From the NCBI RefSeq assembly GCF_014203755.1, contig NZ_JACHJS010000001.1:806001-870000 (forward strand): a stretch of 64,000 nt of DNA. Direction: 5' to 3'. Below the pieces are notes generated by a model that ran no database searches, was not told the DNA's origin, and saw only the letters and a program-made list of their open reading frames with translations. The stretch comes from Saccharothrix violaceirubra (lineage in GTDB: Bacteria > Actinomycetota > Actinomycetes > Mycobacteriales > Pseudonocardiaceae). Each line of letters begins with the position of its first letter. Within the stretch, counting starts at the first letter, position 1. A program made the position numbers and the translations under genes. Positions 1-64,000 of this stretch are shown piece by piece.

Positions 1-180
1 CGTCGGACAGCTAAGAGCGGCATACGCGACAAGGTACGCGCGAAGTGGAATGCGCAGGACGGAAATGCGCACACCGGCGGCGGAATAAGATTTGTGTGAA
101 ACGGATTGTCGGCGGACGGGTCGAGGCCGGTGAGTTCGACGGACGCGGTCCACAGGTCGGCGGCGAGCGCGGTGCCGACC
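1..180 (-). pseudogene. C-terminal fragment of a short-chain dehydrogenase
   Basis: Reading leftward from about base 179, one frame encodes AADLWTASVELTGLDPSAD, which resembles the C-terminal tail of SDR oxidoreductases (pattern LWelSxeltGl). Nothing of the Rossmann fold or the catalytic region is present, and the frame stays open to the left edge with no stop where the family would end. The fragment stops where a TetR fragment on the other strand begins. I infer a remnant; with so few residues the family call is tentative. Confidence 0.35.
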
Positions 181-181
181 A

Positions 182-496
182 AACACCCTGTGGGACTTCC
201 TGGCCACGCGCGGACCGTTCGCGCCCGCACCCGACCCCCGGACGCGCCGGATCACCGCGCTCGTGGTCGCCACACCGGCGCTGCGGAACTACGCCAGGAC
301 ACTGTGGACGGGCTGCGAGACGACGCTCGCGCACGTCATCGCCGAGCAGACCGGCCGTGCCGCCGACGACCTGTCCCTGCGCCTGCTCGTCCGCTACGTC
401 CTGGAGATCCCCGACCTCGCCGGCACCGAACCGGACCCGACAGCCGCGCTCGACACCGCCTTCGCCCACCTCGGTCGCGGCTGGCCGGACCTGTAG
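182..496 (+). pseudogene. C-terminal remnant of a TetR-family repressor
   Basis: The frame from base 182 reads NTLWDFLATRGPFAP and continues through ALRNYARTLWTGCETTLAHV and LSLRLLVRYVLEI to a stop at 496. This looks like the all-helical ligand-binding half of a TetR regulator (about 100 residues of a usual 190-200). The N-terminal helix-turn-helix is missing: upstream of 182 the sequence switches to the antisense SDR fragment. A GTG at 263 could start a 77-residue product but has no convincing ribosome site. Probably non-functional. Confidence 0.45.
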
Positions 497-559
497 CGCG
501 CACCCCTTTACCTGCGCATGGCCGCCCGGCCGCCGCCGGTCGGTTGCTAACGTGGCGCG

Positions 560-2209
560 GTGTCTGAGCGAGAGCACACCGGACGGATCCTCGACGGCCG
601 GTTCGAGCTGCTGGGTCGACTGGGCAGCGGCGGCATGGGGACGGTGTGGCGTGCCCTCGACCTGGGGCTGCACCGCGAGGTGGCCATCAAGGAGGTCCGG
701 CCCGCCGACGCGGACCAGATCGAGAGCAACCCCGCGATGGCCGCGCAGCTGCGCGAACGTGTGCTGCGCGAGTCTCGTGCGCTCGCCCGGCTGCAGCACC
801 CGAACGTCGTGTCGATCTACCAGATCATCGAGTCGCCCGACTCGCCGTACCCGTGGATCGTCATGGAGCTGGTCCGCGGCACGTCCCTGGACGCGCGGCT
901 GAGGGAAGGCGTCCTCACCCCGGCCGAGGCGGCGAGGCTCGGGCGCGACGTGCTCGCGGCGTTGCGCTCGGCGCACTCGGCGGGCGTGATGCACCGCGAC
1001 GTCAAGCCCGGCAACGTGCTGCTGCGGACCGACGGCAGCGCCGTGCTCACGGACTTCGGCATCGCCGCCCTGCACGGCTCGACCCAGCTCACCGCGACCG
1101 GCGACGTGATCGGGTCCCCGGAGTACATCGCGCCGGAACGGCTGCGTGGCGACGAGACGCAGACCGCGTCGGACCTGTGGTCGCTCGCGATGCTGCTGTA
1201 CGTCGCCGTCGAGGGCATCCACCCGATGCGCCGGGCGACCACGATGGCGACCCTCGCCGCCGTCATGACCGAACCCGTCCCGCCGCCGCGCCGCGCGGGC
1301 GCCCTGGCACCGGCGCTCAACGCGGCGTTGCGCGCCGACCCCGCCGGCCGGCCGACCGGCGACGTGCTCGACCAGATGTTCGCGGCGGCCGAACGCGACC
1401 AGGCACCGCCCCTCGGCCCGCCCACCCCGGCGGGGTTCCCGTTCCCCGGGCCGCCGAGCGGACCCCAGCAGCCCCAGTACGCCCAGTGGCCGTCCGGTCC
1501 GACCTCGAGACCGAGCATCCACCCGCCGTCCTACCCGACGCCGGTGCCGCAGACGCCCAAGCGGCGGACGGGTTCCGTGGTGTTCTCGCTGATCGGCGTG
1601 ATCGCGGTCGTCGCGGCCACGCTGCTGGTGATCAAGCTGGTCGAGGGCAAGGGGACGGACAACGGCGCGAACCCGTCGACCGGGTCGACCGCCGCCCCGC
1701 AGAACGGCGGCCGGACGGACGTCGCCCTGCCCACCGGCCCCAAGACCACGGCCGCCACGCCCGCGAAGGACGACCTGCTCACGCCGGCCGGCGCCCGCAA
1801 GGTCGTCGAAGCGCTGAGCAAGGTCATGGGCGGCACCAAGGTCACCGACCTGACGCTGTGGTCGGAACGCGCGTCGGCCGTGGCCCCGACGGCGGCGGTC
1901 GAGAACGGCTACGACAATTTCGCGTACTCGAACGGCAAGGCCACCAGGCAGGGCCCGAAGGGGGTGGACGCCGACGAGGTGACGCTCGACCTGAACGACG
2001 TGAACTGGGACGCCCTGCCCGCGCTGTTCGACCAGGCGAACAAGGAGCTGAACGTCCCCAATCCCACCATGCGCTACGTCATCATCGACACCGGCCTGAT
2101 CGACAAGATCGCGACGGTCCGGGTCTACCTGGCCAACGAGTACGGCGGCGGCTACCTGCGGGCCAACCTCAAGGGCGAGGTGGAGAAGGTCTACCCGCTC
2201 GGCAAATGA
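560..2209 (+). CDS. membrane-anchored Hanks-type serine/threonine protein kinase
   Basis: The 549-residue protein phosphorylates Ser/Thr residues at the cytoplasmic membrane. The kinase domain spans about residues 10-270: glycine loop GRLGSGGMGTVW, catalytic-site Lys in VAIKEVRP, catalytic loop MHRDVKPGNVLL, DFG in LTDFGIA, and an APE-like SPEYIAPERL. A proline-rich linker (about 275-335) leads to one transmembrane helix (about 343-363) and an extracellular domain of roughly 185 residues. That outer part has no PASTA repeats and I do not recognise it; it may sense a ligand. Start GTG at 560 follows the preceding remnant by 63 bases. The gene converges with the NmrA-like gene, 15 bases apart, across a small hairpin. 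Confidence 0.93.
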   Translation: MSEREHTGRILDGRFELLGRLGSGGMGTVWRALDLGLHREVAIKEVRPADADQIESNPAMAAQLRERVLRESRALARLQHPNVVSIYQIIESPDSPYPWIVMELVRGTSLDARLREGVLTPAEAARLGRDVLAALRSAHSAGVMHRDVKPGNVLLRTDGSAVLTDFGIAALHGSTQLTATGDVIGSPEYIAPERLRGDETQTASDLWSLAMLLYVAVEGIHPMRRATTMATLAAVMTEPVPPPRRAGALAPALNAALRADPAGRPTGDVLDQMFAAAERDQAPPLGPPTPAGFPFPGPPSGPQQPQYAQWPSGPTSRPSIHPPSYPTPVPQTPKRRTGSVVFSLIGVIAVVAATLLVIKLVEGKGTDNGANPSTGSTAAPQNGGRTDVALPTGPKTTAATPAKDDLLTPAGARKVVEALSKVMGGTKVTDLTLWSERASAVAPTAAVENGYDNFAYSNGKATRQGPKGVDADEVTLDLNDVNWDALPALFDQANKELNVPNPTMRYVIIDTGLIDKIATVRVYLANEYGGGYLRANLKGEVEKVYPLGK

Positions 2210-2212
2210 GCC

Positions 2213-2226
2213 GACGGAAAGCCGTC
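2213..2226. terminator. short hairpin between convergent genes
   Basis: GACGG and CCGTC pair around a four-base loop exactly between the kinase stop and the stop of the convergent NmrA-like gene. The stem is only 5 bp and lacks a T-run, so a bidirectional terminator is a guess from position. Confidence 0.25.
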
Positions 2227-3067
2227 ACGCCGTGGAGTCGGTCCTGATCGGACCGCCGAACGCCCCCGCGTGCTCGGCCATGAAGTCGTCCAGCCGCCGC
2301 GGCGGACGTCCCAGCAGTCGGGCCACGGTGTCGTTCGGCCGCTCGGGGTGGGTGGTGGCCAGGCGCTGGATCTCCACCACGTGCTCCACCAGCCAGTCCG
2401 GCGCACCACGCAGGTCGGCACGCAGTTCGTCCGGGGTGACGGTGACGCACCGGGTCGGCCGGCCCGCGGCCGTGAGCCGCGCCGCGACCTCCGGGTAGGA
2501 GACCGCCTCGGCGCCGGTGAGCAGGTGCGTCCCGGTGATCCGGCGGGTGAGGGCGGCGACGGCCACGTCCGCCACGTCCCGCGCATCCACCATGTTCAGC
2601 GGCGTGTCGCCGGTCGCGGCCGGGAACCAGCCGACGGCGCGGACGCGCTCGGCGTGGAACAGCAGGTTCTGGAAGAACGCGTACGGCCGCAGGAACGTGT
2701 GCGCGATCCCCGACGCGCGCACCGCCTCCTCCACGCGATGGTGCAGGCGGGCGATCGCGACCGGCGAGTCGGCGGCGGCCGACGGCGCGGACAGCTTCAC
2801 CAGGTGGTCGACGCCCGCGCGGGCGGCCTCGGCGACCACGCCGAGTTCGATGGCCTCCTGGCGCGGTCCGTTGCCCATGGCCAGGAACACGCCGGACACG
2901 CCCGTCAGCGCGGCCCGCAACGGGCCGGGGTCGGCCGCGTCGCCAACGACCTGCTCGACGCCCGGCGGAAGGCCGCCCGGTCGGCGGACGAGGGCCCGGG
3001 TCGGTACGGACAGGGAACGCAGGACGGCACGTCCGGTGGTGCCGGTGCCGCCGATGACGAGGATCAT
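2225..3067 (-). CDS. NAD(P)-binding NmrA-like / NAD-dependent epimerase-type protein
   Basis: A 280-residue Rossmann protein. The N-terminus MILVIGGTGTTGRAVLRSL holds the GxxGxxG dinucleotide-binding motif. No SDR-type YxxxK is evident, as expected for the NmrA/HSCARG branch (atypical SDRs acting as redox sensors or quinone/NmrA-like reductases). ATG 3067 has GAAGGA upstream and overlaps the stop of the upstream membrane-protein gene by four bases (ATGA), so the two are translationally coupled. The divergent LysR gene is the likely regulator of this pair. Substrate unknown. Confidence 0.85.
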   Translation of the reverse strand: MILVIGGTGTTGRAVLRSLSVPTRALVRRPGGLPPGVEQVVGDAADPGPLRAALTGVSGVFLAMGNGPRQEAIELGVVAEAARAGVDHLVKLSAPSAAADSPVAIARLHHRVEEAVRASGIAHTFLRPYAFFQNLLFHAERVRAVGWFPAATGDTPLNMVDARDVADVAVAALTRRITGTHLLTGAEAVSYPEVAARLTAAGRPTRCVTVTPDELRADLRGAPDWLVEHVVEIQRLATTHPERPNDTVARLLGRPPRRLDDFMAEHAGAFGGPIRTDSTA

Positions 3068-3420
3068 GATTCCTTCTTCCGGTAGGTGCGTGCGGCCGTG
3101 ATGACGCCGCCGAGCGCGGCCGACGGCACGGCGTCGAGGAACAGGGTCGGTGCGGCCAGTCCGGTGTGGACCAGGGCGAGGCTCGCCGCGAACGCCAGAC
3201 CGGCGCACAGCACGGCGGCGAGCAGCATGCGGACGACCCGCCGACCGCCGCGTGGCGCGAAGGTGACGGCGAGCGCGGCGAGTGCCGAGGGGACGGCGAT
3301 CGTGGTGAGCGAGGCCGCCGCCAGCCGGTGGTCGTCCAGGGCGAGCGCGCTCGCGTAGCTCATGGCGGCGGGCATGACGTACGCCGGGACGACGTTCGCC
3401 ACCAGGGTTGTTCGGGGCAC
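3064..3420 (-). CDS. small integral membrane protein, NmrA partner
   Basis: A 118-residue hydrophobic protein with about three to four membrane segments: around VVPAYVMPAAMSYASALAL, the LTTIAVPSALAALAVTF stretch, MLLAAVLCAGLAFAASLAL and a weaker C-terminal one. It ends in a short basic tail (TYRKKES). Start GTG 3420 is chosen because AAGGAG lies 8-13 bases upstream; the frame stays open further but that part reads as antisense of the LysR gene. It is first in a two-gene operon, overlapping the NmrA-like start by ATGA. Family not recognised; similar small membrane proteins often accompany NmrA-like genes under LysR control. Confidence 0.7.
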   Translation of the reverse strand: MPRTTLVANVVPAYVMPAAMSYASALALDDHRLAAASLTTIAVPSALAALAVTFAPRGGRRVVRMLLAAVLCAGLAFAASLALVHTGLAAPTLFLDAVPSAALGGVITAARTYRKKES

Positions 3421-3502
3421 GGGTGCGCTCCTTGTTCCGTGGGACGCCTCCGACGCTATGAGCGTTGTCCGAAGTGCACTAGTGACCGGAATCTGAACGG
3501 AC

Positions 3503-3520
3503 TGTTCCGCTGGTGGAACA
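3503..3520. promoter_or_regulatory. inverted repeat at the LysR start (putative operator)
   Basis: TGTTCC and GGAACA form a perfect 6-bp inverted repeat with a 6-base spacer, ending one base before the ATG at 3521. It sits in the 100-base divergent promoter region between the LysR gene and the membrane-protein/NmrA operon. A LysR dimer binding here would block its own translation start region. The role is inferred from position and symmetry. Confidence 0.4.
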
Positions 3521-4393
3521 ATGGTGCCCGTGGAAGAGTTGGGTGACGTCGCGGTCTTCGTCCGCGTGGTCGAGGCGGGGAGCTTCTCCGCCGCCGCGAG
3601 GGTGCTGTGGATGCCGAAGTCGTCCGTGAGCCGCCGGGTGGCCCGACTGGAGAACCGGTTGGGCGTGCGGCTGCTGCACCGCACCACGCGGTCGCTCGCG
3701 CTGACCGACGCCGGACGCGCCTACCACGCGCGGGTCTCGGTGGCGTTGGCCGAACTGGACTCGGCGGCCGGTGCGGCGGCCGACAGCCGGGAGGCGCCAC
3801 GCGGCGTCGTGCGACTGGCCGCGCCACCCGACGTCGGCGCCGAGGTGCTGCCGGAGCTGCTGGCGGCGTTCCTGGCCCGGTACCCGGAGGTGCGCGTGGA
3901 GGTGGCGCTGTCGCCGTCGGCGGACCTGGTGGAGGGCGGGTTCGACCTGGCGTTGCGCGGCGGTGCCGGGGGACGCGGCGCGACCCGCCTCCAGGACACC
4001 CGGTTCCGGCTGTTCGCGTCGCCGGTCTACCTGGCGCGCAAGGGGAATCCGCAGCGACCCGCCGAGCTGGAAGGGCACCTGTGCCTGCGGTTCGGCGACG
4101 TCGACCGGTGGCTGCTGCACGGGCCGCGCGGAGAGGTGTCGGTGGCGGTGACGGGACCGTTGGCGGCCGACGACCTGTCGTTCGTGCGGCGGGCGGCGGT
4201 GGCCGGCGCGGGGATCGCGCTGCTGCCCGAACCGTCCGTGGCACCGGCGGTGCGCGCCGGTCTGCTGGTGCCGTTGCTGCCCGACCACCACGCCGAGGGC
4301 CGGCCCCTGCACCTGGTGGTGCCGTCGGACCGGCACCTGCCGTCCCGGGTGGCCGTGTTGCGGGACTACCTGGTGGCGAACTTCCCCCGGTGA
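3521..4393 (+). CDS. LysR-family transcriptional regulator
   Basis: A 290-residue regulator. The N-terminal winged helix-turn-helix (residues 5-65) has the typical pattern VFVRVVEAGSFSAAARVLWM, SSVSRRVARLENRLGVRLL and HRTTRSLALTDAG. The remaining two thirds form the periplasmic-binding-like effector domain. It is divergently transcribed from the membrane-protein/NmrA operon, so it most likely controls that operon and itself. ATG 3521 is directly preceded by the inverted repeat; GTG 3530 is an alternative start that would leave a short leader. The effector ligand cannot be read from sequence. Confidence 0.92.
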   Translation: MVPVEELGDVAVFVRVVEAGSFSAAARVLWMPKSSVSRRVARLENRLGVRLLHRTTRSLALTDAGRAYHARVSVALAELDSAAGAAADSREAPRGVVRLAAPPDVGAEVLPELLAAFLARYPEVRVEVALSPSADLVEGGFDLALRGGAGGRGATRLQDTRFRLFASPVYLARKGNPQRPAELEGHLCLRFGDVDRWLLHGPRGEVSVAVTGPLAADDLSFVRRAAVAGAGIALLPEPSVAPAVRAGLLVPLLPDHHAEGRPLHLVVPSDRHLPSRVAVLRDYLVANFPR

Positions 4394-4429
4394 GCCGGGA
4401 CTCGGGGAATCCCGTCTCTCCCGGGGAGT

Positions 4430-4870
4430 TCAGGCCGGGACCCAGTGGTCCGTCCGCCGGTGCCGCCCGAGCCCGACCGCGTCGAACTCGTCGACGTGGT
4501 CGCCCTTCACCGCACCGAGCCGCCGAAGGGCCTGCGAGATCGGACTGCCGGCCTCGGGCGTAGGTTCGCCCTCGGCGGCGTGCAACGGACCGAGGACCAC
4601 CTCGCCGAGATGCCACACCTGCGCGTACTGCGTCCCGAGCCCACCGAAGAAGTCCGCGTCGACATGCGCCACCGGACCGTTCGCCGACCACGCCGCCAAC
4701 CTCCCGGCGAACCCGGCCTGCTCCTTCCGGAACCCGGCCTCGAGGACCGGATCGGTCAGGGGCAGCAGCGAAAGACCTTGCCCGAGGTCCACGATCCATG
4801 CATGCTCGACCGAGTCGGCCAGTCCACGCAACGTCTGTCGGTCGGCGATGACCGCTTCCAGGTAGTACAT
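4430..4870 (-). CDS. conserved hypothetical protein
   Basis: A 146-residue soluble protein beginning MYYLEAVIADRQTLRGLAD. It is acidic, has no signal peptide or membrane segment, and I recognise no catalytic motif. The composition resembles small actinobacterial proteins of the 'legume lectin/ SMI-like' hypothetical class, but no family can be assigned. An in-frame ATG at 4879 gives three extra residues; GGGGAG lies too close to that start and at a better distance from 4870. It is divergent from the DUF6959-like gene with overlapping 5' regions. Confidence 0.7.
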   Translation of the reverse strand: MYYLEAVIADRQTLRGLADSVEHAWIVDLGQGLSLLPLTDPVLEAGFRKEQAGFAGRLAAWSANGPVAHVDADFFGGLGTQYAQVWHLGEVVLGPLHAAEGEPTPEAGSPISQALRRLGAVKGDHVDEFDAVGLGRHRRTDHWVPA

Positions 4871-4913
4871 GACCGCCATTCTCCCCTGGCCGCGTCCGTT
4901 CGAGGAGGCAGTG

Positions 4914-5204
4914 GTGACTCTGGGTGTGAAGCTCCTTTCGGTGTCGGGGAACTACGCCGTGGTGCACCTCGACCATCGGAACTTTCCCGCGTTGGCGATC
5001 CAGGGCGATTCGCTGAAGATCCTCCAGGAGGCCGTCGAGGAGTTCGCGGAGTGCTGGGACGGCGGCGACGTCGACGACGCGCGATACGCGTTGGCCGAGG
5101 TGTCCGAGACGATCCGGGGCATGCTCCTGGTGTACCAGGAAGCGGCCCGTGAGCAGGGCTTCGAGCTGCCCTACTTCCCCGGAGGGCGACCCGGCCGGCC
5201 ATGA
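4914..5204 (+). CDS. small conserved protein, DUF6959-like
   Basis: A 96-residue protein starting VTLGVKLLSVSGNYAVVHL and containing FPALAIQGDSLKILQE. This arrangement (LLSVSxNYAVVHL ... FPGxxxQGDSL) matches my recollection of the actinobacterial DUF6959 family, often found near immunity-type genes; function unknown. The start is placed at GTG 4914 (or 4911) because GAGGAGG is at 4902-4908. The reading frame is open to 4869, but that part overlaps the divergent neighbour. Confidence 0.65.
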   Translation: MTLGVKLLSVSGNYAVVHLDHRNFPALAIQGDSLKILQEAVEEFAECWDGGDVDDARYALAEVSETIRGMLLVYQEAAREQGFELPYFPGGRPGRP

Positions 5205-5228
5205 CCGTCCACTTCGGACTCCGGTTGC

Positions 5229-5259
5229 ACGGCACCGGCGCTCGGGCCGCCGGTGCCGT
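5229..5259. terminator. strong GC hairpin between convergent genes
   Basis: ACGGCACCGGCG pairs perfectly (12 bp) with CGCCGGTGCCGT around a 7-base loop. It lies just after the DUF6959-like stop and just before the stop of the convergent CMD-like gene. No T-run follows, as is usual for actinomycete terminators. It could serve both genes. Confidence 0.65.
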
Positions 5260-5267
5260 ACGTCCGG

Positions 5268-5741
5268 TCAGGTGCCCGGACCCCAGGTCGTCCCGGCCGG
5301 CTCCTTGATCACGTTGTTGACGGTGTTGAACAGGTTCCCGGTGGCGATCCACAGGATCAGCACCGCGCGCTGCCGTTCGTCGTAGTGCGCGACGACCTCG
5401 TCCCACAACGCGTCGGAAACGGCGTCCGACGACCGGTCGTTCATCCGCGCGACGGACTCGGCCAGCGCCAACGCCACCCGCTCGGCCGCGGAGAAGAACG
5501 GCGACCCGCGCCAAGCCGCCACCGCGGCCAACCGGTCGTCGTCCACACCGGCCTTCCTGGCCTCCACGACGTCCGCGTGCAGACAGGCACTGCCGCCGTT
5601 GACCTGGCTGCCCCGCACGGCGGCCGGCATCAGGGTCTCCAGCGGCACGACGTCCTGCCGGACGGCCCGCAGCAGAGCCCCGATCGCCTGCCCCGCCTCC
5701 GGGATCACGTAGGCGGGATTGGTCATCCGCGCTCGGCTCAC
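5268..5741 (-). CDS. carboxymuconolactone decarboxylase (CMD/AhpD-like) family protein
   Basis: A 157-residue all-helical CMD-fold protein. The family signature QxNGCxxCxxxH appears here as SQVNGGSACLHADV, so the first cysteine of the CxxC redox pair is glycine while the second remains. AhpD-type disulfide reductase activity is therefore unlikely; a one-cysteine or non-redox role is possible. GTG 5741 aligns its N-terminus with the neighbouring paralogue. It is the third gene of an operon with a serine hydrolase and a second CMD protein, one base after the latter's stop. The operon lies opposite an ECF41 sigma gene, a known pairing for CMD proteins. Confidence 0.85.
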   Translation of the reverse strand: MSRARMTNPAYVIPEAGQAIGALLRAVRQDVVPLETLMPAAVRGSQVNGGSACLHADVVEARKAGVDDDRLAAVAAWRGSPFFSAAERVALALAESVARMNDRSSDAVSDALWDEVVAHYDERQRAVLILWIATGNLFNTVNNVIKEPAGTTWGPGT

Positions 5742-5742
5742 C

Positions 5743-6219
5743 TCAGTCCCGCCACTGCTCGGCGGCCGACACCCCGGGAACCGGCTTGCCGATCAGCGCG
5801 AGCGGGGTGAAGAAGCCGACCTGGCCGATCACCACGGCGAGGGTGGCGAGTGCCTGGTCGTCGTAGTGCTCGGACGCCTGGGCGTACAGCTCGTCGGAAA
5901 CCCTTTCGCCGTAAGGGTTCGGCGTGAGCACGGCCTCGACGAGCGCCAGCGCGACCCGTTCGGCGGCGGTGAAGGACGACGTGTCACGCCACGACGCCAC
6001 GGCCGTGATGCGGTCCTCGTCCTCCCCGGCCTTGCGGAGGTTCCCGGTGTGCAGGACGGTCAGGTAGGTGCTGCCGACGATCTGCCCGGCACGCAACTGC
6101 ACCAGGCCGATGGTGACCTGGGGGATCGAACCGTTCCCCGTCGCCTTGAACAGGGCGCCGCCGATCTGCCCCAGTTCGGGGACGAGCCGGGCGGGGTTGG
6201 GCAGGCGGGAAATGCTCAT
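5743..6219 (-). CDS. CMD/AhpD-like protein lacking both redox cysteines
   Basis: A 158-residue CMD-fold protein closely related to its downstream neighbour (both begin MSxxR..NPA.x.P E.GQ). The site equivalent to NGCSAC reads AGQIVGSTYLTVLH: both cysteines are gone, while the following histidine remains. It may be a structural partner of the one-cysteine paralogue, since CMD proteins are usually hexamers. The ATG at 6219 overlaps the stop of the serine hydrolase by four bases, so it is translationally coupled. Expression probably depends on the ECF41-type promoter at 7378-7404. Confidence 0.85.
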   Translation of the reverse strand: MSISRLPNPARLVPELGQIGGALFKATGNGSIPQVTIGLVQLRAGQIVGSTYLTVLHTGNLRKAGEDEDRITAVASWRDTSSFTAAERVALALVEAVLTPNPYGERVSDELYAQASEHYDDQALATLAVVIGQVGFFTPLALIGKPVPGVSAAEQWRD

Positions 6220-7352
6220 GGGTAGACCTTTCCGTTGTCGTCTACTGCGCCGACGGCCGCGCGGTGGACCGCGGCGACCAGCCGGTCGTGTTCGGGGTAG
6301 GACCAGTCGACGGAGAACCGGCGCCGGACGTAGCCGAAAGCGATGCCGGAGAGCGGGTCGGCGAACGCCTCCGAGCCTGCGGAACCGTTGTGGCCGAAGG
6401 CGTCCGCACCCAGGAACGGGTAGCGCAGACCCTTCGCCTGGAACCCGAGCGCGTACTGGCCGGTGCCGGTGACCAGATCGCGGCCGGTGGAGTGGAGCGT
6501 GGTGAACTCGCCGAGGGTCTCGGGTCCGAGCAGCGGCCCGAAGGTGGCGGCGGCGTACATCGCGGCCAGCCCACGCGCGTTGCCCACGCCGCCGGCGGAA
6601 GCCTGGCCGAGCGCACGCACGCGTCGGGTGTTCAGGAAGGCCACCTGGTCCAAGCCGAACCCGTAGCCCATCCCGACGATGCTGTACGGGCTCGGCAGGG
6701 TGGCCAGGAACGCGGTGAGTTCCGCCGGACTCGCCGAACCCGGGAGCACGTCGAGGTAGCGCTCCTCCAACGCTTCGGGCAGCCCGAGGTACAGGTCCAG
6801 CCCGTAAGGCGCGCGTATCCGTTCCTCGTAGTGCTCCTGGAGCGACCGTCCGGTGGCGAGGCGCACCACCTCGCCGACGATCGCGAACGTCACGAACCCG
6901 CCGTAGCCGTAGGCCGTGCCCGGCCGCCAGTACGGGCGCCGGTCCGCGAGCCGGCGGGCGGTCTCGCGGTCGTCGGCGAGTTCGTCGGCGCTCAGGCCGC
7001 CGATCAGGCCCGAACGGTGGGTGAGGACGTCCCGCAGCGTGATCCGGCCCTTGCCCGCCGCGGCGAACCGCGGCCAGTAGTGGGCGACGGGCAGGTCCAG
7101 CTCCAGCACGCCGTCCTGCACGAGCACTGCGACCACCAGGGCCGTGGCCCCCTTGGTCGAGGAATAGACACCCGTCAGGGAGTCACCGGCCACGTCGCCG
7201 GTCCACAGGTCGACCACGCGCCGGCCATGCAGGTGGACGGCCAGTTGCGCGTCCTGGGCCACGGCGGCGAACTCGTCCCGTACGGCCTCGAACCCGTGGG
7301 CGACCGTCCCGTGGACCTCGCTGTCGCTCATCGTCGGCGCTGCTCCGATCAT
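6216..7352 (-). CDS. serine hydrolase of the beta-lactamase/EstB family
   Basis: A 378-residue class-C beta-lactamase-like fold without a signal peptide, so probably a cytoplasmic esterase or amidase. The nucleophile motif SxxK is SSTK in TGVYSSTKGATAL (about residue 87). RDVLTHRSGL follows, with GTAYGYGGFVTFAIVGEVV as the YxN-like region and FGHNGSAGSEAF as the KTG-like HNG box. ATG 7352 lies about 20 bases from the predicted transcription start of the ECF41-type promoter; ATG 7331 (MSDSEVHG) is an alternative. It is the first gene of the hydrolase-CMD-CMD operon and likely part of the same sigma regulon. Confidence 0.88.
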   Translation of the reverse strand: MIGAAPTMSDSEVHGTVAHGFEAVRDEFAAVAQDAQLAVHLHGRRVVDLWTGDVAGDSLTGVYSSTKGATALVVAVLVQDGVLELDLPVAHYWPRFAAAGKGRITLRDVLTHRSGLIGGLSADELADDRETARRLADRRPYWRPGTAYGYGGFVTFAIVGEVVRLATGRSLQEHYEERIRAPYGLDLYLGLPEALEERYLDVLPGSASPAELTAFLATLPSPYSIVGMGYGFGLDQVAFLNTRRVRALGQASAGGVGNARGLAAMYAAATFGPLLGPETLGEFTTLHSTGRDLVTGTGQYALGFQAKGLRYPFLGADAFGHNGSAGSEAFADPLSGIAFGYVRRRFSVDWSYPEHDRLVAAVHRAAVGAVDDNGKVYP

Positions 7353-7377
7353 CGTCTCGGCGATCCTTCGCAGCCCT

Positions 7378-7404
7378 GACGCACGGACCGCCGAGAATGT
7401 GACC
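7378..7404 (-). promoter_or_regulatory. ECF41-type promoter of the hydrolase-CMD operon
   Basis: Reading the minus strand, GGTCACA (7404-7398) is followed after exactly 16 bases by CGTC (7381-7378). The motif reported for ECF41 sigma factors is TGTCACA-n16-CGTC. The site lies 26 bases upstream of ATG 7352 and faces the ECF41 gene. One mismatch in the -35 element. Sequence match seen; use by this sigma factor inferred. Confidence 0.75.
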
Positions 7405-7431
7405 GGTCACGTCGCCGACGTCCCGTTCGTC
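7405..7431 (+). promoter_or_regulatory. ECF41-type promoter of the sigma factor gene (autoregulation)
   Basis: On the plus strand GGTCACG (7405-7411) is followed after 16 bases by CGTC (7428-7431), 28 bases before the sigma-factor start. Its -35 element forms the right half of the palindrome GTGACCGGTCAC (7399-7410), whose left half is the -35 element of the divergent promoter. The two promoters thus start back to back from one 12-bp palindrome, suggesting the sigma factor drives both directions. Confidence 0.65.
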
Positions 7432-7459
7432 AAGGGATCGACCGTCGAAAGGACGACCC

Positions 7460-8344
7460 GTGACCGACTGCCTGGCCCGGCGATTCGAGGAACACCGCAC
7501 GCACCTCAAGGCGGTGGCCTACCGGATGCTCGGCTCGCTGACCGACGCCGACGACGCCGTCCAGGAAGCCTGGCTGCGGCTGGACCGCACCGGCACCGCG
7601 GAGATCGACAACCTGGGCGGCTGGCTGACCACGGTCGTCGGCCGGGTCTGCCTGGACATGCTGCGCGCCCGACGGCTGCGCCGCGAGGACCCGCTGGACG
7701 CCCGGCTGCCGGACCCGGTCGTCGACGACGACGACGGCGCCGACCCCGAGCACCGAGCGCTGGTGGCGGACGCCGTAGGCCTGGCGCTGCTGGTCGTGCT
7801 GGAGTCGCTGAACCCGGCCGAACGCCTGGCCTTCGTCCTGCACGACCTGTTCGGCCTGCCGTTCGAGCAGATCGCCCCGATCATGGACCGCACGCCGGTG
7901 GCGACCAGGAAACTCGCGAGCCGCGCCCGCCGACGCGTGCGGGGCGCGACCCCCGTCCCGGACCCCGACCCGGCCGCGCGACGCCGCGTCGTCGATGCCT
8001 TTCTGGCCGCCGCACGCGGTGGCGACCTCACCGCCCTGATGGCCGTCCTCGACCCGGACGTCACGCTGCGCGCCGACGGCGGCAAAGCCCTCCCGGGCGG
8101 CATGATGGTCCTGCACGGTGCCGACGCCGTGGCCGGCCGGCTGGCCACGTTCCACCGCATGGCCACCAGCACGACGACCCGTCACGCACTGGTCAACGGC
8201 ACGGCGGGCCTGGTCAACACCGCGGCGGGGGAGCTGGTCTCGATCATGAGTTTCACGATCGCCGAGGGGCGGATCGTGTCGATCGACATCCTGTCCGACC
8301 CCCACCGGCTGGCGGAACTGGACCTCTCCGACCCAGGCCGCTGA
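7460..8344 (+). CDS. ECF41-group RNA polymerase sigma factor with fused SnoaL-like domain
   Basis: A 294-residue sigma factor. Region sigma2 (about 5-75) shows AVAYRMLGSLTDADDAVQEAWLR and the -10-recognition helix; sigma4 (about 105-165) shows LNPAERLAFVLHDLFGLPFEQIA and the recognition helix. A C-terminal SnoaL/NTF2-like domain (about 180-290) is the ECF41 hallmark and replaces a separate anti-sigma factor. ECF41 genes are known to adjoin CMD, oxidoreductase or epimerase genes; here the divergent operon carries two CMD proteins. Start GTG 7460 follows AAAGGACGA. Both it and the divergent operon have ECF41-like promoters. Confidence 0.93.
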   Translation: MTDCLARRFEEHRTHLKAVAYRMLGSLTDADDAVQEAWLRLDRTGTAEIDNLGGWLTTVVGRVCLDMLRARRLRREDPLDARLPDPVVDDDDGADPEHRALVADAVGLALLVVLESLNPAERLAFVLHDLFGLPFEQIAPIMDRTPVATRKLASRARRRVRGATPVPDPDPAARRRVVDAFLAAARGGDLTALMAVLDPDVTLRADGGKALPGGMMVLHGADAVAGRLATFHRMATSTTTRHALVNGTAGLVNTAAGELVSIMSFTIAEGRIVSIDILSDPHRLAELDLSDPGR

Positions 8345-8498
8345 CCTCCGGCAGGAACCCGGGGAGTGCCACTGCGCCAGGTCGAACGCCTCGGTGCGAA
8401 ATTCCTGGAGCTGGTGTGGCACGACGGTCGATCCCGCCGACGGGCACGGCCGGTGTGACGGCCTCGCGGGACGTTCTTCGAAGAAATCCGCGGGCGGG
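8345..8498. other. intergenic stretch without a recognised gene
   Basis: Between the ECF41 stop and the conserved block before the DHFR-like gene I see no plausible coding frame. The last 30 bases (TTCTTCGAAGAAATCC) include the palindrome TTCTTCGAAGAA and are partly shared with the region upstream of the second DHFR-like copy at 21.16 kb. Confidence 0.5.
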
Positions 8499-8526
8499 TG
8501 TCCGATCGGGGTGGTGGCGTTCGTAG
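8499..8526 (+). promoter_or_regulatory. conserved promoter-like block upstream of the DHFR-YCII-ECF42 cassette
   Basis: TGTCCG at 8499 and CGTAG at 8522 are separated by 17 bases; the same spacing and near-identical sequence recur at 21185-21212 before the second cassette copy (TGTCGG, CGTAG). ECF42 factors have been reported to use a TGTCGA-type -35 with a CG-containing -10 element, so this is a good candidate for an ECF42-autoregulated promoter. Exact -10 is uncertain because CGTTC at 8519 is also present. Confidence 0.5.
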
Positions 8527-8578
8527 AGGGGGTGAGGCCGTCCACGGGAGGCGGCGCCGAGACGAGGGAATCGCGACC

Positions 8579-9175
8579 ATGAAGCTGACGACCATGACCC
8601 AGGTGACCGTCGACGGGGTGCTGCAGGGCAACGGTGCCACCTCCGACGACCCCAGAAACGGCTTCGAGCGCGGCGGCTGGGCCATCGGTCGGGGGGACGA
8701 CGAGACCCACGCGTTCATCAACCGGACCTACGCGCGGGCCGACGCGTTCCTGTTCGGTCGGCTCACCTACGGGCTGTTCGCGGGCGCGTGGGGGTCCTGG
8801 GCGGAACAGGACGTCCCCGGCTGGGAGCCGGTCCTGCGCGCGTTGAACACCCGGCCCAAGTACGTCGTGTCGAGCACGCTCACCGCGCCGACCTGGTCGG
8901 GCACCACCGTCCTGTCCGGCGACGTCGCCACCGCCATCGCCGCCCTGAAGGCCGTGCCCGGCGGCGAGTTGCAGGTGCACGGCAGCGGCGCGCTGGTCCG
9001 GTGGCTGCTGGCCAACGAACTGGTCGACGAGCTGACCCTGCTGACCATCCCGGTGGTCCTCGGCCAGGGCACGCGGCTGTTCCCCGACGAGGGGCCCGAC
9101 CTCGCGCTCGACGTGGTCGAGTCACGCGTGGACTCGAAGGGTGTGACGATCCAGGTCTACCGCCCGCGGTACTGA
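8579..9175 (+). CDS. dihydrofolate reductase family (RibD C-terminal-like) protein
   Basis: A 198-residue NADPH-dependent reductase-fold protein of the DHFR/RibD-C superfamily (YyaP/YwjB type). Features: N-terminal TTMTQVTVDGVLQG, GSGALVRWLL with the nucleotide-loop HGSG, and TIPVVLGQGTRLFP near the C-terminus, all typical. It is not a classical folate enzyme. ATG 8579 is chosen because the second cassette copy starts at the same aligned point. It is followed by YCII and ECF42 genes, a known genomic association, and probably shares a transcript with them, 27 bases apart. Confidence 0.88.
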   Translation: MKLTTMTQVTVDGVLQGNGATSDDPRNGFERGGWAIGRGDDETHAFINRTYARADAFLFGRLTYGLFAGAWGSWAEQDVPGWEPVLRALNTRPKYVVSSTLTAPTWSGTTVLSGDVATAIAALKAVPGGELQVHGSGALVRWLLANELVDELTLLTIPVVLGQGTRLFPDEGPDLALDVVESRVDSKGVTIQVYRPRY

Positions 9176-9202
9176 AGTCCCCGACAACGGCAGGAGATGG
9201 GC

Positions 9203-9526
9203 ATGCGGTACCTGGTTTCCGTCATCGACGACCGGGAGAACCCCGGCAGCACCGACCGGCGGCCCGCGATCAGCGAGTTCAACGAACGGCTGATCGCCGA
9301 GGGCTACTGGGTCTTCGCGGGCGGGCTCGCGGACACCGACACGGCCACGGTCGTGGACAACCGGGGCGAGCAGGTCGTGTTCAGCGACGGGCCGTTCGTG
9401 GAGTCGAAGGAGTACCTCGCCGGGGTCTGGGTGTGGGAGGCGCCCGACCTGGACGTGGCGCTCAAGCTCGCCACCGAGGCGTCGCGGATCTGCGACCGCA
9501 AGATCGAGGTGCGGCCGTTCCGGTGA
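9203..9526 (+). CDS. YCII/DGPF-domain protein
   Basis: A 107-residue member of the YCII (DGPF) family, ferredoxin-like fold. The defining motif is SDGPFVESKEYLAGVWVWEA at about residue 60. DGPF proteins are the typical partners of ECF42 sigma factors and are thought to be linked to their regulon; the biochemical role is unknown. ATG 9203 is preferred to 9197 since GGAG lies 6 bases upstream and the paralogue at 21890 aligns there. Its stop overlaps the GTG of the sigma gene (GTGA), so it is translationally coupled. Confidence 0.9.
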   Translation: MRYLVSVIDDRENPGSTDRRPAISEFNERLIAEGYWVFAGGLADTDTATVVDNRGEQVVFSDGPFVESKEYLAGVWVWEAPDLDVALKLATEASRICDRKIEVRPFR

Positions 9527-10737
9527 CCGAGGCGGCGGTCGTCCGTGCCCACCGGGAGGAGTGGGCACGGCTGGTCGCCGTCCTGACCAAGCGCTTCGGC
9601 GACCTCGACGTCGCCGAGGAGGCGGCGGCCGAGGCGTTCGCGACCGCCGTCGAACGGTGGCCGGTCGCCGGCGTGCCCCCCAACCCCGGTGCGTGGCTGA
9701 CCACCACGGCCAACCGCAAGGCCATCGACCGACTGCGGCGTGAGAGCAGACGCGACGACAAGCACGGGGAGGCGTTGACGGTGCACGACGACGACGCGCC
9801 CGTCGGCGCCATCGACGACGACCGGCTCAGGTTGGTCTTCACCTGCTGCCACCCGGCACTGGCGATGGACGCCCGCGTAGCGTTGACGCTGCGCATGGTC
9901 GGCGGCCTGACCGTGCCCGAGGTCGCCCGCGCCTTCCTGGTGGCCGAAAGCGCCATGGGACGGCGGATCACCCGCGCGAAAACCAAGATCAAGGAGGCCC
10001 GCATCCCCTACCGCGTGCCGGCCACCGAGGACCTCCCGGCCCGGGTCTCCGGCGTGCTGGCCGTGCTGTACCTGGTGTTCAACGAGGGCTACCTGGCCAC
10101 CGGCCCCGACACCGACCCGGTACGCCAGGACCTGACCGCCGAGGCGATCCGCCTGACCCGCCTGATCCGCGAACTGCTGCCACAGGACGGGGAGGTGACC
10201 GGCCTGCTCGCGTCGATGCTGCTCACCGAGGCCCGCCGCCCCGCCCGCGTATCGGCGACCGGCGAACTCGTGACGCTCGCGGAGCAGGACCGAGGAGCCT
10301 GGAACACGGACCTGATAGCCGAGGGCCACGGACTGGTACGCGAACGCCTCGCGACCGGCGAACCCCCAGGCCGCTACCAGCTCCTCGCCGCGATCAACGC
10401 CGTCCACACCTCGGCCCGCGACATCCGCGACACCGACTGGTCACAGATCCTCGCCCTGTACGACCACCTCGCCCGCGTCGACCCGTCACCGATCGTCGCC
10501 CTCAACCGCGCCGTCGCCGTGGCCGAACTGGACGGCCCCGAGGTAGCCCTGACAATCGTGGACCGCCTCGAAAACACCCTGTCCGGCTACCACGCCTACC
10601 ACGCCACCCGCGCCGACCTACTCCGCAGGCTGGGCCGAAGTGGACAGTCGCGCGCGGCCTACGACAGGGCCATCGACCTGGCCGGCAACACCGCCGAGAC
10701 CGCCCACCTCACCCGCCGCCGCGACCAACTGCGATGA
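9523..10737 (+). CDS. ECF42-group RNA polymerase sigma factor with TPR-like C-terminal domain
   Basis: A 404-residue sigma factor. Sigma2 (about 5-75) shows VLTKRFGDLDVAEEAAAEAF, sigma4 (about 110-170) LTLRMVGGLTVPEVARAFLV, and a long helical C-terminal domain (about 190-404) contains LYLVFNEGYLA and IRLTRLIRELLP. The C-terminal domain is the ECF42 signature and is required for activity in studied members. GTG 9523 overlaps the DGPF gene stop. It overlaps the 3' end of the convergent small gene by 29 bases. A decayed paralogue of the whole cassette sits at 21.3-23.3 kb. Confidence 0.93.
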   Translation: MTEAAVVRAHREEWARLVAVLTKRFGDLDVAEEAAAEAFATAVERWPVAGVPPNPGAWLTTTANRKAIDRLRRESRRDDKHGEALTVHDDDAPVGAIDDDRLRLVFTCCHPALAMDARVALTLRMVGGLTVPEVARAFLVAESAMGRRITRAKTKIKEARIPYRVPATEDLPARVSGVLAVLYLVFNEGYLATGPDTDPVRQDLTAEAIRLTRLIRELLPQDGEVTGLLASMLLTEARRPARVSATGELVTLAEQDRGAWNTDLIAEGHGLVRERLATGEPPGRYQLLAAINAVHTSARDIRDTDWSQILALYDHLARVDPSPIVALNRAVAVAELDGPEVALTIVDRLENTLSGYHAYHATRADLLRRLGRSGQSRAAYDRAIDLAGNTAETAHLTRRRDQLR

Positions 10738-10990
10738 CCGGAACTCCGTGCACCTCTTCAAGGCCGTCCTGAAGTTTCGTCCAGCCATCGGTCCGGTCGG
10801 CCCAGGCAGCGCTCTCGAAGAGCTTTCTCTTGGCTTCCGACAGGGTCATCCCATGGAGCCTTGTCAACACGCGGACGCACTCCATCGGCGAAAATTCCCC
10901 CATCCGCAACCGATGCGGCACTTCGTCGCTGTCCGGCAGGTCGGCAATCCCGCTGCGGGCGATGAGGCCGTCAAGGGCTGAACGGTCCAC
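10709..10990 (-). CDS. small conserved hypothetical protein
   Basis: A 93-residue soluble protein, MDRSALDGLIARSGI through MTLSEAKRKLFESAAWAD. The helical segment LSEAKR...F/W...SAAWAD recurs in small actinomycete hypothetical proteins, which supports a real gene. It has no known domain. Its 3' end overlaps the ECF42 gene by 29 bases in convergent orientation. Start ATG 10990 has GGAGG-like sequence upstream on the minus strand (CCGGAGGC). Confidence 0.6.
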   Translation of the reverse strand: MDRSALDGLIARSGIADLPDSDEVPHRLRMGEFSPMECVRVLTRLHGMTLSEAKRKLFESAAWADRTDGWTKLQDGLEEVHGVPVIAVGRGGG

Positions 10991-11250
10991 GCCGGCCTCC
11001 GGAGGATGTCAGGGACACGCAGTGCCGATCTTCCCCGACTCGTGTGCTCGGCGTGGCGAACCTCGGACAGTCGCGACATCGTGTTCACCGTGACGCGGTC
11101 GAAGTCCGGAACGACCTCTCGGCGGCGTGCTGTGCGCCGTGCTCGACCACACGGTGGCGGATCGCGTCCTCGCCGTCGGCGCGGCCGGCATCGGCGCACG
11201 GACACCGGCCGGGCCGCACGTCCTATCGTCTACTTCCGGAAGGCGATCCG
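10991..11250. other. intergenic region, no recognised gene
   Basis: About 260 bases between a minus-strand and a plus-strand small gene. It must contain divergent promoters, but I cannot pick clear -35/-10 pairs. On the minus strand a frame reads VVPDFDRVTVNTMSRLSEVR, which might be residual coding sequence, without a recognisable family. Confidence 0.35.
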
Positions 11251-11655
11251 ATGACGCTGGTCGAAGAGATCTACGTCGAGGACAGCCTCGGTGTGGCATC
11301 CATCGAACTTCCGAAGGGCTTCAAGCCGAAACGCCCGCACGGAATGCTCGTGGGTGTCACCGCCCAGTGGGTTGCCTCGGCGTCGGACGACGACCGCCGC
11401 GCCGTCGTCGCCGCCGTGATCCGAGCACTGCCCGGAGTGGTCGACCCCTGCGACGAGGAGAACTTCCTCCGGCAGGTGGGTTCCGATCAATGGTGGCTCG
11501 GTCAGGTCGTCCTGCGACTGGAATACCGCGACGGCGAGATCCTGCTGCTCCCGGGCTCGGACGGCGACTTTCTCCACGTCGTCCACCCGGCGGATTCCCG
11601 TGACGTGAGCACGGTCGTGACCGAGGTCCTCCGCCGGTATGCGAGCGGTGCATGA
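11251..11655 (+). CDS. conserved hypothetical protein
   Basis: A 134-residue soluble protein beginning MTLVEEIYVEDSLGVASIEL, mixed alpha/beta, with FLRQVGSDQWWLGQVVLRLE and a C-terminal helix. ATG 11251 has GGAAGG 7-12 bases upstream and third-position GC is strong, so it is a real gene. No known family was recognised; the compact acidic character would suit an immunity or SUKH-like role but no diagnostic motif is visible. It stands alone before the truncated EF-G-like paralogue. Confidence 0.65.
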   Translation: MTLVEEIYVEDSLGVASIELPKGFKPKRPHGMLVGVTAQWVASASDDDRRAVVAAVIRALPGVVDPCDEENFLRQVGSDQWWLGQVVLRLEYRDGEILLLPGSDGDFLHVVHPADSRDVSTVVTEVLRRYASGA

Positions 11656-11731
11656 GGGGCTCGTCGATTCCCGCGGCCAGGTACCGCACGACCAGTGCCG
11701 GATCGGTGGTCGCGTTCGTGGAGGGAGTGAG

Positions 11732-12050
11732 GCGCACGACCGGGCGGTTCGGGAACGAGCACTACTTCCGGAATACGATCTACCACCTGTTCACGAACAC
11801 CAGGAGTTGGCCATGTCCGACAGTCGCATCGGCGAGTACCGGCTCAGGCGCCGGCACGCCGGCGTCGGCCAGGTCCGCCGTCCGGACGCGGCGGACCTCG
11901 CGGTGGCGGACGCGTTCGGCGTGGCCGATCGGCTGCGACCGGTCTTCCGCCAGAGGTGGACTGTCGACGTCTCTTCTTGAGGTCCACGCGACCGTTTCCG
12001 AAGGCCGGCAACGTCCGAGCGCTCTGCCGATCTGCCACTCGGCGGCCGTG
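11732..12050 (+). repeat. dispersed duplicate (copy 1) of the region at 60.8-61.4 kb
   Basis: From 11732 the sequence matches 60824 onward almost base for base for about 110 bases, including CGGAATACGATCTACCACC and CAGGAGTTG before the start codon. The match resumes after an internal deletion and continues past the stop (GAGGTCCACRCGA, CGTCCGAGYGCTCT). The two copies lie 49 kb apart in the same orientation. Copy 1 lacks about 240 internal bases. Confidence 0.85.
11813..11980 (+). pseudogene. internally deleted paralogue of the EF-G-domain-IV-like gene
   Basis: A 55-residue frame: MSDSRIGEYRLRRRHAGVG, then a jump to VADAFGVADRLRPVFRQ and a stop at the same point as the 134-residue gene at 60905-61309. 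The central three fifths (the beta-sheet core) are missing, yet the deletion keeps the frame open. The upstream 80 bases, including the ribosome site AGGAG, are conserved with the intact copy. I regard it as non-functional, although an expressed mini-protein cannot be excluded. Confidence 0.7.
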
Positions 12051-12288
12051 GGCGCTGGACGACCTGCCGCTGGGCGCGTTGCGCCGCCGTTCGCGGGAGA
12101 TCGACGCCGAGCGGACCACCGCCTCCGGCAGGGGCGACGTCATGAGCCGATGGACGGCGAACAGCGCCGGGTGCGGGGAATCCTCAGCCGCTTCGGCCGA
12201 TCGCGATCCGGCAGCGTGCTTCGAACTGGCCCGGCCTGGTCCGCTCGCGGTTCCGTCGGCTGGATGTCGAACGGCGCGTCGGTGGCGA

Positions 12289-12579
12289 CTACGCCTGTTC
12301 GGCGTCGACCGTCGTCGCGGGCGGATTGCTGGGCTGCCGGCGGTTCTCGAGCGTGATTCCACACCGACCGGCCAGCGCGACACCGGCGCCGATCGTGGCG
12401 GCCACCGGAGCGGCCAGCACGGCGACGACCCCGAGGGCCACGGGCACCTCCAACACCACGTCGTTCTTGCTGTCCCGCACGACCACACGACGGTTGATGC
12501 CCTCGTCGACCAATCCGCGAACGGCATCGACCACGGCGTCGACGGCGCTGCGGGAGGACTCGGGCTTGAACTCGCTCAT
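12289..12579 (-). CDS. DUF4342-like membrane-associated protein
   Basis: A 96-residue protein, MSEFKPESSRSAVDAVVDAV, then RRVVVRDSKNDVVLEVPVAL and a hydrophobic segment GVVAVLAAPVAATIGAGVAL. The order (amphipathic helix, beta pair ending in evPv, AAPVAA membrane stretch) fits the DUF4342 family of small proteins that resemble UBA-like/ membrane regulators; function unknown. ATG 12579 is preceded by GAGGAGAG. It stands alone among decayed genes. Confidence 0.7.
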   Translation of the reverse strand: MSEFKPESSRSAVDAVVDAVRGLVDEGINRRVVVRDSKNDVVLEVPVALGVVAVLAAPVAATIGAGVALAGRCGITLENRRQPSNPPATTVDAEQA

Positions 12580-12772
12580 GACTCTCCTCGGACTGCGGAT
12601 GTCTTTGACACCTCCAGAGTGCCCGCGATCGGGCACCCTGCCATCGGGGTTTTCCCTGACCCGTGCCGGACTTTTCCCCGGGAACATGTTCGGCGTCACG
12701 GCCCGGGTCGTCGTGATCCGCCCGGCGGTCGGTCGATCGATGGGTGGCTCGGTCGCCCAGGGTCAATCGAGC

Positions 12773-12807
12773 GGTTCTGTCGTTGACACGCAATCAACGA
12801 CAGAACC
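12773..12807. repeat. perfect 14-bp inverted repeat (hairpin)
   Basis: GGTTCTGTCGTTGA at 12773-12786 pairs perfectly with TCAACGACAGAACC at 12794-12807 around the 7-base loop CACGCAA. It lies just downstream of the transposase remnant on the minus strand. It may be a terminator or a pair of abutting insertion-sequence ends. I cannot decide between these. Confidence 0.6.
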
Positions 12808-12829
12808 ACACGAGCGGTGTAACCCGGGT

Positions 12830-12985
12830 TGAAGAGAAGGCCAGGAGCGGCACGAACCAGGCGTTGTCCCAGAGCCGGACGATCGCCGGGTACCGGGCGT
12901 CCCAGGCGTCGGCGAACTCCGCGAAGCGCTCCTTCGCGGCAGCGTCGGTCGGGGGCGGTGTAGACCGGCATCAGCACGTCGGCCA
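12830..12985 (-). pseudogene. remnant of an IS256-family (Mutator-type) transposase
   Basis: On the minus strand one frame reads AKERFAEFADAWDARYPAIV followed by RLWDNAWFVPLLAFS. This is the conserved segment ahead of the C-terminal 'YTTNAIESLN' motif of IS256-type transposases, with a two-residue deletion. The upstream bases read VADVLMPVYTAPD in another frame, so at least one frameshift is present. Both termini of the gene are missing. Degenerate relic of an old insertion. Confidence 0.6.
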
Positions 12986-13077
12986 CCCGCCGGATGGTGA
13001 TCCCGGTCGACCCTGTTCCGGCGCGAACTCCGTTGCCCGTCTCAGCCGCCTTGACAGTCAGGCCCTGACCACATGGC

Positions 13078-13659
13078 CTAGAACACGAAGCAGTCGGCGA
13101 AGGCGGATTCACGCGAGTCCCGAGCGAGGGCCGCGATTCCACCACCCGCGTTGCGCTCGACCTGTGCCGCCTCGGTGGAGTGCGGCGTGGTCGACTTGCA
13201 GGACACCGGCGAGCTGTGGCCCGACATCAGGTAGTCGCACCGGCCGTTGCGGTTGTCCGGCAGGCCGAGGATGTGCCCCAGCTCGTGCGTGGCGATCCGC
13301 GGCGGGTAGAAGCCGTCGTTCACGGCTTCGCGGCCCATGTACACCGTGCCCCGGCCGAAGCCGGACTGGTAGGTGCGCGGCCAGCCGTTGTCCGCGTACA
13401 CCCGGACAGCCGCGTTGCCGCCGGTCGCCGGCTTGAGCTGGACGTTGCGCACGGCCTTGTTCCACGCCGCCGCGCCCTCGTCGACCGCGGCCTTGAACTC
13501 TTGAGCCTGGCTCGCGTCGTAGTAGACGACGCGCACGGCGGTAGGCGCCGGCGCCGCGACAGCCGTGCCACCGCCGAACCCCTGCACCAGGGCGAACGAC
13601 AGCACCAGCGTGAAGGCCGCCGCCAGCGAACCGGCGGTGCGGCGAAGGGTCGTTGTCAT
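13078..13659 (-). CDS. snpA: snapalysin-family secreted metalloprotease
   Basis: A 193-residue zinc endopeptidase of family M7 (small neutral protease). An N-terminal signal peptide (RRTAGSLAAAFTLVLSFALV, cleavage after AVAA) precedes the mature domain with VRVVYYDASQAQEFKAAVDE. The zinc motif HExxHxxGxxD is ATHELGHILGLPDNRNG, followed by CDYLMSGHSSPVSC with two cysteines. Secretion outside the cell is expected. The usual adjacent LysR activator is absent; instead a decayed trypsin-like protease gene lies 3 bases upstream. Start ATG 13659. Confidence 0.92.
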   Translation of the reverse strand: MTTTLRRTAGSLAAAFTLVLSFALVQGFGGGTAVAAPAPTAVRVVYYDASQAQEFKAAVDEGAAAWNKAVRNVQLKPATGGNAAVRVYADNGWPRTYQSGFGRGTVYMGREAVNDGFYPPRIATHELGHILGLPDNRNGRCDYLMSGHSSPVSCKSTTPHSTEAAQVERNAGGGIAALARDSRESAFADCFVF

Positions 13660-13662
13660 GGG

Positions 13663-14208
13663 TCACCTTTCGATCTGTTGCTTGATCCAGGTCGTATGCC
13701 GCGCGATGCCGGTGCGGAGGGTGCCGGCGCGCTCACCACCGCGGTCTCCCGGTCCAAGTCGACGGTCACCGCGGACACGCGGGTCGGAAGAGTCACCGCC
13801 CACGAGGCGGGAGTCGCCGTACGGCAGCCGGGGGAATCCCGGCTCGTGCGGCATCGGACGAGGAGCCGTGCGGTGGCGCGGGGTGCGGGCCGACGCCGCG
13901 GCCGCGTTGTGGACCGGCGTGGGCAGGCGCGTCAGCGTCGGGTCGGTGCCCGGCTTGGTGATCCGGCCGACGCGGCGCCTCAAGCTCCGGGAGGTCGAGC
14001 CGCCTCGGCCCGCGGACGCTCCGCCGTGGTGGCCGGCGGTCACGATCCACCGGGGAGCCGCCGCGGCTGTCGTCCGGGTCATCGCCCACGGATGGGTCAC
14101 GGTGGCGTTGCCGCCGCCGATGACGCGCGGAGGGGCTCGCTCGCGTCGGTGAGCGACGCGTGGACAGGGTGGAACGGCCGCGCGGGCGGCCGACAGTGCC
14201 TTGCGCAT
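13663..14208 (-). pseudogene. decayed trypsin-like (S1) serine protease
   Basis: The open frame still shows the S1 landmarks: mature N-terminus RVIGGGNATVTHPWAM, the histidine box APRWIVTAGHH, a GDSxxP-like VGGDSSDP and the C-terminal helix ARHTTWIKQQI. However the strand between the first two is shortened, the catalytic Asp region (DVALL) cannot be found, the middle is low-complexity, and the cysteine after the His is lost. The start MRKALSAARAAV suggests an eroded signal peptide. It ends 3 bases before snapalysin, so it may once have shared its transcript. Confidence 0.6.
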
Positions 14209-15572
14209 CGAGGTCTTCCGATCAGCGGCGTCTCACCGCGTGCGGGAACGAGCAGGCAGGGTGTGCTCGCGTCGTGGTACCGGCGCCACCTCCTCGGGCG
14301 ACGGGCCGGCGCGGTGCGACCGCTGATCGTGGCCGCCGCATTCCGGCGGTGGCCCAGGATTCTCCTCGCGCCGCTCCGCCACGCGGAACCTACTTTCTGC
14401 TTGATTCTCCCGAATCGCGGCGTCGGCGGCGTGTTCGACGACGGTGTGCGCCCTGCTCGGCTGCCGATGCCGGCGGCCGGAGTGGTCCGCGTGGACGAGA
14501 AATCCCGAGGTATTTCGGGTGATTCGGGCCTTTTGGTGGATGCGTCAAGAAAACGGTCGCGAACGTGGTGACCAACGCGATCGACGGTTCGACCGAATTG
14601 GTCGACTTCGCCGGCGCGTGCACCGCCGGGGTCGGGTCGGGGCACCGCGAGCACCATGGGAACGCGTTCGATGTGGACCAAGGATCCGATGGGATCCGCC
14701 GGGCCAGGTCGGTGACGGTCCACCGGGGCCGCCGGTCCGAGGTCGATCATCGCCGCGCCCGGCAGGGTGCCGACCGTGACCACACACTCGTCCGGTCCCG
14801 TGATCCGACCTTTCGACGTCCGCGCGGACAGGGCGAATGCCGTTACCCGGGTCCCGTCGATCAGTATTCCCTGCCATCTCGACTTGCCATTTTAGATTCA
14901 CCCGTTCGGGCGTGTATTTGTTGCTGATTTTCCGATCTAATGGCAGTGCGTCGTCATATTGGCGACACGAGGGGAATTCGGGTGTTCGGGGGAACATTTA
15001 TGAATTGCCGATGAGGAATTTCCGGCTGTGCGGTCGCATGGCATGCGCGCGGAAAGTGCTCGCGCGAGGCGCGCTGTAGCGTCCCGAAATGCGCCGATTA
15101 TCCGGTGGCGTGCCGTCTCTCCGGCCTGTTCCACCATGTCCGGCATCGTGTGGCACGCGCTTCGCAATCGTCGGATCGGAAAGGTGGTCCGGCGGAACCG
15201 GGCGGGTCCGAGCCGGCCGGGTCGGTCGACGATGACAGCGAGTCGGCCGGCGACGTGGACACCTGCGCGTCGAGTACCACCGAAGCGGGGCAGTGCCGCC
15301 GTGCGGATCGAAAGGGTCGTGCGGGAGAGCATGGCCACGTCACTCCCTCCGTCATCACGTCGAGGACTCTCGGCGTCGGGAGATCCCGCCGTGCGGCGAT
15401 GTGCCCGGCGTGAGCGCGGCCGGCTGCACAGCTTCCTCGGGCTGATCGCGGTTCGGTCGACCACGGTCGAGCACACCGGTAAGGCCCGACCCGCGCACGT
15501 AGGGGAGCGGTCTGGTGCTCGCCCACGCGCAAGCGGCGGTCGGCGACACCCTGTTCAACCCGTCTCGTGAGC
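14209..15572. other. 1.36-kb region without a convincing gene
   Basis: None of the frames here shows a recognisable domain, a ribosome site with GC-rich third positions, or a signal peptide. GC falls clearly between about 14880 and 15020 (for example TGCTGATTTTCCGATCTAA), which would suit a promoter region or transferred DNA. A short frame at 15011-15079 (MRNFRLCGRMACARK, 22 residues) is too small to call. I consider the stretch degenerate or regulatory. Confidence 0.5.
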
Positions 15573-15595
15573 GCTCCCGGGGTTCTTCCGGGAGC
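15573..15595. terminator. GC hairpin upstream of the nuclease gene
   Basis: GCTCCCGG and CCGGGAGC pair perfectly (8 bp) around GGTTCTT. It lies 23 bases before the GTG of the NucA/NucB-domain gene, so it may be a 5'-leader hairpin or a terminator insulating it from upstream transcription. Confidence 0.45.
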
Positions 15596-15618
15596 ACCAA
15601 GAAAGGGATGGTCATGGC

Positions 15619-16728
15619 GTGAAAAGGATCATGAGGGCCGCGTCCACAGTGGCCACGACCGGAATCCTGCTGCTGGGGGCGGGAATCACCGCACACGCGG
15701 ACACCTCGTCCCACACCATCGAGTTCGGCACACCGGAACAGGTCACCAGCACGACCGAAAGCTCTACCAGCGCGCTACCCGAAGCCACAGTGGACTGCGG
15801 CATCGGCACCACCGTCCACAACCGCGTCACGTCGTGCTCCAACTACCGTGTCCCGGTCCAGTTCTTCGTGAACGAGCAGCCGTACGGAACCGCCACGCTC
15901 TACACCAAGGCAACCGCGCAACTGGACCCGCGCAACCGCTACGAATGGCACCAGAAAGTCGAACTGCGCCTGGTCGACCCGTCCGTGCCCGAGGCGTGGC
16001 TCGTGTCCGCCACCGTCAGCCTCGACTGCAACTACTGTTCCGCGACTCCGGGCGGCACGAAGGTGCTGATCCCGTACACGACGCAGACGTTCGACATCAC
16101 GGTGTCCTCCCCGGGCCGGGACCTCGTGAACGACTCGATCCGGCCGCGCGGCACCTTCACCGCACCCCGCTTCGACCAGGGTGCGGCCTACCTTGGCGAC
16201 GTCTTCCGTCCGCGCTGCGACAACACTCCCCGGGTCACCCCCCGGACCACGGGCGGTTGCGTCTACCCCGACGTGCCCCCGATCTGGCAGATCGACGTGA
16301 CCAATCCGCGGGTGGACGCCGTCGGCTGGCACGTGCTGTGGGCGCAGAACAACCTCCAACACCCCTGGGGCAAGCCCCGCGCCGGGTGGGACCTGCACCG
16401 CACCTTCGACCAGACCCTCATCGGCGCCAACCGGGGCGTGGCCTGCGGCCCCGACGTGCCTCGGCCACCGGGACGTCCCGACCTGTCCTGCGACGAGTAC
16501 CCCTTCGCCCAGTCCACCGAAGGCGCTTCCCGCAATCCGGACTACTCCTGCCACTTCCTCGACCGCAACGACAACTCCCGCGAGGGATCGTTGCGCAAGG
16601 CGTTCCTCAACAGCCTGCGGACCCTGGAAGGTGACGCCTTCCAGGTCGACGTGATCAACGTGCCCGCCGACCGGCAGGCGCCGCCCGACGTCACCCCGCG
16701 CGGCCCGGTCGGTTGCGGACACGACTGA
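15619..16728 (+). CDS. secreted NucA/NucB-domain deoxyribonuclease
   Basis: A 369-residue exported protein. The signal peptide (ASTVATTGILLLGAGITAHA) is cleaved around residue 27. The middle (30-230) is a cysteine-containing region of unknown fold. The C-terminal 120 residues carry the NucA/NucB nuclease signature: DLSCDEYPFAQSTEGAS, CHFLDRNDNSREGSL and DAFQVDVIN. The DEYPF box supplies the catalytic Asp/Glu. It should degrade DNA outside the cell, for nutrient use or competition. GTG 15619 is chosen over an out-of-frame ATG just before it. A strong terminator hairpin follows at 16753. Confidence 0.85.
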   Translation: MKRIMRAASTVATTGILLLGAGITAHADTSSHTIEFGTPEQVTSTTESSTSALPEATVDCGIGTTVHNRVTSCSNYRVPVQFFVNEQPYGTATLYTKATAQLDPRNRYEWHQKVELRLVDPSVPEAWLVSATVSLDCNYCSATPGGTKVLIPYTTQTFDITVSSPGRDLVNDSIRPRGTFTAPRFDQGAAYLGDVFRPRCDNTPRVTPRTTGGCVYPDVPPIWQIDVTNPRVDAVGWHVLWAQNNLQHPWGKPRAGWDLHRTFDQTLIGANRGVACGPDVPRPPGRPDLSCDEYPFAQSTEGASRNPDYSCHFLDRNDNSREGSLRKAFLNSLRTLEGDAFQVDVINVPADRQAPPDVTPRGPVGCGHD

Positions 16729-16752
16729 TCCGGCGTCGTCCTCGACACACCA

Positions 16753-16788
16753 GCGGGTCCGCACCCCATGATGTGGGTGCGGGCCCGC
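16753..16788 (+). terminator. terminator hairpin after the nuclease gene
   Basis: GCGGGTCCGCACCC pairs with GGGTGCGGGCCCGC (13 pairs plus one G-T) around CATGATGT. It begins 25 bases after the nuclease stop. Typical actinomycete terminator without a T-run. Confidence 0.7.
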
Positions 16789-16816
16789 GCCTGTGCGGCC
16801 CGGAAAGGAGAACCCG

Positions 16817-17314
16817 GTGCCCATCGTCCTGCACCGCACCGCCGAGGTGTTCGTCGACGCTTCGACCGTCGATCTCGTCGGTGAGTCCCTTGTCGCCGAA
16901 TTCGAGCCCGACTGGAACCTCAACGGCCTCGCCGAATCCGACCCCGACGGCGAGGGCGTCCGTATCATCTGCGGCCAGGAAACCGGCGTCGTCGACGTCA
17001 CCTGCGAACTGTGGGACCAGCCGGCTCCCCTCCAAGCGGCTTCCTGGCAGGACATCGCCGAGATCTCCGCCCACTGGACCTCGTCGTACCTCGATTTCGG
17101 CACCACCACCCAGGACGACCCCGCCTGCCGACTGCCGCTGCCGGCCGCCGGTTCCTACCGCGTCCGCGTCCACGGCACCCACCGCGACGGCGACGACCCG
17201 CGGCCGGACTCCGCACCCCGCGAGACCTATCTCGTCCAACTCTGGGCGGCGCCGCCCGACGGGCCCACCTCGCTCAAGTCGACCAGCGCCTTCGCCGCCT
17301 CCTGGCGTGCCTGA
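16817..17314 (+). CDS. hypothetical protein downstream of the secreted nuclease
   Basis: A 165-residue acidic beta-rich soluble protein, starting VPIVLHRTAEVFVDASTVDL and ending SLKSTSAFAASWRA. There is no signal peptide. GTG 16817 follows AAAGGAG at 16804-16810; an upstream in-frame start at 16793 would include the ribosome site. The internal LPLPAAGSYRVRVHGTHRD resembles beta-sandwich proteins found beside toxins or nucleases. Being intracellular, acidic and next to a secreted DNase, it could be an immunity protein, but the terminator between them implies a separate promoter. Family not recognised. Confidence 0.7.
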   Translation: MPIVLHRTAEVFVDASTVDLVGESLVAEFEPDWNLNGLAESDPDGEGVRIICGQETGVVDVTCELWDQPAPLQAASWQDIAEISAHWTSSYLDFGTTTQDDPACRLPLPAAGSYRVRVHGTHRDGDDPRPDSAPRETYLVQLWAAPPDGPTSLKSTSAFAASWRA

Positions 17315-17479
17315 CCTCACCGGGTGCCCGGGACCTGTTTCGAGACTGGCACGCAATCGGTGACGGCGTCGAGTGGCAAGTCGCCGTCACGATCTTGTCG
17401 ATTCCCTTGTAGGACGGTGTTCTCCGGACGGTTGTCACCAACGCCGAGGCCATCCGCCCCCGTGGTGCGGGCTGAGGAC

Positions 17480-18121
17480 CAATGGCACCCAGCAGGTCGT
17501 CCGGCGGCGCGAACGGTCCCGCGCACAGGCCGGCGCCAACACCCATCCGGAGACCAAGCGCACCTACCGGCTGCGGTCCTACTTGTTCTGCGAGATCTGC
17601 GGTCGTCGCATGTTCGGCAAGACGCGCCGCCAGCGCGCGCACTACGCCTGCGCGCAGAAGGGCCACGTCCCCGAGGGACGCCCGGACAGCCTGTGGGTGC
17701 GCGAAGTCGCGCTCCTCGACGGCCTCAACGAGTTCCTCAGCCACCACGTGTTCGGGCCGTACCGACAGGAGTGCTCTCCTCGGCCCCGCATGACCTGGAC
17801 AAGCAGACCGAGCAGAACCGCCACGAGCGAATCGCAGCGATCAAGAAGGCGATCGCCGACCTCGACGCCCGGAAGAAGCGCCTGATCCGCACCCTCGAAG
17901 TCACCGGCGACGATGACGAAGTGCCCGACCAGGAGTTCATCCAGGACAACAAGAACCGTCACACCGAGATCAAGGCGGAACGCGCCAAGCCGGCCACCGA
18001 ACTGGAGACCCTCGAAGAGCAGGTCAACGACCAGCAGAACCCCTACCTGCTCCGCTTGCTCCCCGTTGGCGCCTGCGACGGGACTGTCAAACGAGCGGCT
18101 CTGGCGCATTTCCGGTGGTGA
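17480..18121 (+). pseudogene. C-terminal half of a large serine recombinase, frameshifted
   Basis: From about 17500 a frame reads RRRERSRAQAGANTHPETKR, SYLFCEICGRRMFGKTRRQR and HYACAQKGHVPEG. These are the 'recombinase' linker and the zinc-ribbon (CxxC ... C) of large serine recombinases from actinomycete integrative elements. Near 17775 the frame breaks, and the other frame continues with DLDKQTEQNRHERIAAIKKA and a coiled coil to the stop at 18121. The N-terminal resolvase catalytic domain is absent. Evidence of a lost integrative element. Confidence 0.75.
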
Positions 18122-18289
18122 CGGTGGATAGCCGGCCGGTTCTGATCCTGTGATGGGTACCGATCCCCTTGCAGGGACGGCATTTCCGGACTGTCGGTTC
18201 CGGTCGTCGGGTGCGTGACGGAGGGCGGTGGTCGCGATCCGCATCCGGGCTGTGGCGTGCCGTCCGGTGCCCCCGGGCTGCGATGACGA

Positions 18290-18547
18290 AGGCGTCGACA
18301 GCCCGAAAGCACCTTGCTGCACCACCAGGGTCGCCGCCACCGCACCCAGGGCGAGCGCGGCCAACACGGTGGACCTGCCCTCGTAGGTCTGTCCGATGGC
18401 GCTCAGCTTCGACCAGTCCCGCCCACTCGTGCGGTCCAACACCCCGAGGGCCAGCGGCGACAGCGCCACCGCCACGAAGGCGAAACCGGCCGACACGACC
18501 GCCGAGACCGCCAACAGCACCTTCCGCCGTGCACCGGGTCCAGTCAC
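18290..18547 (-). pseudogene. N-terminal fragment of a DUF6082-like membrane protein
   Basis: The frame starting at 18547 (MTGPGARRKVLLAVSAVV) has two membrane helices flanking DWSKLSAIGQTYEGRSTVLA. This pattern (WSxLSxIGxxYgaxS then a second helix ending VQQ) matches the start of DUF6082-type actinobacterial membrane proteins. After about residue 85 the sequence turns into antisense of the recombinase remnant, so the soluble domain has been lost. Confidence 0.5.
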
Positions 18548-18683
18548 GTTCGGGAAGTTGTCGCCCTACGACCGCCGACGGCGCGGAGTTTCCGCCTGGC
18601 GACCCGCCGACGACGACCTCCGGCCGGTCCGCGAAGAGCCACGCTCGTGGGAAGGCGGCGAGGCCGCCTTCCCACGAGCGGAC

Positions 18684-18890
18684 CTACTCGGACCGGGTCG
18701 GAGTGGTCCTCCGGTCGCGCCGACGCGGGCCGTCGTCCGGAGGCCACCGCGGTTTGATCAACAGCAGCCGCAGCACCCGGCGCGCGTCGGACCGTCGTCG
18801 GTCGTCCTTGGCCAGGGTGGCGACCGCCGCGGACAGCAGCAACGCGGCGGTGTAGGCGATGCCGACCGTTTCCACCAGCACGGGAACCAT
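18684..18890 (-). CDS. small single-span membrane protein
   Basis: A 68-residue protein, MVPVLVETVGIAYTAALLLS with one N-terminal helix through AAVATLAKDD, followed by a very basic tail rich in Arg. Similar short membrane proteins with a KDDRRRxDARxVLxLL motif occur beside DUF6082-like genes in actinomycetes. ATG 18890 is the only start compatible with the hydrophobic N-terminus. Function unknown. Confidence 0.5.
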   Translation of the reverse strand: MVPVLVETVGIAYTAALLLSAAVATLAKDDRRRSDARRVLRLLLIKPRWPPDDGPRRRDRRTTPTRSE

Positions 18891-18900
18891 GGCGCCGGTA

Positions 18901-19818
18901 CTACGGCCGGACCATCGGGCGGAGGGTGTCGCGCGCGATCCGCAGACCGGTGAGCACACGGTCCTCGGTGCCGCTCCAGACCGGGTCCTCGTGCTCGACC
19001 GCGACGGCACCGGAGTACCCGGCGACGTGGAGGGCGTCGACAACCCGCGTCCAGTCGATGTCGCCCAGGCCCGGGACCCGGTAGGTCCACCACCCGGAAT
19101 CCCACGGGTCGACGCGCTCGGTGGCCCGACCGTAGACCCCGTACCGGTCGATCCGGTCGTGGTGGACCTGGGTGTCCTTCGCCTGGACGTGCGCGATCCG
19201 GTCGCCGTACCGGCTGATCGCGGTCACCGGGTCGATGCCCAGCCACACCAGGTGGGACGGGTCGTAGTTGAGGTGGAAGCCCAGTTCGAACATCCAGTCC
19301 CACAGCTCCGGCGAGTAGGCCAGGTTGCCCGGGTACCCGTCGGGGTGCCAGCCGGGCATCGGGCAGTTCTCGACGGCGAGCGCGACGCCGTGCTCGGCGG
19401 CGTACTTCGTCAGCGGCGTGAGGACCCGCGCGGCGATGTGCTGGTTCTCGCTGACGGTCTTGCCGGGGTCCCGGCCGACGAACGTGCCCACGCAGCCGAC
19501 GTCCAGTTCGGCGGCGGCCCTGACGCAGGCGCGGAGGTGCTCGTGGACCCGGTGCCGCTCGGCCTCGTCGGGATGCAGGTTGTTGTCGTAGTAGCTGATC
19601 GCGGAGATGCCCAGCCCGTGTAACGCGAGCAGGGCGCGGGTCTCGTCGACCAGTCGCTGGTCGAGGTGCGCGACGTCCAGGTGGTTGGCGGTGTGTTCCC
19701 GGCTGTGTCCCGGCCAGGCGGCGATCTCCAGCGCGTCGTAGCCGTTGCCAGCGGCCCAGTGCGCGATCCGGTCCAGGCTCCGGTCGCCGAGGCACGCGGT
19801 GAGAAAGGCGAGTTGCAC
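18901..19818 (-). CDS. sugar phosphate isomerase/epimerase (xylose-isomerase-like TIM barrel)
   Basis: A 305-residue AP-endonuclease-2-type TIM barrel (IolE/IolI-like) that probably isomerises or epimerises a sugar or inositol derivative. Metal-binding features: CVGTFVGRDPGKTVSEN, AVENCPMPGWHPDGYPGNLA (Glu ligand), HLNYDPSHLVW (Asp/His), HVQAKDTQV and AVEHEDPVW (Glu). GTG 19818 is chosen because AAGGAG lies 8 bases upstream. It is divergent from a ROK repressor, whose ligand is probably its substrate or a related sugar. Sugar specificity cannot be read. Confidence 0.9.
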   Translation of the reverse strand: MQLAFLTACLGDRSLDRIAHWAAGNGYDALEIAAWPGHSREHTANHLDVAHLDQRLVDETRALLALHGLGISAISYYDNNLHPDEAERHRVHEHLRACVRAAAELDVGCVGTFVGRDPGKTVSENQHIAARVLTPLTKYAAEHGVALAVENCPMPGWHPDGYPGNLAYSPELWDWMFELGFHLNYDPSHLVWLGIDPVTAISRYGDRIAHVQAKDTQVHHDRIDRYGVYGRATERVDPWDSGWWTYRVPGLGDIDWTRVVDALHVAGYSGAVAVEHEDPVWSGTEDRVLTGLRIARDTLRPMVRP

Positions 19819-19877
19819 GTTGATCACTCCTTGGGAGCGTGGCGAGATGAGGTGTCGCATGATCTGTGCACTTCGAC

Positions 19878-19905
19878 GTTATCGAGGCTTTAATATGACA
19901 GTCAA
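19878..19905 (-). promoter_or_regulatory. sigma70-like promoter of the isomerase gene
   Basis: On the minus strand TTGACT (19905-19900) and GATAAC (19883-19878) are separated by 16 bases in an AT-rich stretch, about 50 bases before the GTG at 19818. This is a good match to the vegetative consensus. Confidence 0.55.
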
Positions 19906-19933
19906 GAAACAAACTTAATTCGATTTCGTCTTA

Positions 19934-19955
19934 ACTACCCCGTAGTTTTGGTAGT
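19934..19955. promoter_or_regulatory. inverted repeat in the ROK/isomerase divergent region
   Basis: ACTACC and GGTAGT form a 6-bp inverted repeat with a 10-base spacer, directly ahead of the ROK ATG (19964). A ROK dimer could bind here to repress its own gene and, through looping or overlap, the divergent isomerase. Role inferred. Confidence 0.4.
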
Positions 19956-19963
19956 CTCGAAAC

Positions 19964-21133
19964 ATGCAGGAGATCACCTCGTCTTCCCCCCGCGACATCG
20001 CCGGCACCCTGCTGTCCCGCATCGCGGAGCGGGGCGGCGCCAGTCGCGCGGAACTGGCCAGGGAGACCGGCTGGGCCCGATCCACCGTGTCCCAGTGGAT
20101 CGACCGACTCGGCCATGCGGGCCTGGTGGTCGAGGGCGAGGCCGCGGTCTCGGCCGGCGGTCGCCCGGCGATCCCGGTGCGGCTCAACCCCTCGGCCGGG
20201 AAGCTGCTGACGGCGACGTTCGGCGCTACGCACGCCCGCATCGGCGTGAGCGACCTCCGCGGTGATCCGCTCGGCGAGACCGAGAAGACGGTCCGGCTCG
20301 ACCAGGGGCCCGATCACGTCCTGGACTGGACCCAGGAGAGCTTCCGGGAACTGCTCGGTCAGGTGGGCGCGACCGCCGAGGACGTCCGCGCGATCACGAT
20401 CGGGCTGCCGGGACCGGTGCACTTCGTGCACGGCCGCGTGGTCCGGCCGCCGATAATGCCCGGCTGGGACGGCTATCCGGTGAAGCGGCACTTCGCGGCC
20501 AGGTACCCCGCGCCGGTCATCGTCGACAACGACGTGAACCTGATGGCCCTGGGTGCGCTGCACGACCGGTTCCGCGACGTCGACCACCTGCTATTCGTGA
20601 AGATCGGCACCGGGATCGGCTGCGGGATCGTGGTCGACCGCAGGCTCCACCGCGGCGCGGACGGGTCTGCGGGCGACATCGGGCACATTCCCGTGGCCGA
20701 CAGCACCGAGGTGTGCAACTGCGGCCGGGAGGGGTGCCTCGAAGCGGTCGCCGGCGCGTCCGCGATCGCCGGGGAACTGAAACTCGCCTCGCCCATCGAG
20801 ATCGCGGCGCTGGTGCACGGTGGCGATCCCAAGGCCGTCCACGCGATCCGCCGCGCCGGTCAGCGGATCGGCCGGGTCCTGGCCGGCCTCGTCAGCTTCG
20901 CCAACCCGGCCGCGATCGTGCTCGGCGGATCGTTGGCGGGTCTGCGGGACATCCTGCTCACCGAGATCCGCAGCGCGGTGATCGGCCAGGCCACGGACCT
21001 CGCGACCCGGGCGCTGCGGATCGAGATCAGCCCGCCGGAGGTCGACGTCGCCAGGCTGGGTGCGGTCGCGCTGGGACGGGAAGCCGCCCTCTCGCCGGAG
21101 GCTGTCCGGCGTCTGGTGGAGAAGAGCTCCTGA
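19964..21133 (+). CDS. ROK-family transcriptional repressor
   Basis: A 389-residue regulator with an N-terminal winged helix-turn-helix (GGASRAELARETGWARSTVS, about 24-70) fused to a sugar-kinase-like ROK domain. Signature pieces: FVKIGTGIGCGIVVDRRL, HRGADGSAGDIGHIPV and the zinc motif CNCGREGCLEA (about residue 251). A sugar ligand probably relieves repression of the divergent isomerase gene. The intergenic region is AT-rich (TTAACTACC), unlike its surroundings, consistent with a regulated promoter. Confidence 0.93.
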   Translation: MQEITSSSPRDIAGTLLSRIAERGGASRAELARETGWARSTVSQWIDRLGHAGLVVEGEAAVSAGGRPAIPVRLNPSAGKLLTATFGATHARIGVSDLRGDPLGETEKTVRLDQGPDHVLDWTQESFRELLGQVGATAEDVRAITIGLPGPVHFVHGRVVRPPIMPGWDGYPVKRHFAARYPAPVIVDNDVNLMALGALHDRFRDVDHLLFVKIGTGIGCGIVVDRRLHRGADGSAGDIGHIPVADSTEVCNCGREGCLEAVAGASAIAGELKLASPIEIAALVHGGDPKAVHAIRRAGQRIGRVLAGLVSFANPAAIVLGGSLAGLRDILLTEIRSAVIGQATDLATRALRIEISPPEVDVARLGAVALGREAALSPEAVRRLVEKSS

Positions 21134-21184
21134 CCCGGCCTGACGGCGTCCCTGAAAACTTCTCCGAAGAAATCCGGCCGCCGG

Positions 21185-21212
21185 TGTCGGATCGGGTCGG
21201 TCGCGTTCGTAG
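21185..21212 (+). promoter_or_regulatory. promoter-like block of the second DHFR-YCII-ECF42 cassette
   Basis: TGTCGG (21185-21190), 17 bases, then CGTAG (21208-21212): same elements, spacing and flanks (GAAGAAATCC upstream, GGGGGTGA downstream) as at 8499-8526. The retained promoter implies that the second cassette may still be transcribed. Confidence 0.5.
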
Positions 21213-21260
21213 TGGGGGTGAACCCGTCCGCGGGAGGCGGCGCCGAGGCGAGGAGCGTCC

Positions 21261-21856
21261 GTGAAGCCGACGACCATGACCCGGGTGGGCGTCGACGGCG
21301 TGATGCAGGGCAACAGCGCCACGTCGGACGACCCCGGAACGGGTTCCGGCGTGGTGGCTGGGCCATGGGCTGCGGCGACGAGCAGACCCACGCCCACATC
21401 AACCGGACGTACCACCGCGCCGACGCGTTTCTGTTCGGCCGCTACACCTACGAGCTGTTCGCCGGCGCATGGGGATCGTGGACGGCATCGGACGTCCCGG
21501 GCTGGGACCCGGTCCTCGACGCGCTGAACACCCGCCCCAAGTACGTCGGGTCGACCACGCTCACCGATCCGGTGTGGTCGGGCACCACCGTCCTGTCCGG
21601 AGACCTCGCCGCGGCCGTCGCGGACCTGAAAGCCCGGCCGGGCGGCGAGTTGCAGGTGCACGGCAGCGGCGCGCTGATCCGGTGGCTGCCGGTCAACGAA
21701 CTGGTCGACGAGCTGACCCTGCTGACCATCCCGGTGGTGGTCGGTCAAGGCACGCGCCTGTTCCCCGAGTCGGGCCCCGACCTCGTGCTCGACCTGGTCG
21801 AGTCGACCACCGACTCGAAGGGCGTGACAATCCAGGTCTATCGGCCGGCGGCCTGA
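21261..21856 (+). pseudogene. dihydrofolate reductase family protein, copy 2, frameshifted
   Basis: Paralogue of the gene at 8579. GTG 21261 starts VKPTTMTRVGVDGVMQGNSA, but after ATSDDP a single base is missing (near 21336; copy 1 has CCCAGAAACGGC, copy 2 CCCGGAACGGG). The rest continues one frame away with GSGALIRWLPVNELVDELTL and ends IQVYRPAA at 21856. Apart from that base all signature motifs remain, so the loss is recent or a sequencing error. A start at 21212 in the second frame would not give the native N-terminus. Confidence 0.75.
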
Positions 21857-21889
21857 AGCACCACGACGTCCCCAAGAGAGGAACTTCGG

Positions 21890-22213
21890 ATGCCGTACCT
21901 CGTTTCGGTGATCGACGACAAGGACGATTCCGGCAGCACGGACCGGGGACCCGCCACCAGCGCGTTCAACGAACGCCTGATCGCCGACGGCCACCGGGTC
22001 TTCGCGAACGGACTCGCGGACACCGACGCGGCCACGGTCGTCGACAACCGCGGCGCCGAGCCGGTGATCAGCGACGGGCCGTTCGTGGAGTCCAAGGAGT
22101 ACCTGGCCGGTGTCTGGGTGTGGGAAGCGCCGGACCTGGACGTGGTGCTCGCGCTCGCCACCGAGGCGTCGCGGATCTGCGACCGCAAGATCGAGGTGCG
22201 ACCGTTCCGGTGA
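21890..22213 (+). CDS. YCII/DGPF-domain protein, copy 2
   Basis: A 107-residue DGPF protein, about 80% identical by eye to the copy at 9203, with the same motif SDGPFVESKEYLAGVWVWEA. It is intact, with ATG 21890 preceded by AGAGGAACT. It is the only undamaged member of the second cassette; its stop overlaps the GTG of the broken ECF42 copy, as in copy 1. It might still act with the intact ECF42 factor encoded 12 kb away. Confidence 0.88.
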   Translation: MPYLVSVIDDKDDSGSTDRGPATSAFNERLIADGHRVFANGLADTDAATVVDNRGAEPVISDGPFVESKEYLAGVWVWEAPDLDVVLALATEASRICDRKIEVRPFR

Positions 22214-23317
22214 GCGGGGTCGACGCGGCGATCACCTTGGCCCACCGGGCGGACTGGGCCCGGGTGGTCCCCGTCCTGACCAAGCGCTTCGGCGACGTCG
22301 ACGTCGCCGAGGAGGCGACGGCCGAGGCGTTCGCGACCGCGGTCGAGCGCTGGCCGGCCGACGGCGTGCCGCCCAACCCCGGCGCGTGGCTGACCACGAC
22401 CGCCAACGCAAGGCCGTCGACCGGGTACGGCGTGAGGGCAAAAGCGACGACAAGCACCGGGAGGCCGGGATGCTGCGCGACGACCACCCCGAACCCCTCG
22501 GTGCCGTCGACGACGACCGACTCCGCCTGATCTCCACCTGCTGCCATCCGGCGTTGGCGGTGGAATCCCGCCTGCGCTGACGTTGCGCATGATCGGAGGT
22601 CTGACCGTGCCCGAGATCGCCCGCGCGTTCCTGACGACCGAAACCGCGATGGGGCAACGGATCACCCGCGAAAGCCAAGATCAAAGCCGCCCGAATCCCC
22701 TACCGCGTGCCGTCTGCGGAGGACCTCCCCGTCCGCGTCACCGCCGTGCTCGCCGTGCTGTACCTGGTTTCAACGAGGGCTACCTGGCCACCCGGCCCGA
22801 CACGGACGCCCTGCGCCACGACCTGACCACCGAGGCGATCCGCCTCACCCGCCTGATCCGCGAACTGCTGCCCGACGACGGCGAGGTGGTCGGCCTGCTG
22901 GCGCTGATGCTCCTCACCAAGGCCCGCCGCCCGGCACGCCTGTCGGCGCGCGGAGAGCTGGTCACCCTCGCGGAGCAGGACCGGGGAGCCTGGAACGAGG
23001 ATCTGATCGCCGAGGGCCACCACCTGGTCCGGGAACGGCTGGCCGCCGGCACGCCGCCGGGCCGCTACCAGGTCCGCGCCGCGATCAACGCCGTGCACAC
23101 CTCCGCCCGGGACATCCGCGACACCGACCGGTCACAGGTGGTGGTGCTGTACGACCTGCTCCGCCGCCTCGACCCGTCATCGGTCGGCGCACTCAACCGC
23201 GCCATCGCCGTAGCCGAACCGGACGGCCCCGAAGTCGCCATGGCCGCCGTGGACCGCTTGGAGCACGCACTCGCCGAGGTGGATCACGTCGGATCGATTT
23301 CCACGTCGGCGTTGTGA
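22210..23317 (+). pseudogene. ECF42 sigma factor, copy 2, multiple frameshifts and truncated
   Basis: The sequence parallels the factor at 9523 throughout (RFGDVDVAEEATAEAFATAV, MIGGLTVPEIARAFL, LIRELLPDDGEVVGLL) but the frame breaks at least four times by single-base losses: near 22409 (CCAACGCAAGG versus CCAACCGCAAGG), 22574 (CCTGCGCTGACG), 22670 (GCGAAAGCCAAG) and 22769 (CTGGTTTCAACG versus CTGGTGTTCAACG). The C-terminus is also cut after RLEHALAEVDH, about 45 residues short. It cannot yield a working sigma factor. Confidence 0.85.
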
Positions 23318-23330
23318 CGCGCACGTTCGT

Positions 23331-23804
23331 TCAGAGGGTGATTTCGGAGTCCTGCCAGTCCACGCAGGTGGGGTGCAGGGCTGTGGTCATGAGTTCCAGC
23401 AAGGCCGTGCGCAACTGTTCCAGGGAGATCATCGCGTTCCGGGGGAACTCCGTGCGGGTGCCGAAGTCGATGTAGAGCGGCTTTCCCTTGCCGTCCGTCG
23501 GCGTTCGGCCGACGTCCGGCGAGGCGTCGGCCCGGGAGACCCAGCCGTGCATGTCCTGTGTCGTCTCCGTGTCGTCCTGCGCGCGGGCATCGTGCGGGAC
23601 GAAGTCGGGCACGCCGGCGGCGTGGATCGCGGCGATCCGGTAGTCCACGTCGATGTCGAACTCGAGTTGGTGGTCGGGCAGGTTGCGGCGTCCGATGGTG
23701 GGGCGCTCCCGTAGGTAGACCACGGTGGGATGTGGCTGTGGGTTGGTGGTGATGTCGTGGAGTACCCGGGTCAGGTCGGCTTCCGTGCGCACGGTGACGG
23801 TCAC
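23331..23804 (-). CDS. Imm1-family immunity protein for the deaminase toxin
   Basis: A 157-residue protein beginning VTVTVRTEADLTRVLHDITT with PHPTVVYLRERPTIGRRNLP, KPLYIDFGTRTEFPRN and ALLELMTTALHPTCVDW. The pattern (N-terminal helix, strand pair with a polar centre, late helix) fits Imm1, the usual immunity partner of SCP1.201/DddA-like deaminases. GTG 23804 overlaps the toxin's original stop (GTGA), so translation was coupled. It is intact although the toxin is damaged, and so may protect against related toxins. Confidence 0.65.
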   Translation of the reverse strand: MTVTVRTEADLTRVLHDITTNPQPHPTVVYLRERPTIGRRNLPDHQLEFDIDVDYRIAAIHAAGVPDFVPHDARAQDDTETTQDMHGWVSRADASPDVGRTPTDGKGKPLYIDFGTRTEFPRNAMISLEQLRTALLELMTTALHPTCVDWQDSEITL

Positions 23805-24525
23805 GGTTCGTTCCTCCCGGTGAGGGTCTCCGACCCTACGGGGTCGTGGATGGTCAACGTCTGCCCTGGTAACAGGATGTCGGGGATGACCGTCGCGCAC
23901 GAATACCTGCCCTGGCAGACCACGCTGTTCACCACGAGGTCCACGTGCGCGACTCCGGCATTGCGTTGACGCCGGCGACTTTGGTCTCGACGCGCTCACT
24001 CGCGGCCACCCGTCCCCGGCCGCCGAGGGGGTAGCCCTGCTCGATCAGATGGGCCCCGATGTCGACGTGTTCCCCGTTCGTTTCCCGGCCGCTTTGGACC
24101 AGTTCGGTATTGCCGTCCTCATCGATGTAGACACCGCTGGTGATGTACGTGGGAAGCCGGTCGCGTTGTTGCTGTGCCCAGGACTTTTCCGACGTGGGCC
24201 GGGCAGGGGCGACCGTGGGAGCGGACAACCGAGGACGATCGCTCGATGTCGTCGGGTTCCCGCCGAGCAACGCGGCACGGATGCGTCGGATGCTCTCGCC
24301 GCTGGCGGCAAGGCACCCGGCCAGTTCGTCGTAGGCGTTGTCGATCTCCTCGAATACGGATAGGGCGTCTTCGACATCGGCCTGGTTCGAGCCGCTCGTG
24401 GCCGTTGCCGTCAGGTTGGCGGCCTCGCCTGCCAACTCCCGTGCCCGATGCAGTGCTTCCGCAGCCTGCTCGACTTTGTTCTCGGGGTTGGCCAGGCACG
24501 CGGCCACATCACCCAAGGACGTCAT
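23801..24525 (-). pseudogene. SCP1.201-type (DddA-like) DNA/nucleotide deaminase toxin, frameshifted
   Basis: From ATG 24525 a helical N-terminal domain (MTSLGDVAACLANPENKVEQ to about residue 95) and a linker lead to the deaminase domain: LPTYITSGVYIDEDGNTELV, SERVETKVAG. There the frame breaks (near 23975); the next frame continues NAGVAHVDLVVNSVVCQGRY, SCATVIPDILLPGQTLTI and a stop at 23801. C-x5-C supplies the zinc cysteines, but the catalytic HxE appears as RVE. Thus both a frameshift and loss of the zinc-binding His inactivate it. Without the frameshift the product would be about 240 residues. Confidence 0.7.
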
Positions 24526-24590
24526 CGACCACGCGCCTGTCCGATTGCGTGGGATCTGGGCCGTCTTTCCTGGTTGACGCTGCGCAGTGG

Positions 24591-25418
24591 TCAGCTCGCA
24601 TGGTCGAAGGTGGTCGTGAGTTGGTCGAGGAGGTGGTGGGCGCGGGGTTCGGGCAGGGTGGCCAGGCGTGCGGCGATGTCGGCCGCGCTGTCGGTGACGC
24701 GGCGGGAGCGGATGCCGGTGGCGAGGTCGGCGAAGCGGGTCCAGGTGTCGAGGGCCGCGTCGAGGTCGCCTCGGTGGAGGAGGACGTGGCCGAGGTCGGC
24801 GGTGACCTGGGCCTGGGTGCGGCGGCGGTCGATGCCGAGGTGCAAAGCGTGGTGGAGGTGTTCCTCGGCGGCGTCGAGGTCGCCGAGTCGGTGGTGTACG
24901 CGGGCGGTTTCGTGGGCCCACCGTGAGGGGCTGTAGTGGGCGGCCCAGGAGGTGCCGGGTGTGGGGTCGGCGTGTCCGATGGCGGTGTGGGCGGCGGTGA
25001 GGCGGGCGCGGGCGGTGGCGGGGTCGTGGTCTGCCGCCGCGGCGCGGGCGTGGGTGGTGGCGTAGTAGGCGCGGGCTTTGGGTTCGGGGACGGTGCCGCC
25101 GGTGCGGTCGGCTGCTTCGGCCAGGCGGACGGCGGTGGCGACGTGGCCGAGGTCCAGCGCCTGGTCGGCCAGGCCGCGCAACGCGGTGGCGGCGGTCTCG
25201 GCCGCGCCGGCTTCGGCGGCGAGGCGGTGGCTGTGCAGGTAGTACCGCTGGGCCGGCCCCTGGTGGCCGGCGTCGCCGGACATCCAGCCGACCAGGTGGG
25301 CGAGTTCGGCGGTGGCGGCGAACAGGTCGCGGCCGACGGTCTCGGTGTAGGAACCTTCCAGCCAGGGGCGGACTTCGGTGACGAGGACCCGATGATGGCG
25401 TCGACGTTGTGGACACAT
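24591..25418 (-). CDS. TPR-type protein, N-terminally truncated regulator
   Basis: The 275-residue frame is all-helical with tetratricopeptide-like repeats: LFAATAELAHLVGWMSGDAG, YYLHSHRLAAEAGAAETAAT, HRLGDLDAAEEHLHHALHLG. It matches the C-terminal two thirds of actinomycete XRE-family/TPR regulators whose N-terminus should carry a helix-turn-helix; here that is absent and only about 25 unrelated residues (MCPQRRRHHRV...) precede it. The ATG at 25418 overlaps the acetyltransferase stop as TGATG, so translation is possible. Probably a truncated remnant. Confidence 0.6.
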   Translation of the reverse strand: MCPQRRRHHRVLVTEVRPWLEGSYTETVGRDLFAATAELAHLVGWMSGDAGHQGPAQRYYLHSHRLAAEAGAAETAATALRGLADQALDLGHVATAVRLAEAADRTGGTVPEPKARAYYATTHARAAAADHDPATARARLTAAHTAIGHADPTPGTSWAAHYSPSRWAHETARVHHRLGDLDAAEEHLHHALHLGIDRRRTQAQVTADLGHVLLHRGDLDAALDTWTRFADLATGIRSRRVTDSAADIAARLATLPEPRAHHLLDQLTTTFDHAS

Positions 25419-25975
25419 CAGCTTCCCGGTTGCGTGCGGACGTGCCTGTGCCCTCTGGCAGAGAAAGTCGGCGGTGCGGCCGGTAGCAGATCGTGCAGGA
25501 TGTAGCCGCACTTCTCCGCCACACGACAGGAGGCTTGGTTGGCTTCCGCGTGCAGCAGGTCGAGGCGGTTCAGCCGGACGAGATTCTGCGCGCTCAGTGC
25601 CCACTGCGACACGGTCTCCAGCGAACGGGAGGCGATGCCCCGCCCCCGGGCCCGGGCCACCGTCCAGTAGCCGACTTCGGCCACACCGGCGGTTCCCACC
25701 TTCACCACCACGTGGCCGACGGGTGCTTGGTCGTTCTCATCGGCCACCACCGCGAAGCTGAACCGCGTCGCTGAGTCCCAGCCGCCGGCCTGGGCATCCA
25801 GCCATCGCCGCGCCTCGGCTTCGTCGGCCAGGGAGTTGGCCAGCCAACGGCGCAGCTGCGGATCGCGATGTGCCGCGACCAGCGCCGGCAGGTCGTCCGA
25901 CCGCCACGGGCGCAGCCGCAGGACAACCGACGACCCGGCCTGCGAGACGGACAAGTGATCGTCCCGATCGTTCAT
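25418..25975 (-). CDS. GNAT acetyltransferase, RimJ/RimL-like
   Basis: A 185-residue acetyl-CoA-dependent N-acetyltransferase. The core shows VVLRLRPWRSDDLPALVAAH, the strand PVGHVVVKVG, EVGYWTVARARGRGIASRSL with the acetyl-CoA loop ARGRGIA, and LLHAEANQASCRVAEKCGYI, typical of the RimJ/RimL branch acting on protein N-termini or small amines. ATG 25975 (MNDRDDHLSV) is chosen as the first start after the intergenic region. Substrate unknown. Confidence 0.9.
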   Translation of the reverse strand: MNDRDDHLSVSQAGSSVVLRLRPWRSDDLPALVAAHRDPQLRRWLANSLADEAEARRWLDAQAGGWDSATRFSFAVVADENDQAPVGHVVVKVGTAGVAEVGYWTVARARGRGIASRSLETVSQWALSAQNLVRLNRLDLLHAEANQASCRVAEKCGYILHDLLPAAPPTFSARGHRHVRTQPGS

Positions 25976-26169
25976 CGTCCGGTCGCCCTCGCAGTTCGGG
26001 AGCGTCATTCGAACCGAGGCATGGTCCACCTGTCGGATCCAAGCATCCGGACCACTTCCTGTCAGTCCAGTAGCCAACATGCGCTGATCGCGGCATGACA
26101 GTGCGTTGCTGCGACTCACAGCGGGTCCTGCGGTCTTGGTGACCCCTTGGCCGGTTGCGGGTGGCGTGG
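25976..26169. other. intergenic region
   Basis: About 190 bases between two co-oriented minus-strand genes. The imperfect hairpin CGGATCCAAGCATCCG lies at about 26034. No gene seen; presumably terminator of the SDR gene and promoter of the acetyltransferase gene. Confidence 0.4.
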
Positions 26170-26934
26170 TCAGGAGGGGGCCGGTTGCTGGTTGAGCACG
26201 TCGAATCCGGCGTCGAGGCGGATCACCTGGCCGGTGACCGAGCCGAAGCCGTCGTCGGCGAGCAGCGCGACCGCGGCGCCGATGTCCGCGGGCTCGAGAA
26301 CCCGGCCGTGAACCGACCGTCGCGCCAGGGATGCGCGTCTGTCGTCGTCGAGGATGTCGGCTGTGGCGTCGGTGTCCACCGCGCCGAGCGCGAGGGTGTT
26401 GACGGTGACGCCGTACTGTCCGGCGTCGGCGGCGACATGTCGGCTGAACGTGTTCAGTGCCGCCTTCGCGGTGGAGTGCGCGGCGATCGTGCCGACCTTG
26501 TCCGCGACGGTGCTGGAGATGTAGATGATCCGTCCGGCACGCCGCTCGCGCATGATCGGAAGGACTCGCTGGGTCAGGTGGTAGGAACCGGCGAGTTCGC
26601 CGACCACCTTGCCGACGAACGCGTCCCATGGCAGCGACGCGAGCGGCTCGAACGGCGGCGGGACCGTGTTCGCGTTGCACACCAGCACATCCACGCGCCC
26701 ATGCGCGGCGCGGACCCGGTCGACCAGTGCGGTCACCGAAGCGTCGTCGCACACGTCGGCCTGTTCGGCCTGGGCGGTGCCGCCTGCCGCCTCGATGTCG
26801 GCGACCACCTGCTTGGCCGCATCGGCGTTGCGGTAATAGTTCACGATCACGTGGTGCGCGCGCTGTGCCAGGCTGCGCGCGATCGCCGCCCCGATACCGC
26901 GGCTCGCTCCACTGACAAGTGCCACTGTGCTCAT
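26170..26934 (-). CDS. SDR-family oxidoreductase with altered catalytic site
   Basis: A 254-residue Rossmann protein. The cofactor motif is intact (VALVSGASRGIGAAIARSL). The NNAG motif is replaced by VCNANTV and the catalytic YxxxK by HSTAK (IAAHSTAKAALNTFSRHVAA), while the preceding serine (ISSTV) is kept. A tyrosine-to-histidine exchange is rare and would change or abolish classical dehydrogenase chemistry. ATG 26934 (MSTVALV) has GAGGA upstream. It is divergent from an HxlR regulator with strong operators between, so it is likely induced by an electrophile or aldehyde. Confidence 0.88.
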   Translation of the reverse strand: MSTVALVSGASRGIGAAIARSLAQRAHHVIVNYYRNADAAKQVVADIEAAGGTAQAEQADVCDDASVTALVDRVRAAHGRVDVLVCNANTVPPPFEPLASLPWDAFVGKVVGELAGSYHLTQRVLPIMRERRAGRIIYISSTVADKVGTIAAHSTAKAALNTFSRHVAADAGQYGVTVNTLALGAVDTDATADILDDDRRASLARRSVHGRVLEPADIGAAVALLADDGFGSVTGQVIRLDAGFDVLNQQPAPS

Positions 26935-26976
26935 CGATCCTCCTCGTGGCATGGGGATCCGACGCTAGCCGTTGGG

Positions 26977-27009
26977 CTTACTCAAGGTAAGGACTTACAA
27001 TTTTGTAAG
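26977..27009. promoter_or_regulatory. two tandem HxlR operator candidates
   Basis: CTTAC-TCAAG-GTAAG (26977-26991) and the perfect palindrome CTTACAA-TT-TTGTAAG (26994-27009) share the half-site CTTAC/GTAAG. They lie in the 83-base divergent region between the SDR and HxlR genes, 8 bases before the HxlR ATG. Such palindromes are typical HxlR sites and suggest autorepression plus control of the SDR gene. Confidence 0.75.
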
Positions 27010-27017
27010 CTCCGAAC

Positions 27018-27413
27018 ATGGGCGAGAACTTCGAGGCCAAGCGGCTTCCGCGCAACAGGCACAGTGATCTGTTCCACAGCGAATGCCCGGGCCGGATCGT
27101 CTTCGACCACATCACCGGACGCTGGGCGCCGCTGGTCCTGGTCAAGCTGGCCGAAGGTCCGTTGCGGTTCTACGAGCTGCGTGACCAGATCGGCAGGATC
27201 AGCGAGAAGGTGCTGTCGGAGAAACTGCGCCTGCTCGCCCGGGACGGGCTGATCGAGCGCACCGTCGAGCCGGCCACCCCGCCGCGGGTCAGTTATGCGC
27301 TCACCGACATGGGCTACAGCGTCGCCAAACCGCTGCGCCGGCTCATGCGCTGGGTCGCCGACCACGGCGACGCCGTCCTGGCTGCCCAGGCACGGCACGA
27401 CGACCAGAACTGA
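27018..27413 (+). CDS. HxlR-family winged-helix regulator
   Basis: A 131-residue DNA-binding protein of the HxlR family (MarR-like fold). Typical residues: CPGRIVFDHITGRWAPLVLV, LRFYELRDQIGRISEKVLSE, KLRLLARDGLIERTVEP and the wing PPRVSYALTDMGYS. One cysteine (in HSECPGR) at the conserved N-terminal position could sense electrophiles, as in YodB/QorR. ATG 27018 lies immediately after the operators. It probably regulates the divergent SDR. Confidence 0.93.
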   Translation: MGENFEAKRLPRNRHSDLFHSECPGRIVFDHITGRWAPLVLVKLAEGPLRFYELRDQIGRISEKVLSEKLRLLARDGLIERTVEPATPPRVSYALTDMGYSVAKPLRRLMRWVADHGDAVLAAQARHDDQN

Positions 27414-27495
27414 CGTCAGGCTCGCGAGCGGCACTTCCGCCCATCGGCAGAAGCGGACGTTCGTGGGCACCCGCATCGCGGCATAAGCTTGTCTT

Positions 27496-28959
27496 TTAAC
27501 CTGTTCGGCGGGGTTTGGTGCCCTTCTTGTGGTGGGCCGGTCGGGTATGTGCCCGTCCAGTGGCCAGGACGAGTCCGACGTCGAAGCGCGGTGCGGTGGC
27601 GCGGTTCTTCGAGCCGGGAGGTCGTCCCGGTCCGGGGCGGACCGGTTTCGGTGCAGCCGCTGGGCGGGCGATCTTCATGTGGAGGTTGCGGAACCCGCGC
27701 CGGACGCGGGTCGGGGTGAGCCTGGCGGGTTCGGCGGGTCGTTCCCAGGGGTGGCGCAGGTCGGCGACCAGCGGGCGGGCCAGGCGCAGTTGTGCGTGGA
27801 CGGCCAGGATCAGCCAGGTCCAGCGGTCGGCGGCCTCGGGATCGCGCAGCCTGGGTCTGGTCCAGCCGAGCGTCTGCTTGAGCAGACGGAAGGTGTGCTC
27901 GATGTCGAAGCGCCGCAGGAACGCCCGCCACCAGCGGTCGACCTCGACCGGGCCGGAGTCGGGATCGGAACACCACAGCCAGACCGGTTTGTTCACCCCG
28001 CCGGAGGGCAGGCGCTCCACCGTCAGTCGGATCACGGTGCCCTCGACGATCGGCAGCGGTCCACTGTGGTCGATCCAGGCGGCCCGGCGGGTCAGTCGCG
28101 GGTGCAGCCGGTTCCAGGCCTGTGCGGTGGCGGTGCCGTAGAGACGGGTGTCGGTGCGGGTCAGCACGTCCTCGGCGCCCCAGGTGGCGGGGTCGCCGAA
28201 GACGAACTCGCCGCCGTGCTTGCGAAACCGTCCGCCCAGAGGGTTGTGGACCCGGGGCGGGCCCGGGCGGCGCAGCACCCGGTCCGACCGCATCCGTCCC
28301 AGCACCCGCACCGGCAGGTCCTCGAGCAGACGGGCGATGCGGGGCGCGTCGTAACCGGCGTCGAACACCACCAGGATCTCCGGATCACCCCGGCGCCACT
28401 GGTCGGCGGCGATGAGCCGTTGGACCACTCCGCGGACCTGGGCGGCGGTCACCGCGGCGAGGTCCGCGCCGGGCGGCAGCCGGACCGCGTCCAGCAGCGC
28501 GGTCCACGACGTGCCGCCGGTCTCCAGCGCGGCCACGAACGAGTACGGCCATCCCGGGATCATGCGGTGCTCGCCTCTGCCGCGTCCGTAGACGTGGCAG
28601 AACGTGCGGTCCGGGCAGGTCGCGCCGTCCGGCCGCAACCACGGCGAGACGTCGACCGCGAGCACCAGGCGGCCGTCCGCGGCCCGCGGCAACGGCGTCC
28701 CGGCCGGCGCGTCGCGTAGCCGGTCGACCTCGATGCGGCCGTTGTTGACCGCGTCGTAGAGGCCACCGTGCCCACGCCGGTGTTCGGGCGCCAACGACAA
28801 CCCCACCAGGGTCCGCACCGGTCCGTCGGCGCACAGCACGGCGTCGGCCAGCTCGAACAACCCGTCCGCCCGACGGGTCAGACACCGGTGGAACTCCCGC
28901 CGGAACCCGGACAACGCCCCGAGCGCCGATCTGGGGTCGAGATGGTGCACACTGATCAC
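27496..28959 (-). CDS. DDE transposase (NF041680-type, IS701/IS4-like)
   Basis: A 487-residue transposase that should cut and paste its own IS. Typical segments: FRREFHRCLTRRADGLFEL, LVLAVDVSPWLRPDGAT (first Asp), ILVVFDAGYDAPRIARLL (second Asp) and LRRFDIEHTFRLLKQTLGW (catalytic Glu), then a basic GPGRPPGSKNR tail ending in KKGTKPRRTG. GTG 28959 (VISVHHLDPRS) is chosen because a longer frame to ATG 29028 would start inside the hairpin. The stop lies within the left terminal repeat. Confidence 0.88.
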   Translation of the reverse strand: MISVHHLDPRSALGALSGFRREFHRCLTRRADGLFELADAVLCADGPVRTLVGLSLAPEHRRGHGGLYDAVNNGRIEVDRLRDAPAGTPLPRAADGRLVLAVDVSPWLRPDGATCPDRTFCHVYGRGRGEHRMIPGWPYSFVAALETGGTSWTALLDAVRLPPGADLAAVTAAQVRGVVQRLIAADQWRRGDPEILVVFDAGYDAPRIARLLEDLPVRVLGRMRSDRVLRRPGPPRVHNPLGGRFRKHGGEFVFGDPATWGAEDVLTRTDTRLYGTATAQAWNRLHPRLTRRAAWIDHSGPLPIVEGTVIRLTVERLPSGGVNKPVWLWCSDPDSGPVEVDRWWRAFLRRFDIEHTFRLLKQTLGWTRPRLRDPEAADRWTWLILAVHAQLRLARPLVADLRHPWERPAEPARLTPTRVRRGFRNLHMKIARPAAAPKPVRPGPGRPPGSKNRATAPRFDVGLVLATGRAHTRPAHHKKGTKPRRTG

Positions 28960-28960
28960 G

Positions 28961-29015
28961 CAGCCCTTTGGTCGATCGTCCTTCTGTCGCAAGAGCGATG
29001 ATCGACCAAGGGCTG
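28961..29015. repeat. long hairpin just upstream of the transposase start
   Basis: CAGCCCTTTGGTCGATCGTC (28961-28980) pairs with GATGATCGACCAAGGGCTG (28997-29015) with one bulged base and one mismatch, and is framed by GATCAC (28954) and GTGATC (29021). It lies between the IS end and the transposase start. By analogy with IS10/IS50 such a structure can hide the ribosome site in read-through transcripts; inferred. Confidence 0.65.
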
Positions 29016-29219
29016 CTTCTGTGATCAACCGGGGTGTCCGTCAACCGCCCGGGACCTCAAAAGACAAGATAAGCGGATGTTCGTCTGGTGTCGAAGTGCC
29101 CGGTCTGTAATTGTGCGGTGCGGTGCACGGTCGTGTGGGTGTAGGTGGTGTGGTGCACCTCCCGCGTCGGCTCCGGGTGGGCTGGGGTCCGGAGGAGGGG
29201 CGCGGGTTGGCCGCTGTGG

Positions 29220-29792
29220 TGCGGGTGTTCCTGTCCTATGCGTACGAGTCTCCCGGGCACCGGGAAGCTTGTGCGGGAGTTGTGGTTGCTGTTGCGGCGT
29301 AACGGTGTGGACGCCCGGTGGGACGGGCTGGTCGCGCAGCAACCCCGCGACTGGGCGTTGTGGACCGCGGAGCAGATCCGTGAGGCGGACCAGGTGCTGG
29401 TGATCGCCTCGGCCGCCTACCGTGAGCGCGCCGAGGCGTCGGTCGGGCGCAGGGTGCAGTGGGAGGCCCGTCTGGTCCGTGACGCGTTCCACGCCGACCC
29501 GCACCGTCTGGACCGGTTCCTGCCGGTGGTGCTGCCCGGCCAGCCGACTCAGGGGGTTCCGGACTTCCTGGCCCCGAACTCCTCCACCGTGTACACGGTG
29601 GAGGAGTTCACCCCGGCCGGGGCGGAGCCGTTGTTGCGGTTCCTGTTGGGTTTGCCTGAGGAGGTCGAGCCGGGGTTGGGTGGAGCGCCGGACTTCCCGA
29701 CGCGGGCCCACCGGTCCTCCGACACCGGTGCGCCGCCGTCTGGCGCGGTGGCGGACCCGAATGGTGCCGGGTCGTCCGTGTCGGGGTGTTGA
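29220..29792 (+). pseudogene. SEFIR/TIR-like domain protein, frameshifted
   Basis: GTG 29220 opens VRVFLSYAYESPGHRE, the first strand and helix of a SEFIR domain. The frame then breaks near 29264 and the next frame continues KLVRELWLLLRRNGVDARWD, LWTAEQIREADQVLVIASAA, YRERAEA and GRRVQWEARLVRDAFH, the rest of the domain. It ends 29792, overlapping the start of the P-loop fragment. In relatives SEFIR is fused to a STAND-type NTPase, some of which are antiphage or signalling proteins. Probably inactive here. Confidence 0.65.
29576..29609. repeat. perfect 34-bp palindrome inside the SEFIR reading frame
   Basis: GAACTCCTCCACCGTGT is followed without a loop by its exact reverse complement ACACGGTGGAGGAGTTC. 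It encodes NSSTVYTVEEFT. Perfect palindromes of this length are rarely stable in genomes and are not required by the protein. Confidence 0.9.
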
Positions 29793-30155
29793 ACAGGGCG
29801 TCGGGCTTGATGGCGGGTCCGGTGGTGCAGATCGGTTCGGTGACGGGCCCGGTGACGGTCGGTGCCCGGCCGGTGGAAGCCGTAATCCCCGTGGCGCCGG
29901 TGCCGCCTCCGCGCCCGGACCTGGTGTTGGGGCGCGACGCGGAGGTCGGGTCGGTGGTGTCGGGTGGTCCGGGGATCGGGAAGTCGACCCTGCTCGCCGC
30001 CGCTCTGGACGACCCGCTGGTGGTCGGGGTGTTCGGGGCGCGCAGGTTCGTGGTGTCCTGCGAGGGCGCGGCGTCGGCGGACGCGGTGGTGGACAAGGCC
30101 GCCGTGGCGTTGGGCGTTCCCGTGGGGGAGCACCTGCGCAATCGGGTCCTGGGCA
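29786..30155 (+). pseudogene. truncated STAND-type NTPase fragment
   Basis: Starting VLNRASGLMAGPVVQIGSVT (a segment like those preceding NTPase domains in actinomycete signalling proteins), the frame gives PPPRPDLVLGRDAEVGSVVS and the Walker A loop GGPGIGKSTLLAAAL, then FVVSCEGAASADAVVDKAAV. After GEHLRNRVLG homology stops at about 30155, before Walker B and sensor motifs, and unrelated sequence follows. It probably formed one gene or operon with the SEFIR fragment. Truncated by deletion or excision of a mobile element. Confidence 0.6.
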
Positions 30156-30218
30156 TGAGACATGTCACGACCCGTACTTCACGGCCTGGGCTCCCAACCA
30201 AAGTAGCTGGTCAGGCGG

Positions 30219-30286
30219 TGGTGCCCCGGCAGGATTCGAACCTGCGCTCCCGCCTCCGGAGAGCGCACAAGATCGCTCACCGGGGC
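30219..30286 (-). tRNA. tRNA-like element (possibly a decayed tRNA or att site)
   Basis: On the minus strand the acceptor GCCCCGG (30286-30280) pairs with CCGGGGC (30229-30223), followed by A and an encoded CCA. The T-arm CAGG-TTCGAAT-CCTG is perfect and a D-like arm (AGCG ... CGCT) exists. However the D-loop lacks GG, the anticodon stem-loop (CTCC-GGAGGCG-GGAG) has no U at position 33, and the total is only 65 nt plus CCA. I cannot assign an amino acid. Likely a pseudo-tRNA or integration-site remnant. Confidence 0.45.
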
Positions 30287-30593
30287 CTCTACCAGCGACT
30301 ATAGCATCTTCGCTGTCACCACGAACATCATCTTCCCCAGCGCTGGACCCTGGTTCCGGTCACGTTCGCTGTCACGAAAACAATCTCGAAACCGCCCCGG
30401 GAAGTGTGCCTGAACGAGTGAACGGGCCGCGCCCGATCGAGAGCCCCTTCGGTCCGGCCGCTTCTCTCGTGGTGCCGTCGCCATCGGGGTTCGCCTGATC
30501 CTGCCCCGACCTGTCGGTGTGTTCCGGCGCAAGGCGCGCAGGTGGACGTAGATTGCCCGAGTCTGTGCGTTCTGGCCGAGGTGAGGGTGCGGG

Positions 30594-30950
30594 GTGGAGC
30601 CGCGGGATCGTGGATCGGCTCTTCGGGAGCTGGTCGAGCTGAGTGGGTCGGTGGCGGACGCTGTCCGTGGGCTGTCCCGCTTCGGCTGGGACCGCGACGT
30701 CGAGTCGGTGGTGGTGACGTCGGCGCACGTGGTCGGTGTTCTTGGGAGGTACCTGGCCGGTGCGCTGTCGGCCGAGGATGTCGAGCTGTGGGCCGAGGCG
30801 CTGGCCGGGCGTGACGATGTGGGTTTCGTTGAAGGGACCGAGGACGAGCTGAAGCAGGTGCTCTTCGAGCTGTCCACGCCGGAGATCAACTGGCCGATCG
30901 GTCCCGCGATGGCGAGCGGGTGGATCACACGGTTGCAAGTACGTCCATGA
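30594..30950 (+). CDS. small conserved hypothetical protein
   Basis: A 118-residue acidic soluble protein, starting VEPRDRGSALRELVELSGSV, with SAHVVGVLGRYLAGALSAED, VELWAEALAGRDDVGF and ELKQVLFELSTPEINWPIG. The order matches small actinomycete proteins often found beside contact-toxin or phage-defence islands and annotated only as hypothetical. GTG 30594 is the natural start; GAGG lies at 30579-30582. Possible immunity-type protein by context only. Confidence 0.65.
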   Translation: MEPRDRGSALRELVELSGSVADAVRGLSRFGWDRDVESVVVTSAHVVGVLGRYLAGALSAEDVELWAEALAGRDDVGFVEGTEDELKQVLFELSTPEINWPIGPAMASGWITRLQVRP

Positions 30951-31111
30951 CCGTTCCCGGCCGACAACGCGCATCCGAAACGCAGGTGCTGCGGTGTGGC
31001 CGTTCCCTCCTGGAACGATGCTGGAGGTCGACAACGACACGATCCCGCAAGGAAAGGGGCGTTGTGACCCCGAGCCGGTCCTGAGCCAGGCGGGGAAGGG
31101 ATACTCGGGGC

Positions 31112-31804
31112 ATGCCGTCCCCCCTCGTTGCCTACGACGATCCGGACGAGGCGGCTTGGCTGGTCGGGAACGTCGGCAGCCGTCGCCGCTCGGCCACGGG
31201 TGACCTTCTGACCACGGTGGGCATGTTGGTACCGCGCGTCTTTCCGGTCTATCTCCGGGTGTTGTTCCCGTTCGACGGACCGGCCGATGAGGCGACCGTG
31301 TCGTGGCGGGAGGTGGCGGCACGCGCCGGGATCGGATTGACCGTCGAGATGTCGTGCGGGCGGCTGTGGGACGCCCTGTCCCCGTCGGACCGGGAAAGCC
31401 TGGGCCGGCCATGGGACGGACACCAACCGCCGGGAGTGTCCCACGTCCTCTCCGAGGTGCTGGCCCGCCACACCACCACCCCCGGCCGGTGCGTGTTCGC
31501 GGTGTGGGACGGCAGAGGTGGTCTGGCGGAGCACCACACGTCCGGCACCGCGATCGACCACCACGGCCGGATCTGGTTCCTCAACGCCGGCACGGTCGCC
31601 GACGCACCCGAAGGTCTGGACCGGAACGTCGGCGACTCGCGGATACCGCCGGACCTGTGGTGGCCCGCGGACCATGCCTGGTTCGCCGGTACCGATCTCG
31701 ACAGTGCCAGTTCCTACGTCGGGTGCGGTGAGGAGGCCGCCCGTGCCCTCGCGGCGGCCGGTTTGGAACTCCTCCCGGTTCGTGTCGACGACCTCGTGGC
31801 CTGA
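31112..31804 (+). CDS. conserved hypothetical protein
   Basis: A 230-residue soluble protein. It begins MPSPLVAYDDPDEAAWLVGN and contains LRVLFPFDGPADEATVSWRE, CVFAVWDGRGGL, IWFLNAGTVADAPEGLD and WWPADHAWFAGTDLDSASSY. The composition and repeated W/Y-G motifs fit a large actinobacterial hypothetical family I know only as uncharacterised. ATG 31112 has GGGGAAGGGA 10 bases upstream. It is monocistronic, followed by about 320 bases with no gene. Confidence 0.7.
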   Translation: MPSPLVAYDDPDEAAWLVGNVGSRRRSATGDLLTTVGMLVPRVFPVYLRVLFPFDGPADEATVSWREVAARAGIGLTVEMSCGRLWDALSPSDRESLGRPWDGHQPPGVSHVLSEVLARHTTTPGRCVFAVWDGRGGLAEHHTSGTAIDHHGRIWFLNAGTVADAPEGLDRNVGDSRIPPDLWWPADHAWFAGTDLDSASSYVGCGEEAARALAAAGLELLPVRVDDLVA

Positions 31805-32127
31805 CGACAGGGCGGGGCATGAAGAGTCGCATGCCTTGTTGCCACAGTCGGTGGAGCCGGTCTTGGTCAGGTTCGTCGGGCCATGAATGCGGACGTCGCT
31901 ATGTGAGCGCGCCTTCCGTCTGCGCTTTCGGTTGTGACATCTGGGATGTTTCTGGAACGTTGCCGTCGTCAGATCAAGCCGCTAGCCTCATGGTGTTTCG
32001 TGAGCAACCACGACTTCGAACCCGAAGTCCGTGGTCGTACTCGAAGCGCGGCTCGACGACCAAGCGACTCCGTATGGTCCGGTGGTAGGACACCTGACCG
32101 GGGCCGACTTGGTCGTGAGCCTCGGTA
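31805..32127. other. gene-free stretch
   Basis: About 320 bases with lower GC and no reading frame that shows a recognisable protein. The only notable base composition change is around CATCTGGGATGTTTCTGGAA (31940). It separates the hypothetical gene from a convergent small membrane protein gene. Confidence 0.4.
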
Positions 32128-32364
32128 CTACCGTCGTCCACTGCGCCAATCGAGCCAGAACTTGACTGCGCAGCCGAGTAGTCCGGTTGCCGTCGCAATG
32201 CCGGCGGGAACCGGACTACTGCTGATGGCGAGCGAAGCCAGGTCGATTACCAGGGCCGCAACCAGGGCATATTTTGGGTTTATGTCACCTGGACCGGGTT
32301 GGTGTGAGTCATCGTCAGCGCCAGGCTCGTCGGGCATCTGCGAATAGCTCCGTTCGGGAGGCAT
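32128..32364 (-). CDS. small membrane protein
   Basis: A 78-residue protein: a polar acidic N-terminus (MPPERSYSQMPDEPGADDD), then two hydrophobic helices (KYALVAALVIDLASLAIS and PVPAGIATATGLLGCAVKF) and a short basic tail DWRSGRR. Start ATG 32364 is chosen; ATG 32337 would leave 69 residues. No family recognised. It reads away from the CRISPR-Cas operon, so its promoter lies in the same region as that of cas3. Confidence 0.5.
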   Translation of the reverse strand: MPPERSYSQMPDEPGADDDSHQPGPGDINPKYALVAALVIDLASLAISSSPVPAGIATATGLLGCAVKFWLDWRSGRR

Positions 32365-32906
32365 GTCGGAATGATCTTCTGTGCATTCCGGGTCGCATGC
32401 GACCCGAGCGGAGGCGGTTCTTACGGCCGTCCCTGCTCGGGCTGCATGCGGCTTGCGTGCGAACGCGGGACGGCAGCTCGGCTTGCCTATTCCAACTCTC
32501 GGGAAATTGTGAGCCTTGGTCAATCGTGAACTATTAGGTTTCGAATTTTATCTTCCTTTCCTTGTGGCGGGACCGTACCGGTGGCGTGGTCAAAGTGCAA
32601 GTCGCCTGTTCGCTTCTCTGTGAAGCACAGGGAAACTCCGCCTGTGTGCATCGATTACACGCACAGGGAACTCGGCTAGCCTTGCACCAGCGTGAACCCC
32701 TTGGGTTCGCGAGGATCTCAACCCTGTACGCGTGGGCGACGCGACGAGAGCTGCTGTGGTTGCGGTCGGGGTGCCTTGTCGCCCCGGCCGTGCTGCTCCA
32801 TTCGGGTGTTTGCCTGCCGCCGGGCGCGATCGCGGAACGAAATTGTCAGTGTGGGTCCCTAGGGTCGCGTCGTTCGTCAGATGTCGGCGGCTTGAGGGAG
32901 CTTGAC
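32365..32906. other. upstream region of the cas operon
   Basis: About 540 bases before cas3. It includes an AT-rich stretch (AACTATTAGGTTTCGAATTT at 32530) suitable for a promoter. The cas3 frame stays open back to 32562, but that part lacks homology and the GC pattern of coding DNA, so I treat it as leader. No other gene recognised. Confidence 0.5.
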
Positions 32907-35069
32907 GTGTGGGCGCACAGTCCTGGCGCGGTGCCGGGTCGCTGGCATTCGTTGGCTGACCACGTGCGGTCGACTGCGGACCTGGCCCGTGCTTTTGCGG
33001 ATTCGTTCGGTGCGGGCGAACTCGCGTGGGCGCTTGGTTTATGCCATGACGCCGGGAAATGTGCTGATGAGTGGCAGCGCAAGCTGGCCAAGGTCGCGTC
33101 GACCGGGCAGAAGGTCGGGATCGACCACAGGAAGTTGGGGACGCTGCTCGTCCTGGACCGCGCCGAACTCGCGGCGATGGTGGTGCTCGGGCATCACGGT
33201 GGGCTGACCGCAGGGTCGCGGCTTCTTGAGTTGGAGTGGACCGCCGAGCGCACGGCCAACCTGGAGCGGTTCTTCGACGTGGTTCCCGAGGCGCGGGCCT
33301 TGCGCAGCGGGTCGTCGTTGGTGCCGGAGGAGTGGCGGGAGTCCTTCTCGGTCGCTGACCTTGGCGTCCGGCTGGTGTTCTCCGCGATGGTGGACGCCGA
33401 CCACCTGGACACCGCGGCCCACCGACGCGGGTGGTCGTCGCCGAGAGTTCGGCCACCGGTGGACATGGTCGGGTTGGTGCGGCGGTTCGAGCAGGGCCGG
33501 GCCCGGCTGATCGCCGAGCGGGGTGAGCCGTCGGAACTCGATGTGGTGCGGGGTGGGTTGTACGACGACGTCGTGCGGTTGGCGTCGGGTGTGCCCGGGG
33601 TGTACCGGTTGCCGGCTCCTACGGGCTCTGGGAAGACGTTGACGGCCGCTGGGTTCGCGTTGCATCACGCCGCGAAGCACGGCAAGTCACGGGTGGTGGT
33701 GGCGGTGCCGTTCACGACGATCACCGAGCAGAACGCGGACGTGTACCGGCGGGTCCTGGGCGCGGAGAACGTGTTGGAGCACCACTCGAACGTCGAGTTG
33801 GACGACTGGCGCATGAAGCTGTCCGCGGAGAACTGGGACGCGCCGTTCGTGGTGACCACGACCGTCCAGTTGTTCGACTCGTTGTTCGGACGCAAGCCCG
33901 CGCGGTCGCGGAAGGTGCATCGGCTGGCCAATGCGGTCGTGGTGTTGGACGAGGTGCAGGCGCTGCCGGTGTCGTTGCTGGTGCCGATCCTGGACGCGTT
34001 GAAGGTGCTGTCGAGTCGGTTCGGGACGACGGTGTTGTTGGCGTCGGCGACCCAGCCGAGTTTCGAGCACCTGAATGTCTGGCGGGATCTCGACGTGCGG
34101 CCGTTGGTCGACGCACCGGTCGAGTTGTTCGCGCGGCTGAGGCGGGTGCGCTACGAGTGGTGGTGCGATCCGCAGCCGACGCTGGAACAGGTAGCGGACG
34201 CGATCGGCGACGAACCTCGGGCTTTGGCGATCGTCAACACGGTCAAACAGGCCCGTGACCTGTTCCGGCTGGTCCGGTCCGACGCTGAGGTCGTCCACCT
34301 CTCGACGCGGATGTGTTCCCTGCACCGCAAGACGGCTCTCGATCGAGTGCGTGAACTGCTCAAGGGCGGCAAGGTGCTGGTGGTGTCGACCCAGCTCATC
34401 GAGGCGGGGGTGGACGTCGACTTCCCCGTGGTGTTCCGGGCGGTCGCTCCGGCCGAGTCGTTGCAGCAGGCGGCGGGGCGTGCAAACCGGGAGGGAAGGT
34501 TGCCCGAGCCGGGACGTGTGGTCGTGTTCGACGCCGTCGACGCGCCGGTTCCGAAGTTCTACCGGACCGCCGTGGACAAGACGCGGGCGTTGTTCGGCCC
34601 GGGACGTGATCCGGACGACCAGGCGTTGCTCGACGAGTACTACCGGAGCCTCTACACGGGGTTGAACGTCGACGATGCCGAGCGAGGTCGGGAGATCCAG
34701 AACTCCCGGGCCGACCTGGACTTCCAGGCGGTCGCCGACGGTCCCGAACGCGCCGACGGGAAGCGGGATCGCCGGTTGGCGTTCCGGATGATCGACGAGG
34801 ACCCGGTGTCGGTGATCGTGACGACCTACGGCCCGGAAGGTCACGCGGCAGGGTTGGTGGAGCGATTGCGTTCCGAGGGCGCGGCGGTGTTGCGCGAGCT
34901 GCGCCAGTACGTGGTGTCGCTGCCTCGTGAGTTGGCGCGGGCCGCGCACGTGCGGGCGTTGTGCCGGCCGGTGATCGCCGGTGCCGACGACCTGTGGGAG
35001 TGGGTCGGCGACTACGACCCGCACGTCGGGATCGACATCGAGCAGATCGGGAAGGACACGGTGTGGTGA
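32907..35069 (+). CDS. cas3: CRISPR-associated nuclease/helicase Cas3 (type I-C)
   Basis: A 720-residue protein that unwinds and degrades target DNA once Cascade has bound. The N-terminal HD nuclease has WHSLADHVRSTADLARAF, LCHDAGKCADEWQ and MVVLGHHGGL. The SF2 helicase follows: Walker A APTGSGKTLTAAGF (about residue 237), VVVAVPFTTITEQN, the DExH-like VVVLDEVQALP, SATQPSF, and motif VI QQAAGRANREG. GTG 32907 is chosen since GAGGGAG lies 10-16 bases upstream and homology begins at WAHSPG. First gene of the operon; its stop overlaps the cas5 GTG. Confidence 0.96.
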   Translation: MWAHSPGAVPGRWHSLADHVRSTADLARAFADSFGAGELAWALGLCHDAGKCADEWQRKLAKVASTGQKVGIDHRKLGTLLVLDRAELAAMVVLGHHGGLTAGSRLLELEWTAERTANLERFFDVVPEARALRSGSSLVPEEWRESFSVADLGVRLVFSAMVDADHLDTAAHRRGWSSPRVRPPVDMVGLVRRFEQGRARLIAERGEPSELDVVRGGLYDDVVRLASGVPGVYRLPAPTGSGKTLTAAGFALHHAAKHGKSRVVVAVPFTTITEQNADVYRRVLGAENVLEHHSNVELDDWRMKLSAENWDAPFVVTTTVQLFDSLFGRKPARSRKVHRLANAVVVLDEVQALPVSLLVPILDALKVLSSRFGTTVLLASATQPSFEHLNVWRDLDVRPLVDAPVELFARLRRVRYEWWCDPQPTLEQVADAIGDEPRALAIVNTVKQARDLFRLVRSDAEVVHLSTRMCSLHRKTALDRVRELLKGGKVLVVSTQLIEAGVDVDFPVVFRAVAPAESLQQAAGRANREGRLPEPGRVVVFDAVDAPVPKFYRTAVDKTRALFGPGRDPDDQALLDEYYRSLYTGLNVDDAERGREIQNSRADLDFQAVADGPERADGKRDRRLAFRMIDEDPVSVIVTTYGPEGHAAGLVERLRSEGAAVLRELRQYVVSLPRELARAAHVRALCRPVIAGADDLWEWVGDYDPHVGIDIEQIGKDTVW

Positions 35070-35725
35070 ATCGGGAGAGGCCGGCGGCGTCCGGCCCGCC
35101 GCCGGTCGTGGTGCAGGTGTGGGGTGACGCGGCGTTGTTCACCCGGCCGGAGTTGAAGGTCGAGCGGGTGTCCTACCCGGTGATGACGCCGTCGGCCGCG
35201 GTGGGCGTGCTGGAGTCGATCTACTGGAAGCCGCAGTTCTCTTGGCGGGTGGAGGCGATCGAGGTGTTGTCGGAGATCAAGCAGTTCACCCAGCGCCGCA
35301 ACGAGACCACGGACCTGGCCTCGTTGGCGGACGCCGCGTCCGGGCGTCGTCGGATCGACACGGTCGCGAACCGGGTGCAGCGCAATGCGGTCTGCCTGCG
35401 TGACGTCGCATACCGCATCCACGCCCAGGTGGTGCTCAAGCCGCACGCGGACCAGACCGAGGCCGCCTACCGGGCCCAGTTCCGGCGCCGGGTCACCCGC
35501 GGGAGTTGTTTCACCCAGCCCTACCTGGGGGTGCGGGAGTTCAGCGCCTACTTCGGCGACCCGGACGACCGCAAGCCTTTCCTCGACCAGGACGGTGAGC
35601 TGGGACTGATGCTGCACTCCGTCGACCACGGGACCACGCCGCCCGGCTTCACGTGGTTCGAGGCCAAGCTCGTGAAGGGCGTGCTGCACGTGCCGGAACA
35701 GGGCATCGACCCGGGAGCCGCCTGA
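35066..35725 (+). CDS. cas5c: Cas5c (Cas5d) crRNA-processing endoribonuclease
   Basis: A 219-residue RAMP protein. In type I-C it replaces Cas6: it cuts the pre-crRNA at the repeat hairpin and stays bound to the 5' handle. Visible family features: VVQVWGDAALFTRPELKVER, VSYPVMTPSAAVGVLESIYW, VNRVQRNAVCLRDVAYRIHA and the late RRRVTRGSCFTQPYLGVREF, which includes the glycine-rich/Tyr region. GTG 35066 overlaps the cas3 stop by GTGA; its stop overlaps the cas8c ATG as TGATG. Confidence 0.95.
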   Translation: MNRERPAASGPPPVVVQVWGDAALFTRPELKVERVSYPVMTPSAAVGVLESIYWKPQFSWRVEAIEVLSEIKQFTQRRNETTDLASLADAASGRRRIDTVANRVQRNAVCLRDVAYRIHAQVVLKPHADQTEAAYRAQFRRRVTRGSCFTQPYLGVREFSAYFGDPDDRKPFLDQDGELGLMLHSVDHGTTPPGFTWFEAKLVKGVLHVPEQGIDPGAA

Positions 35726-37491
35726 TGCTGGTGCGACGGTTGGTCGACCACGCCGCGTCCGACCCCGACAGCAAGCCGTTCCATCGGCGGCTGCGCTTCG
35801 ACTGGGAACTCGCCCTGACAGCGGACGGTGCGGCCCCCGGCGGACTCCAGCGCCTTATGGAAACCGATGCCGCAGGGCGTTCACGCGGCGTCGAACACCT
35901 GGTCCCGACCACGGTGCGCACGGTGGGGGTGGCGCCCAATCTGGCCGCCGACGACGTGCAGTACGTGCTGGGCTGGTCGGACGCGGACACGAAACCCGAC
36001 CGGGTGGCACGCTGCCACGAGGCGTTCGTCGACCTGACCCTGAGGTGGGCCGACAGTCCGGAGGCACAGGGCGACCCGGTTCCGCAGGCCCTGGCGCGGT
36101 TCTACCGTGACGGCCACGCGGAGGCCATGCCGCGTGTGGCCGAAGCCGGGGCCAAGCAACGCGTGCTGATCACGGTGAAGGGCGAAGCCGCCTACCGGGC
36201 ACGGTCGGTGCAGGCGTTCTGGTCCGCGGAAGTGGCGTCACGCAAGGGTTCCGGCGGACGCCGGGGGCTGTGCCTGTCGTGTGGCGTCAACGGGCCGCTG
36301 CTGGACACGTTGCCGGGCAAGGTCCCCGCGAAACTGGTGCCGGGGGCGTCGAACGACGCGGCGTTGGTCAGTATCAACGAGCGGGTGTTCGGCTACGACC
36401 TGAACGACAAGCTGATCTGTTCCCCGCTGTGCGTGTCGTGTGGGGAACAGCTCACCGCCGGGCTGACGCGCGTGCTCGCGTCTCGGGACACCGCCTCCTA
36501 CGGCGGTCAGGACAGTCGGCTCGCTTGGTGGATCACCAAGCCCGTTCGCCGCGACCCCATGCGGGTCATGGTCGAGGCCGATCCCGCCCAGGTGCGCGAA
36601 CTGCTCAACGACGTGCGCAAGGGGCGTCCGAGCAATCGGACACGGCGTCGCGATTCCGAGCAGAAGAGCGACATGACGAAGTTCTGCGCCTTGACTGTCG
36701 GCGGCAACGTCGCCCGCGTGATGGTCCGTGACTGGCTGGAAAGCCCGTTGGAGAAGATCGAGGACAACGCGGCGACCTGGTTCGAACAGGCACACGTCAT
36801 GGTGCTGCACCCCGACGAGTCGGAGTGGCACTCGCTGACCCGACTGGTCAGGGTCACCGGCCGGTGGCAGCGCGACCGCCGGCAGTACGTCCCGATCGGG
36901 GCCAAGGGAGCCGATCGTCCGGACGGCGTGCAACGCGACCTGCTGATCGCCGCGATGCGCGGCACGCGGTTGCCGCACTCCCTGACGATCCACCTGCTCA
37001 ACCGGGTCAGGACCGACGGCCACCTGGACACCCCGCGTGCCGCACTGCTTCGGCTCGCGCTGCTGCGCTCCCCCTCGACCACGGAGAAACCCATGCCCGG
37101 CCTCGACGAGACCAACACCAACTCCGCCTACGTGGCCGGGCGGCTGTTCGCCGCGCTCGACGCGATCCAGTACGACGCGTTCGAGGGCAAGGTCAACGCC
37201 ACCTACAGCCGACGCCACTTCCAGGGCGCGGTGACCAACCCGCGCGCGGCGTTGATCGCCGGCCGCAAGCTCGCCGACGCGTGGCTGCGCAAGTTCCGCG
37301 GTACGCGGGTCGGCACGGCGGTCAACCACAGCCGTGAACTCGACCGCCTCTACGGACTGCTCGGACCCGACAGCGACGTTCCCTACCACGCCACGCCCGA
37401 ACAGCAGTCGCTGTTCCTGCTCGGTTATCACCACCAGCGCGCCCACCGCTTCGAGACGGTGCGCCGACGCGCCGAAGAGCGCGACGCCTGA
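35725..37491 (+). CDS. cas8c: Cas8c (Csd1) Cascade large subunit
   Basis: A 588-residue subunit that recognises the PAM and recruits Cas3. N-terminus MLVRRLVDHAASDPDSKPFH; two zinc-binding CxxC pairs, CLSCGVNGPL (about residue 186) and CSPLCVSCGEQL (about 232); SRLAWWITK, AALLRLALLRSP and YVAGRLFAALDAIQ are typical Csd1 landmarks. Length is normal. In I-C systems an internal start in this gene often yields the small subunit Cas11c; the region after GRLFAALDAIQ (about 37140 onward) is the part that would encode it. Confidence 0.95.
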   Translation: MLVRRLVDHAASDPDSKPFHRRLRFDWELALTADGAAPGGLQRLMETDAAGRSRGVEHLVPTTVRTVGVAPNLAADDVQYVLGWSDADTKPDRVARCHEAFVDLTLRWADSPEAQGDPVPQALARFYRDGHAEAMPRVAEAGAKQRVLITVKGEAAYRARSVQAFWSAEVASRKGSGGRRGLCLSCGVNGPLLDTLPGKVPAKLVPGASNDAALVSINERVFGYDLNDKLICSPLCVSCGEQLTAGLTRVLASRDTASYGGQDSRLAWWITKPVRRDPMRVMVEADPAQVRELLNDVRKGRPSNRTRRRDSEQKSDMTKFCALTVGGNVARVMVRDWLESPLEKIEDNAATWFEQAHVMVLHPDESEWHSLTRLVRVTGRWQRDRRQYVPIGAKGADRPDGVQRDLLIAAMRGTRLPHSLTIHLLNRVRTDGHLDTPRAALLRLALLRSPSTTEKPMPGLDETNTNSAYVAGRLFAALDAIQYDAFEGKVNATYSRRHFQGAVTNPRAALIAGRKLADAWLRKFRGTRVGTAVNHSRELDRLYGLLGPDSDVPYHATPEQQSLFLLGYHHQRAHRFETVRRRAEERDA

Positions 37492-37518
37492 CATCCCCGA
37501 CCCAGGAGAACACCGCAC

Positions 37519-38406
37519 ATGAGCACGTCCCAGCCGCACCTCGACCCGACCGTCCGGCACGACATGGTCTTCCTGTTCGACGTCACCGACGGCAATCCCA
37601 ACGGCGATCCGGACGCCGGCAACCGGCCGCGGGTCGACGACGAGTCCGCGCAGGGCCTCGTCACCGACGTGGCCTTGAAGCGCAAGATCCGCGACACCCT
37701 CGCCCTCGCCGCGGGGGACGATCCCCGCTACGGGGTGTTCGTCCAGGCCGGGTACGCGCTCAACCCGAGGCTGGAGGAGTCCTACGAGAAGACCGGGTTG
37801 AAGCTCGGGACGAAGACCTCCCAGGAGGAGGCGGAGCGGGCACGGGCGTGGCTGTGCGACCGCTACGTCGACATCCGCCTGTTCGGCGCGGTGCTGTCGG
37901 TGGGCAAGACCGGTGCGCTGGGCCAGGTGCGCGGACCGCTCCAGGTCGGCATGGCCCGCAGCATCGACCCGGTCCTGCCGACCGATCACGCCATCACGCG
38001 CGTGACGCAGACCAAGCAGGAGGACATCGACAAGGGCGAGACGACCGAGATGGGCAGCAAGTGGACCGTGCCCTACGGCCTGTACAAGGTCGAGCTGTAC
38101 TACTCGGCGACCAAGGCGAAGAAGACCGGTGTCGACGCTCGTGACTTCGAGCTGCTGTACCGCAGCCTGGACATGATGTTCGACCACGACCGGTCGGCCA
38201 CCCGCGGGTCGTTGTCGCCGCGTGGTCTGTACGTGTTCAGCCACTCCGACGCGTTCGGCGCGGCTCCGGCCCATCGTCTGACCGGTCGCATCGGTGTGAA
38301 GCTGTACGACGGGTCGAGGCCCCCGCGCAAGTTCGACGACTACGTGGTGACGGTGGACGACCGCGACCTGCCGTCCGGCGTCACGTTGACCACGGTCATC
38401 GCCTGA
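37519..38406 (+). CDS. cas7c: Cas7c (Csd2) Cascade backbone subunit
   Basis: A 295-residue RAMP protein that polymerises along the crRNA spacer. Signature: HDMVFLFDVTDGNPNGDPDA (near residue 14), PRVDDESAQGLVTDVALKRK, IRLFGAVLSVGKTGALGQVR, GPLQVGMARSIDPV and RGLYVFSHSDAFG. ATG 37519 lies 27 bases after cas8c with AGGAG at 37503-37507. Full length and intact. Confidence 0.95.
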   Translation: MSTSQPHLDPTVRHDMVFLFDVTDGNPNGDPDAGNRPRVDDESAQGLVTDVALKRKIRDTLALAAGDDPRYGVFVQAGYALNPRLEESYEKTGLKLGTKTSQEEAERARAWLCDRYVDIRLFGAVLSVGKTGALGQVRGPLQVGMARSIDPVLPTDHAITRVTQTKQEDIDKGETTEMGSKWTVPYGLYKVELYYSATKAKKTGVDARDFELLYRSLDMMFDHDRSATRGSLSPRGLYVFSHSDAFGAAPAHRLTGRIGVKLYDGSRPPRKFDDYVVTVDDRDLPSGVTLTTVIA

Positions 38407-38410
38407 GCGG

Positions 38411-39020
38411 ATGGATTCCGGATCCGTTCCGATCTCGGCGTTGGAGCACTACGCGTACTGCCCCAGGCAGGCGGGGTTGATCCACGTCGACGGCTACTTC
38501 GAGTCCAACGTGGACACCGTCCGGGGTGACCTGGCGCACGCGACCGTCGACCGGCCGGGCCCGGACACCGACCGTCGGGGACATCGCGTGTGGCACTCCT
38601 TGCCGGTCTGGCACGACGAGCTGGGGCTGCACGGCATCTGCGACACCGTGCACCTGGCCGAGGACGGCCCCGTGCCGGCCGAGCACAAGTCGGGCGGTTA
38701 CCGCCCCGGCGGGCCGGCTGACCTCCAGGTGGCCGCCCAGGTGCTGTGCCTGCGCGAGATGTTCGACGCTCCGGTACCGATCGGCCTGGTCTTCACCGGT
38801 CGTGATCGACGGCGGCACGAAGTCGTCGTCGATCACGAGCTGGCCGACCGCGTGGCCCGGGCGACCGAAGAGATCCGGCGGATGCGCGACACCGCCGTCC
38901 TCCCTCCGCCGGTCGCCGATACCCGCTGCCGTCGCTGTTCGCTCAAACCCGGCTGCCTGCCGGAGACCACCGTGGCCGTGCGGGCCGGACTGTTCGTGCC
39001 CCGCGAGGTCGGAGACTGGG

Positions 39021-39028
<8 letters not shown>
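38411..39028 (+). CDS. cas4: Cas4 exonuclease of the adaptation module
   Basis: A 205-residue iron-sulfur RecB-like nuclease that trims prespacers and ensures PAM-correct integration. The N-terminal cysteine lies in SALEHYAYCPRQAGLIHV; the C-terminal cluster is CRRCSLKPGC. Nuclease residues: HGICDTVHLAEDG (Asp) and VPAEHKSGGY (Glu-x-Lys). ATG 38411 follows the cas7 stop by 4 bases. Its 3' end overlaps cas1 by 8 bases. Confidence 0.95.
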
Positions 39029-40327
<1,299 letters not shown>

Positions 40328-40464
40328 TGCCGCTGCTTCGGAACCCCAAGCGTGACCTGACACGCCGGGAGGTTCCGAAGCGGACGGCGGCGCGTCATCC
40401 CGTTCTGTGGGACGGGCAAAAGAGAGCCGGTCATGTATTCGCACTCTTCCCTGCTCAGGCAGGG
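40328..40464 (+). promoter_or_regulatory. CRISPR leader
   Basis: The 137 bases between the cas2 stop and the first repeat. As the degenerate repeat is at the far end of the array, this side is the leader, from which the array is transcribed and where new spacers enter. CATGTATTCGCACTCTTCC just before repeat 1 is the AT-richest part. Confidence 0.75.
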
Positions 40465-41661
40465 GCAGCGCGAGCCCTCCGGGACTCGCGAGGATCGCAA
40501 CCTCACCTCGGCCCCGGTTCGCGGTCGCTGGCGACCGGGGCAGCGCGAGCCCTCCGGGACTCGCGAGGATCGCAACCTCGACAAGGCGTCGGGCAAGCTC
40601 GCCCGCCGGCCGGCAGCGCGAGCCCTCCGGGACTCGCGAGGATCGCAACCTTTGTCGGTGCTCGTCACCCTGCACTGACGGGCGGCAGCGCGAGCCCTCC
40701 GGGACTCGCGAGGATCGCAACCGCTTTCCAGCACTCGGACGGGGTAACCCGAACGGCAGCGCGAGCCCTCCGGGACTCGCGAGGATCGCAACTCCGCGAC
40801 CACGGCGTTGACCGGAGCCGGGTTGGTGCAGCGCGAGCCCTCCGGGACTCGCGAGGATCGCAACTCGCACAGGCGAACTGGCAACGCGGCGGCGGCCGGC
40901 AGCGCGAGCCCTCCGGGACTCGCGAGGATCGCAACCGCTGCACCCAACGGCAATCACCCTGATCACTAGAGCAGCGCGAGCCCTCCGGGACTCGCGAGGA
41001 TCGCAACATCTGGTGCGTCGCCCACGAACCCTTACCGCGATGGCAGCGCGAGCCCTCCGGGACTCGCGAGGATCGCAACGACAAGGAGCACTCGGCGGTG
41101 AGCTGGGCCGACAAGGCAGCGCGAGCCCTCCGGGACTCGCGAGGATCGCAACGCCGAGCTGGACGCGCTCGACGTCCAGGACCGGATGGCAGCGCGAGCC
41201 CTCCGGGACTCGCGAGGATCGCAACCAGAACGCGCGCTCCGGCGCCGAGCAGAAGGGCTGGGCAGCGCGAGCCCTCCGGGACTCGCGAGGATCGCAGCTC
41301 TGACTGAACGCCCAGGCGGCCAGCGCGTGCGTGGCAGCGCGAGCCCTCCGGGACTCGCGAGGATCGCAACTACGAGTACCGGCGCGGTGGCGAGCGCGTC
41401 ACGGGGGCAGCGCGAGCCCTCCGGGACTCGCGAGGATCGCAACAGGTGGGATGCCTTGGCCTTGAGCCGGGTGTGGGTGGCAGCGCGAGCCCTCCGGGAC
41501 TCGCGAGGATCGCAACCTTGCGTAGCAAGGGAAAGCGGTCTGCCCTGCCCGTGCAGCGCGAGCCCTCCGGGACTCGCGAGGATCGCAACGCCATGACGGT
41601 GCGCGGCCGACAGGTCACCGCACGGCAGCGCGAGCCTTCCGGGACTCGTGTGGATCGCAAT
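40465..41661 (+). CRISPR. type I-C CRISPR array, 17 repeats of 37 bp, 16 spacers
   Basis: Repeats begin GCAGCGCGAG and end GAGGATCGCAAC; the inner GCGAG and CTCGC form the hairpin for Cas5c. Repeat starts: 40465, 40540, 40613, 40685, 40756, 40828, 40899, 40971, 41043, 41116, 41189, 41262, 41334, 41407, 41480, 41553, 41625. Spacers are 34-36 bp except the first (38 bp). Repeat 12 ends GCAGC instead of GCAAC; the last repeat has three changed regions (CCTTCC, CGTGTGG, CAAT), marking the leader-distal end. The first base may belong to spacers, giving 36-bp repeats, but G is present in all 17. Confidence 0.98.
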
Positions 41662-41974
41662 GGCTAACAGCTGGATACGGGGCTATGTGACTGGTGGGTA
41701 GCTTCAGTTCTTCGGGCTTGCGTGGTGTGCGGCTGCGCTCTAATCGTGTTCGGTTCGGCGAATGGGAGTTCCTATTCGTGTTCGGGTGTCAGTAGGTGGG
41801 TACCCGTCGAACGGAAAGCCAGCCTGCGTCTGGGTGCACGATTCGTGCGGGTGTTCCGTCGGTCGGGTGCGGGTGCTATCGGTTGACGGTGGAGGGTCCG
41901 TTGCCGTGTCCGGGTGGGTGACGGTTCCTTGCGTTTCGTGTCCACGTGATGGATCGAGACTGTCGGGGTGGCGG
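41662..41974. other. region between CRISPR array and HisRS-like operon
   Basis: About 310 bases. The HisRS-like frame is open back to 41762, but the extra 71 residues (MGVPIRVRVSVGGYPSNGKP...) show no homology and I treat them as leader. Direct repeats of CGTGTTCGG occur at 41747 and 41777. The operon promoter should be here; no confident -35/-10 was found. Confidence 0.45.
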
Positions 41975-43327
41975 ATGGGGTTGTCCGGTGTGCACACGCC
42001 GTTGGTCGGGATGGTCGACCTGTTCGGGCGGGAGTTGAGGAAGCGGCAGTTGGTCGTGGCCGTGTTGGCGAAGGTCGTTCGGCTTCACGGTTACGAGCAG
42101 GTCGAGGTGCCGTTGGTGGAGCGGGCCACGTCGTTCTCCGAGGAGGTCGTTGGGCGCTCGCCGTGGCCGGAGTGGGACAGTCGGGGGTGTTTCCACCTGA
42201 GGGCGCCCGATTACCCGTCCTCCTACGAGGACGCGCCCGATCACACGGATGTGCTCCTGGTGCCCGAGGGGACCATTTCGGTTACTCGCTGGATCGGTTG
42301 TCGGCTCGCGGAGAGTCCTGACATGATCTTTCCGGTGAAGTTGTTCTACGACATGCCGTGTTTCCGTAACGAGGTCGTGGCCGAGTTGACCGGGACGAAG
42401 AGGCGTCAGTTCACCCAGTTCGGTCTGGAGATACTGGGCGCCGAGCCGGGGAACTCCGATGTCGAGGCCGTCTACCTGATCACCCGGTGTCTGGAAGAGT
42501 TGGGTGTGGCGGCGGGTGGTACGCGGGTCCGGGTCGGTGACGTCGGGGTGTTCAATCGCCTGGTCGAGTTGAGCGGGCTCGGGCCGGACGCCGCGATCCA
42601 GGTCAAGGAGGTGCTCGACGCGATGGCCGAGTGCAAAGCCGGGAAGGCGCCGGAGAGGGCGTCCGGGCTGCTCGGACGGCTGGCCGGTGTGCTGGACGCC
42701 GGTGGTGTGAGCCGATTACCGCACGACGTGTGGATGGGGCTCGCCCATGCGGGAGATTCGGTGTCCTTCCTCCGCGCCCTGCATGACAGTGTGATCGACG
42801 AACGGTTGGACGATCTCGCGCGGCTCGTCCATGTGTTGGAAGCGCTCGGCGTCCGAGTGGAGACAGACCTCTGCGTCGTGCGTTCGCACGAGTATTACAC
42901 CGGGATCGTGTTCGAGATCGACGTCGTAACCGAGGAATATTCACACGTCGAGGTCGGTGGCGGCGGTCGTTACGACAAGTTGGTCGGCCACTTCGTTCCC
43001 GACGGCGGAGTCGACCGCATCCCCGCCACGGGCTTCGCGTTCGGTGTCGAACGCCTGGTGGAACTGCTCGATCATCTCGACCTCCTGCCCGCCCATCGAG
43101 TGTTGCGATCCTCGATCGGGTTGTCTGAGTCCTCTGCCGAGAAGTTGGTGGCTTCGGGGCCCGGTGCGCAGGAGTACCTTTCAGCGGTTCGGATCGCGGC
43201 GGCGGACCGGGCCGCGGGTCATCCGGTGGACATCTACCTCGGTGTGCCCGACCAGGTCGAGCGCTACGCCGAGAGCCGGAAGATCCCGCAAACCGTGAGC
43301 TGTGAGCCGCAGAGGGCCGATAGGTGA
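41975..43327 (+). CDS. divergent histidyl-tRNA-synthetase-like protein A
   Basis: A 450-residue class II aminoacyl-tRNA-synthetase-fold protein. Motif 1 region VDLFGRELRKRQLVVAVLAK; motif 2 DMPCFRNEVVAELTGTKRRQ with the class II Arg; HisA-like loop CVVRSHEYYTGIVFEIDVV (usual RGLDYYTGTVFE); motif 3 ATGFAFGVERLVELL. The C-terminal 80 residues only weakly resemble an anticodon-binding domain. ATG 41975 (MGLSGVHTPLVG) begins homology. Compared with housekeeping HisRS the motif 2 loop and HisA motifs are altered, so a role outside translation (histidine activation, HisZ-like, or biosynthetic) is likely. It overlaps gene B by GTGA. Confidence 0.85.
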   Translation: MGLSGVHTPLVGMVDLFGRELRKRQLVVAVLAKVVRLHGYEQVEVPLVERATSFSEEVVGRSPWPEWDSRGCFHLRAPDYPSSYEDAPDHTDVLLVPEGTISVTRWIGCRLAESPDMIFPVKLFYDMPCFRNEVVAELTGTKRRQFTQFGLEILGAEPGNSDVEAVYLITRCLEELGVAAGGTRVRVGDVGVFNRLVELSGLGPDAAIQVKEVLDAMAECKAGKAPERASGLLGRLAGVLDAGGVSRLPHDVWMGLAHAGDSVSFLRALHDSVIDERLDDLARLVHVLEALGVRVETDLCVVRSHEYYTGIVFEIDVVTEEYSHVEVGGGGRYDKLVGHFVPDGGVDRIPATGFAFGVERLVELLDHLDLLPAHRVLRSSIGLSESSAEKLVASGPGAQEYLSAVRIAAADRAAGHPVDIYLGVPDQVERYAESRKIPQTVSCEPQRADR

Positions 43328-44598
43328 AGATCGACAACAGTCCGCCGCGTGGTACCCGTGATCTGCTTCCCGACAGTGTCGCCACACGTGACCACGTCCT
43401 GGCGAAGATCGGCGAAGTGTATCGCCGCTTTGGTTACCACCGGATCGAGACGCCCGCTTTGGAGGACATCCGGCGGCTGCAAGGCGGCGAGGGCGGCGAG
43501 AACGAGAAACTGATCTTCCAGGTCCTCAAACGCGGCCTCGACGACGAGACCGCCGCGGGCACCCGGACCCGGGACCTGGTGGATCTCGGGTTGCGGTTCG
43601 ATCTGACGGTTCCCCTGGTGCGGTTCTACGCCCATCATCACGCGGCATTGCCGACTCCTTTCCGGGCATTCCAGTTCGCACCGGTCTGGCGGGCCGAAAG
43701 GCCGCAGAAGGGCCGCTACCGGCAGTTCCACCAATGCGACATCGACCTGATCGGCGACGCGTCCGTGCTGGCCGAGGTCGAGTTGATCGAGGCGACGACC
43801 GAGGCCCTGGACGCGGTGGGGATCACCGACACGACGGTGCGCCTGTCCGACCGGCGTTTTCTGTCGGCACTGGCGGCGCATGTCGGGCTGGAAGAACCGG
43901 CGTGGCCCGGGTTCTTCATCGGCTTGGACAAACTCGACAAGATCGGGTGGGACGGTGTGCGTGCCGAGTTGGTCGACAAGCGCGGACTGCCCGCCGCGGC
44001 GGTGGACCAGTCCCGGACGATCATCGAGGGACTGATCGGGCTCGACGCGGACAAGGTCGCCGACCGGCTCGCCGACGCAGTGCCGGCACTGCCCGAGGCC
44101 GTCGTAGCGGACATGGCGACTACAGTGGAATGCCTGGCCGAGTTGGGTAGGACGCGGGCAGTCGGGTGGGAGTTCGATCCCACGTTGGTGCGGGGTATGG
44201 GCTACTACACGGGCCAGATCTTCGAGATCTCACACCCGAAGTCGTCCTCGTCCGTCGCGGGCGGCGGGCGTTACGACAAGCTCGTGGGCCGCTCGCTGGG
44301 CAAGGACATTCCGGCGTGCGGGTTCTCGTTGGGCTTCGAACGGATCGTCGACCTGATAACCGAGGCTCCCGCCCGTTCGGCGTTGGCGGTGCTGTTCGAG
44401 CCGGACGTGCCGATCTCGCACGCGTTGGAACGCGCGCGGCAATCGCGTGCCGAGGGCAGAGAGACCACGGTGGTCCGGCGCAGCGGAAAACTCCCCGCCC
44501 AACTCACCCGTCTCGAGGGGCAGGGGTTCACCGGGGTGGTCCATCTCAGGGACGCCGCGGCCGTCGAAGCGGAGCGTCCGTTGGGCGGGGTTCGTTAG
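43324..44598 (+). CDS. divergent histidyl-tRNA-synthetase-like protein B
   Basis: A 424-residue class II synthetase-like protein, closer to HisRS than its neighbour. It starts VKIDNSPPRGTRDLLPDSVA; motif 2 is WRAERPQKGRYRQFHQCDID (canonical); HisA-2 motif LVRGMGYYTGQIFEIS; GGGRYDKLVGRSLGKDIPA; motif 3 GFSLGFERIVDLI. The C-terminal 75 residues look like a shortened anticodon-binding domain. GTG 43324 overlaps the stop of gene A. Together the two could form a heteromer, one subunit keeping catalytic residues. Its position in a prenyl-synthase operon argues for a specialised function. Confidence 0.87.
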   Translation: MKIDNSPPRGTRDLLPDSVATRDHVLAKIGEVYRRFGYHRIETPALEDIRRLQGGEGGENEKLIFQVLKRGLDDETAAGTRTRDLVDLGLRFDLTVPLVRFYAHHHAALPTPFRAFQFAPVWRAERPQKGRYRQFHQCDIDLIGDASVLAEVELIEATTEALDAVGITDTTVRLSDRRFLSALAAHVGLEEPAWPGFFIGLDKLDKIGWDGVRAELVDKRGLPAAAVDQSRTIIEGLIGLDADKVADRLADAVPALPEAVVADMATTVECLAELGRTRAVGWEFDPTLVRGMGYYTGQIFEISHPKSSSSVAGGGRYDKLVGRSLGKDIPACGFSLGFERIVDLITEAPARSALAVLFEPDVPISHALERARQSRAEGRETTVVRRSGKLPAQLTRLEGQGFTGVVHLRDAAAVEAERPLGGVR

Positions 44599-44618
44599 AT
44601 CCATCCGGGAGGCCGGCG

Positions 44619-45689
44619 GTGCCCGAGGCGTTCGACCGACTCAGCCCACGCTTGGCGGAGCTTTACTCTGCGGTGCTCGCCAGGGAGTTGGCGGACAGTC
44701 CCGAACTGGCGCCGCTGCACGACGCCTACACCGAGTACGCCCTGCGCGACCGGCACCTGCCGCGGCCTGTGCTGGCGTACTTCGGCTTCCACGCTTTCGC
44801 CGATGCGGTGGACTATTCCGACGTCGACCGCATCGGCGAGGCGTTGATCGTCCCGCAACTCCTGCGGGACGTGCTGGCCATCCACGACGACATCGTGGAC
44901 GAGGACCTGGACAAGTTCGGTGCGCCACCACTGCCGGTGGCGCTGTCGGGTGCGGAAGGACGACTCACCCGACGGGGCAAGGACTTGGCGCTCTACTACG
45001 GGGACTTCCTGGTCGGCGTGCTCCACCGGGTGGCGTCGGGTGTTCCCGGTGAGGCCGGTCGTTCGTTGGTGCGGTTGATCGCGGACACGCTCTACGTGAA
45101 TCAGCGCGGCCAACTCGCCGAACTGCTCGCCGAGACGAAGCCTCTGGCCGAGACCTCCGTCGACGACCTGCTGGTGATCGGGGAACGCAAAGCAGCGCAC
45201 TACTGCTATTCGTTCCCGTTCCGCGTGGGAGCGGTGCTGGCCGGGCACGACGGGCGTCGGATCGAGCCGGTTTGCCGTGTACTGCTCAAGATCGGTACCG
45301 CGTCGCAGGTCGTGGACGACATCACCGGGACGTTCCCGGGAGTGGTCGACCACGACAAGGACACTCTCGGTGAGATCGCGAACCTCCGTCGCACTGTGCC
45401 CTTGGTCCTACTCGCGACGGGGCGGCATTCGGAGCGCGCGGCGGCGTTGCTCGCGGCTCCGACACCACTGCCGCCGGACGACGCCGCGAGGCTCCGGGAG
45501 GAATTGTGGTGCGGTGACGTGCCCGACCGGGCGTTGACGCTCGGGCGGGGATTGGTCGACGACATCACGACAGGACTGGCCCGGCTCGACCTGGGGCGCG
45601 CGGCGGCCCGCTACCTGGACGATCTTGTGGCGTACCGGCTGCGGGACAGCCTGGACAGGTTCGAACGCGCGATCGGTCGATCCCGTTGA
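44619..45689 (+). CDS. trans-isoprenyl (polyprenyl) diphosphate synthase
   Basis: A 356-residue all-helical enzyme that condenses isopentenyl diphosphate with an allylic diphosphate. The first Asp-rich motif is intact (LAIHDDIVDEDLDKFG, DDxxD). The second reads QVVDDITGTFP, i.e. DDxxG rather than DDxxD, followed by KDTLGEIANLRRTVPLVLL. Other landmarks: RRGKDLALYYGDFLVG and ERKAAHYCYSFPFRVGAVLA. GTG 44619 follows GGGAGG by 6 bases, 20 bases after HisRS-like B. The chain length made cannot be read. Its stop overlaps the TTG of a small lipoprotein-like gene. Confidence 0.9.
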   Translation: MPEAFDRLSPRLAELYSAVLARELADSPELAPLHDAYTEYALRDRHLPRPVLAYFGFHAFADAVDYSDVDRIGEALIVPQLLRDVLAIHDDIVDEDLDKFGAPPLPVALSGAEGRLTRRGKDLALYYGDFLVGVLHRVASGVPGEAGRSLVRLIADTLYVNQRGQLAELLAETKPLAETSVDDLLVIGERKAAHYCYSFPFRVGAVLAGHDGRRIEPVCRVLLKIGTASQVVDDITGTFPGVVDHDKDTLGEIANLRRTVPLVLLATGRHSERAAALLAAPTPLPPDDAARLREELWCGDVPDRALTLGRGLVDDITTGLARLDLGRAAARYLDDLVAYRLRDSLDRFERAIGRSR

Positions 45690-45844
45690 GGGGAATCTCG
45701 TTTCGACAACATCTCGGGGTGATCTTAGCGCTGCTTTTGGTCGTCCTGTTCGGCTGTAGAAAGGCGCCGGAAGAAGGAGAGCCCGTTCCACCGCTCACCG
45801 GCCAGGTCTCCTCGTACGACTCGTATCCACCGAGCAGTCGGTGA
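45686..45844 (+). CDS. 52-residue lipoprotein-like peptide, end of the HisRS/prenyl operon
   Basis: TTG 45686 overlaps the prenyl synthase stop (TTGA). The peptide begins LRGISFRQHLGVILALLLVV and then LFGCRKAPEEGEPV, giving a signal segment ending in a lipobox-like VLFGC, so lipidation of the Cys at residue 24 is expected. The mature part (RKAPEEGEPVPPL ... SSYDSYPPSSR) is short, proline- and serine-rich with two tyrosines. The overlap and the textbook lipobox argue that it is real. It could be a membrane-anchored accessory peptide or a substrate of the operon's enzymes; that is inference. Confidence 0.6.
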   Translation: MRGISFRQHLGVILALLLVVLFGCRKAPEEGEPVPPLTGQVSSYDSYPPSSR

Positions 45845-46219
45845 GCTGGCCAGCGGACCGACTGTCGGCCTCCAACCCCGTTGCAGCGGTCGCGGATCAC
45901 GAACCCACGTTGTTCCGCCACGTGCGGTCTACGCGACAGACCTTTGATGCGGATGTCCGTGCCTGATCCAGTGGAGGACTGATGCGTAGTTCGAGTGAAC
46001 TTGTTGGTCGACCTGCGGCCTGTCAGTGCCTCGTCAGGTCTTTGACCTGGTCAAACGTGAGATTGCCGATCCGGCAATTGGGCATCGATGTGTCTTGAGT
46101 CACAACGTGATCCGCTTGGTTGATTATGGACTGCATGTGCAGTCAGCCTCTGCTCGTCGGGGGCGTGCTTCGTCAAGGAGCGTGCATGGGGCCAGGGGGT
46201 CTCTTTGTCTGTCCGCCGC
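45845..46219. other. gene-free region with an operator-like palindrome
   Basis: About 375 bases between the lipoprotein and the toxin remnant. ATTGCC-GATCC-GGCAAT at about 46062-46078 and GACTGCA-TG-TGCAGTC at 46129-46144 are perfect inverted repeats. AT-richer sequence (GGTTGATTATGGA) between them suits a promoter. No coding frame recognised. Confidence 0.45.
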
Positions 46220-46802
46220 ATGGCGGCGCGTAGTTGGTCGCTGCGCGCCCTGAGTTGGTTCGTGTCGTTGGCGCTCGTCCTGGGGGCCTCGACGCTATTG
46301 TCGATCCGGTCGGCCGTGGCCGAGCCGGCGTGCACCACGGTCGAGCAGGACGCTGCCGTTGCCGTGGATGTGGCACGCCGTTGCGACGCCCGTGTCGAGA
46401 TCGGGTCCGCCCGCACGGAGACGGCGCAGACCTTTGCCCGACCCGACGGCGGCTTCTCGACCGGGGAGTCCCCGACTCCCCGGTGGGCGCGGAAACCTGA
46501 TGGTTCCTGGGCCGACGTCGACGTCACGTTGATGCCTTCGGCGGACGGCTCGATCTCACCGAAGGTGTCCGTGTTGCCGATTGTCTTCTCCGGCGGCGGC
46601 ATGGGTCCCGTGGCGCTGGTCCGTGACAGCGACCGTGAGCTGGCGTTGACCTGGCCCGGTGGTGCTCTGCCGGAACCGGTGCTGTCCGGGGCGGACGACC
46701 TACCCCGAGGTGCTGCCCGGTGTCGATCTGCGATTCACCGCGTCAGTACCAGTTTGGTATGCGGGATCCGCGACCCCGATCGTTCTGAAAGGAGTGAGAT
46801 GA
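46220..46802 (+). pseudogene. N-terminal head of a secreted polymorphic toxin (RHS/DNRLRE type)
   Basis: ATG 46220 (TTG 46205 is also possible) opens a signal peptide (LSWFVSLALVLGASTLLSI), then ARRCDARVEIGSARTETAQT, ARPDGGFSTGESPTPRW, DGSWADVDVTLMPSADGSIS, LALTWPGGALPEPVLSGA. This is the standard start of very large actinomycete RHS/polymorphic toxins. A one-base frameshift near 46698 moves the homology to TTYPEVLPGVDLRFTAS, and then it ends at a stop overlapping the Imm1 start. The remaining 1500 or more residues and the toxin domain are gone. Confidence 0.75.
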
Positions 46803-47317
46803 CGCCGATTCTCAATGTGGCCGTTCATGGCAAATATGAATACGCGGACTACTGGGGCGGAATGTCCGCGTTGATCACGGAGGTCGTCGAGAATTTGAAG
46901 TCCGAGCGAGTCGACATGCCGTGGATTGATCCCGGTGAACAGGCGTGCTTCATGTTCGCGGACGGTCGACACTTCGCCGATAATCGTGATTGGTGGCCTG
47001 ACAACTACCTTTACGTGGCGGTCAACCGGTCGACCGGATATGGCGGTTTGACGTGGATGGCCGGTGGTGAACGCGCCCTCAACGGGAGTGATGGGATTTC
47101 GGATGGCATCTGGGTGAGTGATAACGCTTCGTTTCCGGATTTTGACCCGCGTGTGGTTTCCGATCCGGGATTTCCGCTCTTCTACGATCCGCGTAGTACG
47201 GTTCCGATTTCGCAGGTGCGCCTCGTTCTGGAGAATTTCTGCAGTGCCCGTACGGGGGATCGGCCTGACGGCATCGAATGGGTTCTCGGTGAATTGAACG
47301 GTCAGCGTGTAGAATAG
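46799..47317 (+). CDS. orphan Imm1-family immunity protein
   Basis: A 172-residue soluble protein: MTPILNVAVHGKYEYADYWG, WIDPGEQACFMFADGRHFAD, YLYVAVNRSTGYGGLTWMAG, ERALNGSDGISDGIW and CSARTGDRPDGIEWVLGEL. These are the conserved parts of Imm1, partner of SCP1.201-type deaminase toxins. ATG 46799 has AAAGGAG 5-11 bases upstream. It follows a truncated toxin head directly, so the cognate toxin has been deleted while immunity was kept. It may give protection against sibling toxins. Confidence 0.75.
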   Translation: MTPILNVAVHGKYEYADYWGGMSALITEVVENLKSERVDMPWIDPGEQACFMFADGRHFADNRDWWPDNYLYVAVNRSTGYGGLTWMAGGERALNGSDGISDGIWVSDNASFPDFDPRVVSDPGFPLFYDPRSTVPISQVRLVLENFCSARTGDRPDGIEWVLGELNGQRVE

Positions 47318-47404
47318 AATCGCGCAACGATGTCGACCTCGAATATGCGAGGTTTCGCTGTTGTGCGAGCGCTGATGCGTTCTGCGGACGGGTAGGCCAC
47401 TTGT

Positions 47405-47605
47405 TTGGCTCACTTACTGGCAGTGGGTGAAGACTTCGTGGAGGAAGGTTGGTACGTGTGGCGGGGGAGGCTGAATGTCGCGGGTAACGGTCAGGCGGGC
47501 TACTGGGGGGTCGACATTAACGGTAAGATTGGCCACTTCGGGCCTTTCGGTGGGAGTTTGCAGATCGGTATCGACGTGTTCGAGACAGCTGAAATCCGCT
47601 TCTGA
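47405..47605 (+). CDS. small hypothetical protein, first of a coupled pair
   Basis: A 66-residue frame from TTG 47405: LAHLLAVGEDFVEEGWYVWR, GNGQAGYWGVDINGKIGHFG and IDVFETAEIRF. The glycine- and aromatic-rich beta pattern resembles the C-terminal tip of a larger toxin domain, so this could be the surviving end of a deleted toxin. Its stop overlaps the next ATG (TGATG), the arrangement expected of a toxin with its immunity gene. Family not recognised. Confidence 0.45.
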   Translation: MAHLLAVGEDFVEEGWYVWRGRLNVAGNGQAGYWGVDINGKIGHFGPFGGSLQIGIDVFETAEIRF

Positions 47606-48150
47606 TGACACTTTTTGAAGATCTTTCCCCGCTTGACCTCCTCTCGCTGTCCCGTGCGTTGTTGTCGGAGGAATTTGCGGCTGCGGAGCTTACCCCTTTT
47701 GATTGGCTGGGCATCGTCGAAATGCTGGAGGGGAGTCTGGTCGATAAATGTCAAGATTTGACTCCGAGAGAGTGGTCCGTCTGCGTTCTGGCCCTTGCAC
47801 GCTCCCATGCCTCGGCAGTTGATTCGGGAATTCTCGACGATCGTGAAGTACTCGTGCGCAGGTTGAATCTCGGCGCGGTCCTGACCCGCGGCGTCCCGGT
47901 CAGTCGCGAGTTCGAGATCCTGAACCCCGATGCTTTGATTGCCGAACTTTTCCGGAAATTGCCCATGACGATCGATGAAGCCAGGAGAATGTCGGCCGAT
48001 TGGCGAAGTCTGGAAATTTCGCAGATTCGAGTACTGCGCTCTGTCAAGAATCTCGTGACGCCGGCTGTTCAGCTTGCACGCGTTGCTCCGGGTACTGCGT
48101 GGTTGCCGATGCTGCGGTTGTGGGCGGATATTCTGCCGGACTTGCCATGA
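47605..48150 (+). CDS. hypothetical (immunity-like) protein, second of a coupled pair
   Basis: A 181-residue helical soluble protein: MTLFEDLSPLDLLSLSRALL, LTPFDWLGIVEMLEGSL, LTPREWSVCVLALARSHASA, LVRRLNLGAVLTRGVPV. GC is lower than in most of the window, as in toxin-immunity islands. ATG 47605 overlaps the preceding stop. The context (toxin head, Imm1, coupled small gene) makes an immunity role plausible, but no known immunity family was recognised. Confidence 0.6.
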   Translation: MTLFEDLSPLDLLSLSRALLSEEFAAAELTPFDWLGIVEMLEGSLVDKCQDLTPREWSVCVLALARSHASAVDSGILDDREVLVRRLNLGAVLTRGVPVSREFEILNPDALIAELFRKLPMTIDEARRMSADWRSLEISQIRVLRSVKNLVTPAVQLARVAPGTAWLPMLRLWADILPDLP

Positions 48151-48240
48151 TGGCGGATAGGGATCAGAGCCCGTCCGCTCGTCGTGGTGATCAGGGTTGC
48201 TGGCCGTGTACGACGCGGGCACCTGTCGGGTGCCACTGAG

Positions 48241-48303
48241 GATTTCAGTACGGCACCACCACTTTTCAGTGGACATTGCAGTGGACGGCCAAGATTTCAG
48301 TAC
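48241..48303. repeat. repeated TTTCAGT motifs upstream of tniQ
   Basis: GATTTCAGTAC occurs exactly twice (48241-48251 and 48293-48303), with a third TTTCAGTGG between (48264-48272) and CAGTGGAC repeated after it. The cluster sits about 50 bases before the TniQ-like frame. Short directly repeated motifs of this kind are characteristic of transposase-binding ends of Tn7/Tn5053-like elements. Confidence 0.55.
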
Positions 48304-48352
48304 CCGGCGAGTCGCGACGAGCGGCTGACCCGGGCCGGGTATCTCTGCACCT

Positions 48353-49430
48353 GTGTTCGCCTGGCAACAGGACCGGCGTCGGCTTCACGAGGCCGCCGAC
48401 CGGGCAGAGGCAGCTAAGGAGGTTCAGCGTGAACAGGAGGAGGCAGTCCGTGCGGCCTTGCCCCTGTGGGCTCGGGACGGGCGGCTGAGATCCGGGCGGT
48501 TGGCGTGCGTCCCGGTTCCACACGAAGGTGAGGCGTTCACTTCGTGGGTCGCTCGTTCGGCGGACACGCACATGATCGCGATCGACCGGATGTTGAGGAA
48601 CCTGGGACTGCCGTCCTCGGTGTCCGCAGTACGTATGGGCGTGGAGCTGACCGCTGAGCGCTTGGAATCGGTGACGGCCGCGACCGGCCTCCAGGAGCAG
48701 CAGGTGCAGGCCATGCTGCTGACGAGCGCGGTGAAAACCCGTCGCCGCCTGCTGACCTGGAGCTGGAACCGGTCGAGTCGTCGTCCTCCGTGGCCGCTAC
48801 GGGCGACCGGTTCGGCGGTATGCCCCGAGTGTGTCGCACAGGAGCCGACGATCTGGGAGCGGGACTGGAGGTTCCTGACCGTCGTTGCGTGCATCGAGCA
48901 TCGGCTCTACCTGCACAGTTGGTGCCCTTCCTGTCGGGCACCCATCCAGATCGGCCACCAGTCGCGGTATCTGGACACCTGCGCGGTGCCGTCGGCCGAC
49001 TTCGTACGGCGCCGATCGCTCGACGGAAGGTGGAGTCGACGGAACCCTCGGGTGAGGACTCGTAGTGTGGTCGGGTGCGGTGCGCGCTGGGACGAGTTGC
49101 CTCGCTACCCGGTCGCCAATGACCGGGTTCTGGCCTTGCAGGATGTGCTGACCGGGCGGTTGAGTGCGGCCGACCTGTCTCCTGGCTACGGATACGACCT
49201 GCACATGGCGCTGAGGCTGGCGGTGCAACTCGGTCAGCGTGGCACCGCAGGGTGTCGCGCCGACCGCGCACCTTTCCGAGGTGGACGGGACACCACAGTC
49301 CGCCGAGGCGGGTTGGCTGCCGTGGGGACGGGTCGACCGGCAGCGGCGGCGTTGGGAACTCCGGCGGAGAAACCTGCTGATGAGGCCGGTGTTCACGGTC
49401 GAACCAGGCGGTCGGGCATCACTGTGATGA
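48353..49430 (+). pseudogene. TniQ-family transposition protein, 3' end damaged
   Basis: From GTG 48353 the frame has a charged N-terminal helix and then the TniQ domain: VPVPHEGEAFTSWVARSADT, a zinc-ribbon VCPECVAQEPTIWERDWRFL and CIEHRLYLHSWCPSCRAPIQ, then DRVLALQDVLTGRLSAADLS. Around 49235 coding signal jumps to another frame (VAPTAHLSEVDGTPQSAEAG, then RQRRRWELRRRNLL) which stops at 49427, while the original frame runs on as antisense of the next gene. TniQ helps target-site choice in Tn7-like transposition; no TniA/TniB genes are present. Confidence 0.65.
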
Positions 49431-49451
49431 CCATCCTTCCGCCGGCCGCGG

Positions 49452-50072
49452 TCAGAGTTCGTCACCGCATCGGACGCAGAAGCCGAAGATGCCGTCGACG
49501 GCGACCCGTTGGCAGCCGACGCAGACTTCCCCGCCGCAGTGGTAGCAGGTCATGGAGGCGCTGTCGGCGAGATCGAAGTAGAGCCCCGGGTTCGCGCGTC
49601 GCATCGCCAGCTCGGTGGACTCGCAGGCGTCGGGGCAGCGGCCGTCCGGGCCCGCGTCGCGAAGAGGAGGGAACACGGTGCAGCGGGTGTAGCGGCTCAG
49701 GGGGGAGTGGTCGAGCTGGTCGGTGCAGCCGTTGGGACACGGCCAGTTCTGGGGTCGCAGGACGAGCGGGTCGCAGAGGTGGCACGAGCCGGCGGCCTGC
49801 CCGCGGCCGGGATGGGCCGGGCACTCCCGCTTGAGGGGGAAGTCCCGCCCGGAGGTGGGGCCGATGTAGCCCGGAGGGGTGTATCGGTACGCGCAGTTGT
49901 AGCAGTCGACCTGTTCGGCCCAGGCGGTTCCGTCGTCCGGGATCCTCGCCCGGTCGGGCCGGATAACGGACCCGCAGACTGTGGTGCGACCGTCGGTGCT
50001 GATGTGAATCCGGCCGCTGCGCCAGCGGACGAGGACGACGTCCGGCGGTCGTTGGTGTTCCTGGACTGCCAT
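49452..50072 (-). CDS. cysteine-rich zinc-ribbon hypothetical protein
   Basis: A 206-residue protein, MAVQEHQRPPDVVLVRWRSG, with many CxxC-type pairs: CYNCAYR, CHLCDP, CPNGC, CPDAC, CYHCGGEVCVGC and CVRCGDEL at the very C-terminus. This spacing suggests three or four structural zinc sites, so it may bind nucleic acid or protein. ATG 50072 is preferred over 50093. No known family. It lies downstream of the XRE/APH pair on the same strand, about 100 bases away. Confidence 0.65.
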   Translation of the reverse strand: MAVQEHQRPPDVVLVRWRSGRIHISTDGRTTVCGSVIRPDRARIPDDGTAWAEQVDCYNCAYRYTPPGYIGPTSGRDFPLKRECPAHPGRGQAAGSCHLCDPLVLRPQNWPCPNGCTDQLDHSPLSRYTRCTVFPPLRDAGPDGRCPDACESTELAMRRANPGLYFDLADSASMTCYHCGGEVCVGCQRVAVDGIFGFCVRCGDEL

Positions 50073-50168
50073 GTCGGACCTCGCTTCTTTCACGTGGCGA
50101 TCAGACCACGGCCGACTCCGTGTGCGGGGTTGGTGCGCGTGTCTCGGTGGATCTGGCGTTGTCGGCGG

Positions 50169-51059
50169 TCATGGTGCCGGGGTCCAGGCCCAGGGGCGAC
50201 TTCCCACGCGGTGGCGCAGGCAATCGACCCTCGATCGGGCTTCGTCGCGGGCGGCGGGGTGTTCGGTGGCCCGCTGGGCGAGGTAGCAGGTCATGCGGAG
50301 TTCGCGGATGTCGCGCAGCAGGGAGAACCCGGCCCAGGTAGTCACGTCGTGGCCGTAGCGGCGGCAGAAGTCGTGGTAGTCCGCGGCGGTGACCCACCCG
50401 AAGCTGGTGTGTTTGATCGCGGTGCTGACCAGGTCCCATTCGGGTGGTCCGACGGCGCAGCGTTCCAGGTCGAGCAACACGACCCGTCTGTCGGCGGTGG
50501 CGACGACGTTGCCGACCCAGGCATCGCCGTGCACCACGCGGGCCGGCAGCCCCGGAGGGAGGTCGAGGTAGCGGTCTTCGAGAGTGCGCAGGTGAGCGCG
50601 CAGCCAGTGCCGGTCCTGCGCGGGCAGGGTGAGGGCGGAATCGATCCGGTCGCGCAGCCGGACGAAGGGGTCCAGGTCCCCCAGCGGTAGGTCGTCGGGG
50701 ACGGGCAGGTCGTGCAGGCGACGGATCGCCCCGGCGACTTCGGCGGGGGTGCCGTGGCGGTGCGGGGGAAGCTCTTCCCAGAACGTCGCCGCGCGGTCGC
50801 CGGACAGGATGGGCTGGGCCACGGAGTCGAGGGCGCGGACGGCGGGGACGTCGTGGTCGGCGAGCCAGCGGGCGATCCGGATCTCCTTCTCGGCTGCGTG
50901 GTGCTGGCCGGGACGGCTGATGCGGACGACGATGCCGCCGGGCAGGCGGTAGACCGCGTTCTCGCCCAACCGGACCGGTTCCGCTTCGGCGGGGTCGAGT
51001 CCGAGCCTCGCGCAGGCGTCGACGAGCGCGCGGCCGAGGTCGTCGGAAGTCGGGCTCAC
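50169..51059 (-). CDS. aminoglycoside-phosphotransferase-like (APH) protein
   Basis: A 296-residue kinase-fold protein beginning VSPTSDDLGRALVDACARLG. Nucleotide loop AVYRLPGGIVVRIS, then HHAAEKEIRIARWLADHDVP; Brenner motif RVVHGDAWVGNVVATAD (HxDxxxxN) and the metal-binding VVLLDLERCAVGPPEWDL. GTG 51059 overlaps the XRE regulator stop by GTGA. APH-type genes next to XRE-TPR regulators are frequent near FxLD lanthipeptide clusters; a small-molecule or peptide kinase function is possible rather than antibiotic resistance. Confidence 0.88.
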   Translation of the reverse strand: MSPTSDDLGRALVDACARLGLDPAEAEPVRLGENAVYRLPGGIVVRISRPGQHHAAEKEIRIARWLADHDVPAVRALDSVAQPILSGDRAATFWEELPPHRHGTPAEVAGAIRRLHDLPVPDDLPLGDLDPFVRLRDRIDSALTLPAQDRHWLRAHLRTLEDRYLDLPPGLPARVVHGDAWVGNVVATADRRVVLLDLERCAVGPPEWDLVSTAIKHTSFGWVTAADYHDFCRRYGHDVTTWAGFSLLRDIRELRMTCYLAQRATEHPAARDEARSRVDCLRHRVGSRPWAWTPAP

Positions 51060-52369
51060 GAGGCCAGGACTGCGGCGGTGATCCGGTGTCTCAGCAGTCC
51101 GACTTCCGGGGTCGTCCGGTGCCGTAGGCCGTAGCGGGCGAGTTCGCGCAGGTCGTCGGCGGCGCGGCGGGATCGCAGGGCGCCGGCGGCGTCCAACGCC
51201 GAGGAGCCGATCGCGGCGGCCTCGCGGGGGTCGTCGGTGGCCATCGTCAGCGTGGCGAGCTTGATCCGCGACATGGTGCGGGACCGGGCGAAGGCGTCGG
51301 TGTGCCCGGCGACCGCGCTCGCCAGCCGTGCCGTGGCCTTGTCGGCGGAACGTCCGCCCACCGCGAGGTCGAACAGGGCGTGCCCGGTGTCCCCGTGGTG
51401 TTGGGCGGTGTCGTAGTAGGCCATCCACGGCGGGTCCTCGGCGGGGGCGGCGTGGGCGAAGTGGTCGTCGGCGGTTCCCACCGCGACCAGGGTGTCGCGC
51501 ACGCGCCCCATCTTGGCCAGCGCACGGGCGTGTGCGGTGTGGAGCATCGCGCGTTCAGTGGGGGTGAGCCGGTCGGCGCGGACCAGGGCGTGTTCGGTCA
51601 GGGTCAGGCCCTCGTCGGGTTTGCCCAGCCAGATCGCCTGCCGGGCCATCGAGGACAGGATCTTGGCGCGCAGGTGCCAGTCGTCGGCCTCCTCCGCGCA
51701 GGCGAGCGCGAAGCCGAACACGCGACGGGCGTCGTCGTGGGCGTAGCCGTCGAAGGCCATGAACCCGCACGTGTGGGCGAGGTAGCCCACCGCGCTGTGC
51801 AGCGGGCCGTGCAGTCGTGCCGGGTAGGCGGTCTCCAACAGGCCGGCGGAGAAGCGGAGCTGGGCGAGCACGGCCTCGCGGGTCAGCCCGCCGCCGTAGG
51901 TGTGATCCCACCCGGCGAACACCCGGGCCGCGGTGTGGACCTGCTCGATCTCGGTCCGCCCGATCCGGGCGGGCACGGGAGTGGGCTCGTTGCCCTCCAG
52001 TAGCGCAGTCACCGGCGCCAGCGCGAGGGAACCGACTCCGAGGGCGGCGGTACGCAGGAACTGCTTGCGGTCCACGGTCGACAGCTTTACCACCGCCCGG
52101 CGGCGGTTGCCGAACCCCAACGCGGCGTCCGTCGGCGCACCCAGGACCGCGCGCAACGCTTCCCGGTACAGCGGGCCGGGCCACCGGATCACGCCGCGTT
52201 CGAGCTTGCCGACGTAGTTGGCGTCGATCTCCACGGTGGTGCCGTGCTGCCGCCAGACATGGGCGTTGACCAGCTCGGCGAGTTCCTGTCGAGACAGGCA
52301 TTCGCCGGGATTGACCGGGGACTCGGTGCGTTCCCGCGCGGCCCGGAGTCGATCGTTCGCCGTGCGCAT
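51056..52369 (-). CDS. XRE-family regulator with TPR-like domain
   Basis: A 437-residue protein with an N-terminal helix-turn-helix: CLSRQELAELVNAHVWRQHG, ANYVGKLERGVIRWPGPLYR, EALRAVLGA. A linker with FLRTAALGVGSLALAPV is followed by helical repeats (about 150-437). Such regulators are typical next to FxLD lanthipeptide clusters and may respond to a signal bound by the TPR part. ATG 52369 has GGAAGGG 6 bases upstream. It is divergent from the small genes preceding the lanthipeptide precursor. Confidence 0.88.
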   Translation of the reverse strand: MRTANDRLRAARERTESPVNPGECLSRQELAELVNAHVWRQHGTTVEIDANYVGKLERGVIRWPGPLYREALRAVLGAPTDAALGFGNRRRAVVKLSTVDRKQFLRTAALGVGSLALAPVTALLEGNEPTPVPARIGRTEIEQVHTAARVFAGWDHTYGGGLTREAVLAQLRFSAGLLETAYPARLHGPLHSAVGYLAHTCGFMAFDGYAHDDARRVFGFALACAEEADDWHLRAKILSSMARQAIWLGKPDEGLTLTEHALVRADRLTPTERAMLHTAHARALAKMGRVRDTLVAVGTADDHFAHAAPAEDPPWMAYYDTAQHHGDTGHALFDLAVGGRSADKATARLASAVAGHTDAFARSRTMSRIKLATLTMATDDPREAAAIGSSALDAAGALRSRRAADDLRELARYGLRHRTTPEVGLLRHRITAAVLAS

Positions 52370-52534
52370 GGCCGACCCTTCCGGTGGTGTGACCGGCGCC
52401 ATCGTGGCACAGGTCGTGGCCGCATCCGTACGGGTCGTGACGAGGGGAGGATCGCAACCCTCCCCGAACCCTCCCCTTGACCTCCCCGGAACCCTGGGCT
52501 GTCCGTGGGACGAATCGGGACGATCGTCGACGCC

Positions 52535-52681
52535 ATGACCCGCATCGCGTTTCGGACCGGCGGAACCACCGCCGGACATCCCGGCGCGCCCACCGCTTCG
52601 TGCCCGACGGCGATGGTGCGTGTGTCCGACAACCCGTCCGAGGCCGGCGATCGCCTGCCGGTGCGCGGCGCCGCAGCGTGA
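52535..52681 (+). CDS. 48-residue small protein divergent from the XRE gene
   Basis: ATG 52535 opens MTRIAFRTGGTTAGHPGAPT, then SCPTAMVRVSDNPSEAGDRL and a stop at 52681. Small proteins beginning with TxIxFRxGxTxxG accompany XRE regulators in Pseudonocardiaceae, where they resemble DUF397-like partners. No clear ribosome site. Call rests on that resemblance and position. Confidence 0.4.
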   Translation: MTRIAFRTGGTTAGHPGAPTASCPTAMVRVSDNPSEAGDRLPVRGAAA

Positions 52682-52685
52682 CCCG

Positions 52686-52913
52686 ATGGACACCTCCCGC
52701 CGGATCGTCGCCGTCGTCGTCGCCGTCGACAGCCCTGCCGGGCGGGTCGTCGAGGCGATCGACGACCTGGCCGCCCACCTGCCCGGCACGGACCGACCGC
52801 AGGACTGCCCGCTGTGTTCCTGGCATCCACCGCCCACGTCTCGACCGTCCTCCCGGGTCGGGCCCGAGCGACGGACGGACCCCTGGTTCGCCGCCGGGTC
52901 CGCCGAGGGATGA
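52686..52913 (+). CDS. 75-residue small hypothetical protein
   Basis: ATG 52686 (MDTSRRIVAVVVAVDSPAGR) follows the previous small frame by four bases. It continues VVEAIDDLAAHLPGTDRPQD and has a CPLC pair. The first 45 residues look like a genuine folded segment; the rest is proline/arginine-rich. Possibly coupled to the gene before it and part of the lanthipeptide cluster. Unrecognised. Confidence 0.4.
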   Translation: MDTSRRIVAVVVAVDSPAGRVVEAIDDLAAHLPGTDRPQDCPLCSWHPPPTSRPSSRVGPERRTDPWFAAGSAEG

Positions 52914-53299
52914 GCGCCCGGTTTCCGCGGTGGAGATCGAGGTTGTCTTGGCGCCTCGACCGTCCGAGTCACCGACGACGGGCCTCCCGCGGCCGGTTCC
53001 GGCGGACCTGCGGCAGCCGCCGACCGGTCGACCGTCGCGGTGCCGGGGGCTTCATGACCGGGGAGGCGCGCCCCCGCATCCCGGCGCGTCTCCCCGGGAC
53101 CCCTACGCGAACCTGCGCGGCCACCGCCGCCCGATCCCGGTTCGCCGCCGAATGCTCCGTCCGTGGGCACGGTGCCCGAACCGGCACCGGAGAGGAGTGC
53201 AGCGGGAACGATCACCACCACGACACCACGACGACCGGCGGGCCGATATACGGCCCCGCCACCGAACCGGCCTGTGCGGCCGACGAAGGAGTTGCACAC
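52914..53299. other. upstream region of the lanthipeptide precursor
   Basis: About 385 bases where several frames are open owing to high GC, but none shows a known domain or ribosome site. GGAACGATCACCACCACGAC near 53206 and AACCGGCCTGTGCGGCCGAC near 53265 may belong to the precursor promoter. No firm element assigned. Confidence 0.4.
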
Positions 53300-53455
53300 G
53301 TGACCACCGCTGCAATCGACGCCCCCGCCACCGACGTGTTCGACCTGGACGTGCGGGTCGAGACCCGACGGGTGGAGACCGAGGCCGCCGCCTGCCAGAC
53401 CGACGACGGATGCGGGCACACCTGCGAGCTGTCGGCCTGCCACTCGCAACGTTGA
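53300..53455 (+). CDS. FxLD-family class I lanthipeptide precursor
   Basis: A 51-residue precursor. The leader carries the family motif FDLD (residues 14-17, VFDLDVRVE). The core region after ETEAAA has four cysteines and several Ser/Thr: CQTDDGCGHTCELSACHSQR. Thr34, Thr41, Ser45 and Ser49 can be dehydrated and joined to Cys32, 38, 42 and 47 by LanB and LanC. The CGxTC...C spacing is the one recognised in FxLD peptides. GTG 53300 has AAGGAG 8 bases upstream. A strong hairpin follows, separating it from lanB. Confidence 0.85.
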   Translation: MTTAAIDAPATDVFDLDVRVETRRVETEAAACQTDDGCGHTCELSACHSQR

Positions 53456-53461
53456 CCAACC

Positions 53462-53494
53462 CCTCGGGACCGGGCGGCACGCCCGGTCCCGAGG
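53462..53494 (+). terminator. 15-bp perfect hairpin between precursor and lanB
   Basis: CCTCGGGACCGGGCG pairs exactly with CGCCCGGTCCCGAGG around the loop GCA. It begins 6 bases after the precursor stop and ends 7 bases before the lanB ribosome site. It probably works as a partial terminator or 3' stabiliser giving more precursor mRNA than enzyme mRNA. Confidence 0.8.
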
Positions 53495-53513
53495 ACCGGG
53501 GGAGGAGGTGGGG

Positions 53514-56483
53514 ATGCCCGCCGAAGACGACTACCGACACCACGGGACCGGTGTGCTGCGGGCGGCGGCACAGACCGTCGCCGTCGACCGCTGGCCCGAT
53601 CCCGACGACGCGGACGACTGCCGATCGTGGCTGGCCGACGCCTGGACGCTGCCGGGCATCGCGGCGGCCGTCCGCCACGCCAGCCCCGTCCTGAGCCGAC
53701 GCGTGGAGGCCATCCTGACCGCAGACACCGTCACCGCCCGGGACCTGAACCGGGCGACGTCTGCGGTGATCCGCTATGTGCTGCGCGCGGACGGCCGCTC
53801 GACCCCGTTCGGCACCTTCGCCGGGGTCGGCACGGTCTCGGTCGGCGACTCCGCCCACGTCGCCTGGCGCCCGGACCACCGCCCGGTCGTCCGCGCCGAG
53901 GCACGCTGGCTGCACGAAGTGGTACGTCGACTCGAACAGTGCCCGGAGCTGGTGGCCCGCCTGGACGTCACGGTCGACGACACGGCCGAGGTCCGCGCCG
54001 GACGGTGGATTTCCCCCGGTCCCGAGACCGTCAGCGTCCGCCTGACCTCCGCGGTCGAACTCGTGCGGGAACAGGCCCGCACGCCGGTGCGCTTCGGTGA
54101 ACTGGCCGACGCGCTCCGACGTGCCTTCCCGACCGCCGGCGACCCGACCGGCGTGCTGTCGTCCTTGCTGCGCCACGGTTTCCTGCTGACCTCGCTGCGC
54201 GCCCCGGGCACGGTCACCGACCCGTTGGGCCACCTCGTGGACCGGTTGCGCCACGCCGACGCCGCCGGCTCGCCGATGGCGCGCCTGGCCGACGACCTGG
54301 TCCACATCCACCGGCAGATCCGCGCCCACAACGACGTGCCCGACGAACAGGCCCGCATCCGCCTGGCTGACCGGATGCGGCAGGTCGCCGACTCGGTGCG
54401 CACGCCGCTGTCGGTGGACCTGCGGTTGGACGCGCACGTGCGACTGCCGCACGCCGTCGCCGAGGAGATGTGCCGCGCCGCCGGGGTGCTGGCCCGGCTC
54501 GTCCGGCAGAACACCGGAAGCAGGGACTGGCGCGACTACTTCGCCGCGTTCGTCGAACGCCACGGAACAGGAACGCTCGTACCGGTGGCCGACGTCGTCG
54601 ACCGGGACCACGGCATCGGGCTGCCCGGCGGCTATCCCGGCGGCGCCCCACAGTCCGGGCGGCACGTGTTCTCCGACCGCGACGCCCTGCTGCTGGCGGT
54701 GGCGACCGAAGCGACCGCCCGCGGCGACAGCGAGGTCAACCTGGACGACGCGTTGGTCGACCGGCTCGCCGCCGTGTGCGGGGGAAGGGAGGAGATCCCG
54801 CCCCACCTGGACCTGGGTGCCCAGGTCCACGCCACCGGACCCGACGCGCTCGACCGGGGCGAATTCACACTCACCGTCGCACCCGGCCGCGCCGCCGGCA
54901 CCCTGACCTCCCGCTTCACCACCCTCCTCCCGGAGGCCGCACTCGACACGGTGTTCAGCGCGTTGCCGACCACCACCACCGACGCCGTCCCCGCGCAACT
55001 GTCGTTCACCCCGATCCACCCGTCGGCGGAGAACGTGTGCCGAGTGCCCGCCTACCTGCCGCAGCGGGTGTCGATCGGCGAGTACGCCGACGACGACGCG
55101 ATCCGGCTGGACGACCTCGCGATCACCGCCGACCGGCACCGGCTGCACCTGGTCAGCCTGTCCCGGCGCAGGGTCGTGGAACCCCAGGTGCTGCACGCGC
55201 TGGCGCCCAAGCAGCAGCCGGTGGCCGCCCGCCTGGTCGGCGAGCTGGCCCGTGCGCTGGACCCGGGGTGGATCGGGTTCGACTGGGGACCGGTGGCCGA
55301 GACGCTGCCGTTCCGTCCGCGCGTGCGGTCGGGCCGCGCGATCCTGGCGGCGGCGAGCTGGCGGCTCACCGCGACGGACCTGCCCGAGGCACCCGACGCC
55401 CACGACGAGGCCCTGGCCCGCTGGCGGGCGACGTGGCGCTGCCCCGCACGCGTCCGACTCCGCGACTTCGACCAGTTGCTTCCCCTCGACCTCGACGTGC
55501 CGGCCCATCGGCGGATCGTGTACCGGCACCTGCGCCGCCACGACCACGCCGTGCTGCTCGAAGGCGTCGATCCGGCTGCCGACGGGTGGATCGGTGGCCA
55601 CGCCCACAGCGTCGTGCTGCCGCTGACCACCACCAGGCCACCCGCACCGGCCGTGCCCGTGCACGCCCTGCCCGTCCTCACCGCCGGACACGGCCACCCG
55701 CCCGGCGCCCCCGGCTCGTCGTGGTTGTACGCCAAGCTGTTCGTACCGGCCGACCGGATGGACCACCTGCTCGCCCAGGAGTTCCCCGCACTGCTGGACG
55801 ATCTCGCCGGCAGACCCTGGTGGTTCGTCCGCTACCCCCGCCCACGCGACGGCGAGGAACCGGACCACCTGCGGCTGCGAATCCGCGTCCACGACGACGC
55901 GACCGCGGTGTTCACCGCCGTCGCCGGGTGGGCCGCCGGGCTTCGCGCCCGAGGCCGGATCGGCCGGTTCGCCCTCGACACCTACTTCCCCGAGATCGGC
56001 CGCTACCACGCCATCACCGCCGCCGAGGACGTGTTCGCCACGGACTCCCGCGCGGTCCTCGCCGGGCTCGTCCACCCGCCCGACGACGACCTCGCGGCCA
56101 CCGTGCCGACCGCGCTGACGATGTTCGACCTCGCCACAGCGTTCCTCGGCAGCCGCACCTCGGCAGCGGACTGGCTGCACCGGTCGAGTCCGGCCGCGTC
56201 GCCGGAACGCGCGGACGTCACCGCGATCACGCGCCTCGTCCGGGAAGGGCGCCCCGCCCCGGCCTCCCGGGACGTCACCGAAGCCCGCGAAGCACGGGCC
56301 GGGGCGCTCGCGCGCTACCGGCACGCCCTTCCCGAGACCGCCGACGTCGACGCGGTTCTGCACTCCCTGCTCCACATGCACCACAACCGCGCGCTCGGCG
56401 TCGACCGCGACCGCGAGGCGGTGTGCCTGAGACTGGCCCGGCAGGCAGCCGCCACCTGGCGCGCGACCGGGACGACGCGATGA
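53514..56483 (+). CDS. lanB: lantibiotic dehydratase LanB (full-length, FxLD cluster)
   Basis: A 989-residue class I dehydratase that glutamylates Ser/Thr from glutamyl-tRNA and then eliminates glutamate. N-terminal glutamylation domain (about 1-690) includes VIRYVLRADGRSTPFGTFAG, the hallmark RxSPFGTF box, and SVDLRLDAHVRLP. C-terminal elimination domain (about 700-985) includes SWLYAKLFVPADRMDHLLA, PWWFVRYPRPRDGEEPDHLR and YFPEIGRYHAITAAEDVFA. ATG 53514 is chosen since GGAGGAGG lies at 53501-53508; GTG 53508 is in frame too. Its stop overlaps the lanC ATG (ATGA). Confidence 0.94.
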   Translation: MPAEDDYRHHGTGVLRAAAQTVAVDRWPDPDDADDCRSWLADAWTLPGIAAAVRHASPVLSRRVEAILTADTVTARDLNRATSAVIRYVLRADGRSTPFGTFAGVGTVSVGDSAHVAWRPDHRPVVRAEARWLHEVVRRLEQCPELVARLDVTVDDTAEVRAGRWISPGPETVSVRLTSAVELVREQARTPVRFGELADALRRAFPTAGDPTGVLSSLLRHGFLLTSLRAPGTVTDPLGHLVDRLRHADAAGSPMARLADDLVHIHRQIRAHNDVPDEQARIRLADRMRQVADSVRTPLSVDLRLDAHVRLPHAVAEEMCRAAGVLARLVRQNTGSRDWRDYFAAFVERHGTGTLVPVADVVDRDHGIGLPGGYPGGAPQSGRHVFSDRDALLLAVATEATARGDSEVNLDDALVDRLAAVCGGREEIPPHLDLGAQVHATGPDALDRGEFTLTVAPGRAAGTLTSRFTTLLPEAALDTVFSALPTTTTDAVPAQLSFTPIHPSAENVCRVPAYLPQRVSIGEYADDDAIRLDDLAITADRHRLHLVSLSRRRVVEPQVLHALAPKQQPVAARLVGELARALDPGWIGFDWGPVAETLPFRPRVRSGRAILAAASWRLTATDLPEAPDAHDEALARWRATWRCPARVRLRDFDQLLPLDLDVPAHRRIVYRHLRRHDHAVLLEGVDPAADGWIGGHAHSVVLPLTTTRPPAPAVPVHALPVLTAGHGHPPGAPGSSWLYAKLFVPADRMDHLLAQEFPALLDDLAGRPWWFVRYPRPRDGEEPDHLRLRIRVHDDATAVFTAVAGWAAGLRARGRIGRFALDTYFPEIGRYHAITAAEDVFATDSRAVLAGLVHPPDDDLAATVPTALTMFDLATAFLGSRTSAADWLHRSSPAASPERADVTAITRLVREGRPAPASRDVTEAREARAGALARYRHALPETADVDAVLHSLLHMHHNRALGVDRDREAVCLRLARQAAATWRATGTTR

Positions 56484-57619
56484 GCGACCCGCACGCCTCC
56501 GTCGGGACGCGGGACACGCGGTGGGCGCAGTCGCTGGCCGACGGCGCGGCGGGCACCGCCCTGCTGCACCTGGAGCAGGGCGAGGAACCCCGCGCCCTGC
56601 TCCAGTCGATGGTCGCCGACCCGGTCCGGGCACACCCCGACCAGGCCACGCTGTTCGACGGCGCCCCCGCGGTGGCGTTCACCCTCGCCGCGACCCGGCA
56701 CCACGGCCCCTTGGCCGTCCTCGACCGGCACGTGGACGCGATCACCCGGTCCCGCCTGGACGCGGCGCACCACCGGATCGACTCCGGCCGACTGCCCCAC
56801 AAGCGGGAGTTCGACCTCGTCGCCGGCCTGACCGGACTGGGCGCCTACCTCCTCCGACGGCACACCCCCGACCGCCGGGACACGCCGTTGGCCGACGTGC
56901 TCGCCTACCTCGTGCGCCTGACCGAACCCCGCACGGACGGACTACCCGGCTGGTGGGCCGCCGACGGCCCCACCGGCCCCGGACCGGACTGGAGCGGCGG
57001 ACACGGCAACCTCGGGATCGCGCACGGCATCGCCGGACCATTGGCGCTGCTCGCGCTCGCGATGCGCCGCAGCGTCACCGTGCCCGGCCAGGCCGAGGCC
57101 GTCGACCGGATCTGCCGGTGGCTGGACCTCTGGCGCTGCGGCACCGGGGACCGCGCGTGGTGGCCCGGCACCGTCACCCGCGCCGAACACACCGCTGGCA
57201 CCGCACGCAACCACGGCCCGCATCGACCGAGCTGGTGCTACGGCACTCCCGGGCTGGCCCGCGCGCAACAACTCGCCGGCCTCGCACTCGACGACACCGC
57301 ACGGTGGCGCTTCGCCGGGCGGGTCCTGGCGGAGTGCCTGTCCGACCAGACGCAGACGACCCGACTCGGTGACGTGTCGCTGTGCCACGGGTGGGCCGGG
57401 GTGCTGCACACTGCGTGGCGCGCGGGCGAGCACGACGAACGGGTACGAGATCATCTTCCCCGGCTCCGGGACACGCTCGCCGACCGGCTGCGCCACGACC
57501 GGCACCCACCGCACGGACTCCTGGTGGGGGAACCCGGCGCGCGGTTGGCGTTGCGCGCCGCCACCACCGACACCCCGCCCGGCACCCGCTGGGACGCCTG
57601 CCTGCTGCTCGACGACTGA
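56480..57619 (+). CDS. lanC: lanthionine synthetase C-like cyclase LanC
   Basis: A 379-residue zinc enzyme forming thioether rings between dehydrated residues and cysteines. Zinc and active-site motifs: SGGHGNLGIAHGIAGPLALL, HRPSWCYGTPGLARAQ (Cys ligand) and SLCHGWAGVLHTAW (Cys-His ligands). These are the three LanC signatures in the right order. ATG 56480 overlaps lanB. It follows the same transcript and acts on the FxLD precursor. Confidence 0.94.
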   Translation: MSDPHASVGTRDTRWAQSLADGAAGTALLHLEQGEEPRALLQSMVADPVRAHPDQATLFDGAPAVAFTLAATRHHGPLAVLDRHVDAITRSRLDAAHHRIDSGRLPHKREFDLVAGLTGLGAYLLRRHTPDRRDTPLADVLAYLVRLTEPRTDGLPGWWAADGPTGPGPDWSGGHGNLGIAHGIAGPLALLALAMRRSVTVPGQAEAVDRICRWLDLWRCGTGDRAWWPGTVTRAEHTAGTARNHGPHRPSWCYGTPGLARAQQLAGLALDDTARWRFAGRVLAECLSDQTQTTRLGDVSLCHGWAGVLHTAWRAGEHDERVRDHLPRLRDTLADRLRHDRHPPHGLLVGEPGARLALRAATTDTPPGTRWDACLLLDD

Positions 57620-57647
57620 CCTCGCACCACCACACCGGAAGGACACG

Positions 57648-58874
57648 ATGGACACCGACACCACCACCTCACCGGAGGCACGGCGCGCCGAGATGGTCGC
57701 CAAGGTCCGCAAGGCGGGGTACGCCCGACGCGCGGAGGTCGAACGGGTCCTGCTCGACACCCCGCGCCACGAGTTCGTGCCCGAGGCCGACCTCGACGCC
57801 GCCTACAACCCGTGGCAGGCGGTGATCACCCACCGGTTCTCCGACGGCCGGTCCCTGTCCTGCGCGTCCGCGCCGTTCGTGGTGGCGATGATGCTCGACC
57901 AGCTCGCCGTGAACCCCGGCGACACCGTCCTGGAGATCGGCGCCGGAACCGGCTACAACGCCTCCCTGCTCGCCCGCCTGACCGGCCGCGCGGACCTGGT
58001 CACCACGATCGACATCGACCCCGACGTCACCGACCAGGCCGTCCGCAACCTGACCGCCGCCGGACACGGCGACGTGCACGTGGTCACCGGCGACGGCACC
58101 GCGGGCCACGCCGACCGCGCCCCCTACGACCGGCTCATCGTCACCGTCTCCCCGTGGGACATCCCCGACCGGTGGTGGCGCCAACTCGCACCCGAGGCCC
58201 GACTGGTCGCCCCGCTGCGCTGGCGCGGCCAGTCCCGCGGCGTCGGCCTGCGCCACCTCGACGGACGCCTGGTGTCCGACTCGATGCACCTGAGCGGCTT
58301 CGTGTACCTGGTCACCGGGGACGAGGGCGAACGCGGCGCCCCCATCACCCCGGACGGGACGGTCAATCTCCACTGGGACACCGACCAGGCCGTCGACCCC
58401 GACCTGCTGCACGGCGTCCTCGACCTTCCCCGCGCCACCTCCTGGTCCGACGTCACGATCGCCGGCGACGAACCCCACGACGGGATCTGGCTGCGCCTGA
58501 CCGTCACCGACCCCCGCGTGTGCCGCATCGACGCGCACCCCGACGTCGCACCCGAGGTGTGCGACCCGATCCAACGCTTCCGCGCCCCGACTCTGGTCGA
58601 CGGATCGTCCCTGGCCTACCTCACGTCCCGACGTCGGGAGGAAGGCGACGACGTCCGCTGGGAACTCGGCGCGATCGGCCACGGCCCCGCCGCCGCCGAA
58701 CTCGTCGAACGCCTGTGCGCCGAAGTCCGGGACTGGTCGGTCGAACGGGACGCTCGCAAGCCGACGCTCCTGATCTACCCGGCGGGCACGCCGGACGGCG
58801 ACCTGGCCGACGGCACCGTCATCGACAAGACCCACAGCCGGTTCGTGCTGACCTACGACGAGGTGCCGGCCTGA
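57648..58874 (+). CDS. FxLD-system methyltransferase (PCMT-like)
   Basis: A 408-residue S-adenosylmethionine-dependent O-methyltransferase of the protein-L-isoaspartate type, family 'methyltransferase, FxLD system'. The N-terminal half has DTVLEIGAGTGYNASLLARL (SAM loop, about residue 92), TTIDIDPDVTDQA and YDRLIVTVSPWDIPDRWW. The C-terminal 200 residues are specific to lanthipeptide-associated members. Related enzymes convert aspartate in the core to isoaspartate through an aspartimide. The core contains TDDGCG, offering Asp35 and Asp36 as candidates. ATG 57648 has GGAAGGA upstream. Confidence 0.92.
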   Translation: MDTDTTTSPEARRAEMVAKVRKAGYARRAEVERVLLDTPRHEFVPEADLDAAYNPWQAVITHRFSDGRSLSCASAPFVVAMMLDQLAVNPGDTVLEIGAGTGYNASLLARLTGRADLVTTIDIDPDVTDQAVRNLTAAGHGDVHVVTGDGTAGHADRAPYDRLIVTVSPWDIPDRWWRQLAPEARLVAPLRWRGQSRGVGLRHLDGRLVSDSMHLSGFVYLVTGDEGERGAPITPDGTVNLHWDTDQAVDPDLLHGVLDLPRATSWSDVTIAGDEPHDGIWLRLTVTDPRVCRIDAHPDVAPEVCDPIQRFRAPTLVDGSSLAYLTSRRREEGDDVRWELGAIGHGPAAAELVERLCAEVRDWSVERDARKPTLLIYPAGTPDGDLADGTVIDKTHSRFVLTYDEVPA

Positions 58875-59075
58875 CACCACGCCGGTACGGGTGGGAGACC
58901 GTCCGGTGCCCCACCCGCACCGGCGTGGGTGCCGCAGGGTGAGCGGATTCCAGGCCGAGCCGGAGTGCACACCGTCACCGACAAGAGCGGTGTCCGACGG
59001 CCTCGCGGTGGTTCGTCGACCCGAAACCGGGCTCGGCGTCGAACCGGGGGTTCGCGCAATGTCCGATAGCGCGGA

Positions 59076-59876
59076 TCAGGGCGTGGTCGGCCGCGTGTCT
59101 TGCCGCGTCCGTCGGTACAGATCCTTGGTCGCATCCACGAGGATGTCCCGCAACTCCAGGCTGGTGAGTTCTGCGATTTCCCACAACAGTTCCGTGTCGC
59201 TGAGCGTGTCGGCCGCACGCTGAGCCGGCTGCCCGGGTTCAGGCGCGGAGGTACAACCGCCGTGGCCTGCCCGACTATGCCGGGCCAGTTCCACCTCGAC
59301 CCGGCGTTGCACCTCCTTCTCGATCGCGCCCTGGGAGTCCCGGTCTGCCGTGGCGACCAGGTCCGCGTATCGGCGCAGCCAGTCCCCGTCGGACGATTGC
59401 GTCGGGTCCAAGTGCACCGCGCGGTACCCCTGACCGGGATCGTCGGGATCGAAGACGACTGCGGATTCCATCGGTGGACGGCTGACGGTGGCCTTGCGGT
59501 AGCGCGACCCGAAATAGCGCAGAAGGTCGTTCTGCACGTCGTCCATCAGCTTGAGGTGCGCGAACAGCCTGTCCTCCACCGACCACGGAAGTGGCGTGGT
59601 CCCACGGCCCTCCCGACGCAGGCGCACCACGGCCATCTTCGTGCCCGCATAGTCCGTCGTCCGCTTCTCCGCCAGGCCACGCTCGACCAGGGTCCGCACC
59701 GCCCGTCTGGCCGAGTTCCACCGTGACATGTCCGCCTTTGTCGGCTCGCCGTCGTTCCAGGTCGGGTCCTGCCCGGCCAGGCTGCGCAGCAGCAACCACG
59801 CGTCCGGATGCTGCTCGTCGGCTTCGGTCAGCAGCCTCAGGACCCGACGCTGCTCGGTACCCAATCCCCGTCCCAC
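59076..59876 (-). CDS. hypothetical protein with predicted winged-helix N-terminus
   Basis: A 266-residue protein. Residues 5-90 look like a winged helix: EQRRVLRLLTEADEQHPDAW, RWNSARRAVRTLVERGLAEK, TKMAVVRLRREG. A middle part has RLFAHLKLMDDVQNDLLRYF, and a C-terminal helical part has SDTELLWEIAELTSLELRDI. It may be a plasmid- or phage-type regulator. GTG 59876 is the first start after the divergent promoter region shared with the small membrane gene. No family recognised. Confidence 0.65.
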   Translation of the reverse strand: MGRGLGTEQRRVLRLLTEADEQHPDAWLLLRSLAGQDPTWNDGEPTKADMSRWNSARRAVRTLVERGLAEKRTTDYAGTKMAVVRLRREGRGTTPLPWSVEDRLFAHLKLMDDVQNDLLRYFGSRYRKATVSRPPMESAVVFDPDDPGQGYRAVHLDPTQSSDGDWLRRYADLVATADRDSQGAIEKEVQRRVEVELARHSRAGHGGCTSAPEPGQPAQRAADTLSDTELLWEIAELTSLELRDILVDATKDLYRRTRQDTRPTTP

Positions 59877-59959
59877 GCGCCCGATCGTAAGTGTTCTCCG
59901 ACACTGACATCCGGCCTCCGGATACGAACGCTTAGACCCCGGTGTGCAGCCTTCACGTC

Positions 59960-60166
59960 ATGAACGACACGACCACCGCCGCGATCGCGGCGATGCTGAT
60001 GGCCTTCGTCCTGGGGCTGGTCGGACTGCTGTCGACCCGACGGTCGACCACTGCCCGCCCCCGCCCACGACCTCGTGCCCGGAGGGTCAACTGGGGAACG
60101 GTGATCGTCGGGCTCGCGACTATCATCAGCACCGTGCTGGCCGCGGCGGCCTATCTCCGCGGCTGA
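59960..60166 (+). CDS. small two-span membrane protein
   Basis: A 68-residue protein: MNDTTTAAIAAMLMAFVLGL to LLSTRRS is the first helix, a basic Arg/Pro loop follows, and VIVGLATIISTVLAAAAYL is the second. ATG 59960 (the frame is open to 59942). Divergent from the winged-helix gene by 83 bases. Function unknown. Confidence 0.55.
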   Translation: MNDTTTAAIAAMLMAFVLGLVGLLSTRRSTTARPRPRPRARRVNWGTVIVGLATIISTVLAAAAYLRG

Positions 60167-60534
60167 ACCCGGACCACGGGCGCACTCACGGCCGTCCTCC
60201 CGCCGCTGGCGGAGTGCTCGTGTTCGTCGTGCTCCGCACGACCAGGAGAGCGGCGTCGATGAACGACCACCACGGATGAGTCCTCGGCAACGGAAATCTT
60301 TGATGGCACCCGGCAGCTCCGGACGACCTGCCTACGGACGCGGCCTGGATGTGAGTCGACCTGGTGCCGCGCCGATCGCCCTGAGATCGGGTCCGCGTCC
60401 TCGCCGAACTGCACACGCACATGTTGCCCGGTGTCCTGGCCTTGCCCTCGGAAAGCTCCGCGAAGAAGTCCGCGAGGCAGTTCGGTTCGACCAACTGGAA
60501 CAGGTCGGCAGGAACGCCGGTCCGGCGTCGTTCT
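60167..60534. other. gene-free region
   Basis: About 370 bases without a convincing gene. A minus-strand frame reads VEPNCLADFFAELSEGKART, which may be residual coding sequence related to the fragment to its right, but no family can be named. Confidence 0.35.
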
Positions 60535-60720
60535 CGGTGGCCCGGGGATCAGGTCGCCGTCGACTGCTTCGAGGTGGAGAAGCAGGTCGGATGCTTGGGG
60601 CAGGTGCGGAAACGACTGGGGCCACATGCGGACGTAGAGGCCGGTGGCGGTTCGCGTCAATGGCACGACCTGCCCGGCTCAACGCCGGCGCGGCACAGTT
60701 CGGCGGCGGTGGCCGAGCGG
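60535..60720 (-). pseudogene. fragment of a paralogue of the gene at 62247-62756
   Basis: On the minus strand TATGLYVRMWPQSFPHLPQA and SDLLLHLEAVDGDLI match ATGLYFRMWAQAFPHLPHAS and DLLPHLEAVDGD of the intact gene about 1.7 kb to the right. The preceding part (LRSATAAELCRAGVE) matches in another frame, so there is a frameshift near 60660. Both ends are missing. A tandem-type duplication that decayed. Confidence 0.75.
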
Positions 60721-60823
60721 AGGCCTTCGACAACCTGCGGCACGCAGACATGTCCACAATGGACGATGATGCGGCGACGGACCTGTGGAATTCCGGCGGA
60801 CGCCACGACTACGACCACATCCA

Positions 60824-61383
60824 GCGCACGACCGGGCGGTTCGGGAACGAGCACTACTTCCGGAATACGATCTACCACCTGTTCGCGAACACCAGGAGTT
60901 GACCATGCCCGACGATCGCATCGGTGAGTATCGGCTCAGGCGCCGGCATGCGGGCGTCGGCTACTTCGGCCAGGTCCGTGTCCGGTTGACGGCGGTGGGC
61001 GAGGGCACGTCGCCGGTCACGTGGGAGGTCGATCCCGACGACGGGTCCTCGCTCCAGCCCGGACCCGACCGCGAGTTCGTGGACGCGGCCGTCGCGGGCG
61101 CCGGGGACGGCCTCGACCTGGTGACCGGATGCGGCGTGGACCCCGCCGGCGCCGCCGTCGAGGTGGTCCACGCCCAACTCGACCTGACCGACATCGAGGT
61201 GTCCGCCGTCCGCACGGCGGCGGCGCTCGCGGTAGCGGACGCGTTCGGCGTGGCCGACCGGCTGCGACCGGTCTTCCGCCAGGGGTGGACCGTTGACGTC
61301 GCCTCTTGAGGTCCACACGATCCCTCGTGCCGTTTCGAGGGTTGGCACCGTCCGAGTGCTCTGATGATCTGCCGCCCGGTGGC
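60824..61383 (+). repeat. dispersed duplicate (copy 2) of the region at 11.7-12.05 kb
   Basis: Full-length partner of the repeat at 11732-12050: nearly identical leader (CGGAATACGATCTACCACC, CAGGAGTTGACC), complete gene, and shared 3' flank. The leader identity is higher than would be needed for coding reasons, so it may hold a common promoter. Confidence 0.85.
60905..61309 (+). CDS. stand-alone EF-G domain IV-like protein
   Basis: A 134-residue soluble protein. MPDDRIGEYRLRRRHAGVGY precedes FGQVRVRLTAVGEGT, PDREFVDAAVAGAGDGLDLV, and VEVVHAQLDLTDIEVSAVRT then AAALAVADAF. In order and spacing this resembles domain IV of elongation factor G and Tet-type proteins (GxxAxVxLxxxP, a central helix EFxxAVxxGxxxAL, xVxVxLxDxxxHxVDSSexAF), but without GTPase or other domains. 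It may bind the ribosome or be a scaffold that reused this fold. ATG 60905 follows CAGGAG. A deleted paralogue lies at 11813. Confidence 0.55.
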   Translation: MPDDRIGEYRLRRRHAGVGYFGQVRVRLTAVGEGTSPVTWEVDPDDGSSLQPGPDREFVDAAVAGAGDGLDLVTGCGVDPAGAAVEVVHAQLDLTDIEVSAVRTAAALAVADAFGVADRLRPVFRQGWTVDVAS

Positions 61384-61419
61384 CCGTTCCACGGGCCTGG
61401 CCGGAGGTCCTTCTCCTCC

Positions 61420-61690
61420 TGCCATTGGTCATTCCGACCGGGACGAATACAGTTGGGCCCGGCGTCCCGAGCTTGGCTATCGCTACGATCACGCACACGT
61501 GGACCCACGGCTCTTGGTCCACCTGACCGGATGCTCCTACCAGCACGAGACCCGCGAACCCGGCCCCGACGGCGACCGCCTGACGGATCACTCCGCGCTG
61601 GTCGTGCACCTGGCGATCGAGCCGGTGGACAGACTGCTAACCTCCGACCCCATCACGGTGGCCGCGCACGTCGAACCGACCCTGTTCTGA
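61420..61690 (+). pseudogene. C-terminal fragment of an endonuclease/exonuclease/phosphatase-family protein
   Basis: The frame reads SDRDEYSWARRPELGYRYDH, AHVDPRLLVHLTGCSYQHET and DRLTDHSALVVHLAI before a stop at 61690. Tyr-Arg-Tyr-Asp-His and the terminal (S/T)DHsal are the last two conserved blocks of EEP-family nucleases/phosphatases. The N-terminal 150 or so residues with the other catalytic groups are missing, and upstream sequence belongs to the duplicated EF-G-like unit. Truncated remnant. Confidence 0.7.
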
Positions 61691-61738
61691 CGCCGCCAGC
61701 CATCGGTCCGCAGTCCGGAATCCGAGGGATCTCGACGG

Positions 61739-62227
61739 ATGGCCACTATCGGCACGGCGCCGCGTATCGGTGCTCGCGTGCTTTTGTTCGACGACGCTGA
61801 TCGTGTTCTGCTCGTTCATGCCCGTGACCCCGATCAGCCTGACCAGCACTGGTGGGAGTTGCCCGGTGGAGGTCTGGACCCTGGCGAGTCGGCCGAGCAA
61901 GCTGCGGTGCGGGAGTTGCGTGAGGAGACCGGTATCGAGGTGGACGAGTTGGGTCCCTGTGTGTGGATCAGGGAGAGCCGCTTTCACTATCGGGGTCGGG
62001 ACCATCACCGGCTCGACTACGCCTACCTGGCCTATGCGACTGGGGATTCCACGGGCGAGACCGAGTTGAGCGCGAACGAGCGTGTGGGTCTGGTCGAAGT
62101 GCGGTGGTGGACGGTCGGCGAGTTGCGGGCGACTGCGGACCGTCTGCTCCCTGCGTGTCTTCCCGGCCTGGTCGAGGACTTCGCCGTGGGAATGGTGCCT
62201 GCTGTTCCGCTGCTGTTGACGGTCTGA
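61739..62227 (+). CDS. Nudix hydrolase
   Basis: A 162-residue pyrophosphohydrolase. The Nudix box begins GGGLDPGESAEQAAVRELRE and ends ETGIEV (GX5EX7REUXEEXGU complete). Upstream ARVLLFDDADRVLLVHARDP and QHWWELPG are typical; the C-terminal part has WWTVGELRATADRLLPACLP. Specific substrate (NDP-X, oxidised nucleotide or sugar) cannot be told. ATG 61739 is chosen as the start of homology. Confidence 0.93.
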   Translation: MATIGTAPRIGARVLLFDDADRVLLVHARDPDQPDQHWWELPGGGLDPGESAEQAAVRELREETGIEVDELGPCVWIRESRFHYRGRDHHRLDYAYLAYATGDSTGETELSANERVGLVEVRWWTVGELRATADRLLPACLPGLVEDFAVGMVPAVPLLLTV

Positions 62228-62246
62228 GTGTGGTGGTCACCGCCGT

Positions 62247-62756
62247 TCAGGCGGTGACGTCGGTCGCGTACCTGCACTTGGTCGGCTTGCCGTGGTGCAG
62301 TCCGGAGCACTCGACCGGTCCGAGGGTTCGGGTGGGGATGGACAGGGTGCGGCGATGGTGGGTTTCGAGATCGTCGATCCGGTCGCCGTCTACTGCTTCG
62401 AGGTGGGGAAGCAGGTCGGATGCGTGGGGTAGGTGTGGGAACGCCTGAGCCCACATGCGGAAGTAGAGACCGGTGGCGGCACGCGTCAGTGGAGCGATCT
62501 GGCTGGCTTCGCAGCTGGCGCAGCACAGTTCGGCGGCGGTGGCCGGGCGGGTATCGGTGCCGGCCGCGACGCGGTCGAGCAGGTCGCGGCAGTGTGAGCG
62601 GTGGACGAATTCCGTGGCCATGAGCGGGTGGGTCGGGGTCAGCAGGGCGAAGCTGTGGTGAAGGAGATCGGCCTTGGTCGGGTGGCGATGTGTCGCTTCG
62701 TCGATCTCGTCTTCGGCCCAGAGGAATTGAAGGCAGGTCGTGTCGGTAGTTGTCAA
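62247..62756 (-). CDS. hypothetical protein, 5' end abutting an IS3 element
   Basis: A 169-residue soluble protein: LTTTDTTCLQFLWAEDEIDE, ADLLHHSFALLTPTHPLMAT, TAAELCCASCEASQIAPLTR, FRMWAQAFPHLPHASDLLPH. A repeated, broken fragment lies at 60.5 kb. The start is TTG 62756, right at the end of the neighbouring IS, so the original promoter and perhaps the first codons were displaced; ATG 62622 is the first internal Met. Family not recognised; probably a small actinomycete accessory protein. Confidence 0.6.
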   Translation of the reverse strand: MTTTDTTCLQFLWAEDEIDEATHRHPTKADLLHHSFALLTPTHPLMATEFVHRSHCRDLLDRVAAGTDTRPATAAELCCASCEASQIAPLTRAATGLYFRMWAQAFPHLPHASDLLPHLEAVDGDRIDDLETHHRRTLSIPTRTLGPVECSGLHHGKPTKCRYATDVTA

Positions 62757-62777
62757 GTCAAGTGAGACACGTTGTGT

Positions 62778-63740
62778 CTATGGGGCCGGTTGTGGTTGGT
62801 CGAGGGGTTGGTTGATCCAGGCCACCTCGGGCAGCGCGGGTGGGCGGGGTCGGCGGGCGAATCGCTCCGGGTGTCGGGCGTGGGCGCGGTCGAGAGTGGC
62901 CTGGCGTTGATCGCGGATCCGTCCGGCCGTGCCGAAGTGCACCGAGGCCGGGGTGTGCATGCCGATGCCGGAGTGGCGGTGCTCGTGGTTGTAGGCCAGG
63001 AAGAATCCTTCGCAGAACAGGCGGGCGTCGGCGAGGGAGCCGAACCGGTCGGGGAAGTCGGGCATGTACTTCAGGGTCTTGAACTGCGCCTCGGAATAGG
63101 GGTTGTCGTTCGAGGTGCGGGGGCGGGAATGCGAACGCAGGACCCCGAGGTCGGTCAGGAGTTCGGAGACCGGTTTGGACACCATGGCGCCGCCTCTGTC
63201 GGCGTGGATCGTGTGCGGTTCGGTGCCGTTGCGGGCTATGGCCTCGGCGAGGAAGTCCTTCGCCAGGACGGCATCCTCGGCGGCGGCGACCAGCCAGCCG
63301 GTGACGTAGCGGGAGAAGATGTCCAGCACGACGTAGCACTTGTACCAGACGCCTTTGACCGGTCCTTTCAACGCGGTGATGTCCCAGGACCACACCTCGC
63401 CCGGGCCGCGGGCGGACAGCTCGGGCCGGGTCCGCGGCGGGTGGGTGGCGATCCGGCGGCGTTCGCGGACCTGGCCCTGGGCGCGGGCGATCCGGTACAT
63501 CGTCGAGATCGAGCACCAGTAGCGGCCCTCGTCCAGTTCGCGCGCCCACATCTGCGGGATCGCCAGATCCCGGTAGGCCGGTGACGTCAGCACCTCCAGC
63601 ACCCGGGCGCGCTCGTCGGCGTCCAGGGCCTGGGGTGGGGGTGTCCGCGCCGGCCGCGGCCCGTGCATCGGGCCTTTCCGGTTGGCGTGCCGGTAGTGCG
63701 TCGCCCGGGAGGTCCCGGTCAGCGTGCATGATTTCTTCAC
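62778..63740 (-). CDS. IS3-family transposase OrfB (DDE catalytic subunit)
   Basis: The 320-residue frame contains the complete integrase core: WSWDITALKGPVKGVWYKCY (first Asp), HADRGGAMVSKPVSELLTDL (second Asp), and SHSRPRTSNDNPYSEAQFKT (Glu after 35 residues), and the HTH_21-like region YRDLAIPQMWARELDEGRYW. GTG 63740 (VKKSCTLTGTSRATHYR) is shown as start, but upstream codons in the same frame (TAFTELRAAGLS) are homologous too, so in the native element it is made as an OrfAB fusion by -1 frameshifting near 63780. Confidence 0.92.
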   Translation of the reverse strand: MKKSCTLTGTSRATHYRHANRKGPMHGPRPARTPPPQALDADERARVLEVLTSPAYRDLAIPQMWARELDEGRYWCSISTMYRIARAQGQVRERRRIATHPPRTRPELSARGPGEVWSWDITALKGPVKGVWYKCYVVLDIFSRYVTGWLVAAAEDAVLAKDFLAEAIARNGTEPHTIHADRGGAMVSKPVSELLTDLGVLRSHSRPRTSNDNPYSEAQFKTLKYMPDFPDRFGSLADARLFCEGFFLAYNHEHRHSGIGMHTPASVHFGTAGRIRDQRQATLDRAHARHPERFARRPRPPALPEVAWINQPLDQPQPAP

Positions 63741-63778
63741 CGAGAGACCGGCCGCGCGCAGTTCGGTGAACGCGGTCG

Positions 63779-64000
63779 TCAGGATTTGCGAGGCGGCGTG
63801 TCGTCCTCCGCGCTCCCGGACAGTTCCTCCAAGAGCGCGTGTGCTTTTCCCATGATGTCCAGTGCCATTCGGGTCTTCGCGAGATCGGAGGCGAGTTTCT
63901 CGTTCTGGCGGCGCAGTCTCTCCAGTTCGATCTGTTCGGCGGATTTCCTCGCCGGTTTCGTCTGGGCGCCGGGCTCGGCGGGTTGGCCGGTCAGGCGTCC
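63779..64000 (-). CDS. IS3-family OrfA, C-terminal part
   Basis: The last 73 residues of OrfA, ending at 63779 and running off the right edge. It contains the leucine-zipper helix ELERLRRQNEKLASDLAKTR, MALDIMGKAHALLEEL typical of IS3 OrfA dimerisation, then SAEDDTPPRKS. The N-terminal helix-turn-helix is outside the window. It overlaps orfB in the -1 frame. Confidence 0.85.
   Translation of the reverse strand, partial: GRLTGQPAEPGAQTKPARKSAEQIELERLRRQNEKLASDLAKTRMALDIMGKAHALLEELSGSAEDDTPPRKS

Follow-up and report, generated by a model that had tools for sequence, protein, structure and literature searches.

The genome of Saccharothrix violaceirubra (7.35 Mb in one contig, NZ_JACHJS010000001.1) has a separate hisS gene at C1:4890206-4891117 and also carries, in a single operon, two further genes related to histidyl-tRNA synthetase (HisRS) and a gene with the fold of the trans-prenyl diphosphate synthases. 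This raises the question of what a bacterium would do with two additional HisRS-like proteins in the company of a prenyl synthase-like enzyme. The operon lies in the window, by which we mean the whole stretch of 64,000 nucleotides that was analysed (contig positions 806,001 to 870,000, forward strand). The initial annotation of this stretch had proposed an amino-acid activation plus an isoprenoid step, possibly on a membrane peptide, and judging from the sequences a pathway joining the first two is still a sensible reading. The three genes, here called A, B and C, look like a small undescribed biosynthetic pathway, which may carry its own protection. A search of the literature found no account of such an A-HisRS-C unit.

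Organization of the locus

The conserved core of the locus is a real operon of three genes on the forward strand. Gene A (P0001; 41975..43327, 450 aa) is HisRS-derived and belongs to a separate clade, gene B (P0002; 43324..44598, 424 aa) is probably a second HisRS, and gene C (P0003; 44619..45689, 356 aa) has the trans-prenyl-synthase fold with an altered IPP side. A and B are joined by a GTGA overlap and a 20-base gap lies between B and C; the coordinates and junctions of the three genes were confirmed, together with the motifs RSHEYYTG in A, RGMGYYTG in B, DDIVDED and DDITG in C, and class II motifs 2 and 3. Comparison of the window copies with those of Umezawaea, whose C is 76% identical, revealed purifying selection on all three genes, with dN/dS values of 0.25, 0.08 and 0.17 for A, B and C, respectively.

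A lipoprotein-like peptide had been counted as the fourth member of the operon. This doubtful ORF of 52 aa (45686..45844, forward strand) matched no family and no counterpart was found in the 21 fetched loci (19 distinct), Umezawaea included, the best tblastn hit among them having an E value of 0.73. It is not conserved and probably not part of the A-B-C unit, and the idea of a reaction on a membrane peptide finds no support.

The HisG of this genome was searched for as the long-form family PF08029, and the only match was found about 1.6 Mb from the unit, in agreement with the earlier remark that no hisG lies beside it. Long-form HisG needs no HisZ. The possibility that A or B was the only HisRS of the genome was discarded because of the separate hisS, which together with the long-form HisG indicates that neither protein is the sole HisRS or the HisZ of this organism.

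Gene B, a probable second histidyl-tRNA synthetase

B scored 295.9 bits against the hisS model (TIGR00442), passing the cut-off of 286.75, as did all six of its scanned relatives. An alignment of 13 B rows, which include one from each of the two Patescibacteria loci described below, revealed that the PQxGR motif-2 loop and the active-site residues were kept in every row, with E83 changed to D in 12 rows and E131 to D in all 13, the same changes being seen in some HisRS. In the tree, 11 of these rows formed one group (support 100/99), and the second synthetases of both Patescibacteria loci grouped with ordinary HisRS.

A profile search for B in 390 genomes of the window's family yielded 79 genomes at E ≤ 1e-110, 61 of them at 535 bits or more and 18 at 370-380 bits. 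Of the 61 high-scoring genomes 58 lack A, so B also occurs independently of A. Seven matches of the family search for A, first taken as ordinary hisS, were solo B genes. All HisRS-like genes were then compared in 23 of the 61 genomes, hand-picked to cover the known relics and 15 genera. In 17 of them (completeness 97-100%) no HisRS besides B exceeded the cut-off, although three of the 17 had an additional HisRS-like match below it, and at least one other HisRS over the cut-off was present in the remaining six. B is very probably a working second HisRS, because its clade supplies the sole HisRS of these 17 genomes, one of which has an 83%-identical B with 33 bases upstream that match the end of gene A; this status is carried over to the window's B from relatives 64-83% identical to it. 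Outside the family B is rare in the class, where, among 103 genomes, only the window's own and one other exceeded 480 bits.

These results modify the earlier view of B and A as two altered synthetases of the same kind. The RGMGYYTG motif and the shortened C-terminal domain of B, which had been taken as signs of altered function, are no sign of lost function, since the motif occurs in all 25 compared rows (24 genes) and B is the sole HisRS of most genomes examined. The proposal therefore survives for A, which seems to have left translation, but not for B, which is a HisRS by cut-off, residues and service as sole HisRS of many relatives; for the last of these reasons, the idea of A and B as one non-translational pair was also dropped.

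Gene A, a HisRS derivative in a clade of its own

Like B, A matches PF13393, but its hisS score of 163.7 is well below the cut-off of 286.75, and in the tree it belongs to a separate clade with support of 100/100 and a branch of 2.13. The equivalents of E83, T85, R113, Q127, E131, R259, Y264 and R311 were present in all 65 A rows (64 distinct), and the PQxGR motif-2 loop, which faces the tRNA, was missing in all of them. Moreover, A has SHE in place of GLD, an SPWPEW loop and a shortened C-terminal domain, and another HisRS gene accompanied it in all 13 genomes examined. By these features, A appears to be the only one of the two synthetase-like proteins that has left translation.

Gene C, a prenyl-synthase fold with an altered IPP side

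C has the trans-prenyl-synthase fold (PF00348), with the DDxxDxD motif and a second Asp pair that reads ND in one of 30 C rows. The initial annotation had pointed to DDITG at the second motif as the oddity of C; this proved ordinary, given that three of the four other prenyl synthases of the genome read DDLLG at that site. The unusual feature of C is its IPP side, the allylic-diphosphate site being retained. Trans-prenyl diphosphate synthases usually have two basic motifs on the IPP side, GGKxxRP and an RR pair (RRG) that follows the first Asp motif, and both were missing in 30 of 30 C rows; the four other prenyl synthases of the genome have GGKRxRP (three) or AGKAIRP (one) and, in all four cases, the RR pair. 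Fungal PaxC-type prenyltransferases of the same fold may offer a closer parallel.

Linkage and distribution of the unit

A failure of these genes to occur together elsewhere had been named beforehand as grounds for abandoning the proposed unit. A first scan of genome contigs with A alone gave no match. A scan of species genomes with two exact peptide patterns yielded 18 loci, a lower bound since only these two patterns were searched, and 12 of them had a full-length A. These 12, the window and Umezawaea make up the 14 loci of the linkage count, from which L029, L030, L032 and L033 (cut or broken) and L034 and L035 (short matches) were left out. A HisRS gene adjoined A in 14 of 14 loci and C was present in 10 (the window, Umezawaea, Murinocardiopsis, four Nocardiopsis, a Bacillota MAG, a Christensenella MAG and Daviesbacteria). 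The genes are thus conserved together, and of the suggested four-gene neighbourhood A, HisRS and C are linked elsewhere, the peptide being without counterpart. Similarly, the longest contigs of 13 of 45 C clusters were exactly equal in size to that of one of 88 A clusters, where about 0.3 exact matches would be expected by chance, as estimated from 12 pairs that differed by up to 20 bases.

The unit was found in Actinomycetota, Bacillota, Planctomycetota and Patescibacteria (counted as one phylum). The HisRS beside A was of the B type in 12 of the 14 loci, from three phyla (ten by the tree and two by their scores, 340 for L020 and 336 for L021), and of the ordinary type in both Patescibacteria loci; in one of these, Daviesbacteria, it fell just short of the hisS cut-off with a score of 281.7, and a further HisRS lies 6.4 kb away. 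Besides the HisRS next to A, no other was found in the Christensenella and Azambacteria assemblies, for neither of which completeness is given. The order A-B-C in one direction is shared by the window, Umezawaea, Murinocardiopsis and Christensenella; the Bacillota MAG has C-A-glycosyltransferase-B, and in Nocardiopsis A-C is met by a B converging from the opposite strand.

Other neighbours vary. An FkbM methyltransferase adjoins C in Murinocardiopsis, and the loci where C is missing have a methyltransferase (Dactylosporangium MAG), a B12 radical SAM enzyme and a GNAT protein (Planctomycetota), an amidohydrolase (Svornostia) or a trypsin-like protease, probably unrelated (Azambacteria). In Azambacteria a tRNA-His directly precedes A. 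A more divergent A from another Patescibacterium (L081) lies beside a dimethylargininase-like gene, with no HisRS within the 16.5 kb fetched. A 311-aa neighbour of B in Nocardiopsis matched no Pfam family and no solved structure; its reading as a kinase had rested on a motif and was rejected as unsupported. A search for an RNA leader at the Rfam gathering thresholds retrieved only tRNAs in the 14 loci and nothing in positions 38000-50000 of the window.

A is rare everywhere, as profile searches found it in 1 of 394 genomes of the class (the window's own), 6 of 345 of the order of Murinocardiopsis and 2 of 332 of the phylum of Azambacteria. In the window's family it occurred in 3 of 390 genomes, whole in two (G000 and G383) and split in the third (G377). 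Regarding mobile elements, the A protein had no match at 1e-20 in a plasmid collection, and the DNA search of plasmids was also negative. The relatives P0045 and P0085, used as queries on the same collection, retrieved 14 and 37 records; all 14 of the former and the best 20 of the latter were 24-30% identical, and the annotated ones are hisS or hisZ. Since the source record of P0085 names a Streptomyces plasmid, plasmid carriage of A relatives is possible. Pattern scans of viral contigs found no relative, and one phage record matched at 24%.

Relic loci

Four loci were found with an intact B and with A and/or C broken or gone. In a genome of the same genus (G062), the C-terminal 75 residues of A, 56% identical, stand directly before B, and an ordinary hisS is also present. 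G017 has a B 82.7% identical to the window's and no other HisRS; apart from one mismatch, the 33 bases before this B correspond in sequence and position to the end of gene A (score 30, against at most 12 in 300 shuffles), although the match may in part be the ribosome-binding region of B itself. In G387, B is followed by C in broken pieces, and another HisRS is present; in Streptoalloteichus (G377), A is split over two contigs. A profile scan, for which the G017 tail is too short, covered 22 solo or relic B loci and found no remnant of A or C at the remaining 19. A tree that included 20 solo B rows (rough bootstrap) placed the B genes linked to A in the window and in Umezawaea among the solo ones; the A-linked B genes of Streptoalloteichus and Murinocardiopsis belonged to the same larger group. 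The relic loci and this tree indicate that B outlives A and C.

A proposed role for the unit and its alternatives

The reading that we favour, to which we give somewhat less than an even chance, is that A makes a histidine-derived metabolite with C and varying tailoring enzymes, and that the producer is protected by B as its spare HisRS. It builds on the linkage, families and residues described above and on B as sole HisRS and survivor in relic loci; the substrate, acceptor, product and resistance are those that we infer. A would adenylate histidine or a close imidazole amino acid, as its invariant active-site residues suggest, and would pass the acyl group to an acceptor other than tRNA. C is predicted to bind an allylic prenyl diphosphate with metal and, because its allylic site is kept and the usual IPP-side motifs are gone, would probably prenylate the product of A or make its prenyl donor. 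Other loci have, next to C or in its place, methyltransferases, a glycosyltransferase, an amidohydrolase or a B12 radical SAM enzyme. B would be a working HisRS kept as a spare, to which its role as sole HisRS of relatives points indirectly, and the most likely reason for a spare would be that the product is an inhibitor of HisRS to which B is tolerant. A more specific version, which we consider possible rather than probable, is that a HisRS turned natural-product enzyme makes a HisRS-inhibiting compound, histidyl-adenylate-like or a prenylated histidine, that the HisRS of the same operon confers immunity, that this immunity copy has become the sole HisRS in some Pseudonocardiaceae, and that the pathway class extends over at least four phyla.

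Self-protection accounts for a working HisRS that travels with A across phyla and outlives it. The 58 B-bearing family genomes without A fall outside this account, except as later spread or takeover, and it predicts neither the divergent A of L081 without a nearby HisRS nor an ordinary-type neighbour of A such as that in Patescibacteria. This last observation favours the main alternative, a working partnership, in which A acts with HisRS, as an A-B heterodimer or by using the histidyl-tRNA or histidyl-adenylate of B, the neighbour being its catalytic partner. HisRS is a dimer, so a heterodimer is easily imagined, and both the constant adjacency of a HisRS to A, whichever its type, and the tRNA-His of Azambacteria suit such an arrangement. 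However, B alone serves as sole HisRS in many genomes without A, stays intact after A is lost and lies on the opposite strand in Nocardiopsis, which makes a partnership rather unlikely.

If B were instead a passenger or dosage copy, it would have no link to the product, and only the shared ancestry of the cluster would keep it next to A. The many family genomes with B and without A would fit, but the B type has stayed with A in 12 loci of three phyla despite changing gene order and is rare in the class outside the family, so that we regard this explanation as improbable.

It is very unlikely that A is a HisZ-like or other regulatory relative of HisRS and no enzyme of a new pathway. Many of its relatives are named 'ATP phosphoribosyltransferase regulatory subunit' in NCBI records, and often HisZ or HisRS in public records, and the A model fits HisZ structures nearly as closely as it fits those of HisRS. 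The alignment of catalytic residues with HisRS and HisZ, suggested by the initial annotation, showed the histidine- and ATP-site residues to be invariant in A, but the contrast with HisZ is weak, as only two HisZ rows were compared and one of them also keeps most of these residues. Residues and fold alone are therefore indecisive, and HisZ was rejected as a candidate, in line with the annotation, because A scored 156.1 against hisZ (TIGR00443), below the cut-off of 271.65, and the HisG of the genome is long-form and located elsewhere; moreover, A sits with C and tailoring enzymes.

The same very low probability is given to A and B both being ordinary histidyl-tRNA synthetases, for which the shared PF13393 match and the hisS score of B could be cited, given the failing hisS score of A, its PQxGR loop missing in every row and the other HisRS gene that went with it in all 13 genomes examined. 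Least credible of all is an accessory of a neighbouring CRISPR-Cas or other defence system: the end of an array of 17 repeats is about 0.3 kb upstream of A and the broken A of Streptoalloteichus also lies beside an array, but the latter has another repeat and Cas type, arrays occurred in only 2 of the 21 other fetched loci, both being this same Streptoalloteichus locus, and PADLOC matched none of A, B and C.

Comparison with known systems

C resembles the trans-prenyl diphosphate synthases of PF00348, such as FPPS and GGPPS, in its fold, DDxxDxD motif and second Asp pair, and differs from them in the consistent lack of GGKxxRP and the RR pair. B agrees with HisRS (TIGR00442) in cut-off, active site, motif-2 loop and service as sole HisRS in relatives. 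A shares with HisRS the fold and the histidine- and ATP-site residues, but departs from it in score, in the lost PQxGR loop, in the change of GLD to SHE, in the SPWPEW loop and in its shorter C-terminal domain. With HisZ, the regulatory subunit of short-form HisG, A has in common a HisRS origin and a shortened C-terminal part; unlike HisZ, it misses the TIGR00443 cut-off, has no HisG beside it and occurs in a genome with long-form HisG. In the available part of a review of synthetase homologues, HisZ is the only HisRS paralogue listed with another role (PMC9437257); A would add another, whose active site is intact and whose distribution extends over many phyla.

The amino acid:carrier protein ligases are class II synthetase homologues that, according to the same part of the review, derive from AlaRS, GlyRS and SerRS (PMC9437257). 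A resembles them in keeping the class II core and losing tRNA-binding parts (motif-2 loop and C-terminal part), and two of its relatives, P0045 and P0201, have a fused carrier-protein domain; A differs in its HisRS origin, and no carrier protein was found near it in the fetched loci or in the window's unit. Spare resistant synthetases are exemplified by IleRS2 for mupirocin, TrpRS1 for indolmycin and SerRS2 for albomycin, and a HisRS example is absent from the review's table of them (PMC9437257, available part). Should B prove to be an immunity copy, the existence of a natural HisRS inhibitor would be implied, and the unit would give a handle for finding it. Like these spare enzymes, B is a second functional synthetase beside presumed biosynthetic genes that it outlives, and its relic loci provide what seems to be a natural example of a synthetase from such a cluster that has turned into the cell's only HisRS.

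Genes accompanying A and B

The genome of Nocardiopsis metallicus contained four histidyl-tRNA synthetase (HisRS)-like genes. Besides A, the HisRS-derived gene of a separate clade, and B, the second HisRS gene, it had one of the ordinary type and, as a second hisS, an archaeal-like gene. In the Azambacteria locus (L026), a tRNA-His gene (7786–7858) immediately preceded A together with the one further HisRS gene that this assembly contained.

Where B occurred without A in Pseudonocardiaceae, as seen in six loci (L082–L086 and L088), it was often bordered on one side by a LigD-polymerase gene and on the other by genes whose products are a small membrane protein, MsrB and a member of DUF692, these neighbours having been named by sequence reading, without a family scan.

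Regions flanking the A-B-C unit

Directly 3′ of the unit formed by A, B and the prenyl-synthase-fold gene C, the window carried a 370-aa ORF with an Imm1 immunity-protein domain (46205–47317), followed by a TniQ-domain ORF (48353–49834), possibly a transposon remnant. Further downstream was an FxLD-type lanthipeptide cluster (53508–58874) encoding LanB, with its N and C domains, and an FxLD methyltransferase (TIGR04364, 388 bits), a homologue of which was found about 4 kb upstream of A in Murinocardiopsis (L018, 4197–5444).

On the other side, type I-C CRISPR-Cas genes (cas3, cas5, csd1/cas8c, cas7, cas4, cas1 and cas2) and their array spanned 32562–41689, and this array of 17 repeats ended approximately 0.3 kb upstream of A. 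The N-terminal piece of the broken A of Streptoalloteichus (L016, 10677–11723) also adjoined a CRISPR array, whose repeat differed from that of the window and whose cas genes were of the Csb1 type. The presence of a CRISPR array next to A in both genomes may reflect either chance or a shared hot spot.
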